From the NCBI GenBank assembly GCA_963989385.1, contig OZ022498.1, positions 7,881,501 to 7,945,500 of the forward strand: a stretch of 64,000 bases of DNA, given 5' to 3'. Of this stretch, positions 1 through 64,000 are shown piece after piece (position 1 is the stretch's first letter; the number at the start of each line of letters is the position of its first letter). The notes beneath the pieces are model-generated. The model did not search any database. It was given only the letters and a program-made list of their open reading frames with translations, and was not told where the DNA came from. The position numbers and the translations under genes were made by a program. This DNA comes from Ctena decussata. Its lineage: Eukaryota > Mollusca > Bivalvia > Lucinida > Lucinidae.

Positions 1-68
1 GTTTCGTGAAAGATGTTTCCCTTCTAAATAACTGCGGAAAAACATGGAAGTGTACCTATACACCTTAA
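1..68. repeat. Partial TTAA-type MITE (TTAAGGTG family)
   Basis: The stretch ends in GTGTACCTATACACCTTAA, the terminal inverted repeat of a short element that recurs through the window (for example 48413-48652 and 56339-56584). Only this end is inside the window. Confidence 0.6.
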
Positions 69-302
69 CACGCTGCAATCAAGACACGAAAGAAGAAGAA
101 ATGGAAAGCATAAAACAGAACTTTTTTTTCAAAAAAATAAAAATCCAAATCATCTGGTCGCGTTAAAACCAGTCCTTGACCCTTTTAGCGCTTAAAAGCA
201 TATGACAAAATTTACGTCTGCAAAATTTCAAACTACGTTTTGTCCAAGCTTCATATTGAGAATTCAACAAGATGGCAAACAGTGTAGTTCTAGAATAGGA
301 AT

Positions 303-436
303 TTAAGTTTTTTCAGCGTTCACCGTGTGAAGAAGCCAGCGGTCGTCGCTAAAATTCTACAAGAAGCGCTTCGCGCTTCATGGAATTATAGCTCCGCCCA
401 CTGGCTTCATCACACGATGAACGCTGAAAAATCAAA
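303..436. repeat. Foldback MITE / long hairpin
   Basis: The left arm begins TTTTTTCAGCGTTCACCGTG and the right arm is its near reverse complement, ending in ACGCTGAAAAAT. The centre is GAAGCGCTTCGCGCTTC. It is a short palindromic non-autonomous element with no coding capacity. Confidence 0.7.
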
Positions 437-1585
437 TTTTAATTCTTAAACCAGAGGACCATTGGTCCTGTAGCTCACCCGAGTCCATTTATTGTCAGCA
501 TGTAAATGTAAACACCAACATACATAGTTCGTAAGATATGGCATGTATAAAAAATGTACTTTGAGGACTGGACTGATGCATGGAAAACTCAAATCAATAT
601 GCCAAATCAATTTCTTTGAAGTAGGGGGCATACATACTGTATTTTAAATAATATATGGACCAAGTTGCAAGCTTTGCTCACAGTAAATGTTTTATATACC
701 AAGGTAATATTTGATATTGATTAGCCATATTAAATGTTTTTACTAATGAGCCCTTTCAGTTATTTTTATGGTGTTCTTTATTTTGTATACACTGTAGCAC
801 ACAGCTTCAAGGGTTTCGATAGTAAAAGGGTGAATGAGTATGCAGTGTCTATTTTGCATATTTAGCAAGTTATGGTACTTACCCATCTAGATTGCTTTGA
901 AGTTATTTTCCCTGTGATCAATAATGAGCTGCTTATCTCCAGTGTGATCAATGATGGACAGTCATCTGGTTGGTTTCAATCTTATACTGGCTGCTAGGCA
1001 ATTGTCAATAATATGTCAAGCACTTGCACACAAAGCTTGCTTTAGTTGTAATAGATCCAACGAGGCTGTTAACTTCTTTAATTTTCAAACGGATCAAAGT
1101 CAGATGGACTTAGCTCTGGTGAATAGGTAGACTTTTGAAGAACCCCAGTCCAAATCCCGCAGTAGTGACATCACAATATCTGCTTTATGACATTAGACAT
1201 TCTCAAACAGTAAGAGGTTTGACAGACCCAAGAAAAGGTGTCTACATTTCAGTTTTGACATCAACTTTGTTGAAAGAAATGTTCTGTAGTATTCTTCGTT
1301 TACATTTTGACCTTTCTGAACAGCACTGAGACAATATTCTTACAAACACACATATCCGCAATGTCTTTACATATCCTTGTTTATATCAAAACGTTTCTGG
1401 TCATAGGAAGTTTGGGATGTGCTGATTGGGACTTAAATAGTGACTCGTAGCTATGTATCCAAGTTTCATCAATGGCCACAGTACAAAAGGAAAAAAAAAA
1501 AAAAAAAAAAAAACTTGAAAAAATATATATTTTACTATATTCAATGGGTTTTTGAATAGTTTCTGTAAATTATCAAAGTTCATTT
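437..1585. other. Intergenic, no gene recognised
   Basis: AT-rich sequence with no supported coding region. The only simple feature is an A tract near 1491-1513. Confidence 0.6.
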
Positions 1586-1589
1586 AAGA

Positions 1590-2340
1590 AACTTTCTGAA
1601 ATAACTTCAAATATTATCCATAAATTTGTCATCCAGTATTACATTTTAAAACAGCATTTAAACTCTCAACTTTCATGCACCTTTCTTGCAAACAGTGTGT
1701 ATTTTTTCAACTCCAAATAGATAACAAACAAGCTTTTACTTTCTTCATCATGAGGATTTAGTACCAACATTTTTGACAGTGGAAGCCATAGAAATATTGA
1801 TCAATACATAAAATTTCCATTGTATCTTCAAATTTTGAGTTCGTTATCTTTATAACATATCATGGTTACATGCAGTAACAATATGCTTTATAACATCCTG
1901 TCACAGATATTAAGCTGCACCTCTTAAACACATAAAATGCTTCAACAATGCTTTTCAAGAATGTATCAATGAAACAATATATAAGTTTGTCATCTGTCCA
2001 ATCAGATGACATGTCATGAAATAATCAGTAACTTTCCAGTAAACAGTGTGCAATTTTTTAAGAAACTTCCATATAACTTCTTTTCAACTTTCTCAGTAAC
2101 AACATTCTTGACAGTCTACGCAAAAGAAATACTTAACTAATGTCTAAAATTTAACTTCATTCTTGAAGGTCTAGACTCATTATCTGTATAACATGGTAAA
2201 AAAAGGTGTATAACATCCAGAAACAAGCTATATCACATGCTATATAACCTGCTCTACCTTACATGCTGTACAACCTGCTCTTGCTCTACATAAAAAGTTT
2301 TACCTTTAAAACAGATGAAATACACCAACAATGCTTCTGA
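1590..2340. repeat. Diverged tandem duplication (~370 bp units) downstream of the Helitron ORF
   Basis: Two blocks align in order. Each has CAAACAGTGTG or AAACAGTGTG, then TTGACAGT, a copy of ACTCATTATCTGTATAACAT or GAGTTCGTTATCTTTATAACAT, and CACCAACAATGCTT or CTTCAACAATGCTT. The region lies on the 3' side of the minus-strand Helitron ORF and may be its 3' part, but no Helitron end was identified. Confidence 0.45.
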
Positions 2341-2400
2341 TTTAAACTGCTACGTATATCTAAGGCACAATAGATAAGTTTATGGTCAGTCCAATAAGCT

Positions 2401-5400
2401 TCAATAATCTAATACTGATCCAGAGTCAGAAGTAGAGTGTTTGATTTGTTGCACACAGCTGAACAGTGTTCCCATGAAATCAACAAACTGTGAATTGACA
2501 GAATCTATCTGAATATTAAAATCACCCAATATGACTAACTTTGCATTGACATTTACCACTGGTTTCAAATGGCAACAAATGTCGTCTTTAAAATCAGTCT
2601 GGGAACTTTTTGGGTATTTGTACAACAGAACAGTTTGAAAATATCCTTTTGAAGGGCTTTGCAAGGCAGTCAGAATGAATTCACATGAATGGCAATGCAT
2701 TTTTATGACTTGTTTAACTTCAAAATACTCTTTTATGTATACAGCAAGTCCATGGTGTGGCCTATTTAATGATTCAGTCTCTGTATCATTTAATCTAATA
2801 AGCCTAAATCTTTTTAAAGCAAAATGAACATTTTCATCTCCTTTACATAAGCGTGATTCTGCAAAACCAACAACGTCTGCAGCCAACACATTTGGTTCAA
2901 ATTCTATATCCTTAAAGTGTTTATGCAAAGATCTTGCATTGTTAAATGCAATTCTGATTTTGCCTGGATCAACTTTATATAATGGCACATAACAAAGTTT
3001 CAAAACTGCTTCAGTCTTCAATCTTTGCATCGCTTCTGTCACTTTTGCATCTAAAGCCATAGCACGCTCATTAAGATTCAAAATGTATAAATTTTCAAGC
3101 TTCTTTACTCTACTAAGTGCAACATAGTGAATATGTGCTACTTTTCTAACAGTTTTCTGAGTTAGATCAATCACTACTTTGTCTACCGTGGCACCCTGAG
3201 CTTTGTGGACCGTTTTCGCAGCAGCAGGTCTCAATGGAAATTGAAGTCTTTGATAGGTTTTGTACTTGTATATGAAAGTTCTTTCTGTATCAAACACTGG
3301 AGTCCATTCTCTCTGGATATTAACATTATAGAATCCTCTATTGAAGAACTTTTCTCGGGTTGACCTACCAATTCGAGGATCATCAAATAAAACCCAAATA
3401 ATACTAGGACGATTTGTTCCTTCCATCTTGTACTCAATGAATTTTACAATCCCTGTAGCACCATTTGTTAAGCCATCTTCTACACTGACATTCACTGTCA
3501 TAACATAAATCATTCCTACAGCTACTGTCAACAACTTCAACAAACTGCCTGTTTTTGAGAAATCATCTGGAAGTGAATTAATTAGCTCACGAGATCTTTT
3601 TGCAGAAATGTTTGCTAAAACAACGGTATCATGACAAGGTATAACAACTTTCTCTCCAGGCATCTGATTCAAAATTTTCTCATTATGATTATCCACACCT
3701 AAGTTTTCAGCAAACAAATGAAGGGCATCTTTTGGATAATCATCACAATGACGGTCAACAACACGTGTTTGCAACTTGTTTTTGTCTTCTTCGGTCATTT
3801 CATTAAGTCTAAGTCGATTCAGTAACTGGGCAAACTCATGATCCTCTTTTTGTCTCATTATATCTACTAATTCATACATTTTGAACAGTTCCTTCCATAA
3901 GTTAGGTGCAAGCGAAGAAGCTTCCTTTTCCAAATCATGAAATATCATTGAATCACCTACTGGTTTCAGCTGGTAAAAATCACCTACAGCAATTATGCTT
4001 AAGCCACCAAAAATTCTTTTTGTTCCAGTCAGCTGCTGCAGTCGTGTGTCAATAAAACTGAGTAACTGTGTGCCAACCATAGATATCTCATCAATAATAA
4101 CAACCTTTAGATGTCTGTACTTTATTCTAAATGTATTCAACTCATCAGCTGATAAAAGGCTTGTACCCTGATATATTTTTTTGTGGAACGCAGAGCAAAT
4201 GGTTTGACCACCTATGTTGAAAGCAGCAAAGCCCATATAAGCACAGAGTAGAATTCTTATATCCTCTGGATTTTCTCCTTCCTTCAAATTCAAAGTTCTA
4301 TACAGGCTCTGATAAAGTGCTCTTATGACTACAGATTTGCCAACACCTGCGCCCCCTGATAAGAAAGCATAAATTGGTTCATCTTTACATTTTATCCAAT
4401 GCACTACATGGTTGAAAAATTCTCTTTGTCTTAGATTCAGACTCCTCAGAAGAGTTAAATATTCTTCTTCGGGTAACATAATGCCAGTTGTTTCTACAGG
4501 CGGTACTGAACATGTGGACTGCAGTTCTATACCAATATCATACTGTCTGTGCTCGACTACTCTATCTGGATTAAAATATACAAAAGTTTCAGATTCATTT
4601 GCTCCTTCTTCTTCTGCCTCTCTATTTTCTTGTTCAGCATTTGGTGCTATCTGATCATATGCATTCTCCTCTTCTTCGATCATCTGTCTTGCAAGTTCAA
4701 GTTCTTCAGTGTGATGTTCATACTCGTTGCTTTTAGACTGCAGTGATTCTTTCATCAAGTTATAATGGTCCCGATAGGTGTCAAACGAACCTAACAGATC
4801 TTTTTCTTCATTTCGCCATGGCATGTAAAGCATTAACTGTTCCCTGAAGTAATTTTCCGGGTCCTTTTTCCTATTGTACCTTACAAACCGTATTATTCTA
4901 GGGACTTTTCTACTCTTATATCTTGTTCCATTCTTTGCTCTATATATCAAGTCTGAACAAACTGTTTCATTTGGAACATTTCCTTCTTCACAGCTCCCCT
5001 CATTTTCATCACTTGAATCAGTTTCACTACCATTATCATCATTTTTATCTTCCACTTTCTCTGATAGTTTGTTTTCTTTAGGATGAATAACATCAACTTT
5101 TGAGACATAATCTGCCAAGCAAAATTTCTGAAGCTGCTTAGGTCTTTTTGAATAACGCTGGATAATATTATCTGATTCTATGTTTGTAGACTCAGCAGGT
5201 AGTTCATCAAGAACAATTTTCGGTTTCAGCAGAAATACCCTTTCTTCAGGAGTTGATGTATTTATGAAAACAATGTCCCTTGTGCATTTTGTCAAAGGAA
5301 TTTGCAGAGCAAGGTAAACTGCCTCTTGAGCACTCACTTCAACAGAGTTTGAAAAAACATTTCCAATATGTCTGACTTGCTTTTTAAGATCTAAATTTCC

Positions 5401-5545
5401 TTTTCGAGCTTCTTTGGCTGCTGCATCAAGCTGTGCACTCATTCCTCTTTGAGATTTACTGATATAACCAACAATGTATGATGCACAACCGTATGGTTCA
5501 AGAACTATCTGAATGTCAAGATTTGCCTTCCATGCAAGAAGAACA
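2401..5545 (-). CDS. Helitron/Helentron protein, C-terminal part: Rep tail, PIF1-like helicase and endonuclease
   Basis: A long minus-strand frame encodes the replication protein of a rolling-circle transposon. Upstream of the first ATG (5442) the frame stays open to about 5545 and encodes the end of a Rep region (DIQIVLEPYGCASYIVGYIS), so that ATG is internal. Next comes a PIF1-family SF1 helicase with Walker A GGAGVGKS near 4330-4360, Walker B IIDEISM near 4077-4108, VGDFYQLKP, VHKAQGAT and ALSRVKKLENLYI. A C-terminal endonuclease/exonuclease-type domain follows, with FAESRL (~2850-2872) and ILGDFN (~2510-2535); that domain is typical of the Helentron group. The HUH Rep catalytic part is absent. 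The frame stops after SGSVLDY, and the expected tail with the catalytic AYWTDHK motif appears just beyond in another frame (~2355-2400). The copy is therefore truncated and shifted. Confidence 0.9.
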
Positions 5546-5547
5546 AT

Positions 5548-7425
5548 TATTCTATAGAGGCTGGTACTACTAAAGATCCTTTCTGTAAAGTTTGAGCTTT
5601 ATCAGCCACACAGCTTAATTCTGAGAAGATGATTTTTTTTTCTATTTTTAACCATTTGGTTGCTATGCCAACCAGCCAAATTATGCAATTTGCAAAAATA
5701 TCATACAATTGGTAGGGGACAACTCAAGGAACATTTCTGAAAAAAAATTGCCAAAATATTTGCAGCGACAGTGCTATAAATGCAAATTTTCAATTTTCCC
5801 ATTGTAAGTCAATGAAAATTATAAGCTGCCATAGCAACCAAACTGCCAGAGCAATCACCATGAAAAACTGTATTGTTATAGAAGTTAGTATCAAGATCCT
5901 TTCCATAAAGTTTTAGCTTTAGCGGCCACCTAGTTTTTGACGAGATGATTTTTTAATACTTTTTTTTCAATTATTAACCATTTGGTTGCCATGGCAACCA
6001 GCCAAATTGTGCAATTTGAATAAATTTCATGTGGTTGATAGAGGACAATTCTAGAAACATTACTATAAAAGTTGTGTCAAAATATCTGCAGTGACATAGC
6101 AATAAATGCAAATTTTCAATTTTCCCCATACAAGTCAATGGCAACTATATATGAAATTTGGTAACAATGGGCCTTGTAGTTTCAGAGGAGATGTTTTTGA
6201 AACTATTGACGGACGACGGACGGACAACGGACGGACAACGGACGGACGACGGATGCCTGCCTATACTATATACTAAATCAATATTTACGTAGTGGCTAAT
6301 GTCATGAACATGCATGCAAAGAATCAGCTTCATTCCCCTATATGCTTTTTGAGGATAAGATTTTTAAATATTTTTTTCAAAAATATTTCCTTAATATTGC
6401 CATGGCAACAAATCAAATTTGGCAATTTGGACAAAATTAATAGGAGTCATAGAGGACTACTCAAGCAACATTTCTGTAGATAAAAAATCCAAAAATAACT
6501 GCAGGGAGATAGCAAAAACTGCAGCTTTCCATTTTTCCCATTATATTTCAAAGGAAACTATAAGTTGTCATACCAACCTAACCGCTGAAGCAATTGCCAT
6601 AAAAAACTGTAATCCTATAGAGGCTTGTACAAAGATCCGTTCTGTAAAGTTTGAGCTTTATCGGCCACATAGTTTCTGCAAAAATGATATTTTAATATTT
6701 TTTCTATTTTTAACCATTCGGTTGCAATGGCAATCAGCCAAATGGTGCAATTTACATAAATTTCATGTGGTTGATAGAAGACTACTCAAGGAACTGTCAA
6801 AATATCTGCAGTCACATAGCAATAAATGCAAATTTTCATTTTTCCCATTATAAGTCAATGGCAACTTTAAGTTGCCATAGCAACCAAACTGCTGGAGCAA
6901 TTGCCAAGAAAAACAGTATTTTTATAGACGGTATTACCTAGATCCTTTCTGTGAAGTTTGAGCTTTATTGGTTGTATGGTTTCTGAGGAGATGATTTTTG
7001 AATATCTTTTCTATTATTAACTATTCGGTTGCCATGGCAACCAGCCTAATGGTGCAATTTACATAAATTTCATGTGGTTGATAGAGGACTACTGAAGGAA
7101 CATTTCTGTAAAAGTTTTGTCAAAATATCTGTAGTGACATAGCAATAAATACAAATTTTCAATTTTTCCCATACAAGTCAATGGAAACTTTAAGTTGCCA
7201 TTGCAACCAAAGTTCTGAAGCGATTTGGATAAAAGACAGTATTATTGGTTCCCCTGCCTATAGATGCTATATATGAAATTTGGTAACAATGGGCCTTGTA
7301 GTTTCAGAGGAGATGTCGTTTGAAAATATTGACGGACGACGGACGGACGACGGACGGACGACGGACGACGGATGCCTGCCTATACTATAAGCTCACCTGT
7401 GAGCCTTCGGCTCAGGTGAGCTAAA
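5548..7425. repeat. Tandem-array element (~317 bp units) ending in ACGG microsatellite and GCTCACCT hairpin
   Basis: Units start at AAGATCCTTTCTGTAAAGTT (near 5575, 5893, 6633, 6950; spacing 317-318) and contain GTTGCCATGGCAACCAGCC and a CATAGCAAC inverted copy. Two sub-arrays each end in GACGGACGACGGACG (6210-6250 and 7330-7375) followed by GATGCCTGCCTATACTATA. The outer end is the hairpin GCTCACCTGTGAGCC / GGCTCAGGTGAGC at 7391-7422. The array abuts and cuts off the Helitron Rep region at about 5545-5560. Confidence 0.75.
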
Positions 7426-7435
7426 AAATGGCAAT

Positions 7436-7686
7436 CTCAGCAAGCACATGACGTCGTAATGATGTCGTACTGACGTTGATGCGACGTAATAAAGTTGTAA
7501 AGAAAGGTTTGAGATTCTATGCACTGACAGAAATTGACTTAACGCTGGGGATGACATGAAAATACGCCAAGTCAACAGATAATGGGAAATCTCAGCAAGC
7601 ACATGACGTCGCAATGATGTCGTATTGACGTCGATGCGACGTGATGAAGTCATATCGACGTGGTACGACGTCATGTGCCCGCTGGG
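7436..7686. repeat. ACGTC-rich palindromic MITE, one partial and one full copy
   Basis: The full copy is 7591-7686, from CTCAGCAAGCACATGACGTC to GACGTCATGTGCCCGCTGGG; a partial copy covers 7436-7497. The same family forms a near-perfect palindrome at 32795-32902. Confidence 0.65.
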
Positions 7687-8053
7687 ACATTACCCCATTA
7701 TTGGAATAATTCATGTTAAAGAGCCAGTAAATACAAGTTTGATGTTTGTCAAACATACTGTTAGTTAGAAACAGAGATAAACGCTAGGGCTCGGGCTGAT
7801 GCAAAATATGATCAGGGAATTGTAAGAGTCTTATACTTCCATGATGTGATAAAGTCACCAGGTCGTCATACTCTGATAGAGCATTGTGGAGTCCATCTTT
7901 GGGAGAATGCTTATGCCAGATTTCTGTAACTCAGAGACAGAGCTAAACACTAAGTGACATCAGTCCGGATGACCAAAACCAGACCATTGTACCGCACCTG
8001 CTTTAGCATACTGCTTCAGGTGCGACAAAAACCTGGTGTTTCAGTCCATTTGA

Positions 8054-8324
8054 TTGATTGATTGATTTGACGCTTAACGTCCACGGTAAACAGCTATTGT
8101 CATGTCGGGACGGTCAGTTAACCTAACCACACTATTCCTGGGCAGGCTTAGACCTCCTCAGCGGTTAACCAGTACTAAGTGCACATACTTTCGCCAGTAA
8201 CTGACAACTGCCCTTCTTGAATCAGCGGAAGGAGAAACGAAAGTATGTGGCCAGACCGGGTTTCGAACCCAGGACCCCTGACTTATGAGTCCGGTGCTCC
8301 ACCGATTGCTCTACGCGGCCCGGC
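8054..8324 (-). mobile_element. tRNA-derived SINE, copy 1
   Basis: Read on the minus strand the element starts with a tRNA-like head (box B GGTTCGAAACC), then a core containing CCTGCCCAGGAATAGTGTGG and a tail of CAAT/TCAA repeats. It is flanked by the 14-bp direct repeat TTCAGTCCATTTGA at 8040-8053 and 8325-8338, which shows retroposition. It resembles the bivalve SINEs with a conserved central domain; the family name is not certain. Confidence 0.85.
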
Positions 8325-8819
8325 TTCAGTCCATTTGAAGGGATATGACTAAAATACTAGTGAATCAATAGACTGATTCATTAACAAATCATCTTATTTC
8401 TTAGGTGCCAAAAAATAAAAAGTAGAAGACAAATTTCCTTTGGCAAAATTTAAAAAAAATTTTTTTAAAGCTATATCAAACTGAGAATGCAATGACTAAA
8501 GGGCAAACAGTCAGTGTAGGTCCAGATTTGGCAACTCATGATGGGCAGCCTCATCTGGAGCTAGTTTCAAATTTTTGCACTTTTTAAAATTAATACAAAC
8601 ACGACTTGTAAGAAAATTATTCGTTCAATGAAATCACATCTTCTCTGTTCAAGCGAACTAAGTCCACTGTGTTCCTTACATACATAATAATTGCAAAAAC
8701 ATCACTTCCGACAGATTAATGATAATAATGCATGATTTGACTGTATTTACCAACTTTTAGGCCTAAGTCTTCAATTTTTTCCCAAAAGTCTTTATGTTCT
8801 AGCATTTTTCCATATTTGA

Positions 8820-9670
8820 CCTTGCTGTAAAAAGGTCAAGGTCAACCCAAGGTCATAATTTGAACAATCTTGATAGTAATTGAGTACCCGATGCTACATA
8901 CCAAGTTTCATGGCCATCAGTCAATTGGTTCTGGAGAAGAAGATTTTTAGAGGTTTTTACCATATATGGGCATAGCGGCCATATTGGTCATGTAACCCAG
9001 ACCATTTTCACAAATTTTCATTCCCTCAACTCTTGAAAGTTCTGTATGAAATTTGGTTACAACTGACATAGTGGCTTTCCAGGAGATTGTCTGAAATTTT
9101 GGAAATATGAGAGACCTGGGTCAAAGATCAAAGAATGACCTTGACCTCTTGTACTCACAAATCTTCATGTAGTCATTAAGTCGACTGTATCTACCAATTT
9201 TTCAGCCAAAATCTTTAACAGTTTCCAAGAAATCTTATGTTCTAGCATTTTCCCATATAAAAGCACCAAAGACCAAATTTGAACATATCGTAAAATAGGT
9301 CAAGCTCAACCCAAGGACAAAATTTGAACAATCTTGGTAGTACTCACATACCCAGTGCCAGCTACGTACCAAGTTTCAAGGCCATCGGCCTATTGGTTCT
9401 GGAGAAGAAGATTTTTTAAGGTTTTTAACTTATATGGGCATTGCGGCCATGTAGGTCATATGACAAGGACCGTTTGAACAACTTTTTGTTCTTAAGACCC
9501 CAGGAGGCTATATGTGAAATTTGCATGGTTACAATCGGCCCAGTGGTTTCAGAGGAGAAGTCCTTTGAAATTGTTGACGGACGGACGGAGACGATGACAA
9601 CGACGACGACAGACAATGGAGCCTGCCTATCCTATAAGCTCCCTAGGAGCCTTCAGCTCAGGTGAGCTTA
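8820..9670. repeat. Tandem-array element, two ~450 bp units, with ACGG microsatellite and hairpin end
   Basis: AAGGTCAACCCAAGGTCATAATTTGAAC near 8850 is repeated near 9305 with few changes, as is TTGGTTCTGGAGAAGAAGATTTTT. The end has GACGGACGGAGACGATGAC, then GCCTGCCTATCCTATAAGCT, then CAGCTCAGGTGAGCTT (9650-9670). This is the same end design as the 5548-7425 element with an unrelated internal array. Confidence 0.7.
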
Positions 9671-11378
9671 AAATGCTGAATAAGTGTTCTTTTCATTCAA
9701 CCTCTCTCAACCTTCCTGACAGCGTGTTCATGCTCCCAAATTTTCAAAGTTAAATGTATGTTTTTATGGTGGTTTTAGAAGGAAAAAAGAGACTTTACAC
9801 TGTCTAACATCTCAAAACATCACAAAATTACATCAGTAATTGCCAGTGACGTCAGCAATTAGACTCACATGCTCCGAAACAGGGAACTGTTGCAGAATCA
9901 AAACAGAGACTTTCTACTGCTTCTACAGAATAGACATTTATCTAGGGAGCGGCCATGTGAAGAATTCTTTCATGACTCTATCAGCTTTATTTATGTAGAC
10001 TGCTTTTTTAATCTGGTTTGTTGGGACAGAAAGGTATGTGAAACTGTAGAATCTAATCAGATTGCTCTTAACAGCAGCAGTCTAATCAAGAGTCTGTAGG
10101 CTGCAATTCAGTCAACTGTTTTATCAAAGATTAAGATGCATTTAACAGTAAATACCTTTGTGGAAAATTTTGCATGATGTTGTCTTTATTCAAAGTTTCC
10201 GTCAACGACTACGACTCGGCACAGGCACTGACTGTATTTGTCCTCCCCTGTCTTTATATTGCTGTCATTACTTGAAACTGATTTCTTGATGTTAAAAATT
10301 GCAAGTATAAAAGTACTATTTTGTCTTCACATGTCATTTCCCATGATCTCTCAAGAAGATTTTCTTTTAACAATGAATCAAGTTATTTGAGAAAAATAAT
10401 TTCTTTGCTTAAACATTAATTTTGGATTAAATTTCAGATTTACTTACAGTTTATACTGTAACTATTTACCATTTTGTATTTAACCAGTTCACCATCAAAT
10501 CTGACTGCAGTATGCCCTTTGGGAACTGGAATACCCTAATGCCCTTAAGTGTTGGGACACATAAAATCATTAATTTTCCATTTGGGACAAATGGAAAATT
10601 AATGTTTTTGGTGTCCTAATATTTAAGCACATTAAAGGCCCCATTGCTCTATCAGTATGAAAAATTTTATCATGAGGTATCGCTGCAAGCTTCTCACTAT
10701 TGTTTCGTCAGTATAAATGACTGTGATTAGCCAGCTTTTACAAATAAAACATCCTTGAGATTCTCATAAAACGGGTTTGAAAACCTTTTTTGGTCAATTT
10801 AGTTGGCAACTAAATTGACCTACTTTCGATTTCCTTAAGTTGTATAGAATGGTAAAGATACATTGTACAGGCGGGGAGTCCCAATCACTATCCCACCTAT
10901 GTTTATATAGCATTGCTAGACGGGAAACCAAAACAGGAAATTTTAATTTGTGGAGCAATTTGCTATTTTTTCAAAAACTTGTTTTCTCTACTTTTTGCCA
11001 GTTATACATGTATGACTCAATATATGCACATTAACCCATATTTTATTACCAAATGTGAAGGTTGAATTGCCTTTTACAATGATTTGAGTTTAGATGTTTT
11101 AGCCACTGATAGGACTATGGAGACTTTAAGCCGAGTTTAAGGTAGTAGTGATTGGTGATGCTCCTTTATCTAGCTCCAAGGAAGTTCAAACATGCTTGTT
11201 AATCATCCCATCATGGGTCCTCCAGTTGCTATGGTAATACAGATATGACATCACCATATATGCAGTGACAAACAAAATATGTCCTTGCAGAATGGAACTG
11301 TGAATTGGCTTGCTGAAACTGAGTTTCCAAAATATGTTGTTGTTGTTTTTTGTAAAATAACTATTCTTTCTCAAACAT
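9671..11378. other. Intergenic, no gene recognised
   Basis: No supported coding region. There is one short hairpin at about 10556-10618 (GGGACACATAAAATCATTAA and its partner TTAATGTTTTTGGTGTCC). Confidence 0.55.
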
Positions 11379-11618
11379 TTCAAGGTGAATGAGTACACTC
11401 TGGTTTACCATCATTTTTACAAAGAGGAACAACTTCTGTCTCTTCCTGTTTGCTTCCCTGGACAAAGTAGTCTTTCCAAAATTGGGTATACTCTTAAAGA
11501 AAAGCATTTTTGCTCTATGGGGAGTAAATTCTTTCCATTAAGAGTTGACCCCAATTGAGAAGAAAGGGCAAAAATTAAAATGGCAGCATTGCAGTTGAAA
11601 GTGTAGCCATTCATTTTT
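11379..11618. repeat. Degenerate TTAAGGTG-family MITE
   Basis: It starts CAAGGTGAATGAGTACACTC and ends GTGTAGCCATTCAT. The middle has the family's AGCATTTTTGCTC / GGAGTAAATTCTTTCC self-complementary core. Confidence 0.6.
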
Positions 11619-12168
11619 CTGTGCAGACACTGTTAGTGAGCAAAATGACTCTATGCATGTGGGAACAAGCAGAACCATTTGTGCAAATTGATGTATTCAT
11701 TTTCCAATATTTTGGTATTTTGGGCTACATATGCAGTTGATTCAAACAATAAAGACTCTGAAATCAGACTGCAGGGATGCACAGGCTGATCTGAGCTTTT
11801 GTTGTTTACATGCTGATCTGGGTTTAGCAGTCTACACATGATACCTTAATAATTGAGCTTAAGATGGATTTATCCCCATGAGTACATAGCTCAGTCTATT
11901 GTAATTCTGCCATAAGATTTTCCCCCTTCCGAAACAACCCTAAAAATGTAGATCTGACTTATAAGATGGACCTAGATTTTTGGTTTGTTTCAGAGAGGAC
12001 ATTCCCAGCCAAAATGAATTAATGCAGTACACAGCACCTTTTTTCCATGGCACAGCAAAGAATAACATTGACACTGGTATAAATAAGCCCAATTTTAGAT
12101 TTGCAAATTCTTGTAGAATATTTAATATGTCTCTTCTCAAACATCAGAATATTATAGGAACTGAATAT

Positions 12169-15100
12169 TTATTCAGAAAGTTTATTTAGTTTCTGTGACA
12201 AATCAGTTACTCTTTTTATGATAGTGTCTTTTTCAGTAGCTGCAATATGAGATCCAAACCTTTGTAAGAATTTGTCAGGATGCCAGCGTATCTGCTGTTC
12301 TCTTAAATATTTCTTATAATCACTAGAACCCTTATCTAATCCTTGCATAAGTATCACAATATCATCATCTGATTTATCTCCCCCTGGCCATGGAATATCA
12401 GAATATCCTAGAGTTGCTTTATCTTTTCTCTCAAACAAAGTCTTGTAATCCTTTTCATATTTCATTTTCTTTTTCAAAAATTTCAATTCTCTGTCTTTCT
12501 GCTGGTTTCTTTCATATTTTTCTCTCATTTTCCTTCTTTCTTCTTCTAGTTTATCTGTCTCTCTTTCCTCAGTTTTTCTCTTCTTTCTATCACTGGCTGC
12601 ATACTGGGCCTCTCTCTGAGCCTGTTTCTTCTGATAATACTGTTGTCTGATTCTCTCGGTCCAATCATCATAGGTTTCTCTTGTTTCTTCGTAGTCACCA
12701 AAATCTGAAAAGCAACATACCCATTATATAATACATAAATTTGTTCAACAAAGCTTCAAATTTACATACCTGACTTTAAGGTGTATGGGTACACCTCCAA
12801 TTTTTACAACTTTTCAAAACGGAGGCAATATTCGAGACTTCCTGTGTGCTTCCTTGGATGCAGAAGCCTTTCCGAAATAGGGTCTGTTCTTAAAGAAAAG
12901 AATTTGCTGCTAGAGGAGCAAATTCTTTCCTTTTAAAGTGTAGGCCCCTACCCTACTTTTATCAATATTGATAGGATGCCTGGACACTGAAAGTTACCCA
13001 GTACCATTGCTTGATTACGATCATCCCCTAGTGATGTCAAACCAGCAAATCTAACCTCCTAGATGCTATGTTAACCTAACTATGAAACTTTGAAGATTTT
13101 ACTATCCATTCCAGTCTGAAAGGGCATACTATGCAGATTTCATGTAACCATTTGAATATCCATCCTGGTCTGCCCTAGCACTGGTCTGCTAAGGCACACC
13201 AGAATGAATAGTCATATGGTTTTGCATGAAATTTGCATATCCAAAACTATATGTGTCAAATAAATGTTTTTCTCAAAAAGTTTAATGGTGGTGTTTTTGG
13301 AAAATTCATTCCTTACCCTTCTAGTGCTCTGTAATTTAAGCCAGATATATAGCAAAACTTTCAGACCTAGTAAAACTGCTCAAGCTTGTAAAGTGTCTTA
13401 TCATTTTAAGTGTGTTTGGTTACCATAAATGACTAATGAAAGCTTATCCATTCACCTTATCCATTAATAAATCTCTTTAATTTCTTCTTCTTCTTTATCC
13501 GCAAACACCAGTATTCTGCTGGCATTAGTCACTATGTGGTGTGTTGCTTGTTGGTACTAAACTCTAGGTGCTTTTACACTTATTAAGTTTCAATTCATGG
13601 TCAATGTCCAAAATTGTTTATATTCAAGTATACTAAGTATACTAATGATTTATTATTGCATAAAAGGCAGTGCATCAACCGGCGAAAAGCGGAGTATCAA
13701 CAAGGGATTTCACGTGCTGTTGATGCACTGGTATGCAACTTGCAATATGCTCGGGCCACTGAAAAAATCTGCCATGCAACCTTGCCTCTCTCCTTTCGGT
13801 TAGATTACAAAAATCGGTGGTGCGCTCACTATGTATACTTATATGATGTCATCAAACCTGTGTACTCTTACGTCATCAAGTCGTTACTCAGGGTTCAAAG
13901 TGATGTTGTGTACTTTTTTATGATACCAAATGGAGAGTAAGTAGGTGTTGAAAAAAAATTTTTTTCAGCAATCAAGAACATAAATGGATCAGGCTTGTTC
14001 TGCACGGAAGTCATAGCTCAAGGTATCTGCTAATGTTGTGTAATTTACTTTGCATTAACTACAACGACCATCTTGGACATTTTCCCGAAATACTGAGGTT
14101 GACTGGGATGATGGAAGCCATTTTGAATGCTCTCGGGCCAGGAAGAAGGATATTTGTAACAAGATGCACTAGCGCGTTGGCTGTCAAATGATGACAAAAT
14201 ATAGTGCCATATTTTGCTCAAATTTTGACAAATAATTTGTTGAATGTATGCAATAACAGCGATCAAACATTTGTTTCCAATGCATTAACGTTTGCCAGGT
14301 CCCTCTGGAGAAACCAAGGCCAAAGGCCGAGGTTTTCAACATCTCCCTTGGGAACTGGCAAAGGTTAATGCATGAAAAACCAAGTTTGATCTCTATATCC
14401 CACACCGAGAAAAGGTACAAAATGGGTACATTTTTATAGGTACAAAAAAGGTATACCTATTTTAAACAAAATTGCCAAAGATATTCTGAAATAAGGCCAA
14501 TTTAATACAAAATAGGTACATGTGTACCTAAACTGTACCCGCATGCCCAATATGTGCCTAATCTGTACCTGATGTACCTAAAGTGTACCTGATGTACCTA
14601 ATGTGTACCTGATGTACCTAACATGTACCTGAAGTACCTAAAGTGTGCCTATAGTGCCTAAAATGTACCTAGGGTACATTTTAGGTACACAGTGAATAAA
14701 AATGTGCCTTTTATGTACCTGAGGTACATTATAGGTACAGATACTGACCAATCAAGTATATGCAGATATATTTCAGGTACATTGATAGCCCACTTATGAA
14801 TTGTACCTATAATGTACCTGGGGCACATTATAGGTACAGAAACTGACCAATCATACTAAGTACCTTTAATGTACCTGAGGTACATTGCAGGTACACCAGC
14901 TGACCAATCTAATTTTTTCTTAAAATAACAGACAAATCACAAGTTGTATCTTGGATATACCTTGGGGAAAGTTAAGGCAAACAGGCCAATCACATGCAGA
15001 AGCCAGGGTACATTATAGGCACATGAACTGACCAAAAGATTTATATACAGTATTAATCCTAATAAATACCCCTGCTCTAATAAACGTGCCCCTGCTTGCC

Positions 15101-18100
15101 TTTTCCAGTAATAATGTTACCGTGATTTGCTAACCTCCATGTTTTCCATCAGGGGAACAGCATGAGTTTCTGTTTTCTGTCATGCAGGATACAAACTTTC
15201 AAATAAAGCCCACTATTCAAGACAAGAAATTGCTCCTCTTGAATAGTGGGACCCTGAGAAAGGAGGCAAGACAAGGGAAAGTAGTAAAATTGCTCCATCT
15301 GAAAGTTCATTCATTCATACTTATACTGTTTATTATAAAAATTTTGCAGTAGCTGATCTGCTATTCTTCAGGCTCTAATTGATGCCCCCTTTCGTAAAAC
15401 GCAACATCTTTGGGTATTAAATAGGACTAATATGGTAGAAAACCTAACTTCATATTTCAAATACTTCTATGGACTAAGGAAGATATTTTGCAGATACCCA
15501 CACCAAAAAAAAATGTACAAAAGTAATATATTTTTATGGGCACTAAAAAGGTAAAAAAAATTGTACAAAACTGCCAAAATATGATACTAATTCCTGCTCT
15601 TGATCACCATATGTTGGTATGAACGGAATTCGCTTCCATCTGAAGTGTTTTTCATCATTAATTTTGTAAATCCACAATTTTTCTTGTATTCTCTAGTAAA
15701 TATGACAGTGTAGCTGTCTGAGATATCTTACACTTTCATTTATTCACTTAGTTTTTCTTAAATTACTTATCACATACATATTTTCAGTTAAAAGTTTATG
15801 TTAATGGAAAATTACTTCCAACCTGAGTGGATTTCTGCACTGTGAGCAAATCTTTTTATCATTAATTTTCAAAAGTATTGTCCTCCAAGTAAAATTCGAA
15901 TCTAATATATGCCAGAAAGTGCTTGCAGATCAAGGTACTGTTTTGGAGAAAGCTTCATGGCCTGAGTCAGAAATATGAGTAGGGTTTACCTTGCTCTTCA
16001 CATGGCACTTTCAAGTTCATCTAGTATTTGAAAATATGTTAAGTTTCTTTAAAACTAATGAACTTTTTGAAAATGATAACAATCTCAGGAGCTGTGATTC
16101 AAGCTAAAATATTCTGTACTATTTCCATGCATTATATGAAAAGAAAAACACATGTGACTTACCAGTAACTTGATTATCAGCCATTACGTAGAAGGGTGTT
16201 GTTCTTCAATTTTAACCAAATCAGAATACATTTTATTCAAGAAAAGCAAAATTATCCACACTATACCACACATCATCACTCTATAAAGATCCTTTACTAA
16301 CTGCACACTGACCAAAATATGTGCAAGTTTTCAAATGTGTTAATTAATCCAAGCTGCAAAGCTCTCTGAGGTTGGGTCAAAGACAGCCTAATGGCCACCA
16401 TAAATGGATCATATTTCATTGAAAGACGCTACATGTAGATTCTGAGTTTATTAGTATATGGCTGCATATGTAATTAATGACATCTGCTTACAGCTCCATG
16501 TCAGGTACTCTTTAGGTACATCAGAAAATAACTAAGTTCTTCATTTGCAAATAAAGGAGCCAGTGAAACATCTAAGTTATTCTAGGTACAAAAAAGTACA
16601 GTAAAAAATGGCTAAGTTCAACATAGGCACTCAAAAGGTACATGGAAATAAAACTAAGACTGCAAAGGTACAAGAAAGGTACATCCAAAAATGACTAAGT
16701 TGATAGAGGCACACAAAAAGTACATGGAAAATTGTCTAAGTTATCACTGGGGTACAAAAAAGGTATACCTTTTTTGTACCTTCATTCAAAAGGCACATAA
16801 AAAGTACAGAAAAGGTACAAAATCTTGTACCTTTTTTGTACTTTATTTCGGTATGGGATATTGACTGAAAAATCTGTATGTTTCTTGGATATATTGCAAT
16901 ACAGTGTTACCCATTTCAGCTTCTACTGCTTTGCTTATTTCTTCTACATTTCCTGTGATGGTTTTGAGATCAATATCTGCACATTTTCACTGACTCTAGA
17001 ACCGGAGAAACTGTCACAGTCAAACAGAAAGTGTTTTACTATTTCTGGTAGGTGACATGCATTGCAAAGGTCGGACAGGTTGCTCTTTCATCAAATCTCA
17101 CTTCACACCAGCTCTCATAGACTGCAGTACAGAGCTTATGGTATCCATACAAACATAAAATTATTATATATGAGCCATGACACAAGGAAACCAACAAAGA
17201 GGCATGTGCACCCAGTGAAGACTTAGATCAGCCTGAGCATCCGTGCTTAAAGGATAACTAAGGATCTAAGCTTGCTCCTTGCAGATAGCAAAGACTCTGA
17301 TCAGACTGGATGGATGCCAAGGCTGATCTGAGTCTTCACAGGATGCACATGCCACTTTGTTGGTTTTGTCATTCCCTCATCTGGAGGCTCATATCTGGAA
17401 ATCAAAAATTGTCAAGACAATTCCAAGTTTTGTTCACCTTGTTCATACTGTCCCCAGGTAGTGTTGTATTCAAGCTGACATTCCTCAGCTAATTTATCCC
17501 TCCACAGTCTCTCATTCTCTGTTTCATTTCTACTGTTCCCAACAGTCTCATCAGCACCCTCAGAGCTGTCACCAGAATCAGCCTGAAAAATATATTTGAT
17601 GCCATATTTATTTGGTCATCAAAATAGCAGCCTTTTCTCCTCCCAAATGACCCTAAATGCGCCAGGACACAATAAAACCAACAAAGTGGCATGTGCGTAC
17701 AGTGAAGACTCAGATCTGCCCAGTCTGATCAGAGTCTTTGCTGCCCGCATGGAGGTAGCTTAGACCCTCAGCTACTCTTTAAGCACACAGGATGCCCAGG
17801 CTGGTCTGAATCTTCGGGTGGTGCACGTTATTTTGTTGGTTTTGTTGTGTTGTAGCTCATATATAAGTTGTTGGTATTAATTCTGCTTTTGAGTATTTTC
17901 CCTTCCTACACAAAACAACATCAAAAATCTAGATCCATCAAGATGAATCTAGATTTTTGGTGTTGTTTTGTTCAGGAAATATACTTGTCTTATAAACGAG
18001 TAAATATGGTAAATGTAAACTTTCCAATGCTTCAGAAGCAGAAATATGTATTTAAAACATTACTAACCTGAACTACTTCCATACAAACTTACCGTTTTAT

Positions 18101-20857
18101 ACTACTTCAGTAGCTCTGTATGTGTTAACTTTTTGTCCTGACGAAGGTCTTTGTAAGACCGAAACGCATAGACGCAAATAAAAAATGTCAACCTAACCGC
18201 TGATGATTGTTGGTTCTGTTTTTCCTGTATTATTTTGATTTCTATCACCGACGGAGCCGGTATCCTCTGGATCCGATCCTCAGCGGCAAACCAAACTGTA
18301 TACTCGGACGGTGTTTGGATGGACATTAAAGCCTAGAGCGTTCCTTCCTTGCATCCTTCTGGATACACCGCAGCAGCCTTACTTTTACTTTCAATAAGTA
18401 ACCGGCATATCAAGTTATCATGCGTTCTCAAGAAGACAAGGAGTGGTTTGTAGATACGTTAGCCTCCCCTTCCTATTCGGTATCCATAGCGACACTTCCG
18501 GGAGATGGGAAAACATACTACCGAGATTTCAAATAAAACAACCGTAAATTGTATGATACTCAGCATATAAATATAAGGGACTACCGATACAGCAAAAACG
18601 GTCAATGGACCCGATAACTCGGCAAAAGATTAAAAAAACAATATCCTACTAGATTTACAGATTTGAAGGGAATAATTTCTATTTTTAAAGAAGACGCCTA
18701 CACATGACGAGTGCCACGATCTTCAGTCCCGAAGATAAATCTGATAGACAAACACCGGCTGGAATTAAACATGGATGAAACCATATTATCTGCGCAACGG
18801 CACATTAAAACAGATAATCTTCGTTAACGAGCAAGCTATCACAAGTACACTGGCGCAATTATACGGATGACATTATGTTGATATGGCCACACAGAAGTTA
18901 CGGGTTGTACGCATTCCTCGGGGAGGCCTTAAAAGTGTGTTACAAAGAGATTAACATTAATTCCAGTACATATATTAACACGAACCGTCGCCTGATGTAA
19001 CAGTCGCTATGGCTGAAACTTAAAACATTATGACATATGAACTTACCTAATCTCCACGTTATGCTGGATTTTTTGTTCTAAATACTCATACTATTTTATC
19101 TCTCTTTCGACTGCAAGTATAACAAATTCATAACCTTGCGTACCATGCATGTAACAAAATCCTACTTTTACTATAATTCTATGTAATTACTTAACGTTAA
19201 CTATACGTTCATTTACATAGTAACTGTCCGCCATATTGGCTTCCGGTTTAAACACAATTAGACCACGTGATACAAACTTACCGTTTTATACTACTTCAGT
19301 AGCTCTGTATGTGTTAACTTTTTGTCCTGACGAAGGTCTTTGTAAGACCAAAACGCGTAGACGCAAATAAAAAATGTCAACCTAACCGCTGATGATTGTT
19401 GGTTCTGTTTTTCCTCTTTTATTTTGATTTTTACTTCCACAAATGTCATTATTTGGGAAACTTTGACATAATTTCAATACACACCTACCTGTTTGCTAAA
19501 TTATTTTTCAGTAAACTCAACTTCAAATTTAAAAGCATATATGCATGAAAATAAAGTGTAAAAGCACTTTTGAAAGTTGCAAGTTGAAAATAGTTCACTG
19601 CACTAATAAGGATAAAGCCCTAAGCTTCTTCTCCAGTGGCAAAATATACCTTTTTGCATATCATGAAATTATTCTATCCCCTGTATGTTGTGGAGAAAAT
19701 TACCTTGCCCTCTGAGTTTTCTCTCATTTTAACAAGTTTCTTCAGCAGCTGTCTACATGTGATACCATGACTATCGCCAACATCTAGCAGCTGTGGGTAC
19801 TTCTCAAGCAAAGGTAGTATCAGGTCTGTATAACCTGTAATTTACAAATCACATAAACATGAGATTCCAGAAAAGTCGTATAAGTATTTACCTACAATTC
19901 ATTTTCATAGGTTATTAATTTTGCAGACTATTTTAAAAGTAACAATTGTTGTAAAATCCCAGTCCAATTTAAGAGTACATTGTACATGTATTTCTTTTCA
20001 TTTATCGTACTCTATTAAGACACACAGACAGTCCTAAATATAAAAGGATAAAAATCAGAAAGACAGCATACAAAATAATAAGACCTGCAAACATACAAGA
20101 CAGCTTGTCTAACTTGCATTAATATTTTGCCCATAATACAAAAAGTTAAAACCAACAAGGATTGTTAGAGGACAACTGAGGATGCCTTATGGAAGCCAGA
20201 CTTTAACAAGGGGGCTTTTAGTATGGAAAATATAGGCCAAGGCAGTGCTCCAGATAAGAAGGGGTAACAGGGATAATTTAGGGATAATTATCCATATTTT
20301 CCAAAAAAAACGTATGTTATGATCCATCATTAGAACCGTCTCGCCGAGACGGTTCTAATGAGAGGTCACAACATATGTTTTCATTCAGAAATAAGAAAAA
20401 TCATCTTTGAATTATCCTCAATACCCCCTCTTATCTGGAGCTCTGCAAGGTCTGACATGGTTCACTGCTATTCTATGAAATGTTGTTGAAGACATCAAAC
20501 AAAAATAGCCATCAGAGGAGATGGCAAATCCCCCGACCGTAGACCCCCATGGGCCTTGGTAAAAAGGGTGCACTTCAAAACACATATTAGTAATAGTAAT
20601 ATATTGTCGTTCTTTTATGCTTCTGATTGACATTAACTGTTAACAGATGCATGATTATCTAACACTCAAGTATGCTTGACTGCTAAAAAGAGGTAATATC
20701 TCAAACAGCCACCATATACACAAATGTATAGCATACGATACATTCAACTTTCAAAATGTGTGAATAACTTCTAAAGTACAAGCCCTACAAACCTAATTTT
20801 GAGCTCTCTAGTAAGTGAATTTGGACAAAGAATCCAAATCTGGAAAAAAAAAATTTT

Positions 20858-20888
<31 letters not shown>

Positions 20889-23800
20889 GGGGAATGTGGA
20901 GGGGTAAGAGAGAGTTAGGAACACTGATAAGATATCACAGCATGATCATCAATATTCTAAAAGGTTCACGGTTATTCAAATTCTGGAGCTGGCCAGGGTT
21001 ATACAGTTATGGAGCAGAGACTCAAACAGCAGCTCAAACTACCAAAGGGAAATAATTCACTAGGTCTAAAAGCAAGAGTTATCATTCATGTATGAGACAA
21101 ATTGTCATGACCTGTTCTGCATATCTGTGAAGTAACATGAAAATATTTCAAAAGGTATTCAAGCTATGGAGCGGACACTTAAAATCATCAAAGGGAAGTA
21201 ACTCCAAAAGTAAGAAAGCAAGAGTTGTCATTCTTGTTCGCGACACATCATCATGACCTGTTCTACATATCTGTGAAGTATCATGAAAATATTCCAAAAG
21301 GTATTCAAGTTATAGAGCGGACACGAAATCACACCTAAAACCATCAAGGGGTAATAACTCAAAAAGTAAGAAAGCAGGAGTTGTCTTTCTTGTTCGCGAC
21401 ACATCGTCATGACCTGTTCTACATATCTGTGAAGTATCATGAAAATATTCCAAAAGGTATTCAAGTAATAGAGCGGACACGAAATCATACCTAAAATGAT
21501 CAAGGGGAAATAACTCAAAAAGTAAGAAAGCAAGAGTTGTCATTCTTGTTCGCGACACACCGTCATGACCTGTTCTACATATCTGTGAAGTATCATGAGA
21601 ATATTCCAAAGGGTATTCTAGTTATAGAGCGGACACGAATCTGCCAAAAAATCACACCAAAAACTATCAAGGGGAAATAACTCAAAAAGTAAGAAAGCAA
21701 GAGTTGTCATTCTTGTTCGCGACACATCATCATGACCTGTTCTATATTTCTGTGAAGTATCATGAAAATATTCCAAAGGGTATTCAAGTTACAGAGCGGA
21801 CACGAATCTGCCAAAAAATCACCAAAGGGGAGATAATTCAAAAAGTACAATAGCAAGAGTTACCATTCTTGTACGCGACACATCGTCATGACCTGTTCTA
21901 CATAACTGTGAAGTATCATGAAAATATTCCAAAGGGTATTCAAGATATAGAGCGGACAAGAAAGTGTTTACGGACGGACGGACGGACAGACGGACGGACG
22001 GACGGACGGACGGACGCCAGGCTCATCGCTATATCCCCCGAACCTTTCGGTCGGGGGATAAAAAGTACTGGACCTTGCTGAGGTCATTGTCACATACATG
22101 TAGTGTGAGGTAAACCATAATGCCAGCTTAAAACTTCTGATCATGTTCACAATAAGGAGCATGTGGAAGCAGACCAGCATGCCCTCAACAGGTATCACAT
22201 TATCACCCCTTTCCTTAAGCAAAGACATGCTAAAAATGCAAAAATTGGACACTACAGCTGGACCCTTATACCAAAGTAAACACTGTGCACTGCCTGTGTT
22301 TTTGTACAGGCAAGAAGGGGCCCCGATATTAATGGAGTCAGTGGATTAAGCCCAGGCCTGTTAAGCCAGCAGTCCCATCCAGATTTGATTCCTGCTAAAG
22401 GGGGGAATCTTTTCAACTGTAAACGGGGTTCTGCTGCATGCAGCCTTTAATTATCATCCTCTCAGCATCCTGGTGTGACTGCAATACTGTTGAAAGGGAT
22501 GTAAAATCTCAAGTCCTCCAACCATCATACAGGCAAGTAAAAATGTTTTGTGTTTTTTCCAAGCTTTCATAAAATTACTAATAAACTCACAGTGAGCAGC
22601 ATCTTCATGTCTCCCTGATTCCTCATATCTCACAGCTCTGTTCAGGGCCATATGTAGAGGACTTTCTAAGGCCTTGTCGACATGTAGGCCATTTATACCC
22701 TCCTTCATCAAATACCTAAAATAAATCATAATTAAATATACATAAAATCAGAAAAAGCAACAAGTATGATAAAATATGCTAGACATAATTAGACCACCCT
22801 TCATTTTATTGGATTGGTTATGGGGAAACAAAACTATTTTTAAGGTTGGCCTTATCTCTTGCAAAATAGCAGCATATACTAAATTTGATCACTGCAATAT
22901 TATCCCTCAGGAAAAAAATATGTAGGACATGATTGTGTTTCCATTGACAAATACTTCTGGGGACATGGATAGATTTGTGGAAAACAGTTTTCACAATCTG
23001 ATGATTTCATGGCATTAATGAAGAATCAGAAAGCTGAGTAAGAATATATTGTGACTCATTAGAACCACTATATTGAGATGGGTCTAATGTGGGGATGGGC
23101 ACAACATATATTTCAGAGCTCCAAATAAGTTGGCGTTTTGAGGACAATTCTGAGTTTGTTTGTTTTTATTTCTCAATGAAATCAGGCTGTGCCTCTTCAT
23201 TAGAACTGGCTTGGCGAGACTGCTCTAATGAGGGCTCACAAGGAGAAAAACTGGAAATTATTTCTGAAAGATCCTTGTTATCCCTTCTTTTCTGGAACAC
23301 TGATAGATATTTTGTGGTAAATAAACAGATGTCACTTTGCATTTACCTTCAAATTTATCCACTTTCTAGAGCCCAGAAGCACAGTTTGAACAGAGACTAA
23401 AACTTTTAAGGAACAGGTGTGTCCCCTTGACAAATGTTTGAAGAAGGCACTCAAAACAAAATTGTGCCAAAATAAGCTAAGTGTGGGCCATGAAAATGGC
23501 TGCCATTACCTTAAGGTGTATGGGTACACCATCATGTATTTCTGTTATTTTATAAATATCCTAAGCAAAGAAATAAACATTTTGCGTTATATACATTTCA
23601 ACAGGGGTTTAACATTTTCCATTGAGTACACAATGTATGATCAACAACAATCCAACGTTGATCCAATATAATGATGGATAACAACTTTCATGAATTCTTG
23701 TTTGTCTCCCTAGAGCAGTATTTATAAAACGACTAAAGTGGTTGCTATGCTGTTGCTAAGGCTAACTTCTAACTGCTAACTTCTATTAAGGAGATTCCCT

Positions 23801-24554
23801 ACAACTATGATTGGTTGGTTGGTTGATTTGATGCTTAACGTCCACGGTAAACAACTAAGGTCATGTCGGGACGGTCAGTTAACCTAACCACACTATTCCT
23901 GGGCAGGCTTAGACCTCCTAAGCGGTTAACCAGTACTAAGTGCACATACTTTCGCCAGTAACTGAAAACTGCCCTTCTTGAATCAGCGGAAGGAGAAACG
24001 AAAGTATGTGGCCTGACCGGGATTCGAACCCAGGACCTCTGACTTACAAGTCAGGTGCCCTACCCATTGCGCTACCCGGCCCAGCTACAACTATGAAATT
24101 TGCTCTAGAGGAACAGTCTGAAAAAGACTGTTCCTCCAGAGCAAATTTCATAGTTGTAGGGAATCTCCTTCATAGAAATTTAGCCTTAGCAACACCATAG
24201 CAAAGAGTTTAGTTGTTTTATAGATACAACCCCTGGAGAAAAAAGCCCTTCCGAAAGACAATTTACTCTTAAAGGAAAGAATTTGCTCCTTGGGAGCATA
24301 TTCTTTAAGAGATGACTCCTTTTCAGAAAGCAGGAAAAAAAATAAAATGGCAAAGTTGCTTCCCCTGCAAGTGTACCTATTTACCTTAACACTGGACCTG
24401 ATCCATGTTGACAGCAGTAATGCATAAGAGTTCTGCCATGTTTTAGTTCAACTTCAAGTAAGTCACATTCATGTTTTCGAACATATGACTTCAGTCTCTG
24501 AGGACGGTCATCTTTGATATACTGCTTCAGCTTGGAAACTTGTCTCGTATTCAT
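12169..24554 (-). CDS. NFKBIL1: NF-kappa-B inhibitor-like protein 1
   Basis: Five coding exons join in frame: 24554-24385, 22715-22591, 19834-19704, 17582-17438 and 12704-12169. They total 1107 nt and give 368 aa, close to the ~380 aa of vertebrate NFKBIL1. Every junction has GT donor and AG acceptor, and phases agree (2, 1, 0, 1). The N-terminal exons encode the ankyrin-type region (for example ESPLHMALNRA and YTDLILPLLEKYP). The middle has ERLWRDKLAEE and a basic, probably coiled-coil stretch. The C-terminus carries the family block IPWPGG...LREQQIRWHPDKFLQRF (~12256-12400). The family has been linked to NF-kappa-B signalling and to pre-mRNA splicing; its role here is inferred from homology. 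An upstream 5'UTR intron is likely, since a good acceptor (TTTTTATTGCAG) lies near 24608. The start ATG (24552-24554) is the first in the exon. Exon 1's donor lies in a MITE end (see findings). Confidence 0.93.
12776..12957. repeat. TTAAGGTG-family MITE, truncated
   Basis: It starts TTAAGGTGTATGGGTACACC and has the core AGAAAAGAATTTGCTGCTAG / GGAGCAAATTCTTTCC. The far end is not clear. It lies in NFKBIL1 intron 4 just upstream of the last exon. Confidence 0.6.
12960..14257. other. NFKBIL1 intron 4, mostly unassigned
   Basis: No coding sequence is supported. It includes a hairpin at about 13667-13732 (CAGTGCATCAAC and GTTGATGCACTG). Confidence 0.5.
14258..14391. repeat. Foldback hairpin element
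   Basis: The arms are GATCAAACATTTGTTTCC plus AATGCATTAACGTTTGCCAG on the left and CTGGCAAAGGTTAATGCAT plus AAGTTTGATC on the right. It sits 6 bp from the TIR element at 14398. Confidence 0.65.
14398..16858. mobile_element. Non-autonomous TIR transposon with GTACCT subterminal arrays
   Basis: Ends are TCCCACACCGAGAAAAGGTAC and its imperfect reverse complement ending ATTTCGGTATGGGA, both flanked by TA (14396-14397 and 16859-16860). Both ends are packed with GTACCT/AGGTAC words at about 10-20 bp spacing (14408-14890 and 16500-16850); the interior has none of note. No transposase frame is present. It lies in NFKBIL1 intron 4. Confidence 0.75.
17172..17391. mobile_element. Palindromic MITE (GAGCCGCGACA family)
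   Basis: It starts GAGCCATGACACAAGGAAAC and ends TTGTTGGTTTTGTC...GGCTC, with AGATCAGCCTGAGCATCCG and its partner inside. Six copies occur in the window. This one lies just 3' of NFKBIL1 exon 4 in gene orientation. Confidence 0.65.
17659..17858. mobile_element. Palindromic MITE (GAGCCGCGACA family)
   Basis: Left arm CAATAAAACCAACAAAGTGG, right arm TTTTGTTGGTTTTGTTGTG. It lies 77 bp upstream of NFKBIL1 exon 4 in gene orientation, so the exon is bracketed by two copies. Confidence 0.65.
18135..18173 (+). ncRNA. Candidate minimal hammerhead ribozyme, copy 1
   Basis: CTGACGA (18138-18144) is followed by helix II AGGTCTT/AAGACC (18145-18160), GAAA (18161-18164), a tiny helix III, and ATA (18168-18170). 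Helix I is GTC (18135-18137) with GAC (18171-18173), probably extended by T-rich/A-rich flanks. The cleavage triplet reads ATA where copy 2 has GTA, so the single helix III C-G pair is lost. Confidence 0.6.
19324..19362 (+). ncRNA. Candidate hammerhead ribozyme, copy 2 (core mutated)
   Basis: The fold is the same as copy 1, with CTGACGA at 19327-19333 and GTA at 19357-19359. The GAAA box reads AAAA (19350-19353). That changes the position known as G12, needed for catalysis, so this copy is probably inactive. Confidence 0.55.
20244..20445. mobile_element. Palindromic MITE (GAGCTCCAGATAAGA family)
   Basis: Ends are GTGCTCCAGATAAGAAGGGG and CCCCCTCTTATCTGGAGCTC. The centre is the hairpin GAACCGTCTCGCCGAGACGG. 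Related copies lie at 24743-24947, 48065-48265 and 54470-54677. Confidence 0.7.
21030..22064. repeat. Tandem array (~175 bp units, about six) ending in ACGG microsatellite and hairpin
   Basis: The unit contains AAGCAAGAGTTGTCATTCTTG, GCGACACATCATCATGACCTG, TCTGTGAAGTATCATGAAAA and TATAGAGCGGACACGAA. Units start near 21180, 21345, 21525, 21705 and 21850, with a degenerate one before. After GACGGACGGACGGACGG (21973-22016) comes the hairpin TATCCCCCGAACC / GGTCGGGGGATA. Minus-strand open frames here are by-products of the repeat. It lies in NFKBIL1 intron 2. Confidence 0.8.
22065..22590. other. NFKBIL1 intron 2, no further feature recognised
   Basis: Non-coding sequence between the array and exon 2 (22591-22715). 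The open frame seen here extends from exon 2 past its splice donor. Confidence 0.5.
23105..23310. repeat. Degenerate GAGCTCCAGATAAGA-family MITE
   Basis: CAGAGCTCCAAATAAG at the left, TTAGAACTGGCTTGGCGAGAC in the middle and CTTCTTTTCTGGAACACTG at the right fit the family but are eroded. Confidence 0.45.
23716..24230. mobile_element. hAT-like foldback MITE with a SINE inside its left arm
   Basis: Ends CAGTATTTATAAAACGACTA and GTTTTATAGATAC are inverted repeats, and the arms continue through GGAGATTCCCTACAACTATG and its partner. It is flanked by CCCTAGAG (23708-23715) and CCCTGGAG (24231-24238), an 8-bp duplication with one difference, as expected for hAT. Confidence 0.75.
23811..24084 (-). 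mobile_element. tRNA-derived SINE, copy 2
   Basis: The minus-strand head has box A-like TAGCGCAATGGG and a perfect box B GGTTCGAATCC; the core matches copy 1 at 8054-8324. The target duplication CTACAACTATGA is at 23799-23810 and 24085-24096. The tail is a (CCAA)n run. The tRNA-like head is not an independent tRNA gene. Confidence 0.88.
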
Positions 24555-24742
24555 TTGAAATCTTCCGCAACTTTTGCAACTTCTAAACCTTTATATGATG
24601 TAACTGCAATAAAAATAAAAACAAAGACCTCAGAATTTTCTAAATACCGTATTAATCGGAGGCATTGCATTTTCCAAATGGGGAGTTCAAAAAGAAGTAA
24701 ATCAGTCACTCACCAAAATGTATCAAACAAACAGTATGTATT

Positions 24743-24947
24743 CAGAGCTTTAGATAAGAAGGAGTATTTGATGCTAATTTTAGGATCATTTTTCTTATTT
24801 CTCATCAAAACCATATGTTGTGACCCCTCATCTGAACCGTCTCATCGAGATGGTTCATATGACAGGTCACAACATATGTCTTTTCTGCAGAATTAACAAA
24901 AATTATCTCTAATTATCACCAAATACTCCCTCTTATCTAGAGCTCTG
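24743..24947. mobile_element. Palindromic MITE (GAGCTCCAGATAAGA family)
   Basis: Ends CAGAGCTTTAGATAAGAAGG and CCTCTTATCTAGAGCTCTG, centre GAACCGTCTCATCGAGATGG. Together with about 110 bp to its left it is nearly duplicated at 54345-54677. It lies upstream of NFKBIL1 exon 1, in a likely 5'UTR intron or promoter. Confidence 0.7.
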
Positions 24948-26060
24948 CAACTTTAATACATTATCTGGAGTAGCCTAATGGCCATGCTGGAAAAAGAGCT
25001 GACCTCTTGGCTTTTTGCTTGTCTTGGCTTTGCTTGTATGTCATATTTTTTTCTTTTCCCTTTAGGTGCTTAGGGCAGTATGTGATAAGTGAATGTATCA
25101 ATTCTTGAGCATTGCCTTCTAATCTAAGTAAGAAAAAAAGCTGCAATTTTTTCATCACTAAAATAGCTGAACTACCTTGAAAACCATGTCAAACTGAATA
25201 TAAAATTACAGTATATAAATTACAAATCTGAGCATTTTATACCTCAAGTTTTGCAATTTTGGCAAGTCAGTATAATAATGTTTGCAAAAAAAAAGAGGAA
25301 GGGAAGTTTATTAGCATGATTAGAGGACCTTTATTGGGCTTAATCAAGTATGAAATGTACCTTTAAAACATGAAATGTGCATGAGAATTACAATTTCAAC
25401 TGCATTCCAGTTAGTTTATGCCCGCATGACCAGGTTTGGCTTTGATATTCCATATGAATACAAAATTGAGGTCAACACTACTGAGGCTAAAAATAAAATT
25501 TTGTTTGTTTGCAAATGCCTACCTACCCCAAATTTTTTTTGGCCATAAAATTTTGGGACAGCATTTTTTTTCAAAAAGGTAAATTTACCATGATCAACCT
25601 CAATAGTAAGACAAACAGGCCTGACCAGTTTAGACCCAGATCAGACTCTCCTGGCAGCAGTCTGATCTGGGTCTACACTTTTTTGCATTAATACCTGCAC
25701 ATTTTGGGTACACCATTTGTGCGTGAAATAGATATGTTTAAAATGTAGGATGCTGTTATCACCTTTAAACACGAGTCTTCCATACTCTCTAATTTGAAGA
25801 CCAGAATTCTTCTATATGTGGACACAGCTGGTAGATATATTTGGCTGTGTTCAACAGAGTGTAAAAAGTAGGTCAAAAGTTGCAAACGACACTGGTCTAA
25901 CAGCAACTTCATGATCTACACTTGTGTGAAGTTTAAATCGAGGTTTTTTAGTTTTTGAGACCTAAATGCTGAAGGTACGCCTAAACATAGTTGACGAAAA
26001 AAAAAAATAAAGATGATGAATGAAAGTGATCCTGCTTGCTTAAGAAACATAAGAAACATT
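24948..26060. other. Intergenic, includes a small hairpin at 25607-25690
   Basis: The hairpin TAGACCCAGATCAGACT / AGTCTGATCTGGGTCTA recurs at about 29510-29600, 35945-36080, 47345-47450 and 53510-53590. A phrase CTCTTGGCTTTTTGCTTGTC at ~25010 recurs at ~32630. No gene is recognised. Confidence 0.5.
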
Positions 26061-26061
26061 C

Positions 26062-27237
26062 CGTAAGAAACATAGCTGTGAAACTCAATTGATCACGGTT
26101 ATAAATGACTGGGCTAAAATCTTGGATAAGGGCGGTCAGGTTGACACTTTTATCTTTGACTTCGAGAAAGCTTTTGACACTCCCCCTCATGAATTACTTA
26201 AATGTAAGCTATACGGTTATGGTATTGGTGGGAAGACTCTGAAATGGATAGATTCTTTTCTCTGTTACAGGCAGCAGCGTGTGGTGGTAAATGGAGTTAA
26301 GTCGGATTGGGCCCCGGTTTTGTCAGGTGTCCCCCAGGGCACTGTGCTTGGACCATTGTTGTTCTCGTTATGCATTAACGATATAACAGAAAATATTGAC
26401 TCGGAATTAAGACTTTTTGCTGACGACTGTGTTTGCTGTCGTGAAATCAGAGATATTGAAGACACTGTGAAACTTCAGGAGGATATAGATCATTTAGGTT
26501 GTTGGGCAAGGAGTTGGGGCATGAGATTTCAACCTGTTAAATGCAATATAATGCAAATTACAAGGAAACGGATCAAGAAGATCAATGCTTCCTATACCTT
26601 AGAGGGAACGGTCCTCAGTAATGTAGAAACTATCAAGTATCTCGGCATAACCATTGCCAATGATTTGAAATGGAACACACATGTCAGTAATATTTGCACA
26701 AAGGCTAATAGGACCCTCGGCTTCCTCAGACGTAACTTGGCAGCATGTCCACAAGATGTTAAGGAGTCAGCATACAAGGGACTGGTGCGTCCAGTCCTGG
26801 AGTATGGCAGTTCAGTTTGGGACCCTCAAAGTATACTTCTTCAAGATGAACTTGAGAAGGTGCAGAAAAGGGCAGCTAGATTTGTAACAGGAAATTACAC
26901 ATATGAAACTGGGAGTATGACTGGCATTCTGGAGAAACTTAAGTGGGAATCCCTAAAAAAGAGAAGGAAAAATAGTAGACTTATAATGCTTTACATTGGT
27001 CTGAGGGGTGCAGCCAGTATACCCATAAATGACCTTGTTCCCCCAAATAGGCGTACCAGGAATCATCATTCCCTGACATTTCAAACCCCATTGGCTGGGA
27101 CTGACATTTACAAGTCCAGTTTCTTCCCCCAGACTATTAGAGATTGGAATTCCCTGGAAGATTCACTTATTTCTGCTGCTGAGTGTGCAGAGGATTCAGT
27201 TACTAAGTTTACTTCTCTTATAAGGGCTAGGGACTAG
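26062..27237 (+). CDS. CR1-like LINE reverse transcriptase, 5'-truncated
   Basis: The frame is open from about 26062 (FRKKHSCETQL) with no true start codon, so it is the C-terminal part of a LINE polyprotein. Reverse transcriptase motifs appear in order: FDFEKAFD (~26151), SGVPQGTVLGPLLF (~26320-26365), LFADDC (catalytic DD, ~26416), WGMRFQPVKC (~26515) and KYLGITIANDLKW (~26635). The thumb and C-terminal region follow intact to RARD. The endonuclease and the N-terminal fingers are missing, as in 5'-truncated dead-on-arrival copies. A short tail after the stop ends in ATTCTGATTCTGATG (~27296-27310), like the short 3' repeats of CR1 elements. No target duplication was seen. The intact frame suggests a fairly young insertion. 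Confidence 0.92.
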   Translation, partial: RKKHSCETQLITVINDWAKILDKGGQVDTFIFDFEKAFDTPPHELLKCKLYGYGIGGKTLKWIDSFLCYRQQRVVVNGVKSDWAPVLSGVPQGTVLGPLLFSLCINDITENIDSELRLFADDCVCCREIRDIEDTVKLQEDIDHLGCWARSWGMRFQPVKCNIMQITRKRIKKINASYTLEGTVLSNVETIKYLGITIANDLKWNTHVSNICTKANRTLGFLRRNLAACPQDVKESAYKGLVRPVLEYGSSVWDPQSILLQDELEKVQKRAARFVTGNYTYETGSMTGILEKLKWESLKKRRKNSRLIMLYIGLRGAASIPINDLVPPNRRTRNHHSLTFQTPLAGTDIYKSSFFPQTIRDWNSLEDSLISAAECAEDSVTKFTSLIRARD

Positions 27238-27505
27238 CTTCCCTGATTCACAGGTCCTGGTGAATGATTGTCTTTGGACGTATCACCAGTAAACAATTCT
27301 GATTCTGATGCTATTCAAAGCTATAGCAAGAATATGCAGTTTAATACTAAGAAAGAAAGACTTGCTAACTTGAGGATATTTATTTGATGACAGTAAAGTT
27401 GTTGGGCTCATGTTTTTGTTATTTATTACTGTTATTCAGATCCAAAGGTAATATGCTTCTAAAGAAAGTAACAGGATATATTCTTTGGTTTTGAACAGCT
27501 GAATA

Positions 27506-30500
27506 AGGGACGAGTTATGAGGGGGGGGGGGGGGGGGGGGGGTACATTTTCATATGGTTCACAAAAATTTTTCCGACCCTCCCAGTCTCAACAGAATAAT
27601 TTTTCCGACCCCCCTAGATAGGTGACAAAAAATTTTATGACCCCCCCTATCCCCGGTGCCAGCTACCCTTCACACACATACCATATTACCTATTTTATGT
27701 CAGACTGACCTCAATCAAAACCTAGCTGTATGAAACACAAAGAACATCTTCTTATTCTAACAGGTTAATTACATGTAATCATGGTCTGTTTAAATTTTGT
27801 CTGCATTTGTTGCACTTTTTCTTCTGCTAATGGCCATCCAGAAATCTTTTTGTTGAATGCTTAATAATTATAACTGTAAATAATATTAATTGGGCCTCTG
27901 GGTGGTGGGGGTCTGGGGGCTGTGTTTTTGCTGATGAAAAGGCACGTGTAGAGCTGATATCACAAATGCAGGCTTTAAATTTAATTGAGCACAAAATCAT
28001 CTACTTTACATGATTTTATAGACACTTTCGTACTGTTCTAGCAAATCAATGAAAAGTTTTTTATATGAAGCTGCCCATTCTTTTTGAGTCATTTCCATAA
28101 AGAGTTTTTAAGTTTTAAATTGTGAGTTTGAAAGAAAAGAGTCTGAAATCTTATGAGGGCGCATGATAATCTCCGGTATTCCACCGGTATCCATTTCCCG
28201 GTATTCATGGGGGTACATGGGTTTGGCAGGGCATAGATTCAAAACTACTGCACAGAATTTCATAAACTTGGTGTCATTTGAAAGGCAATACACCAATCTA
28301 TAATATGTAATAAATTTGGTTCATATTTATTTTATTTTCTTCTATTTATTTGCAACTAAAGTCCCGGTATCCGGATTTTGTTGTCCCGGTATCCATGGGG
28401 TAGGCATGTTTATCTTCAAATAAAATCCAAACTACTGGACCGAATTTATCATATTAAATATCAGATAAAAGATAATGTTTTAGTCTAAACACTACATTTA
28501 AATTTTGTAAATTTAGCCGTGCAATTTTGCAGAAATAATGTTTCAAAGTCCCGGTATCGGGATTTTTTTGTCCCGGTATCCATGTGGTAGCTATCATTTG
28601 CCTTATATAAAACATAAACTACTGAACCGAATATCAAAAGTTAAATATCAATGTACATGCAATGTTTTTATCTTAAATAAACATTAGAATTTTACAAAAT
28701 TTACCAGTTTATTTGGTAGCAATAATGCTTCAAAGTCCCGGTATCCGCTCTTTTCATTCCCAGTATCCATTGGTATGATGTATGTGACGTGAAATAAGAT
28801 CATAATTAATTAAAATTGCATTAACAAAAACACTTTTGTAATAAATAAAGGTTAAAATAGATTCAACGTGCTTCAGCAGCCGTATACCACCAACATCCTG
28901 ATATTCGGATAATGGTAGGGCACGGACCGACCGTGTGTGCAGCAGGTGCGGGATGGTGGTTGTTTAGATTGTTTTGTTATCTATCTGGTCCATTCTTTTT
29001 CTTTCTCCCTCTGTCTATGAGACGGTTTGATGTAGACTGATTATTGTCTCAAAGAACCGTTATATCCAAAAAAATTTAACGTGCTTCAACAGTGTATCAA
29101 CAAATGGACTGGCATGACTTGTATCATGAATGGTAATCATTGGATATATTGACTGGAAAATGCGAACAGGAGACCTTCATCGGCTAGTGTTTTCATGAGA
29201 ACCTTCTATTTTCCAGACAACCAAAAGCCAAGAAACTGACCAGCATGAGTGGATATGTAAGCTGATCAGAATCCCAATCTTAATGCAATCCATAGGTCAG
29301 GCATAAAAAATATTATGTTTACAGTTGTCGAACATGGGTAATTTCATAGGGTAGGCAGGTCGGCTTTTTTTTTATTCCTGCAAAACGTAAAAGCAGCCCA
29401 AATACTACATAACATGTTAAAATATCATATTAATTATCCGATAACAGCATCCTACAAGATGAACGAACCTAATTTACCCACAAATGGAGTACCCATGAAG
29501 TGCTAGTGGAAAGGCAAGCAGTGTAGACCCAGATCAGACTGCTCTCCAGGATCTGCACTGTTCAGCCCAGACCTGTTTGTCTTACTATTTACGTTGATCG
29601 CCTTGACATTCGCTGTTCATGAAAAAACAACTTGTCACATAAATGATACGATATTAAATAATATGTAAATCAGCTGATGGTAATGTGCACAGCCCGTGGT
29701 AAATGTAGAATAATCAGTTTCTGGTGCCAGAAGGAATGTATGGAAATGAAATTGGTCATTTCTTGTAGAATGATGCATATTTTTATCAAACTACACCATG
29801 TGGTTAAGAGTTATGAGGACATTCACTCATTGACTACAGCGGAAGGACAAACAGACTGATGGACTTGCACAGCGATTAAAGTGCACACCTGTGGGTCGTG
29901 CAATACTGTTTAGATTTTCGTCACCGTTTTGCATGCCGGTGGCTGGACAATGTTAAAATACATAAGCATACAAAATTTGAACCATATTTACCACGGTGAT
30001 CAAGAGTTATGAGCATTTTCAGTAGTTGGCCGTAAATTTTCAACTTGTGCTCAGCAAAGCCTCGTCCATCAAATAAGGTTGTTATGCATGCGAGTCGTTA
30101 GACAATGTTGACATGTATAAGTATGCGAAATTTTGTCAAAATATTGAGTATATCGACAAAAATCGTTCTGAGAGCAAAAAAAACAAACAAAACCAAAAAA
30201 AAAAAAATTTTCAGTCTATATCATACCGTCTCATAGACAGATGGAGAAAGAAAAAGAATGAACCGGATAGATGAGAACAAAAAAAAATCTATACAACCAC
30301 CATCCCGCACCTGCTGCACACACGACCACACACGGTCGGTCTGTGCCCTACCATTATCCGAATATCAGGATGGTATACGGCTGCTGAGGCACGTTGAATC
30401 TACTTTAACCTTTATTTATTACAAAAAAAGTTCTGTTAATGCAATTTTAATTAATTTCAACGCGGAAATTATGATCTTATTTCACGTCACATACATCATA

Positions 30501-31340
30501 CCAATGGATACCGGGAATGAAAAGAGCGGATACCGGGACTTTGAAGCATAATTATTGCTACCAAATAAACTGGTAAATTTTAAAAAATTCTAATGTTTCA
30601 TTAAGATAAAAACATTGCCTGTAGACATTGATAATTAACTTTTGAAATTCGGTTCAGTAATTTATGTTTAATATGAAGCAAATAATAGCTACCACATGGA
30701 TACCGGGACAAAAAATACCGATACCGGGACTTTAAGACATTATTTCTGCATAATAGCTAAGTCAAATCTACAAATTTTACATGTAGTGTTTAGACTAAAA
30801 CATTATCTTTTACCTGATATTTAATTTGCTAAATTCGGTCCAGTAATTTGAATTTTATTTGAAGTTAAACATGCCTACCCCATGGATACCGGGACAACAA
30901 AATCCGGATACCGGGACTTTAGTTGCCAATAAATAGAAAAAAATAAAATAAATATGAACCAAATTCATTTCATATTATAGACTGGTGTATTACCTTTCAA
31001 ATGACACCAAGTTTATGAAATTCTGTATAGTAGTTTTGAATCTATGCCCTGTCAAACCCATGTACCCCTGTGAATACCGGGACATGGATACCGGGAATAC
31101 CGGAGATTATCACCCGCCTCTTATGAGCCCCCCAGAAGCTGAGACATTTTTAAAAATGAAGACTGATGGAAGAATTCTGACGCCCCCAATATGCCAAATA
31201 AAATATATGACCCCCCCTGCTCCAAGGCTTTTTTATTTCCGACCTCCCCCCCAGTACATCACCAAAAAAAAAATCCGACCCCCCCCCTAAATGTACCCCC
31301 CCCCCCCCCCCCCCTAGCTGACAATAAATGACTCGTCCCC
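27506..31340. mobile_element. Large foldback (long-TIR) non-autonomous DNA element
   Basis: Ends AGGGACGAGT (27506) and ACTCGTCCCC (31331-31340) are inverted and flanked by TA on both sides. Just inside are G and C runs. Arms 28130-29045 and 30208-31135 are inverted copies of each other. Each arm has four ~187-bp units marked by paired CCCGGTATCC words (left arm near 28186, 28365, 28552, 28738). The ~1.16-kb loop (29046-30207) has no coding frame. TA duplication fits a Tc1/mariner-like or similar mobiliser, but the superfamily is unknown. Confidence 0.8.
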
Positions 31341-32047
31341 TAGTCCAACAAGTTAGACGTCCGCATGCACTCATTTATATTTTACCTTTCATAGTTGTGC
31401 ATGCAACGTCTAACACGGACCCTATACATGTCCGTATCGCACTTTTAATATTTTTATATACGGTGTCTTCCCTTTGTATTATTAGTTATTCGTATGTTTT
31501 AGGTCGTAAAAAGTTAAAATGTATAATAACATGCCAACTAACCTTTCCTATCGTCAAAGAAGTCGGAATGAAAACCAGACATCACTCAAATCAACCATGT
31601 ATCCGCCATTATGTTGAAACGGGGCCACGTGAGGGTCACGTGACATCTGGTTACAGCAAAGACTTGAAATTGGATTTTTCTTTTTGGACGAATTTTTTTT
31701 TTTTTTTTTTTTTTTATTTTTTTTTTTTTTTAACCCCATCAACGAATATACGAATATGAGGGGTGAAAAATAAGCTCCTGACCAAAATCTAAAATAAGAA
31801 ACAAATAAATCCAAATAATGCTTTAAAAATGGGTGATCTGTATCAGACATTATTTCATGACCCAAATTTGAAATAAGAAAATCCAAATACTGCTTATACA
31901 AACAGGTGAACAGTAACAGACATTATTTCACTGAATCAGAATAAGAGACCATGGCTTAGCTCAGAATGAGAATATGAGGGGAAAGGAGTATGCCATTTAA
32001 TTTCTCCATCCACACCATGAGGAAGTATACTGACAGAAAGTATGTGA
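31341..32047. other. Left flank of the giant element; no gene
   Basis: It holds a hairpin GTTAGACGTCCGCATGCAC / GTGCATGCAACGTCTAAC (31352-31413), a T-rich tract (31691-31732), and an ~80-bp tandem duplication around AAATAAGAAAATCCAAATAC (31790-31930). The left terminus of the giant element may lie here but was not found. Confidence 0.5.
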
Positions 32048-32450
32048 TACGGTGAGCGAGGCAATCCCCGATAGCCGTAAGTCAAATGGACAGAATATGT
32101 TTTGGTGACAGATGTTTTGTTACAGACGTTTGTTTAGAATAAATGAAATATAGCAAACCAAAAAAGTCTCCTCTGATCTACAGAGGAGAAAGTACCCTGC
32201 ATTTTTTTCTTATCATTTAACACTGACTTTGAATCATAACCTTCGACACTGATTTAGTATCAGACAACTACAAATGCGAGCGAGGCATTTCTCATTCTGA
32301 ACTTGTTAAGAAAGAAATAATAAAGTATATAAATGCAAATGTATGACGCGTTAGAACTCAGAGCATATATATAGAGTGATGGTAAAATTGGACCGGCGTG
32401 GGGTGGGGGTGGGTGAACACGGTTAGCGAGGCAATCCTCACTATCCATGG
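32048..32450 (-). repeat. Left cluster of three core hairpins
   Basis: Copies near 32050-32075 (CGGTGA-GC-GAGG-CAAT), 32275-32300 and 32421-32446 (GGTTA-GC-GAGG-CAAT-CCTC). They are reverse complements of the right-hand cluster. Outer arms partly pair with each other (CGGT...GCCG and GGTTA...TATCC). Confidence 0.7.
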
Positions 32451-32794
32451 TAAGAATGAGGGGAAATGTCTTTATACTAATGCAGGGTAATTAAAACGAC
32501 GAGAACTTAAGAAAAACAACAAAAAGGCTGGGTACATTGGAGTAGGGATGGACAAGAGCAGGCTGTGTGCAAGATGGAAATAAATAGCTCCTTTCAGTAT
32601 TTGCGACCATCTGCCGGGAAAGAGATGGACTCTTGGCTTTTTGCTTGTCTTGTTGCGCCTTTTGTGCCGTCTTTATTTTTATTATTATGTACTTCTCATC
32701 TACTTTGAAAAAAAAAGAAAAAAAAGAGATCACTGTCAGGCTTACTGCACATATAAGTCTGCAAGTGCTGCATGCCACTGGTGTATGAGTACAT

Positions 32795-32902
32795 CCCAGC
32801 AGGCACATGACGTTGGAACGACGTCGTGCTGACGTCGATGCGACGTAATGACGTCGCATCGACGTCAGTACGACGTCGTTTTGACGTCATGTGCCCGCTG
32901 GG
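32795..32902. mobile_element. ACGTC-rich near-perfect palindromic MITE
   Basis: It runs from CCCAGCAGGCACATGACGT to ACGTCATGTGCCCGCTGGG with alternating GACGTC words throughout. It lies just beyond the stop codon of the RecQ-like gene, probably in its 3'UTR. Confidence 0.75.
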
Positions 32903-32942
32903 TATACTGACTTTTAAAGTTGTTGGCTTGAAATGTTAAGAA

Positions 32943-34007
32943 CTAAACTGCCAAAAATTTCTGAATATCATAAATGGAGCTTTCAGAGCATTTGCATTTT
33001 TTCACACACGATGAGCAGCATTTGCAACACGCGCAGGAACAGACTAGTAGATTGCAGCCTTCGCATGGAACATTGTTGATTTCTGTATCATCCGAGACAG
33101 AGAAAACTCGCATGATCTGTTTTCGAATGCATTTTTCCTGTGAATTTTTGACAATGTCAGACATGTTTTTATCGGTTGTTTTTAAAGAAGCAGTGAAATT
33201 ATCATAAAGTATCAAACTAAAACCCTGCCTTCCATCTCTCGCACACCGCCCTGCTTCTTGCCAGTATGATATTACGGATTTGGGACAGCCGATATGAATA
33301 ACGAGTCCGATATCCGGTATATCTATCCCCATACCCAACGCAACTGTGGCTATTATACAACGTATTGTACTGTTTTGCTGGGAAAACGTTTGCAAGATTC
33401 TATCTTTAGAACTTTCATGTGTGCATTTATGAAACATTTCGATCAGTAAATGGTCTGAATCTTCTGTGAAATCGGCATATGCATGTTTGCCTAAAGCGTC
33501 CTTGAGAACTATAAAGATCTCTGATACCATGTCAATAGATCGACAATAAATAATTGTTTTCTTTGAATATGAACCCTTTGATTTAATGTGTTCTATAAGC
33601 CAGGAAAGTTCAGATTCATAGACATTTGTATTTTTTTTCTGACACGAAATAAAAATGTTCGGCCGGTTACAAGATTTTGCGACAACAGTAGTTTTGCCCT
33701 CTTCCAACTGGAGACTTGACATTATGTCGTCTTTTACTTTTAACGTAGAGGTTGCAGTGACCGCCAAAATTGGAACATGAAAAAAACTACGTAACTGGGA
33801 CATTTCCCTGTAGTCTGGCCTAAAATCATCCCCCCATTCTGACATACAATGTGCTTCATCAAAAACAATAGAAGAAAGTCGCTTCTGCCAGATATCAGAC
33901 AGCAGAATAGCTCTCCATTTTGGTTTCAAGACTGACTCGGGCGAAGAAAAGACCACACTGTAATCTCCATTGGCTATCCCTGTAAAAGAAATAATAAAAT
34001 CCCAGAA

Positions 34008-34062
<55 letters not shown>

Positions 34063-34886
34063 GTACTTAAAACAGAACAGTATTTATTTTTCCATTTTTT
34101 AAATTTTATCTATGTTGCTGACCATGAAAACATCACCAAAAACCTACCAGTGATTCTCATACCGAATTTTTTTCAATATACATGTAATAATAAAAAGCAA
34201 CGATTACAGTAAAGCTGATACTATATACTGCTTGACGTATACCATTAATTCACAGATTACTTTTAAAATTTGTCATATCTGACCAACCATTAAGTCGAAA
34301 TTTGGGATTTAGCCTGACCACACATTAAGTCGAAATTTGGAATTTAGCATCTAACAGAGAAAAATAAATAAATAAAAAAAAAAAAAAAAAAAAAAAAACA
34401 GGTAGGCAATGCACTGGTGGATGATATGTATACTTTTCAGCAGTTTTCCAGTCGTAATGGTCATAATGCTGTATGGAACCCCGTTTACGGTTGAAAAGAT
34501 TTCTGCCTTCAGCGGAAATCGAACTCGAGACCGCTAACAGGCTATCTGAGCTTTCGAATTAAACTGAATTTACCTGTTTGTACTTCAAATGGCGTATCAG
34601 CAGATATTTTCGCGGCCTTTAAATTCCATCGTTCAAGAGACTGGATCTGATTATCCATCAGGGACAAAAGTGGTGATATTACCAGTGTGATAGTCGGGGT
34701 TTCACTGAGGATACAGTTCGCCACAAAAGTAAGAGTTTTACCGAACCCTGTTGGTAAAAATCCGAGACAGTGATTCCCATTTCTGATTGCTAATGCAATC
34801 ATCATTTGCTCAGGTTTGGGTTCGAAGTCTATGTTGTGTGCAGATTTTTTTTCATTGAAGAGTGCCGTTATTGTTTCGGTATCCAT
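32943..34886 (-). CDS. RecQ-like DEAH helicase with cysteine-rich C-terminus
   Basis: Two exons, 34886-34574 and 33979-32943, join in frame (CAAACAG|GT donor, TTTTACAG|GG acceptor) and give 449 aa. The start is the ATG at 34884-34886; the frame is open upstream but lacks another ATG. SF2 helicase motifs are complete: Walker A TGFGKT (~34735-34752), DEAH (~33852-33863), AVTATST, ATVALGMGIDIPD, and motif VI QEAGRCARDG (~33233-33264). These are RecQ-type. The C-terminus lacks clear RQC and HRDC domains; instead it has CEGCNLLVCSCACCKCC and further cysteines, eleven in all, likely a metal-binding tail. The predicted role is ATP-driven 3'-5' DNA unwinding. It is divergent from the DUF6589 gene 270 bp away. 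A (CT)n run (34014-34056) and an A tract lie in the intron. It could be a host gene, but the surrounding hairpins and partners favour element cargo. Confidence 0.88.
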
Positions 34887-35155
34887 GCTTGAATCGCTGC
34901 GCTGCCGCGCACTGGCGTCAATATGCTGCGCATGCGCAGCAGTCGACACGAAAAACAAAAGGCCTACCTCAAACTATTGATCGTCCAATATTAGGATGAA
35001 GCTCTGCCTGGTCTCCAGCTACTCAGTAATGCGTGTAGTGTCTGACAAGCAGATCCGAATCTGATTGGTCAATTCGTTATACGTGGGAGGTTCCAAATGC
35101 CATTTAACACAACAGCTGTAGAAATTGTTCATAGTTCTAAGTGAAGTCGGACAAC
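34887..35155. promoter_or_regulatory. Divergent intergenic region with inverted CCAAT box
   Basis: The 269 bp separate the start codons of the RecQ-like gene (minus) and the DUF6589-type gene (plus). CTGATTGGTCAATTCG near 35060 contains an inverted CCAAT box; no TATA box is evident. It probably drives both genes. Confidence 0.5.
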
Positions 35156-38100
35156 ATGGATACCTGTGCGAATTGTAATGCTCCTTTCAAAGCGAGAGAC
35201 AAGGGCTATCACAGATTTAACCTTGAAAAAGTAATCCCAGCCACAGGGAACACTGCTCGTAGCCATTTAGAGCAGATGTTTAGCATACCTATCACTCCTG
35301 TATCTAAAAAGACCGAGGCAAAATTTCTATGTTCCGTTTGTTGGAGTGACTTGAGCAATGCAGCTAAATACAAAAAGGCTATGACAGAAATATGGGCGAG
35401 TACAGAGTCAACGTCTTACGTCGGTTCCAAAAGGCTTTTGATGGACATAGCCAGTCCTGGCACGTCAAAGCGTCCGAGGTACACAAGTACACCGCTTAAG
35501 GTAAGACTTTACCGTGTGTGTTTTTCGAACAAGATCATCCCAACGAGCACAACGTTGAATAAACATTGATTCAATGTTAATTGATCCAATGATTATTCAA
35601 CGTTGTGCGCCTGCTGTGATGTATGTTTCTTGCTGTTCGAAGGAAAATCTATTTTCTTCTGTTATTGTGTAATTCATAGTAGAACTTCAACGGAACACTG
35701 ATGGCTCGTTAACCCTGCCTGACTAGAAATATTTCCTTGATCCCTAGAGGTAACATTATATAGAAACTAACCCTGGATGGCTGGAACTACCCTGGAAATA
35801 ATATCCATAGTCCCAAGCCTGTTCGAGACAATGAAGTTCTACTGTATGTCCAATTGCTAATACTGGCACTTGACTTTTTTCACTGTTCAGATTAACACTT
35901 GAAAAATAATGGTAAATACCGTAAAATTCTAAATATTGGGGCAGTTAGGTCTGAGCAAATAGGGCCTACCCAGATCAGACTGTTCCACAAGGAGCAGTCT
36001 GATCAGGGTTTACACTATTTGCCATCTCATTTGCGTTTTTTGGACACATTACTGCACTGTAAAACCAAACTGTTCCAATTTTAGGACAACTATGGTAATT
36101 ATTTTTGGTGTCCCAATATTTAGAATTTTTACAGTAGTAAGTAGGTAAGGGATATTGGTCGATGTTGCAAGGGTGCATGTGTGTGCGGGGGAGGGGGGGG
36201 GGGGATCTCGGTGAAACTACGGGCGATGTGTGTATCTTTGTGAAACTCCGGGCGAGGTGTTTTTGGGACTCCGGGTTTTTCGTATGTAAGCTTTATACTT
36301 TTTGAAACTCACTTTATATGGGCGGTATGATGAAAGAAGTTAATTTATAAATATGCTATTTGCAGGGACACCTCGTCCATACTTTCAACAAGATACACCC
36401 CTGTCCCCCACCCCATCCTCCACCCACCCCATTCACCACTTACCGTATTGATCGTTTCCATAGGGTGATTTTTTTAAATGATAATTTGACAATCGCATTT
36501 CTGAAATGAGCCGCGACATGACAAAACCAACAATGTGGTTGTGCGCCCAGCGCAGACTCAGATCAGCCTGGGCATCCGCCTAGTCTGATCAGAGTCTTTG
36601 CTGTCCGCATGGAGCTAGCTTAGACCCTGAGCTACATTTTGAGCACTTAACGATGACTCTGATCAAACTGAGCGGCTGCACAGGCTGATCTGAGTCTTTG
36701 CTTGGTGCACAACCACATTGTTGGTTTTGTCGTGTCGCGGCTCAAATGTAAACGTTTTGCACAAAAGAAAACTACGAGAAGTCTTTGCTATTCAAAATGG
36801 GACTTGGAACTGAGATGCTTCCTTACAATTTTTGCTCAGCATTTATATTCATGTCATCAATTATATGTATCTGTATTACTACATCAACTGGAGAGGCCAA
36901 ATCAGGTCAGTTCCTACTTTCATTGGCTCATGAATGTCCTCATGTATATGTAATCATGAAATTCTGAATAAAAAATAATGCTATGTTGATGCTGAAGTTT
37001 GCAATGTGCGTTTTACGGCTCGACTGATTTTCTTCTTTTTTCTTCTTCATCTTCTCCTCCTTATTTTTCTTCTTTTTTAGAAATTGATATGCATTTAGGT
37101 GGACCACTAATGCTACTAGTCTTATGGTATGGCTATTGCTTTCCATAAAGGCAACATCTGTAAAAGTTAGTAGGAAATGACAGTATATATTTGCTCACTA
37201 TTTCAGACAAAGAGCAAAGCGGCTCGGCCAATTTTTGGGAAGTCAAAATCTGGTAAATGAGACACAATAATTAACGCCATACGTTCGAGGCATTATCGCC
37301 GCGCTTTTTCAAATCTGTACAATGCGACGGCGGGAACAAAAAGGCAATTTAATGAATTTCTTTTGCGAGTAGTTCGAAAAGAAATGAGTTCGTTATTGAA
37401 TTCGAGAGAATTTCCGCTTTCCAAGGATGTTAGCATCCAAAACATAAGTGACTTTTCTTGGGAACAGACCCTTAATATGGCCACTGAAAAGGCGCCCATT
37501 CTCTTGAATGTGCTTAAAGGTGCTGTGACCACCAAATCAAATCATGAGAGTATGATGAGAAATGCGAAAGTAAGTTTGAAACCTCGCATTGGCACAGCCC
37601 TTGCTGTTTTAATGAATGCGAAAGCTCCAAGTAAAGCAAAATTTCTCCCTTCTCTTCTTTCTGTGCAATTTTGGCGAGGTAGGCTGAAAAGGGAAACAAT
37701 AAAACAACTGTCCCGCTTGGGTTTATGCGCTGGATATGAAGCGACTCTTTCAACAATCGATCGCCTTAGGGCTAAATTTGACGAAGCCGCGTTAAAGCTA
37801 AAAGAAAACATGGAGGCTGCTTTACCCAAACGGTTAATACCACCAGTAGAAGAAGATGAGGGACAAGAATTGTCCCTTTCTTTGTCAGTCTCAGCTCCTA
37901 ATGTTGAAGACGAAGTAACCTATTACTCAGACATGGAAGAAACTATTCTCTACTCTGATTTGAGCTGCACCAATCTGTCTGACACAATTTGTAAGAAAGA
38001 CGAAGAAGACGCCGATGAGTGTGAGGACGGAGAAAATGATACTGAGAGTGAAGAAGATAATGAATGTGAAGAAGAAGATAATGAAAATGAAAGCGAAGAT

Positions 38101-40227
38101 GAAGGTGAATGTAAACAAGAAGAAAGCGATGATGAAGGTGAAATGGATATTGTAATGGAAAGCACATTTGATGATGAACCGGGCAAGCCGCTTCATACAT
38201 TTTCTGATCCCCCAGGGTTTACTATGTGTTGGGATAATGTTGGCAAAAAGGTTGTGACACGGCACCCAACAGAAACAGTTAAAAACCGTTACCTAAACAT
38301 GGCTCTCGGATACATAGCCATAAACAGGGTCCCATCAATACACATGAAATGGGAGAATGATAATACGGTTTCAAAGGCGGTAGATATACCTTCGGAACGA
38401 TTCCTTCCAAATCTGTCAGATATCAATCAGCTGCGTTCTAGAATGCATGTAATTGTTGGTAGAATCCTAACCAGACATTTGGAATGGTTTCGTCTTAATT
38501 TTAGTGACCTTAGCGTTCCTCATATACTTCATGCAAATTCACTCCGATCGTCTTACAAGAGTGTCTTAATTAATCTAGGCGTATTTAATGAAAACCCATC
38601 ATCAACTCAGGGGGCTATTGGAATATATGAAGAGCTCCAGAAATATGTACCATCAGTAGATGGAAAGCCTTATACAACTATTGTCTATGGGGACGGCCTA
38701 AGTTGCGAACGCGGAAATGATGCCCATCGGGCTCGATCAAATGGACTGAGCCCTTCAGAGAGACTTGAAGGGCTTGAACCTGCCGTTCAAGAATTTCATA
38801 AAGAAATGATACTATTGCAAGATTTTTATGATGTATTTTTCAAAGGTGGGAGTGCCTCCGATCGTGGTACATTGTGCCAGATCAGAAATATCTTTAATTT
38901 TCGACAAGTCAAATCTGACGTTTCGGACAACTTTTCATATGCGTGGGAGTTGATGTGTTTAGTTGTAGAAGGCTTTGTGTGTCTAATGATGATGTGTATT
39001 GGAGAAATGAAAGAACGAAATGCACGACCATCTAATGCACCAGAAAATATCGAATATGGTACAGATGAAGCGAGGTCCTCATACTTTCATGAAACGGTGC
39101 AACGCATAGTAGACGGTGTCTGGCAGCCGTTAGATTTTGAACGTCTAAAAACAGATGAGCATAGTGGTGTTCTTGTAATTTGCTGTGGTGAAGATTTGGA
39201 TGAAGACCTAATAGGGTGTGAATGCAGGAGTAGCTGCTCAAGGGGTGAATTCTTTCACTATTCTTGTGCTGGAATTGACCCTGAAAACATTCCTGTTCCT
39301 TGGTACTGTAGCGACGAATGCAAGTATCGCAATGTTGAACCATACAAATTTTGTGAATGCCAAACGGATCTTGGAAGTGACGAACCGATGATAGGCTGTA
39401 GTGCCGAGTCACAATGTACAAGATTTGAATGGTATCACATGCGCTGTTTGGCTATAGATCCCAACAAAGCACCGAAAGGTAAGTGGTTCTGTTGCGATCC
39501 TTGTAAGATGATACCAACAAGGAAACAAGGAAAGACATCAAGTGCTAAATCAGACCCACAGCATGATTATGTGTTCAATTATAGCAGTGGTATCGTATGG
39601 CAAGGCCTAAATCTACTCTGTCGTCGTGATGCAGTAAGAGAGGCAGACGGTGAAGCAATTTTGTCATTTTGGAAGTTCGATTTGATACACTTCTTTGGGT
39701 ATAAACATCCGAAATATGTAATTCTTGCTCATCGCCTGCTTGCTTCTGTTAATGGATGGTTGCCTTCCAAATTAAGACATGATCTTATTCATAATAGAAC
39801 AGTAAACTATGGAGGTGGTATGGGAAGAAATCTTCCTTTAGACTTTATGAACGAAATTTTAAACAGGTTATTTAAGGATTTACTGGAATCTTCAAAAGGA
39901 AGGTATACCGATACCACTATTCATAGGTGTAGCCAAATTATTGGCCCCTTAGGGGACGCCCTTGACAATGTTTTCGATACTAATGTTGTGGAAAACGAAC
40001 TTTATCGCCACAGACGCCGTGCTCAGAACAGAGATAGTAATGTTTCCAGACTTATAGAATTGTTGGGGAATCAAAACCTATTTTCTATCATACGCGGCCG
40101 TAAACATTCTGCTTTTCCTAATTTCGTGCTGTCTGAAACACCCAGACAAGCTGGGAAGTTTCCAGCAAAAATGAAACAGTTATCAAAAGTTCTCGACAAA
40201 AGGCGCAGAATAGTAATTAACTCATAA
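35156..40227 (+). CDS. DUF6589-type protein with N-terminal zinc motif and two PHD-like fingers (putative transposase), one in-frame stop
   Basis: Exon 1 is 35156-35500 (AAG|GTAAGA donor) and exon 2 is 37207-40227 (CTATTTCAG acceptor), joining in phase 0. Exon 1 has CANC...CSVCW, a probable zinc-binding fold, then a basic KRPR stretch. Exon 2 reads TKSKAARPIFGKSKSGK, then an in-frame TGA (37258-37260), then continues open for 988 codons. The body has a long acidic stretch (~37990-38180) and a DUF6589-like region with YGDGLSCERG (~38680-38710), EFHKEMILLQDFYD and GTLCQIRNIFNF. Two Cys/His PHD-like fingers follow (39170-39325, 39345-39515). A C-terminal block has GHP-like GYKHPKYVILAHRLLAS, NRTVNYGGGMGRN and LDFMNEILNRLFKD (~39836-39880). 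The function of the family is not established; a DDE-like recombinase role is my inference. Translation downstream could start at an internal ATG if the TGA is real. Confidence 0.8.
35534..35612. repeat. Palindromic hairpin element in the DUF6589 intron
   Basis: Arms GAGCACAACGTTGAATAA and TTATTCAACGTTGTGCG with a short AT-rich centre. Confidence 0.65.
36508..36743. mobile_element. Palindromic MITE (GAGCCGCGACA family), best-preserved copy
   Basis: Ends GAGCCGCGACATGACAAAAC and GTTTTGTCGTGTCGCGGCTC are near perfect inverted repeats. It lies in the intron of the DUF6589-type gene, so it postdates or travels with the giant element. Confidence 0.8.
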
Positions 40228-41589
40228 AATAAGTCTTTTCCTTCGAGCATGTACCCTACAGCATTAGCATTTTGCATGCATCTTGTATAGCATTCAAGTT
40301 GCTGCAAAATTTAAGTTTTTCAGGTGAGTCTGGGATAACGATTTTTCTTATCGAGGATCATGGTTTTGTTGCCTGTATAGCAGTGCATACAACGATACCA
40401 TGTTCCTTGGTACAAAAATCGCTACCCGGATCCACTTGCAAAAAAAAAAAAGAAATATACAATAGAAAATATTAGTCTGCATTAAGTTGAATGTGGAGTC
40501 CAGCTGCATGCAAAATGCAAGCTTCGCGCGGAGCGAATAGCTAACAAAATGTTTCGAATTATTGTAGAAGCTGTGGGCAAGGGTTGGGATCCCGTAAAAC
40601 TAGTTTAAGCTCCCGCCCCGTCCCAAGGTAATTTATTACTGATCTAAGGATGTGGATACTGAATTTTACTTGTTGTCCACGTTGATGCTTTCGTTCACCT
40701 GTTGAAGTAGTGTTTTATGTTGTAGCTAAATGAACACCTGTCTGAAAAAGAGCTGATTATTTGATTTATCGTGCTGACTTTTGTGAACTACTGTCAGTTA
40801 ATGTATATATTTTTTCCCTGGAACAGGAGAGCTGATTGTATTCGTTCCAGACCAATGACTATCTTTTTACTTATTCTTTTGAGCATGTCACATCTGTTTT
40901 GTTCCCTCTCCCAAAACAAGCAAAAATAGTGGCGGGTCACATGGGTAATGGAAAACTGTCACTATTTTGACACATTCATTAGTCTGGCAAGATGATGATT
41001 GTCGGGGATAAAGCGTTTGCGTAATTTGTCCCGCTGCTGAGGATGTTAACCATATTACTTTATTAAAACTGTTACTCTCACTGTGTTATTAATATCGTAA
41101 GCGAATGAGGATAGCCTCGCTCGCTTTTTATCTACTTTAAACAAAAACAATTAACCATAAGTAATCATACTAGGTATACCGTATTAATCCTATCAAACGT
41201 TCTGGGTCGGGCGTTGCATTTTCAGTTGCACATTGAAACAAATCGACTGCTCTCAATAGTGCTTTCCATAGCCATTACGTGAATGTTACTGTGAGAGAAT
41301 AAAAGTTGCCACTTGAAACCACTAAAAATCTTTAACCGTTTCATTAAACATTTCGTGAGTCATGCGGTTAATACCTGACCTGGGTATTGCCAAAACAAAA
41401 CAAAATCTTGCATATAAATTCATCGAAGTAGGAAAGACATGAAATGTGTTTTTTTGAGTCATTCTCAGGATTGTTGCTAGCCATGCAATTTTAGTCAGTC
41501 TGCAATACTTATTTTAGAAAACAAAGTGGCGGGCGTGTATTAGAATTGATACTATTCTATTCTATCCCATAACCGTACTAGGTCGTTGG
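40228..41589. other. Spacer inside the giant element
   Basis: No coding sequence is recognised. It contains one core hairpin at 41095-41121. An upstream exon of the SGNH gene may lie here but could not be identified. Confidence 0.45.
41095..41121 (+). repeat. Core hairpin with perfect AAGCGA/TCGCTT outer arms
   Basis: AAGCGA-AT-GAGG-ATAG-CCTC-GC-TCGCTT. It has the same internal AT/GC mismatch as the right cluster but sits 2 kb further inside. Confidence 0.75.
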
Positions 41590-41917
41590 GGCACCACAGA
41601 TGACTTTGAAACAATCCCTTTCCACCTTGTCCTGTTTTCAGCTGCCCTAGTTGAGCTGGCCAAATCCATACCTGTCTTCAATATTGTCTTCCCACCTCTT
41701 CTTTTTGCCTACCCCTTCTTCTTTTTCCTTTCACTGTGCCCTGTAGAATCGTCTTTGCTAAACCAGAAGACCTTGAGACGTGGCCAAACCACCTTAGTTT
41801 CCATTTCTTGACCAGCGTCAGGAGTTCATCATATTCTCCAATGGCTGCTGGGATCTTTCTGCGAACCTCATCATTGGTTATGTGGTTCTTGTACGAATAA
41901 AAACGTATCCATACCAA
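41590..41917 (-). pseudogene. LINE (RTE/Jockey-type) reverse transcriptase C-terminal fragment
   Basis: The minus strand encodes AAIGEYDELLTLVKKWKLRW followed by FGHVSRSSGLAKTILQGTVK and GKRRRGRQK, a hallmark end region of non-LTR polyproteins. A frameshift near 41690 breaks the tail. It is a short dead insertion inside the giant element. Confidence 0.8.
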
Positions 41918-42022
41918 TTTTAGTGCGACAGACGCGCGTTTCTGTATTTAACTTCTTCGAATTGATACCTTTTTATTCTAATAATATGTATAAATTCTGA
42001 TAAATTCTCCTCCCCTTTTTAG

Positions 42023-42913
42023 CAAAAAAAGAAAAAAAAAGGATTTGTAGCTACAAATAAAAATTCATACGAAACCATTCCATACTCTTATGGAAAGGAA
42101 GACAATGATGCACACGTAACGAAATGCTATTATTGTGGCACTCGAACACACCCGTCGCTTTGCTTATAGCACATGCCGAATGCGCTAGCTTCCTGCACGT
42201 GTAGATTAGACAAAATGTCCGTCAACAAAGTAAATAAACAAATCTCACATTTCGAGATGATTTTACAAGAAGAACGCAGACCCGGAAGGCGTGCTTTTGT
42301 GGTAACAGATTCAAAAGGCCGGTATTTGTCTCGTTGTCTGGAACACCGGGATTTCTTACAATTTATATGGAGAGGCGGTGCCCGGATAGGAGACGACAGT
42401 CTTCTTGACAGTCTAAAGGAGAAAATCGAAGACATGCAGGAACCCCTAGTTTTCATATGGCTAGGAACTTGTGACCTTACCAAGATTGGGCAGAGTAAAA
42501 GGGTCAGTTTACGGGGAGTTGAACCTCAGGAACTGAGAAATGCACTGGAAGATATGCAGGAGAAAGTTCGCGCAATTAATAACTCCAGTCGAGTGGTTTT
42601 TCTGAAGTGCCCGATTTACTCCATTTCAAAATGGAATGAAAGCCACGGTTTAGATGTGCAAGAAAGGGATGGCAGCGATGAGCAGTTAGAAACTGCAGTG
42701 AAAATTTTAAATGAAGTTATAGATTCTCTGAATAATTGTTATACTCCAAAATTTTCGCTGGATCTTTTGAAAAACACTAAAACTAAACATGGTCGTCAGT
42801 CAAGATATTACTATAATTTTAAGGACTTGTATGTTGATGGCATACATCCTGGACGGGAATTGTCGAAATTATGGCTTCTGAGAATTAGAAAGAATTTTTT
42901 CGATCATTTCTGA
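42023..42913 (+). CDS. SGNH/GDSL-hydrolase-like protein with upstream zinc-knuckle segment, one in-frame stop
   Basis: From the ATG at 42173 a 246-aa frame runs to 42913. It has an SGNH-like layout: block I replaced by VVTDSKGRYL (~42300), LGTCDLTK at the GxND position (~42463), and DGIHPG as the Asp-x-x-His block (~42836). The nucleophile is a Ser in TDSKG, so activity is plausible but unproven. In the same frame upstream the sequence is open from 42023 to a TAG at 42167-42169 and reads KCYYCGTRTHPSLC, a zinc-knuckle-like motif. A good acceptor (CTCCCCTTTTTTAG) ends at 42022. The likely original exon therefore starts at 42023 and now carries a nonsense codon. SGNH domains occur in several animal transposons; the substrate is unknown. 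Confidence 0.65.
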
Positions 42914-43055
42914 ATAACTACCAATAAAATTCAGAAAAATTTAAGTTCCTTCAAGAGCAACTAAAACATTCATAAGAAAGAAGAAGACCAAGAACTAGAA
43001 TACCTGTGGCTGGGATTGTTGTGGCCAAGACACCAGAATCGCTTTTTTTTTGTCT

Positions 43056-43632
43056 TATTTGTGGTCAAATGAGGACTGCCTCGCTTGACCCTAATCTGTT
43101 AACTGAAAGACTGAATAAAACTCTGGATGGGTTATTGGCTAAGATTTATTTTGGTGCTGGGTGCATTTTAGGGACTATTTGTATGTTAGGATTGCTAGGT
43201 GAATGAGGATTGCCTCGCTTACTACAGCAATTCAGGTCTTTATTTATTTATTCATGATGTTTAATTTATCGGTCATACTGCCTCGCCTTGTCTAAATCGC
43301 TATACTTGTGGCTGGAGACGTGATTTTCAATTTTTACGTAAATATATATTCAGTGTTTTACTTTGTGACAATGAAGAGAATGCACACCTTGTTGGACTAT
43401 TTGGAGACACGATTGCCTAGATGAATGAGGATTGCCTCGCTCATCGCATCAGTACATTATATTTTTTATTTTGTTTAATACCCCTCCCCCAAGTGACATT
43501 TTATTGGTCAAATGAGGATTGCCTCGCTTGGACCAAAACCTTATTGAACTGTAAGTTTATATAACCATTGGGGTTGTTGTTCATTGTGCCAATGTGAATG
43601 AGGATTGCCTCGCTCCGCTCAATGAAGGACTT
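43056..43632 (+). repeat. Right cluster of five core hairpins
   Basis: Copies at ~43062 (GGTCAA...TTGACC), ~43197 (GGTGA...TTACT), ~43419 (GATGA...TCATC), ~43504 (TTGGTC...GACCAA) and ~43593 (TGTGA...TCCGC, poorly paired). All contain ATGAGGANTGCCTCGC. A decayed remnant, CTGCCTCGCC, lies near 43278. Spacing is 90-220 bp. Confidence 0.8.
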
Positions 43633-46189
43633 CAGTTAAGGATGCCAATGGATTTTCACAGGATTTGAATCAAATTCAGTCGTTAGGAGTTTCCGTGCTG
43701 AAAAGCTGTTTTAAATTAATAGCACTCGAAGACGGATTTGAACATACAGAAAAAATCTGCCTGGGCGATTTAACATGAGTGCGCAAGTTTTATCTTATTC
43801 TATACCCCGCCGTCGCCAATTACAGATTTTTAAAAGTCTGCAAAGTTTAAAAGCTGCTGCGATAGAGTTGCTGATTCATATGGCAATCCCAAAAAATAAT
43901 AACATCGTGAGAACATGAGAGAAGACGTACATACAGACCTTCTCAAGAACAGCAGAGGTTGGTTGAGACGATTCAGCAAAGTACGTATGTCCACATCGAA
44001 CCCTGTGTAACATTATTGCATTACTTTATGCAAATAAAGGTAAGATTATTTTAGCTATAAACAATTATCACTATTAGTTCCCATACCTGATCAAGGAGTT
44101 AAGGGAGTGGGAATACTTATATTCATTTAAATTTCGTTCGGGGAGATGCACCTGCCGAAATAGCCCCCCCCCCCCCCCCCCCCCACCCACCCACCACTAC
44201 ACACACACAACATGCCCTTACTTGTTTCCATCCGTTTACTTCGTTTGGAAAATCTAATTCATGTTTTTGGTGACCAATAACTGGTGACCTCTTTTTGAAA
44301 ACGTAAACAACTATATTTCTCTATTTTAATAGAAGAAACTTAATTGCTGTATGTCTGTCTGTTTCAGCCAATCTACCCATTTCCGCCAAAATTTTCAGAA
44401 AATCCAATCCATGTTTTTGATTTAACCAATTACCGGTGGCCTCTTTTTGATTTAACCAATAGCCAGTGGCCTCAAATTGACAATGTAAACAATATGGCGT
44501 GATAAACATTTACTGGGACATAATCAGGATGGATTAAAGGTTCTTTTGGTGACCTTTTGAATATTATTGGTTGGGATGAGGAATTTAACTATTACTTATG
44601 TAAGTTATATATGTAATTTGATTCGGGGATGTTTCAAATGTCTTAATTTTAGCTGGGAAAAGCAGCGCGTCGAGCGAACGCGGTCCTTGCGTAAGAGTGA
44701 TGGCTATATCCGTATGAGAGTTCGCGTTCCGAAGAATAACAAAAACGTAAATAACAGCATAAAAACGTAAAATATGAATGTCTGGAACGCAGAACTCTCA
44801 TGTATGGGAGTAACTCGTCCCCAAGATCGATCCCATGAAAATATGAGACGCGAAATCTAATGACAATGGAATTTTTAGCTGCATAGAGTAAAAAAGGGAG
44901 AATAATTCCCCTGTAATGTCGTGAATCTTCTATGATAAATTTGTATGTCAACATTGCAGGCTTAATCAAAACACAGACCAGACAATATATATAATTATTA
45001 CCGACTGACGTTTGTTGACTTTTTTTTTTCAGTCCAAGTTAGCAGAAGCTTTACCAACTCTTCATTTGAAGGTAAATTTGTCCACACTTTTTCCCGCAAA
45101 ATGTCAACACACAAGACATGTTTGGTCTTGTTTTGTGTAAATAACCCATCCGCTGAATAGTCTGACACAGGTAATTGTATAGATAATCTTTAATGCACAT
45201 ATAATACGACCAGGGTGATTGGAAAACCCGTGATCAAGATTGTGTTTGTTATTTTTATCCACACCTCCATAGCAACAAAGTAAACAGAAAGCACATGTGA
45301 CTACTTGTAATTGATTTGGTCAGAACAGGACACAAATATATTGCGTTTGAAAGTCGTGGTTGTTTGTTTTGTTTGTTATCAGGATACTCAGACATGTAAG
45401 TGCCCACAGCATTTCCAGTTGTTGCATTTTAACTTGATTACTTAGCACTCTTTCACATAAAATCATTAGCATAGATAGCTCGGGTGTCTGGATAAATCTG
45501 TGAGGTTTGTCTCAAGACTGGCTGCGTCCCTCTGTCATGCAGGTTTGAGTCCAGCTAGATATGTTGATGTCGGCATGTATGAATGGTTAACTGTTCCTTT
45601 TGCTGTTTCCATTTTCATAAAGATGTTCCCCAGGAGGCTCCATTGGAAGTTCGTATCCATTGTTGCACGCTCCTTGCACTGGAATCCTGTTCCTTTTATA
45701 ACTTTGCCCTATTTATACCTGCCATCCTCCTAACACCCACCTCCTTACAGCAGGCTTGCCAAGTACAAGCTTGTAGTAGAGAGGTTGCAGTGTGTATTCA
45801 GTGGAATGCATGATCTTGCCTGTTAGAATGTTGGCACAGTTGTAGTTGTAGCTTTATTAGATATCCTCCTTAGAAGTAAGATTTCTGATGAGTATGCAAT
45901 GGTAACTCTGATATTAATTGATTTTTATTATTGTACACTGCTGTTAGCCCTGTTGTGAACAGCTAAAGCAATCACTGTAGATAGGAGAATTAAAAAGAAA
46001 TTTCTAGAGTCCTTTTCATTAATTTTGTAGGAAAACCTATGTCTAGTTAGAGCCAGCTTGGTCTGGTCACAAATATGTTTTCAGGACAAAATAAGAAAAT
46101 ATCCCATGTACTTACCATCAGATAATCTTCTTATCTTGAGCTCTGCCATTAATTATTACCTTATATAAAGGTTTTGAAAAAATATAATT
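43633..46189. other. Intergenic between the giant element and the SOUL-like gene
   Basis: No gene is recognised. It includes a C run (44166-44184), an ~150-bp tandem duplication around GTGGCCTCTTTTTGATTTAACC (44248-44495) and a hairpin at 44712-44804. The promoter and any 5'UTR exon of the downstream gene may lie here. Confidence 0.5.
44712..44804. repeat. Short inverted repeat
   Basis: GTATGAGAGTTCGCGTTCC (44712-44730) pairs with GGAACGCAGAACTCTCATG (44784-44802) around a ~53-nt A-rich loop. Confidence 0.6.
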
Positions 46190-46424
46190 GAGCCAAGACA
46201 TGACAAAAACCAAAAAAGTGGCATGTGCGCCAATCAAAGACTTAGCAGCCTGGGCATCTGCCCAGTCTGATCAGTCTTTCCTGTGCACTTGAAAGGTAGC
46301 TAAGAATCTATGCTAGTTCCATAAAGACAGGGAAGACTCTGATCAGACTGGGCGGATGCCCAGGCCAGTCTGAGACTTTGCTGGGCCCACAGTCCACTTT
46401 CTTGGCTTTGTCGTGTCAAGGCTC
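46190..46424. mobile_element. Palindromic MITE (GAGCCGCGACA family)
   Basis: GAGCCAAGACATGACAAAAAC at the left, TTTGTCGTGTCAAGGCTC at the right. It is 183 bp upstream of the start codon of the SOUL-like gene. Confidence 0.7.
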
Positions 46425-46606
46425 AGTTTGAGAAACAAAAGTTAGATGAAAAAATGTAACAAAATAGACAGTAAAAGAGATCTCAATGTAGCCTCACACT
46501 GTAAAAGCGATACTTAGTCTGTCAGATCTGCCATACATAATGGGCAATTCAATGTTAACAGACCTCAAGATAAAGGGATTTTTGGTTTACTGTTCCAGAG
46601 AGCATA

Positions 46607-49600
46607 ATGTCTACAGAAGTTGAGCTGCATGCTGTTGGTAGTCAACAAGACACAGCACAGACTACTGAAGAACAGCCAGACAAAGTTCCTGTGGAAAATA
46701 ATGTTCAAGGACTAGAAAACCCGGCTTTTCAAGATCAAGAGCAAGATGTCCTAGAATCAGAGTTATCCCTACCCCCAATGACCTTTGTTGACTTTTTACC
46801 TGCATTGTTGGAGAAGGCAGTGTCTACTGATGATACCCCTAGATATGCTGAGTTCAGGTATACTATATACTATATATCAGAGCAATAGATAAGATTTTGA
46901 CCATTTGGGTATTTTACCTGAAGGATTTAAAATATTTGGGTAAACTGAAAAATGGAATTGGGTATTTTTCATGATACAAAATGTAACAATGAAATAGCAT
47001 AACTAAAAAGATTAGATAACAAGCAAAAATCATTAAGTCAATTGCAAAACACTAAACCCGCTCAAAAAGAATTAAACATACTTAAAATATTTCATTTGAG
47101 CTCCAAAATCATGCTTTTATCATCAGAATTTGTATTAGTGGCATGCTTTTCTGGCCTCAAACATTTAACTTCTATTCTTGCAAGTTGAAATGAATAGGGT
47201 ATTCTGTCAGTTAATTGGGTATCAATACCCCAATTTTTGAAAATGATAAAATTATTTGCTCAAAATAATTCAGAAAAACAGATAAGCTGCTTTTTGGGGT
47301 ACCCAATTAAGTAATGTGTCAAAAAGATGCTGTTGAAATTGCAAACAGTGTAAACCCTGATTAGAAAACTGATCAGCAAAGGTTAAGGAGCAGCCTGATC
47401 TGGCTCTGCACTGTTTGCTCAGACCTTTCTGTTCCCATTCTTACAGTTTTGATGGTATGTGTTTCTATGGAGAAAAAAAAAAAGAATTTAAATCCAAATT
47501 GTCATCAGAACCCTTCATTACCGAGAATTCTGGATGATGATGACGTTGTACATACATTTGTATTTGACTTATTGACAGCACAGTGATAGAGCAGGCTAAT
47601 CAGTGGATCAAAGACAACACAGATTTTATGGTGATGAAGTGTGAGTCGATAATCAGGAAACTACAGGGGGGTGATGCTGTGGATGAGGATGGTGTTGTGT
47701 TTCACGAGTCTTGCTATGGTGTCAACAAATACCTCAGAGGACTAAGGTAAAAGGGCAGGGCTGGGGTTCAGTGATATTCGAGATGTAATTTCAGTTCATG
47801 AAAGACATACATTGAGGCCCCATATTGGGCTGCTGCACATGCCCATTTCAGCCTTCACTCATATATTGTAGTCAGGATATGTGCAGATGGCATTTTGAAC
47901 AACAGGTTCTAATTATTCCTGGCCCAGAACCCCTAGACTGTATCCACAGGTTGCATCAATCATGCAAAGTTCCATATGCCACAAGGTCTTTAAGACCCAT
48001 GGCAAATTGGTAATAATACCGTCAGACATCATCAGTTCTTGACAAGCATCATGAACAGTTACTCAGAGCTCCAGATAAGAGGGGGTATTGAGGATAATTC
48101 AAAGATAATTTTTCTTATTTCTCAATGAAAACATATGTTGTGACCCCTCATTAGAACCGTCTCGACGAGACGGTTCTAATGATGGGTCACAAAATATGTT
48201 TTTGTGGAGAAATGATGATAATTATCCCTAAATTATCTCTGTTACCCCTTCTTATCTGGAGCACTGGTTACTGTCATTCCCAACTTCACAGGCTCACCAG
48301 TATTAAAGTTGGCAATTATATTAGAACAGAATATGACATTTGGTAGTTACCAGTTTACCATTAGTTATCAGTGGTAATTATCATTTTACCAGTTTGCATA
48401 TATTTGCCATTATTAAGGTGTATGAGTACACTTTCAAGGGAAACTACTCCAGTTCCAGTTTTTCCTCCCTTCTCAACAGGGGTTTACAAATATTACAGAA
48501 AAAAAAGTGAATTTGCTCCTTAGACGCAAATTCTGTCCCTTAAGAGTAGACCTCTGTTAGGAAGCGCTCAATTTGTTGTCCAGAGAAGTTACCAAAGTTG
48601 TCCCTCATTGTGAAAATGACAAAAAACACGGAGGTGTACACAGCCACCTTAAACAGGCTTTCTCAAGACCTTGTATATTAGTAAACCTTATGAAAATGTG
48701 TCACAGACCATAAATGTCTATTATTAGATATGACTGTTTTCATGCTAGTAGAATTTTATCGAACTTCAGTCGTGAATGACGTGGCATGTATTAAGCAACC
48801 TGTTTAAGCTTTTAATCTCTGTAATCAGTTAATACTGACTAAAAGAGAAAGAAACAGAGAAACCTCTATACTTGTTCCATCCTAATGGATATGCTATGTA
48901 CCTTTTTCAAAGCCCTGAAAAATTGCAATATGGTAGAGCCTCATTAGCAAATGACCTTAAAGAGTATCCTATTAATCCTAATAAATGTCCCTGCTCTAAT
49001 AAATGCCCCCTGCATCTTTTCCCAAAATAACATTATATTAACCTGCATGAATTCATGTTTGCTTCTCTGGATGAGGTAGCCCTTTAACGTTGGGTCAGCT
49101 CTTAAAGGAAAGAATTTGCTCCTGGAGGGGCAAATCTTCTTGAAGAGTTGACCCCTACTGAAAAGGGAGGCAAAAATAGTAGGGTTGCTTCCTCTGCAAG
49201 TTTACCCATTCACCTTAATACTCCTTATTTAATAGAGGTATTTAACTATTGCAGATTTACTACACTTAAGGCTCTACATAATGCCCTCTTTTGCAAAATG
49301 CAAGGTCCCAAAAGCATTTAATAGGATTAATAAGGTAGTTATTGTGGAAGGGCCGCTTTGTCAGGAGAAGCAAACACGAAGTCACAAAATTGTTTTCCAT
49401 TGTAAAATTGCAGAGAAAAAAAACACATGGAAATGTAGCCATACACATTAAAAGTGCTGTTTTTAGCTCACCTGAGCACGAAGTGCTCAAGGTGAGGTAT
49501 TGTGATCGGTCTTTGTCCGTCGTCCGGCGTCCGGCGTCAACTTTTGCTTTAAGGTGAGGTGGGAGTAATTGACAAAACACATGATTTTATTCATACTTCC

Positions 49601-52600
49601 TTATATTGTACATTTTCAGTCCCTCTTTCAGAAAATGTAATAAAAAAGGGGGGTCGCCGATGTCGTTTTTAAGATATCCGACCTCGAAAACGTCAATTTT
49701 TCCACTTTTTCGACCCGACGTTATAATGGCGTTCTATGGAAAATTCGCTTTTTTGCTCGTACCTCTTGGATAAAAACCTTCATTCTGAGAAAATAAAACA
49801 CATTTTTTTCTTCAAAAACTAATACAGTATGACCCAATGATAGAAGTTCACATTAAAGCAATAAAAATAGTAGGTCGCCGACTTAACTTTCCAGTTAAAG
49901 TGCATTAAATGCCCGGCCTGCCGTCTCTTTAGACTGAAATGTTGACGTTGCGCATGGTGACGTTAACGTTACTTAACTTTTCGCGCCACATATCAACTAT
50001 CGTTTTTTGTAGGCTACCGGCAAAATTTGTCTGGAACTTTCATCACTCATGATTGTCATTGTCTGGAAAGTGCAGGATGAAGGCAGATGTAATACGTTTC
50101 TTTTAATATCTGCATAATCCGTCTTAACTAAGTATTTTTAATTTAAAAAATCGAAACATTGCCATTATGCCCTCCCATACAGTTGACGGGCACCCGAGAC
50201 AGTTGACGGGCACCCGAGTTGGGGCGGGCTTCCACGTGTTATGACATTTGAACAATTCCCTTGTCCACTTGGCTTTTGTACAGTGTAAGCGAGTCAAGTT
50301 TTCCAGTTCCTGACCCGACCAAAGAAAGGGCCTATAATATTCTGCACGGTAACCTAGCGTTCCAACGACTGGACTTCGTCGACTCTCTCTCTCTCTCTTT
50401 CTGTAAAAATGATAGGCAGCTTTCATTCACTTTAGCGTCCAGGAGATACTTTGATATACACTTGAAACAGAAATAAGAAATGAAAAACAGAAAAGTGAAA
50501 GAAAGGCAAAGAAAAAGAAACGCCATCATATCGTATCGTATCAACGTCGATAAAAGATTCTGACAACATTTCGTCGACGTTGATAAGGCTGCCTGGCGGT
50601 GTTCAAATGCTAGGGACAGTCTAAGAATTTTTGATATAACTGAAATTTGGCATAGCTTTTGCTGATTAGTATTTAAAGTGTGGGTGGTATGATAACGACT
50701 GTCTATGGCTGCTACCATGTTAACTGCTAAGTACGTGGTGGAAGTGTAGACAGTGATCTGACTATTCATTGTACGATTCTCGATTCAATTTCACGAGGCT
50801 TTGTTATTGCAACTCAACCACTGCGAACTCCATCTAACAAACTAATGAGGAACTGTCAGAGAACAGCTTTCTACCCACGGAAAACAAGCTATATTTTTTC
50901 AGTTTCTTCTCTACGGCACTTTCTAACTCAAAAGCTGCGAACTCCGTCTCGTAAACTGTTAAGACACTGTCAAATATCCCACAAGTAGTCTTCCGCACGG
51001 AAAACTAACTATCTCTTCCAGTTTCTCCCCTACGGCACTTTCTACTTCCTTTAAATTTCGCCCAGCGCTCAGCTTCCTTGCATTTTGTGAGCAGACCATG
51101 AAGTGATCACAGAAGCGGCTAACGTTGACGCCATCTTGTTTTTATCAAATGGAACGTTCGACGTCATTACGTAACGTAGTGACGGAAACTGCCGCACGGC
51201 GGCGCTGAATTACTCCCACCTCACCTTAAACGACTTCTTCTCCAAAACTGCTAGCCGGATTTCAAAATAATTTCACAGAAATGTTCCTTGGGGGACTCAC
51301 TACCAAAATTGCTCAAATGGTTCCGCTCCGCTGAACAATATGGCCGCGAGAGCTAAAACTAGAAAAACCTTTAAACAACTTCTCCAAAACTGCTGGGCCG
51401 ATTTTGAAATAATTTCACAGAAATGTTCCTTAGGAGACCTTCTACCAAAATTGCTCAAACGGTTCCGCTCTGCTGAACAATATGGCCGCCAGAGCTAAAA
51501 ATAGAAAAACCTTTAAACAACTTCTCCTCCAAAACTGCTGGTTAGATTTTGAAATAATTTCACAGAAATGTTCCTTAGGTGACCCTCTACCTAAATTGCT
51601 CAAACGGTTCTGCTCCGCTGAACAATATGGCCGCCAGAGCTAAAAATAGAAAAACCTTTAAACGACTTCTCCTCCAAAACTGCTTGGCCGATTTTAAAAT
51701 AATTCCACAGAAATGTTCTTTAGGAGACCCTCTACCAAAATTGCTCAAACGGTTCCGCTCCGCTGAACAATATGGCCGCCAGAGCTAAAAATAGAAAAAT
51801 CTTTAAACGACTTCTCCTCCAAAACTGCTGGGCCGATTTTGAAATAATTTCACAGAAATGTTCCTTAGGAGACCCTCTACCAAAATTGCTCAAACGGTTC
51901 TGCCCCGCTGAACAGTATGGCCACCAGAGCTAAAAATAGAAAAAAGCTTTAAACATCATCGTTTCTAAAGCCAATGGCTCGATTTCAAAAAAATTCACAG
52001 AAATGTTTTACTCATGGCTCTGAACAAAAATTGCTCAAACAGTTCCGCTCCGCTGAACAAAATGGCCGCCAGAGCTAAAAACAGAAATAAATCTTAGAAT
52101 GACACAGAGGGCACAGTTATGATCCAATCATCATGAAACTTTGTCAGAATGTTTATCTTAATGAAATCTAGACCATCTTTGAAACTGGGTCATGTGGGGT
52201 CAAAAACTAGGTCACTGGGTCAAATCTTAGGAAAACCTTGTGCACACTCTAGAGGGCACAGTTATGATCCAATCTTCATGAAACTTTGTCAGAATGTTTA
52301 TTTATATAAAATCTAGGCCAAATTTGAATCTGAGTCTTGTGGGGTCAAAAACTAGGTCACTAGGTCAAATATTAGAAAAACCTCATGTACACTCTAGAGG
52401 GCACAGTTATGATCCTATCTACGTGAAACATTGTCAGAATGTTTACTTTCATGAAATTTATACCAGATTTGAAACTGGGCCATGTCAGGTCAAAAACTAG
52501 GTCACTAGGTCAGTTCTTAGAAAAACAGTGTGAACGCTTTTGAGGACACAGTTTTGTTCTAATCTTCATGAGACTTTGTCAGAATGTTTGTCTCCAATGA

Positions 52601-55600
52601 ATCTGGACCAAGGGTGCAACTTGGTCATGTTGGGTCAAAAAGTAGGTCACTAGGTTAAACCTTAGAAAAACATTGTGTACACTCTAGAAGGCACAGTTTT
52701 GATAACTTTGCCAGAATGTTCATATCCAAGAAATCTAGACCAGGTTTGGAACTGGGTCATGTAGGGTCAAAATCTAGGTCATTAGGTTAAATCTTATAAA
52801 AACCTTAGGTACACAATAAAGGGTTCATTTTCCATTTAATCTTTGTGAAACTCTGTCAGTCATATGGATGTCTCTGAGGTTAAGTTCACAGGATACTCTG
52901 GTGAGCGATCCAGGGCCATCATGGCCCTCTTGTTATTGATATCCAGTATTCTTCTGTACTTTCAGATTATGGTTGGCTCCAAGGCTAGAGACAGAAACTG
53001 AAACCCAGGTACTAGGGTACCTGACTTCTCTCCCCGACCCAGTGGAAGATTCCAGTGACTTTATGCATGCTATGTTTGCAAGATCTGATTCAGCTATACC
53101 ATCATTCTGTTCCATGCCAGAAACCATTGCAAGACTCAATAAGTTCCTCAAGAAGAAGCCAATTCCAGGTACCATGGTTACCATAAAAATATTCACACAA
53201 CTCAACCTTTTCTTTACTTGACTCTGCCATCTTCAAAATGTGACCACGTTCATTGGTCCTATCTATCTTTGTATATTGTGTATGCCCTTGAGTGCAATTT
53301 TGACAGGGCCTGCAAGTCAAGTTGTGAAGAAGTTGATAAAAGCATGACAGGTAGGCAGTCAAAAGATGATAAGTTAACTGAAGATCAACAAGAATAAGAA
53401 CCATAAGAATATGAGGCTTTGACAGATCAACATTAAGAAAAAAGTGGGATAAGGGCTAAAACTGATAAAAACCTAGTTATCCTCTCAGAGGACATCTTGT
53501 AAAATTGTTCGCAAGTAGTGCAAACCCAGAACAGACTGTACCTTACTAGGAGCAGTCTGATCTGGGTCTGCACTGTTTGCTTAAGCATTACCATTCTGGA
53601 GACTTGGATATCCATCACACTCATTTGTGATGATTAGCCATAATGCTGGCATATTTCAGTTCTCCTCAACAAACTGCTGATGGTGACGTTTGACGTACCT
53701 GCTTACACCCTATACTGATATTTTGGACTATTTTGTAATTATTTGTAGTACAAACATTTTTTGCAAAATTTTTGCTGCACAACCATTCTACATTTGTATT
53801 CTTAATACTGAAACATGGCCCAAACAATGTTGATATAATGACGTCAAGGACAAAAATTCAATTTTTCTATGCAGTACATGATTTTTCCTGTTTTCATAAC
53901 AATTTTAAAAGTTCTTGTATTTGAAAAATAAAATTTATTAAATATGCCCAATATATTGGATATTTTACTTAATTGAATTTCTTAGTGAATTTCTTCAAAC
54001 AGGGACACTCGTGTAAGAGTGTGCAAGCCCTATACATGTGTACATTTTTTGTGACCTATATATGTCTTTGTATGTTGTTCCAGGTTCCATACTGAATATT
54101 GAAACATTGCGTATAAAGTATGAAGATACAGACCCCAAATGTGCATTAAATACAGAAAAAATGTGCTGGGCAGAGAGTGGAAAGACCAGCCGTGTCTATG
54201 TATCAGCCATTAGAGTGTTCTATGTCATCGGAAAACCAGTGTTTGAGTCAATAGGTAAACAGACTGAATGTTACATGTAGTAGCATTACAAGTTTTGCAT
54301 CAAACTCCTTATTATTTATGCTGAGAACAGAGCTCTAGATAAAAAAGGCAAAGAACTCTGAATTTTCTAAATACCATATGAATCGGAGGCATTGCATTTA
54401 CTAAAAGGGGTGCTCGAAAAGAAGTAAATCAGTCACTCACCAAAATGTATCCAACAAACAGTATGTATTCAGAGCTCTAAATAAAAGGGAGTATTTGATG
54501 ATAATTAAAGATAAGTTTTATTATTTCTCATGGAAACCGTACGTTGTGACCCATCATCTGAACCGTCTCATCGAGACGGTTCAGATGAGATGGTTCAGAT
54601 GAGAGGTCACAACATATGTTTTTATGCAAAAATTACCCTTAATTATCACCAAATACTCCCTCTTATCTAGAGCTCTGAGAGAATACGTGATGGACAATAT
54701 ACCTCAGACCATGGAAAAACTCAGATTTAGACAAAGAACCTTCATGATACAAACCAGAAAATTTGTTATACTGTCAGCCTATCAAATTTTACAAGCTATT
54801 TTAGTTTCATGACCATAAAGAAGTAGAAAATTTCGCAAAGATTAATTGCTCAAAACAGTTATTGTAATCCTTAATTGGGTACTAAATTGTAATGTTTGTT
54901 TTAGGTATGCATGATGAGATTCCTGTGTGTCAAAATAACTATGAATTTATGTCCCGACTGAGGTTCTGTCCATTCACAACAGTTGTACAGAGAGCTAAGC
55001 AATGGCTACAGTCACAGAAGGTTGGTAAATAGAATAGAACATGATAAACAGTTTAGTGAAATTACTGTTTTGAGTTGCATTTACGGTATATTTTTTCTAA
55101 TACAGTTTAAGTTTGCCACAAATTGATCTTCTTATTATCCCAAAGAGATGCTGTAGAGATCCCAGAAACCTATTTTTGTGTCGGCAAACAGTTGTATGTT
55201 GATACTCAAACTGCAAAAAAATGAAAATAGTTCAATTTGCAAACAGCGTAGATCCAGCTGAGGTGGCTAATATGGCTTCTCATCTGGACCTGCACTGTTT
55301 GACCTCTAGCCTTTTAATTCTGAATAAGCTAAAGCTTGGCAAAACATTTTTATTGAAATTTTGCATACATAAATTTTGTCATCTGTTTTGGTGCTTTAAC
55401 AGTTAATTCCTTAGATTTAGCATATGATTGTACTCTTTGTTGTCAATAAATATCTATTGACATTTAAGGAATCCTTAAGGTGCATGGTCACACTACCATG
55501 ACTTGGTTGCCATTTTTATGAAGGAGACAAGAATAGTATTTTGATTCTCTGGAAGATGAATCCCTTCTCAACTGAGACTCCTCTTAAAGGAAAAAACATG

Positions 55601-58600
55601 TTCTTTCTGAGAGAAAAATTCTAGCATTAAGAACCCACATCTCTATGTTTTTCTCTTCTGTTTTTACAAAGGGAAATAATTTTTGTGACTTTGCTCTCCT
55701 AAATAACATTGCCCTCCTAAAATGGGTCAACTCTTAAAGGAAAGAATTGTTCCAAGGGGAGCAAATTCTTTCCTTTCAGAATTGACCTCCATTGAAAATG
55801 GAGACAGAAATGAAAATAACAGAGTTGCTTCCCCTAAATGTAATACTATATCCATATTATTTAGGAGTAGGGCCTTGAAGGAGGGAAACATACATCTCAG
55901 AGTGATTCCTTTTGGAGGTTTATCCATGCACCTTAAGTTCTGCATTTCAGCCAACATGACATTGACTACAGAACAAACCAACAAAGTGGCATGTGGGACA
56001 TGCGAAGACTCAGTTCAGCCTGGGCTTCAGCCCAGTCTGATGAGAGTGTTTGCTGTATGTGAAAAGGTTAGCTAAGGGTCTAAGCGACCTCCATACCAAC
56101 AACAGTGACTCTGGTTAGACTGGACAGATGCCCAGGCTGATCTGAATCTTTGCTGGGCATGCATGCTACTTTAATTTGTTGGTTTTGTCCTGTTGCGGCT
56201 CATACAGAGTATTGCAAGTTCGTTTTAAAAAATGTTTATATTTGTTTCTAGGGTATCAAGGTGATAAATATGCAGACAGTTCCAACAGTGTGTGACAGAA
56301 ATAGAGCAGGTAAGTTGAACTAGACAATTCTTCCTGTCTTAAGGTGAATGGGTACACTTTCAGGGAAAGCACTCTGCCATTTTCATTTTTGCCTATCTTC
56401 TTAATGGATGTCAATTCTGAAAGGAAAGAATTGCTCATCTATGAGCAAATTTTTTCCCATTAGAATAGACCCCATTTTGGAAGGGCTTTGTCCACCAGGG
56501 AAGCAAACAGGAAGTCACAAAAGTTGCCTCCCCACTCCTTTGGGAAAATGGTGGAAATCATGGGAGGTATACCTATACACCTTACCAGCTTTTATTTGTT
56601 GTTTAATAGATAATATACAAATTTTAAAAATGATGGCTGCATCTGCTTTTTACTTTAGAATGGCCATATGTATGTATTTGCATTTATTTGTCGTAACTAC
56701 AGATATAGGCACTATTAGGCAGTGTACTTACTGAGCAAAGTATAGAATACAGAGTCAACATGCTAAGTCATCCAGAACATGATCTTTCTCATTCAGCATG
56801 TAAATATTACGTAACTATCAAAAATATAAAGCTGTCAAGCCATGACAAGTACAGCAGAATCTCATGACATAGCTTTGATATTTGTATGATAAAACTATGA
56901 TGTGTCATATTTGTTTGTCACTTACAACTCTTTTTGCCATTATTGCGCTCCTTATGAAAGAACTCACTGTAAATGGCTTATATTGTAGGTCATGATCAGG
57001 CAGCTCTTCTGGAATACCGGTAGTCTGATCTGGGTCAACATTTTGAAATACATGAATAATTCAGGCTGGTGTGAGACTCTTTTTAGCTCACCTGAGCAAG
57101 AAGTGCTCAGGGTGAGCTTTTGGGATACCGTGATGTCCGTCGTCCGTCCGTCCGGACGTCCGTCGTTCGTCCGTCCGGACGTCCGTCCGTCAACTTTTGC
57201 TTGTGTACACTCTAGAGGGCACAGTTTAGATCCAATCTTTATGAAACTTTGTCAGAATGTTAGTCTTTATAAAATCTAGGCCAAGTTCGAAACTGGGTCA
57301 TGTTGGGTCAAAAACTGGGTCACTAGGTCAAATCTTAGAAAAACCTTGTGTATGCTCTAGAGGGCACAGTTTTCATCCAAAGTTCATGAAACTTTGTCAG
57401 AATGTTTATCCTCATAATATCTAGGACAAGTTTGAAACTGGGTCACGTCGGGTCTAAAACTAGGTCACTAGGTCAAATCATAGAAAAACCTTGTGTACGC
57501 TCTAGAGGACACAGTTTTGATCCAATCTTTATGAAACTTTGTCAGAATGTTTACTTCCATAAACTCTCAGCCAAGTTTGAAAGTAGGTCATGTCAGGTCA
57601 AAAACTAGGTCACTAGGTCAAATCTTAGAAAAACCTTGTGTAAGCTCTAGAAGGCACAGTTGTGATCCAAAGTTCATGAAACTTTGTCAGAATGTTTATC
57701 CTCATAATATGTAGGATAACTTTGAAACTGGGTCATGTCGGGTCAAAAACTTGGTCACTAGGTCAAATCTTAGAAAAACCTTGTGTACGCTCTAGAAGGC
57801 ACAGTTTTCATCCAAAGCTCATGAATCTTTGTCAGAATGTTTATCCTCATAATATCTAGGACAAGTTTGAAACTGGGTCATGTCGGGTCAAAAACTAGGT
57901 CACTAGGTCAGATCTTAGAAAAACCTTGTGTACGCTCTAGAGGACAGTTTTGATCTAATCTTTATGAAACTTTGTCAGAATGTTTATCTTCATAAACTCT
58001 CGGCCAAGTTTGAAAGTAGGTCATGTCGGGTAAAAAACTAGGTCACTAGGTCAAATCTTAGAAAAACGTCGTGTAAGCACTAGAAGGCATAGTTTTGATC
58101 CAATCTTCATGAAACTATGTCAAAATGTTTATTGTCCATATATCTAAGCCCCCTATGAAACTGAGTCACATCGGCTCAAGGTCAAATCTTAGAAAAACTT
58201 TGTGTACACCCTAGAAGGCACAGTTTTCATCCAATCTTCATGAAACTCTGTCAGAATGTTTATCTTAATGAAATGTAGGTAAAGTTTGAAACTGGGTTGT
58301 GTCCGGTCAAAAACTTGGTCACTAGGTCAAATATAAGAACGACCTTGTATACGCTCCAGAGGGCACAGTTTTGATCCAATCTCAATGAAACTGTGTCAGA
58401 ATGTTTATTCTTACAATATCCAGGCCAAGTTTGAAACTGGGTCATGTCGGGTCAAAAACTAGGTCAAGTGTTAGGATGGTAAAAACTCTAATAAATCTTC
58501 ACCAGAGCCAGTGAACTGATTAATGCTCAGGTGAGCGATTCAGGGCCACCATGGCCCTCTTGTTTCATATACCTCAGTCGTTTTGCTTATTGAGAGCTCA

Positions 58601-60640
58601 AGATCTATGTGTGTGAAGGATCTTTGCTCTGTGACATGCAAAGGGCTGAAACCTTTGTGTGCTTACCAGTCTCGTTTGAAACTTTAATTTTTGTTGTAGG
58701 AGAAGCACAGGTCCACGCTGATAAAAGTTTGTATTGTGAGGAAGCAAATCATGATCTTCAGCTTGCCAGAGTTCTACGTATATACTACATTCAGGATCCC
58801 AAGTCAGATGTTCGTCCATACGAGAAACTCCAGCTTACTACAAGGTTGTTTATACCCACAAGGAGAACTGGGTATGGGAAGGACTATGAGTCATTCTCCA
58901 AGACTATGCAGAGAGTTATTACCTGGCTCAATGTTACACGTAAGTAAATAGCCACAGTAGCACTACAGTAATACTAAATAACCATAAATATTGCAGAGTT
59001 AAAAACATGGAATGGAGTGGAATAGAATGGACTGGTAGGGATAATCCACTTGAGAGGGCACTTCCACTGATGGAGCAAATTCTTCCCTGTAGAGTGCCAT
59101 CCCAGGTTGTTGGAGTAAACTGTAGCCAATGGAATGAGGTTTGCCCATCCATTCCAGGTTTAAAAACTATGCCCATAAATAAAGGGCTATATAAGTCAGT
59201 AATAGGTCTAATATGTAAATGGTAGGGTATAGATGCTATTTATACATGTACAAGGGAGATAACTTTATCACAAATTGTGTTTACTTCCTTGGTGACTCCC
59301 TTCTGCAAGTTTAGGAAGTAATGGGGCATGTTAAACCTAGTGGGTAGAATTTGCGTTAAATATCCATTAAAAAGTTTAGTTTTTACAGTATATAATTATA
59401 AGCGTAGCATAATATAGATTGACAACTTTCATATTTTTTTCTCTTCTGTGAGATTGTAAAATTTGACTTTGAAGTTAAACATCAGGGAGTCATGAGAATT
59501 GATACAACAACAACAACATTATTTTCACTTAGGAAAATCTGTTAGACTTCACAAGTCACATGAGACTTAGCTAGTCATGTGTCTCAAAATCTGTTAAGAC
59601 TTCACAAGTCACATAAGACTTAGCTAGTCATGTGTCTCAAAATCTGTTAGATTTCACAAGTCACATGAGACTTAGCTAGTCATGTGTCTCAAAATCTGTT
59701 AGACTTGGCTAGTGTGTCCGAATTCAAGGAATTTATGTATCTTATGCAGGGACTCCAATATTTGGTGTAGAAACAGTGACTTACCCATACTCTCCAGACA
59801 TGTATGGTTCTGGTGTATTTCCTGACGCTGCTGCAATGTCTAGAATAGCTACAGCTGGAAAATATTTCATTACAACAGTCAGGTATGTATTTCCATGGGT
59901 AATTTGTGAGTTGTGACATGCAAAATGAGGTGGAAATCGTTTCAAAATTTAACAGGGTTCCATTGTATGCAGCCTTTCATCAGTCCCCTCCCATTGTCCT
60001 GATATGACTGAAATGCTGTTGAAAAGAATGTAAAATTGCAAGCCATCCAGCCTTCTTCAGGATTTTTCATCGAAATCTCATTTAATTGGGGATCTGATTG
60101 TAATCTTAAATGTTTGTCATTATCTTAAATAAACAGATGCTATGTGTAAGAATTTAATTTGCTTTGGTAACAGTCTTCTATGCTAAGTTTTCATTTTTAA
60201 AGTATGCAATTTTACTTTGCACATAATCTTTCAAGAAGAAAAAGAATGAAGTTAGTTTCTTTAGGTACACTTTCAGGGGAAGCAACTTTGCCAGTTTCAT
60301 TTTGTCTCCTTTCTCAATAGGGTTCAACTCTTAAAGGAAGGAATTTACTCCTCAAAGAAAAATTCTTTCCTCTCAGAGTAGACCCCATTTTTTGGAGGGT
60401 TATGTCATCCAGGGAAGCAAACAGGAAGTTCAAAAGTTGTTCCCCTTGGTAAAAAAAAAAAAAATGGCAGGAAAATATGATGGCGTATTCATACACCTTA
60501 ACTACTTGCACTTTACTAACATGATATTCATGACTTTTCATTGCAGGTTATATTTCCCATGTGATTTCACAGAACCACCTCCAGATGTGTTTCCTGAGAT
60601 ACAAGAGGAACCATGGCAGTGGGCTTGTACGGTCTCTTAG
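46607..60640 (+). CDS. Four-unit repeat protein, SOUL/HEBP-like (host gene)
   Basis: Nine exons join in frame: 46607-46857, 47579-47746, 52966-53168, 54084-54254, 54905-55020, 56252-56309, 58700-58939, 59750-59882 and 60547-60640. They total 1434 nt, 477 aa; all sites are GT-AG and phases match. A polar N-terminus (1-~60) is followed by four units of ~100 residues. Each has an aromatic-centred helix (W93, F201, W298, W398) and, 47-51 residues later, a strand motif: LRLWL, IRVFY, LRIYY or VRLYF. The last unit (TMQRVITWL...VETVTYP...VRLYFPCDFTEPPPDVFPEI) resembles the SOUL heme-binding fold of HEBP1/2, so heme or porphyrin binding is possible; this assignment is tentative. There is no signal peptide or membrane segment. 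TTCCAG 8 nt before the ATG looks like an acceptor, so a 5'UTR exon is likely. ATTAAA near 60714 may be the poly(A) signal. Confidence 0.85.
48065..48265. mobile_element. Palindromic MITE (GAGCTCCAGATAAGA family)
   Basis: GAGCTCCAGATAAGAGGGGG and CCCCTTCTTATCTGGAGC at the ends, GAACCGTCTCGACGAGACGG in the centre. It lies in intron 2 of the SOUL-like gene. Confidence 0.75.
48413..48652. mobile_element. Complete TTAA-flanked MITE (TTAAGGTG family)
   Basis: TTAAGGTGTATGAGTACAC at the left and GTGTACACAGCCACCTTAA at the right form the terminal inverted repeat; TTAA is the apparent target duplication. It is the clearest short copy of the family in the window. Confidence 0.8.
49030..49218. repeat. 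TTAAGGTG-family MITE, partial
   Basis: It ends in AAGTTTACCCATTCACCTTAA and has AAGAATTTGCTCCTGG with its partner. The left end is unclear. Confidence 0.55.
49461..52934. mobile_element. Hairpin-ended tandem-array element, interrupted by a TTAA transposon
   Basis: It starts TTTTAGCTCACCTGAGCACG (hairpin with GTGCTCAAGGTGAG), then GTCCGTCGTCCGGCGTCC and CAACTTTTGC. It ends GGTGAGCGATCCAGGGCCAT...GGCCCTCTTGTT. Two arrays fill it: six ~145-bp units with CTCCTCCAAAACTGCTGGGC and ATATGGCCGCCAGAGC (51230-52080), and about six ~145-bp units with GAGGGCACAGTTATGATCC and AAACTTTGTCAGAATGTTT (52090-52830). These ends recur at 57081-58564. Helitron-like, HINE-type or other affiliation is undecided. It occupies intron 2 of the SOUL-like gene, ending 31 bp before exon 3. 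Confidence 0.75.
49549..51229. mobile_element. Non-autonomous TTAA-target DNA transposon (piggyBac/Kolobok-like), 1.67 kb
   Basis: TTAAGGTGAGGTGGGAGTAA (49549-) and TTACTCCCACCTCACCTTAA (-51229) are perfect inverted repeats over 22 bp including TTAA. Removing 49553-51229 restores the host phrase CTTTTGCTTTAAACGACTTC. The interior has no transposase frame. Confidence 0.85.
54470..54677. mobile_element. Palindromic MITE (GAGCTCCAGATAAGA family) inside a longer shared repeat
   Basis: CAGAGCTCTAAATAAAAGGG at the left, CCTCTTATCTAGAGCTCTG at the right, and a duplicated central GAGATGGTTCAGATGAGA. The left neighbour (54345-54469) also matches 24640-24742. Intron 4 of the SOUL-like gene. Confidence 0.7.
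55475..55936. mobile_element. Long TTAAGGTG-family element, TTAA-flanked
   Basis: TTAAGGTGCATGGTCACAC at the left, TATCCATGCACCTTAA at the right. It is about twice the usual length and contains two copies of the AAAGGAAAGAATTGTTCC-type core, so it may be nested. Intron 5 of the SOUL-like gene. Confidence 0.65.
55972..56202. mobile_element. Palindromic MITE (GAGCCGCGACA family)
   Basis: CAAACCAACAAAGTGGCATG at the left, GTTGGTTTTGTCCTGTTGCG at the right. It ends 50 bp before exon 6 of the SOUL-like gene. Confidence 0.65.
56339..56584. mobile_element. TTAAGGTG-family MITE
   Basis: TTAAGGTGAATGGGTACAC at the left; GGTATACCTATACACCTTA at the right, where the final TTAA has become TTAC. Starts 29 bp after exon 6 of the SOUL-like gene. 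Confidence 0.75.
57081..58564. mobile_element. Hairpin-ended tandem-array element, uninterrupted copy
   Basis: It starts TTTTAGCTCACCTGAGCAAG and ends GAGCGATTCAGGGCCACCAT then GGCCCTCTTGTT. GTCCGTCC microsatellite (57137-57191) precedes about nine ~145-bp units of the type found at 52090-52830. Most units contain AGGTCACTAGGTCA. It lies in intron 6 of the SOUL-like gene, ending 136 bp before exon 7. Confidence 0.8.
59532..59711. repeat. Minisatellite, three ~57-bp units
   Basis: The unit AAAATCTGTTAGACTTCACA continues AGTCACATGAGACTTAGCTA GTCATGTGTCTC. Three units and a partial fourth end about 40 bp before exon 8 of the SOUL-like gene. Confidence 0.8.
60262..60501. repeat. TTAAGGTG-family MITE
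   Basis: TTTAGGTACACTTTCAGGGG at the left, GTATTCATACACCTTAA at the right. Ends 46 bp before exon 9 of the SOUL-like gene. Confidence 0.65.
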
Positions 60641-62910
60641 ATACTAAGAGTGGGTTGGGACAGTCGCTAGGCAGTAAACTGTTACTATGACAATGGTTAC
60701 CATGACAGGAGAATTAAAGTGTCAGCTGTGTTGCTGTTTGAGATTATCAAAAGAACTGCAAAGACTCAGAGCTACAGCATCAGAGATAACATTAGGTCCT
60801 GGGGAAAGTACAAAATAGCATAGCTCACCTCTGTCTGAATGTCTGTACAGTCTGATAAGGGCCTTTACTGCCCCTCATACACTTACTAGGTTTTCAATAT
60901 AATTTGGGCCCTGACCAGACTGGATGGATACAAAGATTATCAAAGTTACCCAAATACTGAGACAGAAGTACCAGAGCAAACAGCATACACCCAGATTACA
61001 GGGGCACAGCTAGCTGCAATTACGTGATATGCACAATTAAGATTCATATCATACTCTTTTAGGGTAAATCTAGGGGTGAAGGACCCAAGATATTTAATTT
61101 TGTCATGTTGTTTGGCAGCTGGTAATGAAATCTTGTCCAGTTAATAAAACTTCCTCATGCAAATAGGCAGGTGTGTGTTTAAATTTTGTCAAACTGACAA
61201 AATTTTAATACACACCTGCGTAATTGCATATTGGTAGCACGCCCTTGGATTAAATGGCTAGTAGCCAGGTTGTTTTTGGCTGTTTTTCGAATGCTACAGT
61301 TTTTGAGACTACCTGTTTGCTTACCTGAACAAAGAAGCCTCTCCAAAAGAGGTCTGCTTGTAAAAGAAAGAATTTGCATCAAGGAAGTAGCGGCGAAGTT
61401 CTTTCCTTTAAGAGTTGACCCCCATTGAAAAGGGAGGCAAAAATGGAAAAAACATATTTTCTTCCTCAGAAAGAGAATCCATTAAGGTTATTCTGTTAGC
61501 ATGGGTCTGCTGTTCAGTCATGCTATATTGCTTTTTCTCTGTCACAGGATCTCGTAATGTATTTTGATAGACTGTGTTCAGTTGTCGTATTGCGTCATAT
61601 GCATGTAAAGATATGTACATTTTTCTCATTAAATAACATTTATGTTAATTTTTGTGCATTAAAACATTTATGGTATGTACAGTTTTGTACATTCATAGAT
61701 TTTATAATGAAGTATGGGTGGTTTGCACGTATTAAAGAACACTGGAGTGTGTTCGTGTAGTTTGCGGCAGGATCGATGTAGTGGTGGGATAATATGTTTT
61801 CATGGACGTCCATTGACTTCCATCCGTTTGCGCTTCATTTCTATTCCATAATTTATAAAGTATTTATAAATGGGCTCCACGCAAATTTTGCAAATGCATT
61901 TGTACTAAGAATGTCTTGCTTGGGATTGTTAATGGTTATTTTGAAGCTACATGGTTGGTAATTCTGATTGTATGTAAATAGATACTGTAAAACATTTAAT
62001 ATTTGCAGTATCAAAATTTTGCGGTTCAGTGAAAATGACATTGGCGCATACTAATTTTGGCAGTCAAGATAGATCATGGCTCAAGACAATAATGAAAATT
62101 TTATGGGAATTTGTGACAGTTTTTCTTTTTTTGTTCATTAACTGTACATTGTGGCATCGAGGCGATTCTAATGGGCTGCCACAATGTATAGTTAAATGGA
62201 ATGTTATAAAAATCTCAAATAATCATAAGGTACTCCTTTATATCTAAACTATTGTTATGCTGTTCGTAAATCAAATATTAGCGGATTTATATTTTAGCGC
62301 TATTTTCCTTTGCGGCCAATAGCGCCAAAATTCAGTAACTGCCAAATATGTGTTTTACAGTAGCATTAGGCCTGACAAGCTTAAGGGTCCTTATTCCCTT
62401 TGTAAACAGTGAAGACTTTGACAGCTGTGCATTTAAGTCATCCTGTCTAGAGCCTTTTGTTTGCTTTCCTCTGGGTCTAGATCTGTGCACATGTGTGAAA
62501 TTACTACCGAGTTGTTCAAGTTTGTCATTCACAGAGCTTCCAAGAGGCTCTGGGGAATGAATCCATAACAGGGTATATGGGTATACCACAGGCGCTTGAA
62601 GTTTAGACCCTGAAATACTTCAAAATGTCAAAAATCGGAAACACCATGTCTTTATTATTGTAAAGTATTGTATTGGACACTTTGGATAACAAGGTTTAGA
62701 AATGTGTCTAGGCTAGAACATCAAGCTCCTGTGCTCATATAAGCAAAAGAATCTCAATTCATTACCTCTGACTCAGTCAGTGTACTCGGAATCTCTTTGT
62801 TTTTTCTCAGTTGAACAGTCCATAGAAAAAACAGAGATGTCTTGTAGACCTTTATAATGCTATGACTTGTTATAAAGTGGCTGTATTTTACCATCCTAGT
62901 TTAATGAAAT
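60641..62910. other. 3' region of the SOUL-like gene and intergenic DNA
   Basis: Probably includes the 3'UTR (ATTAAA ~60714 and AATAAA ~61145). A further partial TTAAGGTG-type MITE is at about 61290-61485, an inverted repeat AATTTTGTCAAACTGACAAAATT near 61180-61206, and a hairpin TACATTGTGGCATCGAG / CTGCCACAATGTA near 62143-62190. No gene is seen. Confidence 0.5.
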
Positions 62911-63147
62911 GTGCTGCGACATGCTAAAACCAACAAAGTGGCATGTGCACCCAGCAAAAACTCAGATCAGCCTGGGCATCCACCCAGTCTGATCAAAGTC
63001 TTTGCCCTCGGCATTAAGGTAGCATAGGCCCTTAACTACCCTTGAAGCACCAAGCAAAGACTCGTAACAGACTGGGTGAATGCCCAGGCTGATCTGAGTC
63101 TTTGCTTGGCGCAGGTGCCACTTTGTTGGTTTGTCCTGTTGCAGCTC
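62911..63147. mobile_element. Palindromic MITE (GAGCCGCGACA family)
   Basis: GTGCTGCGACATGCTAAAAC at the left, GGTTTGTCCTGTTGCAGCTC at the right, with AGATCAGCCTGGGCATCC and its partner inside. Confidence 0.7.
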
Positions 63148-64000
63148 CAATGAATTATATGTATAATTAGGAGCCATGATATTAAAACATTCAGTTTTAA
63201 CCCCTGTGTTCATGAACGGCATAATCATGGAAAGGGATCATATCAAATAACTTTTATATTTACTATAACTAGTCAAACCTTCCTTAAGGGGTCACTCCAT
63301 TAAGGGGACAATAACCACCTTTTTGGGATCCCTTGAATAAACATTCAGTGCAAATGAGCCTATATTAAGGGATCACTAAGTAGCCAATATCTGTGTTCCT
63401 CTAAGATAGGTTTGACTATAATAATTCACGAGTATGGATATCTCACCTCTTTACCTGATGTATGTAAGTGGAGTATGCATTTGAATCTGGACTTGTCTGT
63501 TTGCCCTGATAGGATGTGAAGGAGAATGGGTACACTTTTCAGGGGAACCAACACTCTTCTGCTTTTTGGAAGTTCATCCAGGGAAGCAAACAAGTCACAC
63601 ACACTGTTTCCCTTTGTAAAAAATACAAGGGAAAAAACTCAGTTCTTGAGACTGCTCACAGGAGCAGTCTGATGTGTCTACAAAAGTTGCTTTGACAGGT
63701 ATTTTTGTCTTGTTATCAAGGATATTTTAGATTTTTTTCCCAAACCTGTTCTGCTCAACAAATTAATGTTTATCATCAGTGAACCATGAAATCCAAGTCC
63801 GTCCTTATTTACATTTACAGAATTTGACTTTTTTCTTTCATAATATTGTACATTCATGTTTACATTATTTTTATAAAAGTATTTGAAACTGGTATGTTTT
63901 TTGTTTCAATGTTATTCCACAGTAGTGCTTGGTCCAGATGTCATCCTGCTGGAGCAGTTACTGTGATTGCTCTCATATCAGGATGATGGGAGGGTGATAA
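63148..64000. other. Intergenic, no gene recognised
   Basis: Contains a partial TTAAGGTG-type MITE (about 63520-63625, AGAATGGGTACACTTTTCAGG). Nothing else is supported. Confidence 0.5.

Follow-up and report, generated by a model that had tools for sequence, protein, structure and literature searches.

AcademH transposons (Kojima 2020, Mob DNA 11:15) are reportedly found in animals and fungi, while elements of the Kolobok superfamily insert at TTAA. The P element, Hermes and RAG1/RAG2 are, to our knowledge, without tandem PHD fingers in the catalytic protein and without an encoded helicase, and have other duplication lengths than those found here; the PHD finger of the RAG system, which reads H3K4me3, is located in the RAG2 subunit. 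AcademH elements are described as generating target duplications of 9 or 10 bp, and AcademX elements 3 or 4 bp (PMC10045372), and the helicases of AcademH and KolobokH are both described as containing DEAD and Helicase_C domains (PMC10799480). A third source records a RecQ helicase in KolobokH, encoded on the complementary strand in Kolobok-1_CCri, lists Kolobok with a C/DxxH motif, and reports KolobokH from fungi only (PMC9587614).

The locus analysed here lies within a 64-kb stretch (the window) of the genome of the bivalve Ctena decussata, and we put at roughly 0.85 the probability that it represents a DNA transposon of the cut-and-paste type, its likeliest affiliation being with AcademH or a sister lineage. 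It was filed as probably AcademH because both its helicase and its duplication length match. Like AcademH elements, it appears to be a DDE transposon encoding a helicase, with target duplications of 9 or 10 bp; beyond what the cited papers describe for them, it has an additional SGNH-like gene (in one branch), a DUF6589 transposase with tandem PHD fingers, and arrays of covarying hairpins. Hence the element is probably an AcademH transposon carrying SGNH, DUF6589/PHD and structured ends. The first-pass annotation had proposed that no described element combines these proteins. This was too broad, as a DDE transposase and helicase with 9-10 bp duplications are described in AcademH (PMC10045372) and a RecQ in KolobokH (PMC9587614), but it stands for the SGNH gene, of which no description in such a transposon was found in the literature searched.

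The whole element is 13,472 bp in length (31341 to 44812), with the termini TAGTCC... and ...GGGAGTA, and is flanked by identical copies of a 10-bp target-site duplication, ACTCGTCCCC, at 31331 to 31340 and 44813 to 44822. These ends were fixed by homology to a second copy, C15, which is 98.5% identical to the window over 31341 to 44812, stops at both ends, and contains an additional 2.1 kb near window position 31590. The 2-kb flanks of these two copies exhibit no similarity at E 1e-5, and the C15 element has its own 9-bp target duplication, TCGTAGACC, on either side; the left end at 31341 is common to another copy, C11. The boundaries originally assigned, 32048-43625, are therefore internal to the element. 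Two further elements, C4 and C12, share the termini TAGACTGG... and ...CCAGACTA, and have 9-bp duplications of CCCTGTCAG and CTGTTTACG respectively, meaning ends were resolved in four elements, through their termini and duplications. A second left-end-like piece is present close to the right end of C12. The determination of ends covered the left side only of C11, with C16 outside the search, and ends were looked for but not found in five regions (C17, C15b, C6, C13 and C7). Using the window copy alone, a search for a terminal repeat with a duplication, over a range that excluded the true right end at 44812, returned none standing out, and a single 9-bp end candidate was rejected as no better than random: a hit of this kind also occurred in 25 of 300 randomly drawn region pairs, and both true ends, 31341 and 44812, were outside its search range.

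The joint movement of the genes that the first-pass annotation had suggested is therefore borne out by copies in the same genome with common ends, different flanks and target duplications. Across the assembly (1.66 Gb in 245 contigs), searching with DUF6589 identified 53 matches, which represent segments, several per copy, the weakest of which are possibly not true members; the left side of the element (31700-32640) had 12 matches, comprising the window itself, the long copies C15 (99%) and C11 (94%), and nine short matches of 33-40 bp. Ten further DUF6589 regions of 20 kb each, picked mainly for long matches, were compared with the window. The expectation that DUF6589 copies would have the same companions held for RecQ, present in nine of the ten, but only in part for SGNH and the hairpins, each of which was found in the same five (C15a, C11, C17, C15b and C6). 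In all five the gene order of RecQ (-), zinc finger, DUF6589 (+) and SGNH (+) is identical, with gene pieces sharing 33-100% protein identity with those of the window. Nucleotide identity sorts the regions into six groups (C15a and C11, with the window; C17; C15b and C6, at 95-99%; C4, C12 and C13, at 91-97%; C7; and C16), hence RecQ is present in five of six groups, and SGNH in three. Relative to the window, identity in C4, C12 and C13, which form one family, and in C7 is 23-31% for the DUF6589 pieces and 27-36% for the RecQ pieces, and no SGNH or hairpin match was detected beside them; C16 contains a DUF6589 fragment alone. The SGNH gene is a non-obligatory part of the element. A comparison of three families gave differences of 0.61-0.63 at third codon positions and 0.19-0.24 at second positions. 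Scans of genome-contig and viral-contig collections with DUF6589 detected no relative.

The copies exhibit differing decay. Of the two nonsense codons originally noted in the window, the TGA at 37258-37260 is damaging, interrupting a segment of the transposase that is conserved in relatives and open in the C15 copy, whereas the TAG, although it exists, lies upstream of the methionine used by most SGNH relatives, and so may do the gene no harm. The C15 copy has a frameshift in SGNH, and the C11 copy is broken at several places.

The three-gene set itself, as first annotated, is real. The RecQ gene has two exons on the minus strand, the first (34574-34886) containing the start codon and GKT motif, and the second (32943-33979) the DEAH motif, C-terminal helicase domain and a Cys-rich end. 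It is open and encodes 449 aa, comprising a helicase core with a RecQ family score above the cut-off (TIGR00614, E 1.2e-70), for which the structure matches are WRN and BLM (E about 1e-44) and bacterial RecQ (about 1e-39). The transposase gene is divergent from it, with 269 bp between their starts. Its first exon (35156-35500, plus strand), which is 100% identical in the C15 copy, encodes a zf-AD-like zinc finger (E 3.5e-5, below the cut-off); the DUF6589 exon (37207-40227, plus strand) is interrupted by the TGA described above, leaving an open reading frame at 37261-40227 (PF20231, E 1.6e-28).

DUF6589 was not found in the literature searched, and a predicted structure and residue conservation were the bases for interpreting its function. 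The predicted-structure search listed 50 rows, of which 30 were PHD fingers; the other 20 we take, going by their titles, to be RNase H-type folds. The best structural matches were the P element and Hermes. Three candidate catalytic residues on the plus strand, in the numbering of the open reading frame, are conserved across an alignment of 46 rows: D325 (38233-38235) in 30 of the 30 with a residue at that position, D478 (38692-38694) in 39 of 40, and E794 (39640-39642) in 33 of 35. Hence the identification of this protein as an RNase H-fold DDE transposase is supported by the model and by conservation, with the tandem PHD fingers (plus strand, approximate limits 39166-39504) inserted in the predicted catalytic domain. 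A first structure model (A1, from 16 sequences) was discarded as poor, with a pLDDT of 56.5, and a viral fold library yielded no match with an E value of 0.001 or lower. At the site presumed equivalent to C/DxxH is Q-E-F-H, with H513 in 36 of 40 rows, in an alignment to which Kolobok, hAT, P, MuDR and Dada sequences are external.

The SGNH-like gene (42215-42913, plus strand), which resembles an esterase gene, is open and encodes 232 aa, its start being set at the methionine at 42215 because 12 of 15 relatives begin there. The Ser, Asp and His of the triad are kept in the window, and in the GDS- and DxxH-like blocks of the family are found in 16/16, 15/15 and 14/15 of the rows with residues, respectively. 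SGNH hydrolases have an Asn in block III, within GxND, but this position is Cys in all 16 members (GTC[DE]). The window protein scores 19.8 bits against Pfam Lipase_GDSL_2, relative to a cut-off of 32.9; among the 16 members, eight have a match with an E value no higher than 0.1, the lowest being 5.4e-5. With the triad kept and Cys replacing the block III Asn, this sequence may therefore encode an active but unusual hydrolase. When the genome was searched with SGNH, the best 150 of 279 candidates were scored, and ten of these, representing seven loci, adjoin a DUF6589 match; the seventh locus, on C11 near 56.985 Mb, was identified from the genome matches, outside the ten regions. Among the same best 150 of 279, most other rows are 29-39% identical, and four SGNH genes occur on C9 at a spacing of approximately 10.13 kb. 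In the one such distant interval read in Ctena decussata, L046, the gene is followed by gag- and pol-like ORFs, as recognised by eye. A locus in Bathymodiolus DNA within a symbiont metagenome-assembled genome, L001, has an SGNH gene followed by hairpins of the same design, and was considered as the same transposon and rejected. Instead it was interpreted as a Gypsy-like element whose SGNH gene is related, both because L046 holds gag-pol-like ORFs and because just ten of the best 150 of 279 SGNH rows adjoin DUF6589, and its hairpins were therefore excluded from the evidence for the transposon. These Gypsy-like elements resemble the transposon in their related SGNH-like protein, but differ in that its neighbours are gag-pol-like ORFs, recognised by eye, rather than a DDE transposase. 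Hence the gene seems to be common to two very different kinds of mobile element, a DNA transposon and Gypsy-like retroelements, and our guess is that it encodes an accessory hydrolase that was acquired from the Gypsy-like elements of the same genome or is common to them and the transposon. Neither SGNH nor the hairpin had a match in the viral contigs scanned.

Nine subterminal or internal hairpins accompany these genes. The cores of three are on the minus strand at the left (32056-32070, 32280-32294 and 32426-32440), and those of six on the plus strand at the right, one between the transposase and SGNH genes (41106-41120) and five beyond (43070-43084, 43204-43218, 43426-43440, 43513-43527 and 43599-43613). 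The hairpin pattern matched ten sites in the window, against 0.84 expected, and none of 100 shuffles reached ten; the tenth match (position 993, with three mismatches) was taken as chance, leaving nine true sites. A covariance model of the nine recovered exactly those nine in the window (next match, E 1.4), confirming the original observation of an inverted family found nowhere else in it. All have the consensus TGAGG-ATTG-CCTCG or a close variant, with a core stem of 5 bp only; it is the complementary outer arms that make the structure non-random. These arms vary between the nine, yet stay complementary: the arm scores sum to 97, with 88 of 362,880 left/right re-pairings doing as well; 86.9% of cells pair, whereas shuffling gives 76.9%; and covariation scores 0.361, relative to 0.167 after shuffling, with 0/500 shuffles reaching either value. 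The covariation score falls to 0.098 or less if the partner is slid by 1-3 columns. Two measures were weaker for the nine alone, as 10/500 shuffles reached the number of further pair types, and 78/500 that of pairs changed on both sides. Adding the seven ungapped hairpins of C17, C15b and C6, from 13 hits of which six with length changes were omitted, resulted in 91.5% pairing and a covariation score of 0.345, again each reached by 0/500 shuffles; several of the seven are near-duplicates, and so represent about four independent cases. The hairpins of C15a and C11, as close relatives of the window copy, were omitted from this set. In the sister copies, all 26 model hits, with positions converted by hand to element orientation, keep this layout: those at the RecQ side are on the minus strand, and those at the transposase/SGNH side on the plus strand. 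Nine of the 26 correspond, in C15, to the nine of the window. The shape of the hairpins is conserved more than their sequence. The extreme tips of the element can also be folded, as GTCCAAC-AA-GTTAGAC at the left (31343-31358, plus strand, 6/7 pairs) and ACTCCCAT-AC-ATGAGAGT at the right (44794-44811, minus strand, 7/8 pairs). These score 4 and 5 in family A, and both tips score 6 in family D, values reached by 145 (score 4), 97 (score 5) and 25 (score 6) of 3000 random TA sites; as the left and right tips are related to one another, this folding is suggestive at most.

Relative to the RecQ, transposase and SGNH genes, all nine hairpins lie downstream and read in the sense direction, and might instead act as RNA, for example as 3'-UTR elements. 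This we regard as unlikely, despite the clear covariation and the U.G pair in the inner stem of eight of the nine, which RNA would tolerate. Downstream of the transposase gene, the first AATAAA (41298) is past the hairpin at 41106, although an ATTAAA (41062) precedes it. Against an RNA role, an AATAAA (42923) immediately follows the SGNH stop codon and so precedes the five hairpins on the far side of SGNH, and two more separate the RecQ stop codon from the left hairpins, although such signals alone are weak evidence. The mirror layout is instead that expected of subterminal transposase sites.

At the level of the whole locus, RecQ and SGNH are open in the window, and the annotations of several bivalve genomes treat DUF6589 proteins as ordinary genes, as might be expected if the three genes were a host locus or chance neighbours rather than a mobile unit; yet other chromosomes hold copies that have the same ends but their own duplications, which makes this exceedingly improbable. 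We also doubt that the element belongs to a different DDE superfamily, whether Kolobok-like, P/hAT-like or unnamed, which gained RecQ independently. The P element and Hermes, as the best structural matches, would accord with such an origin, these and RAG1/RAG2 likewise having RNase H-fold transposases. Kolobok insertion duplicates TTAA, whereas the 10-bp duplication of the window and the 9-bp duplications of C15, C4 and C12 are of other sequence. KolobokH and Kolobok-1_CCri are also DDE transposons with RecQ, on the complementary strand in the latter (PMC9587614), but duplications of 9-10 bp are as in AcademH (PMC10045372). Hence the AcademH reading is preferred, with the duplication lengths, the RecQ helicase, and the DDE transposase indicated by the predicted fold and conserved D, D and E all corresponding to that lineage.

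In an AcademH-like element of this kind, the transposase would recognise the inverted hairpin arrays and tips, bind and cut the ends, and insert them at target cuts staggered by 9-10 bp; the duplications are observed, and the enzyme is proposed from its fold. The exon 1 zinc finger could bind DNA, and the ING-like PHD fingers, judging by their family and with RAG2 as a precedent, might dock the complex on H3K4-methylated chromatin or promoters, by which insertion would be steered. RecQ helicases in other organisms unwind forked and structured DNA. If recognition of the hairpin sites depends on their folded form, this one may open or resolve them, or else act on transposition gaps or help in repair. 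The full proposal, in which ends are read as folded hairpins rather than sequence, RecQ extrudes or resolves them, ING-type PHD fingers, as H3K4me3 readers, choose the sites, and SGNH is shared with retroelements, is tentative and, taken together, somewhat improbable. If the main reading of the element is right, DUF6589, a domain listed as being of unknown function, would be a DDE transposase, and its members across molluscs would be re-labelled; many fungal proteins carry DUF6589, and the re-labelling would extend to them. With a histone-reading module built into the catalytic domain, targeted insertion could be tested directly, and the covarying hairpin arms, together with the element's own RecQ, suggest that the ends of a eukaryotic DDE transposon are recognised by structure rather than by sequence.

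The related DUF6589 and RecQ element of region C4 in the same genome (L028-L029) carries, as read by eye, a second, longer inverted pair at both of its ends, lying beyond the tip hairpins. The left pair (GTCGAATCTG...CAGATTCGAC) and the right pair (CAGACCCTATGT...ACATAGGGTCTG), both also identified by eye, differ from one another in sequence, and each is self-complementary, as the tip hairpins are.

The transposon in the window itself harbours nested inserts. Two are of the foldback, MITE-like type, one within the transposase intron (36507-36744), with relatives both at 46.2-46.4 kb of the window and in several of the ten 20-kb DUF6589 regions fetched from this genome, and the other beside RecQ (32795-32902). 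A repeat of ~350 bp (41552-41897), pieces of which recur at 82-91% identity in several fetched regions, is a further such insert. Just to the left of the transposon stands a large inverted repeat (28184-31094), with 385-nt arms that are 92% complementary and a spacer of ~2.1 kb; a reverse transcriptase ORF is found on the forward strand at 26053-27237 (PF00078, E 1.2e-22). On the reverse strand, a 1065-aa ORF (2401-5598), judged by eye, seems to encode a PIF1 helicase of the Helitron type that ends in an endonuclease part, and an exon resembling NFKBIL1, again by eye (12169-12723), likely belongs to a host gene.

SGNH genes also accompany gag-pol-like ORFs. In Bathymodiolus DNA within the symbiont MAG contig JACCHT010000022.1 (L001, 1-6900), an SGNH relative is followed by two GGTGAGAACAGTCTCGCC-type hairpins, gag-pol-like ORFs and then six TTGGTGATAACTGTATCGCCAA-type hairpins, with no LTR detected. 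These hairpins share a wobble-pair design with those of the transposon, although the element looks to be of a different kind. In the Ctena assembly, four SGNH genes are spaced ~10.13 kb apart on contig C9 (79349595-79380614), and the sole interval read within this array (79352001-79360000) contains gag- and pol-like ORFs; the array is possibly a Gypsy-like family with SGNH, arranged head-to-tail.

Among DUF6589 relatives, P0023 and, from Liolophura sinensis, P0049 are altered in the stretch that holds the second catalytic Asp, with much else conserved. These proteins may represent decayed copies, or possibly domesticated ones.
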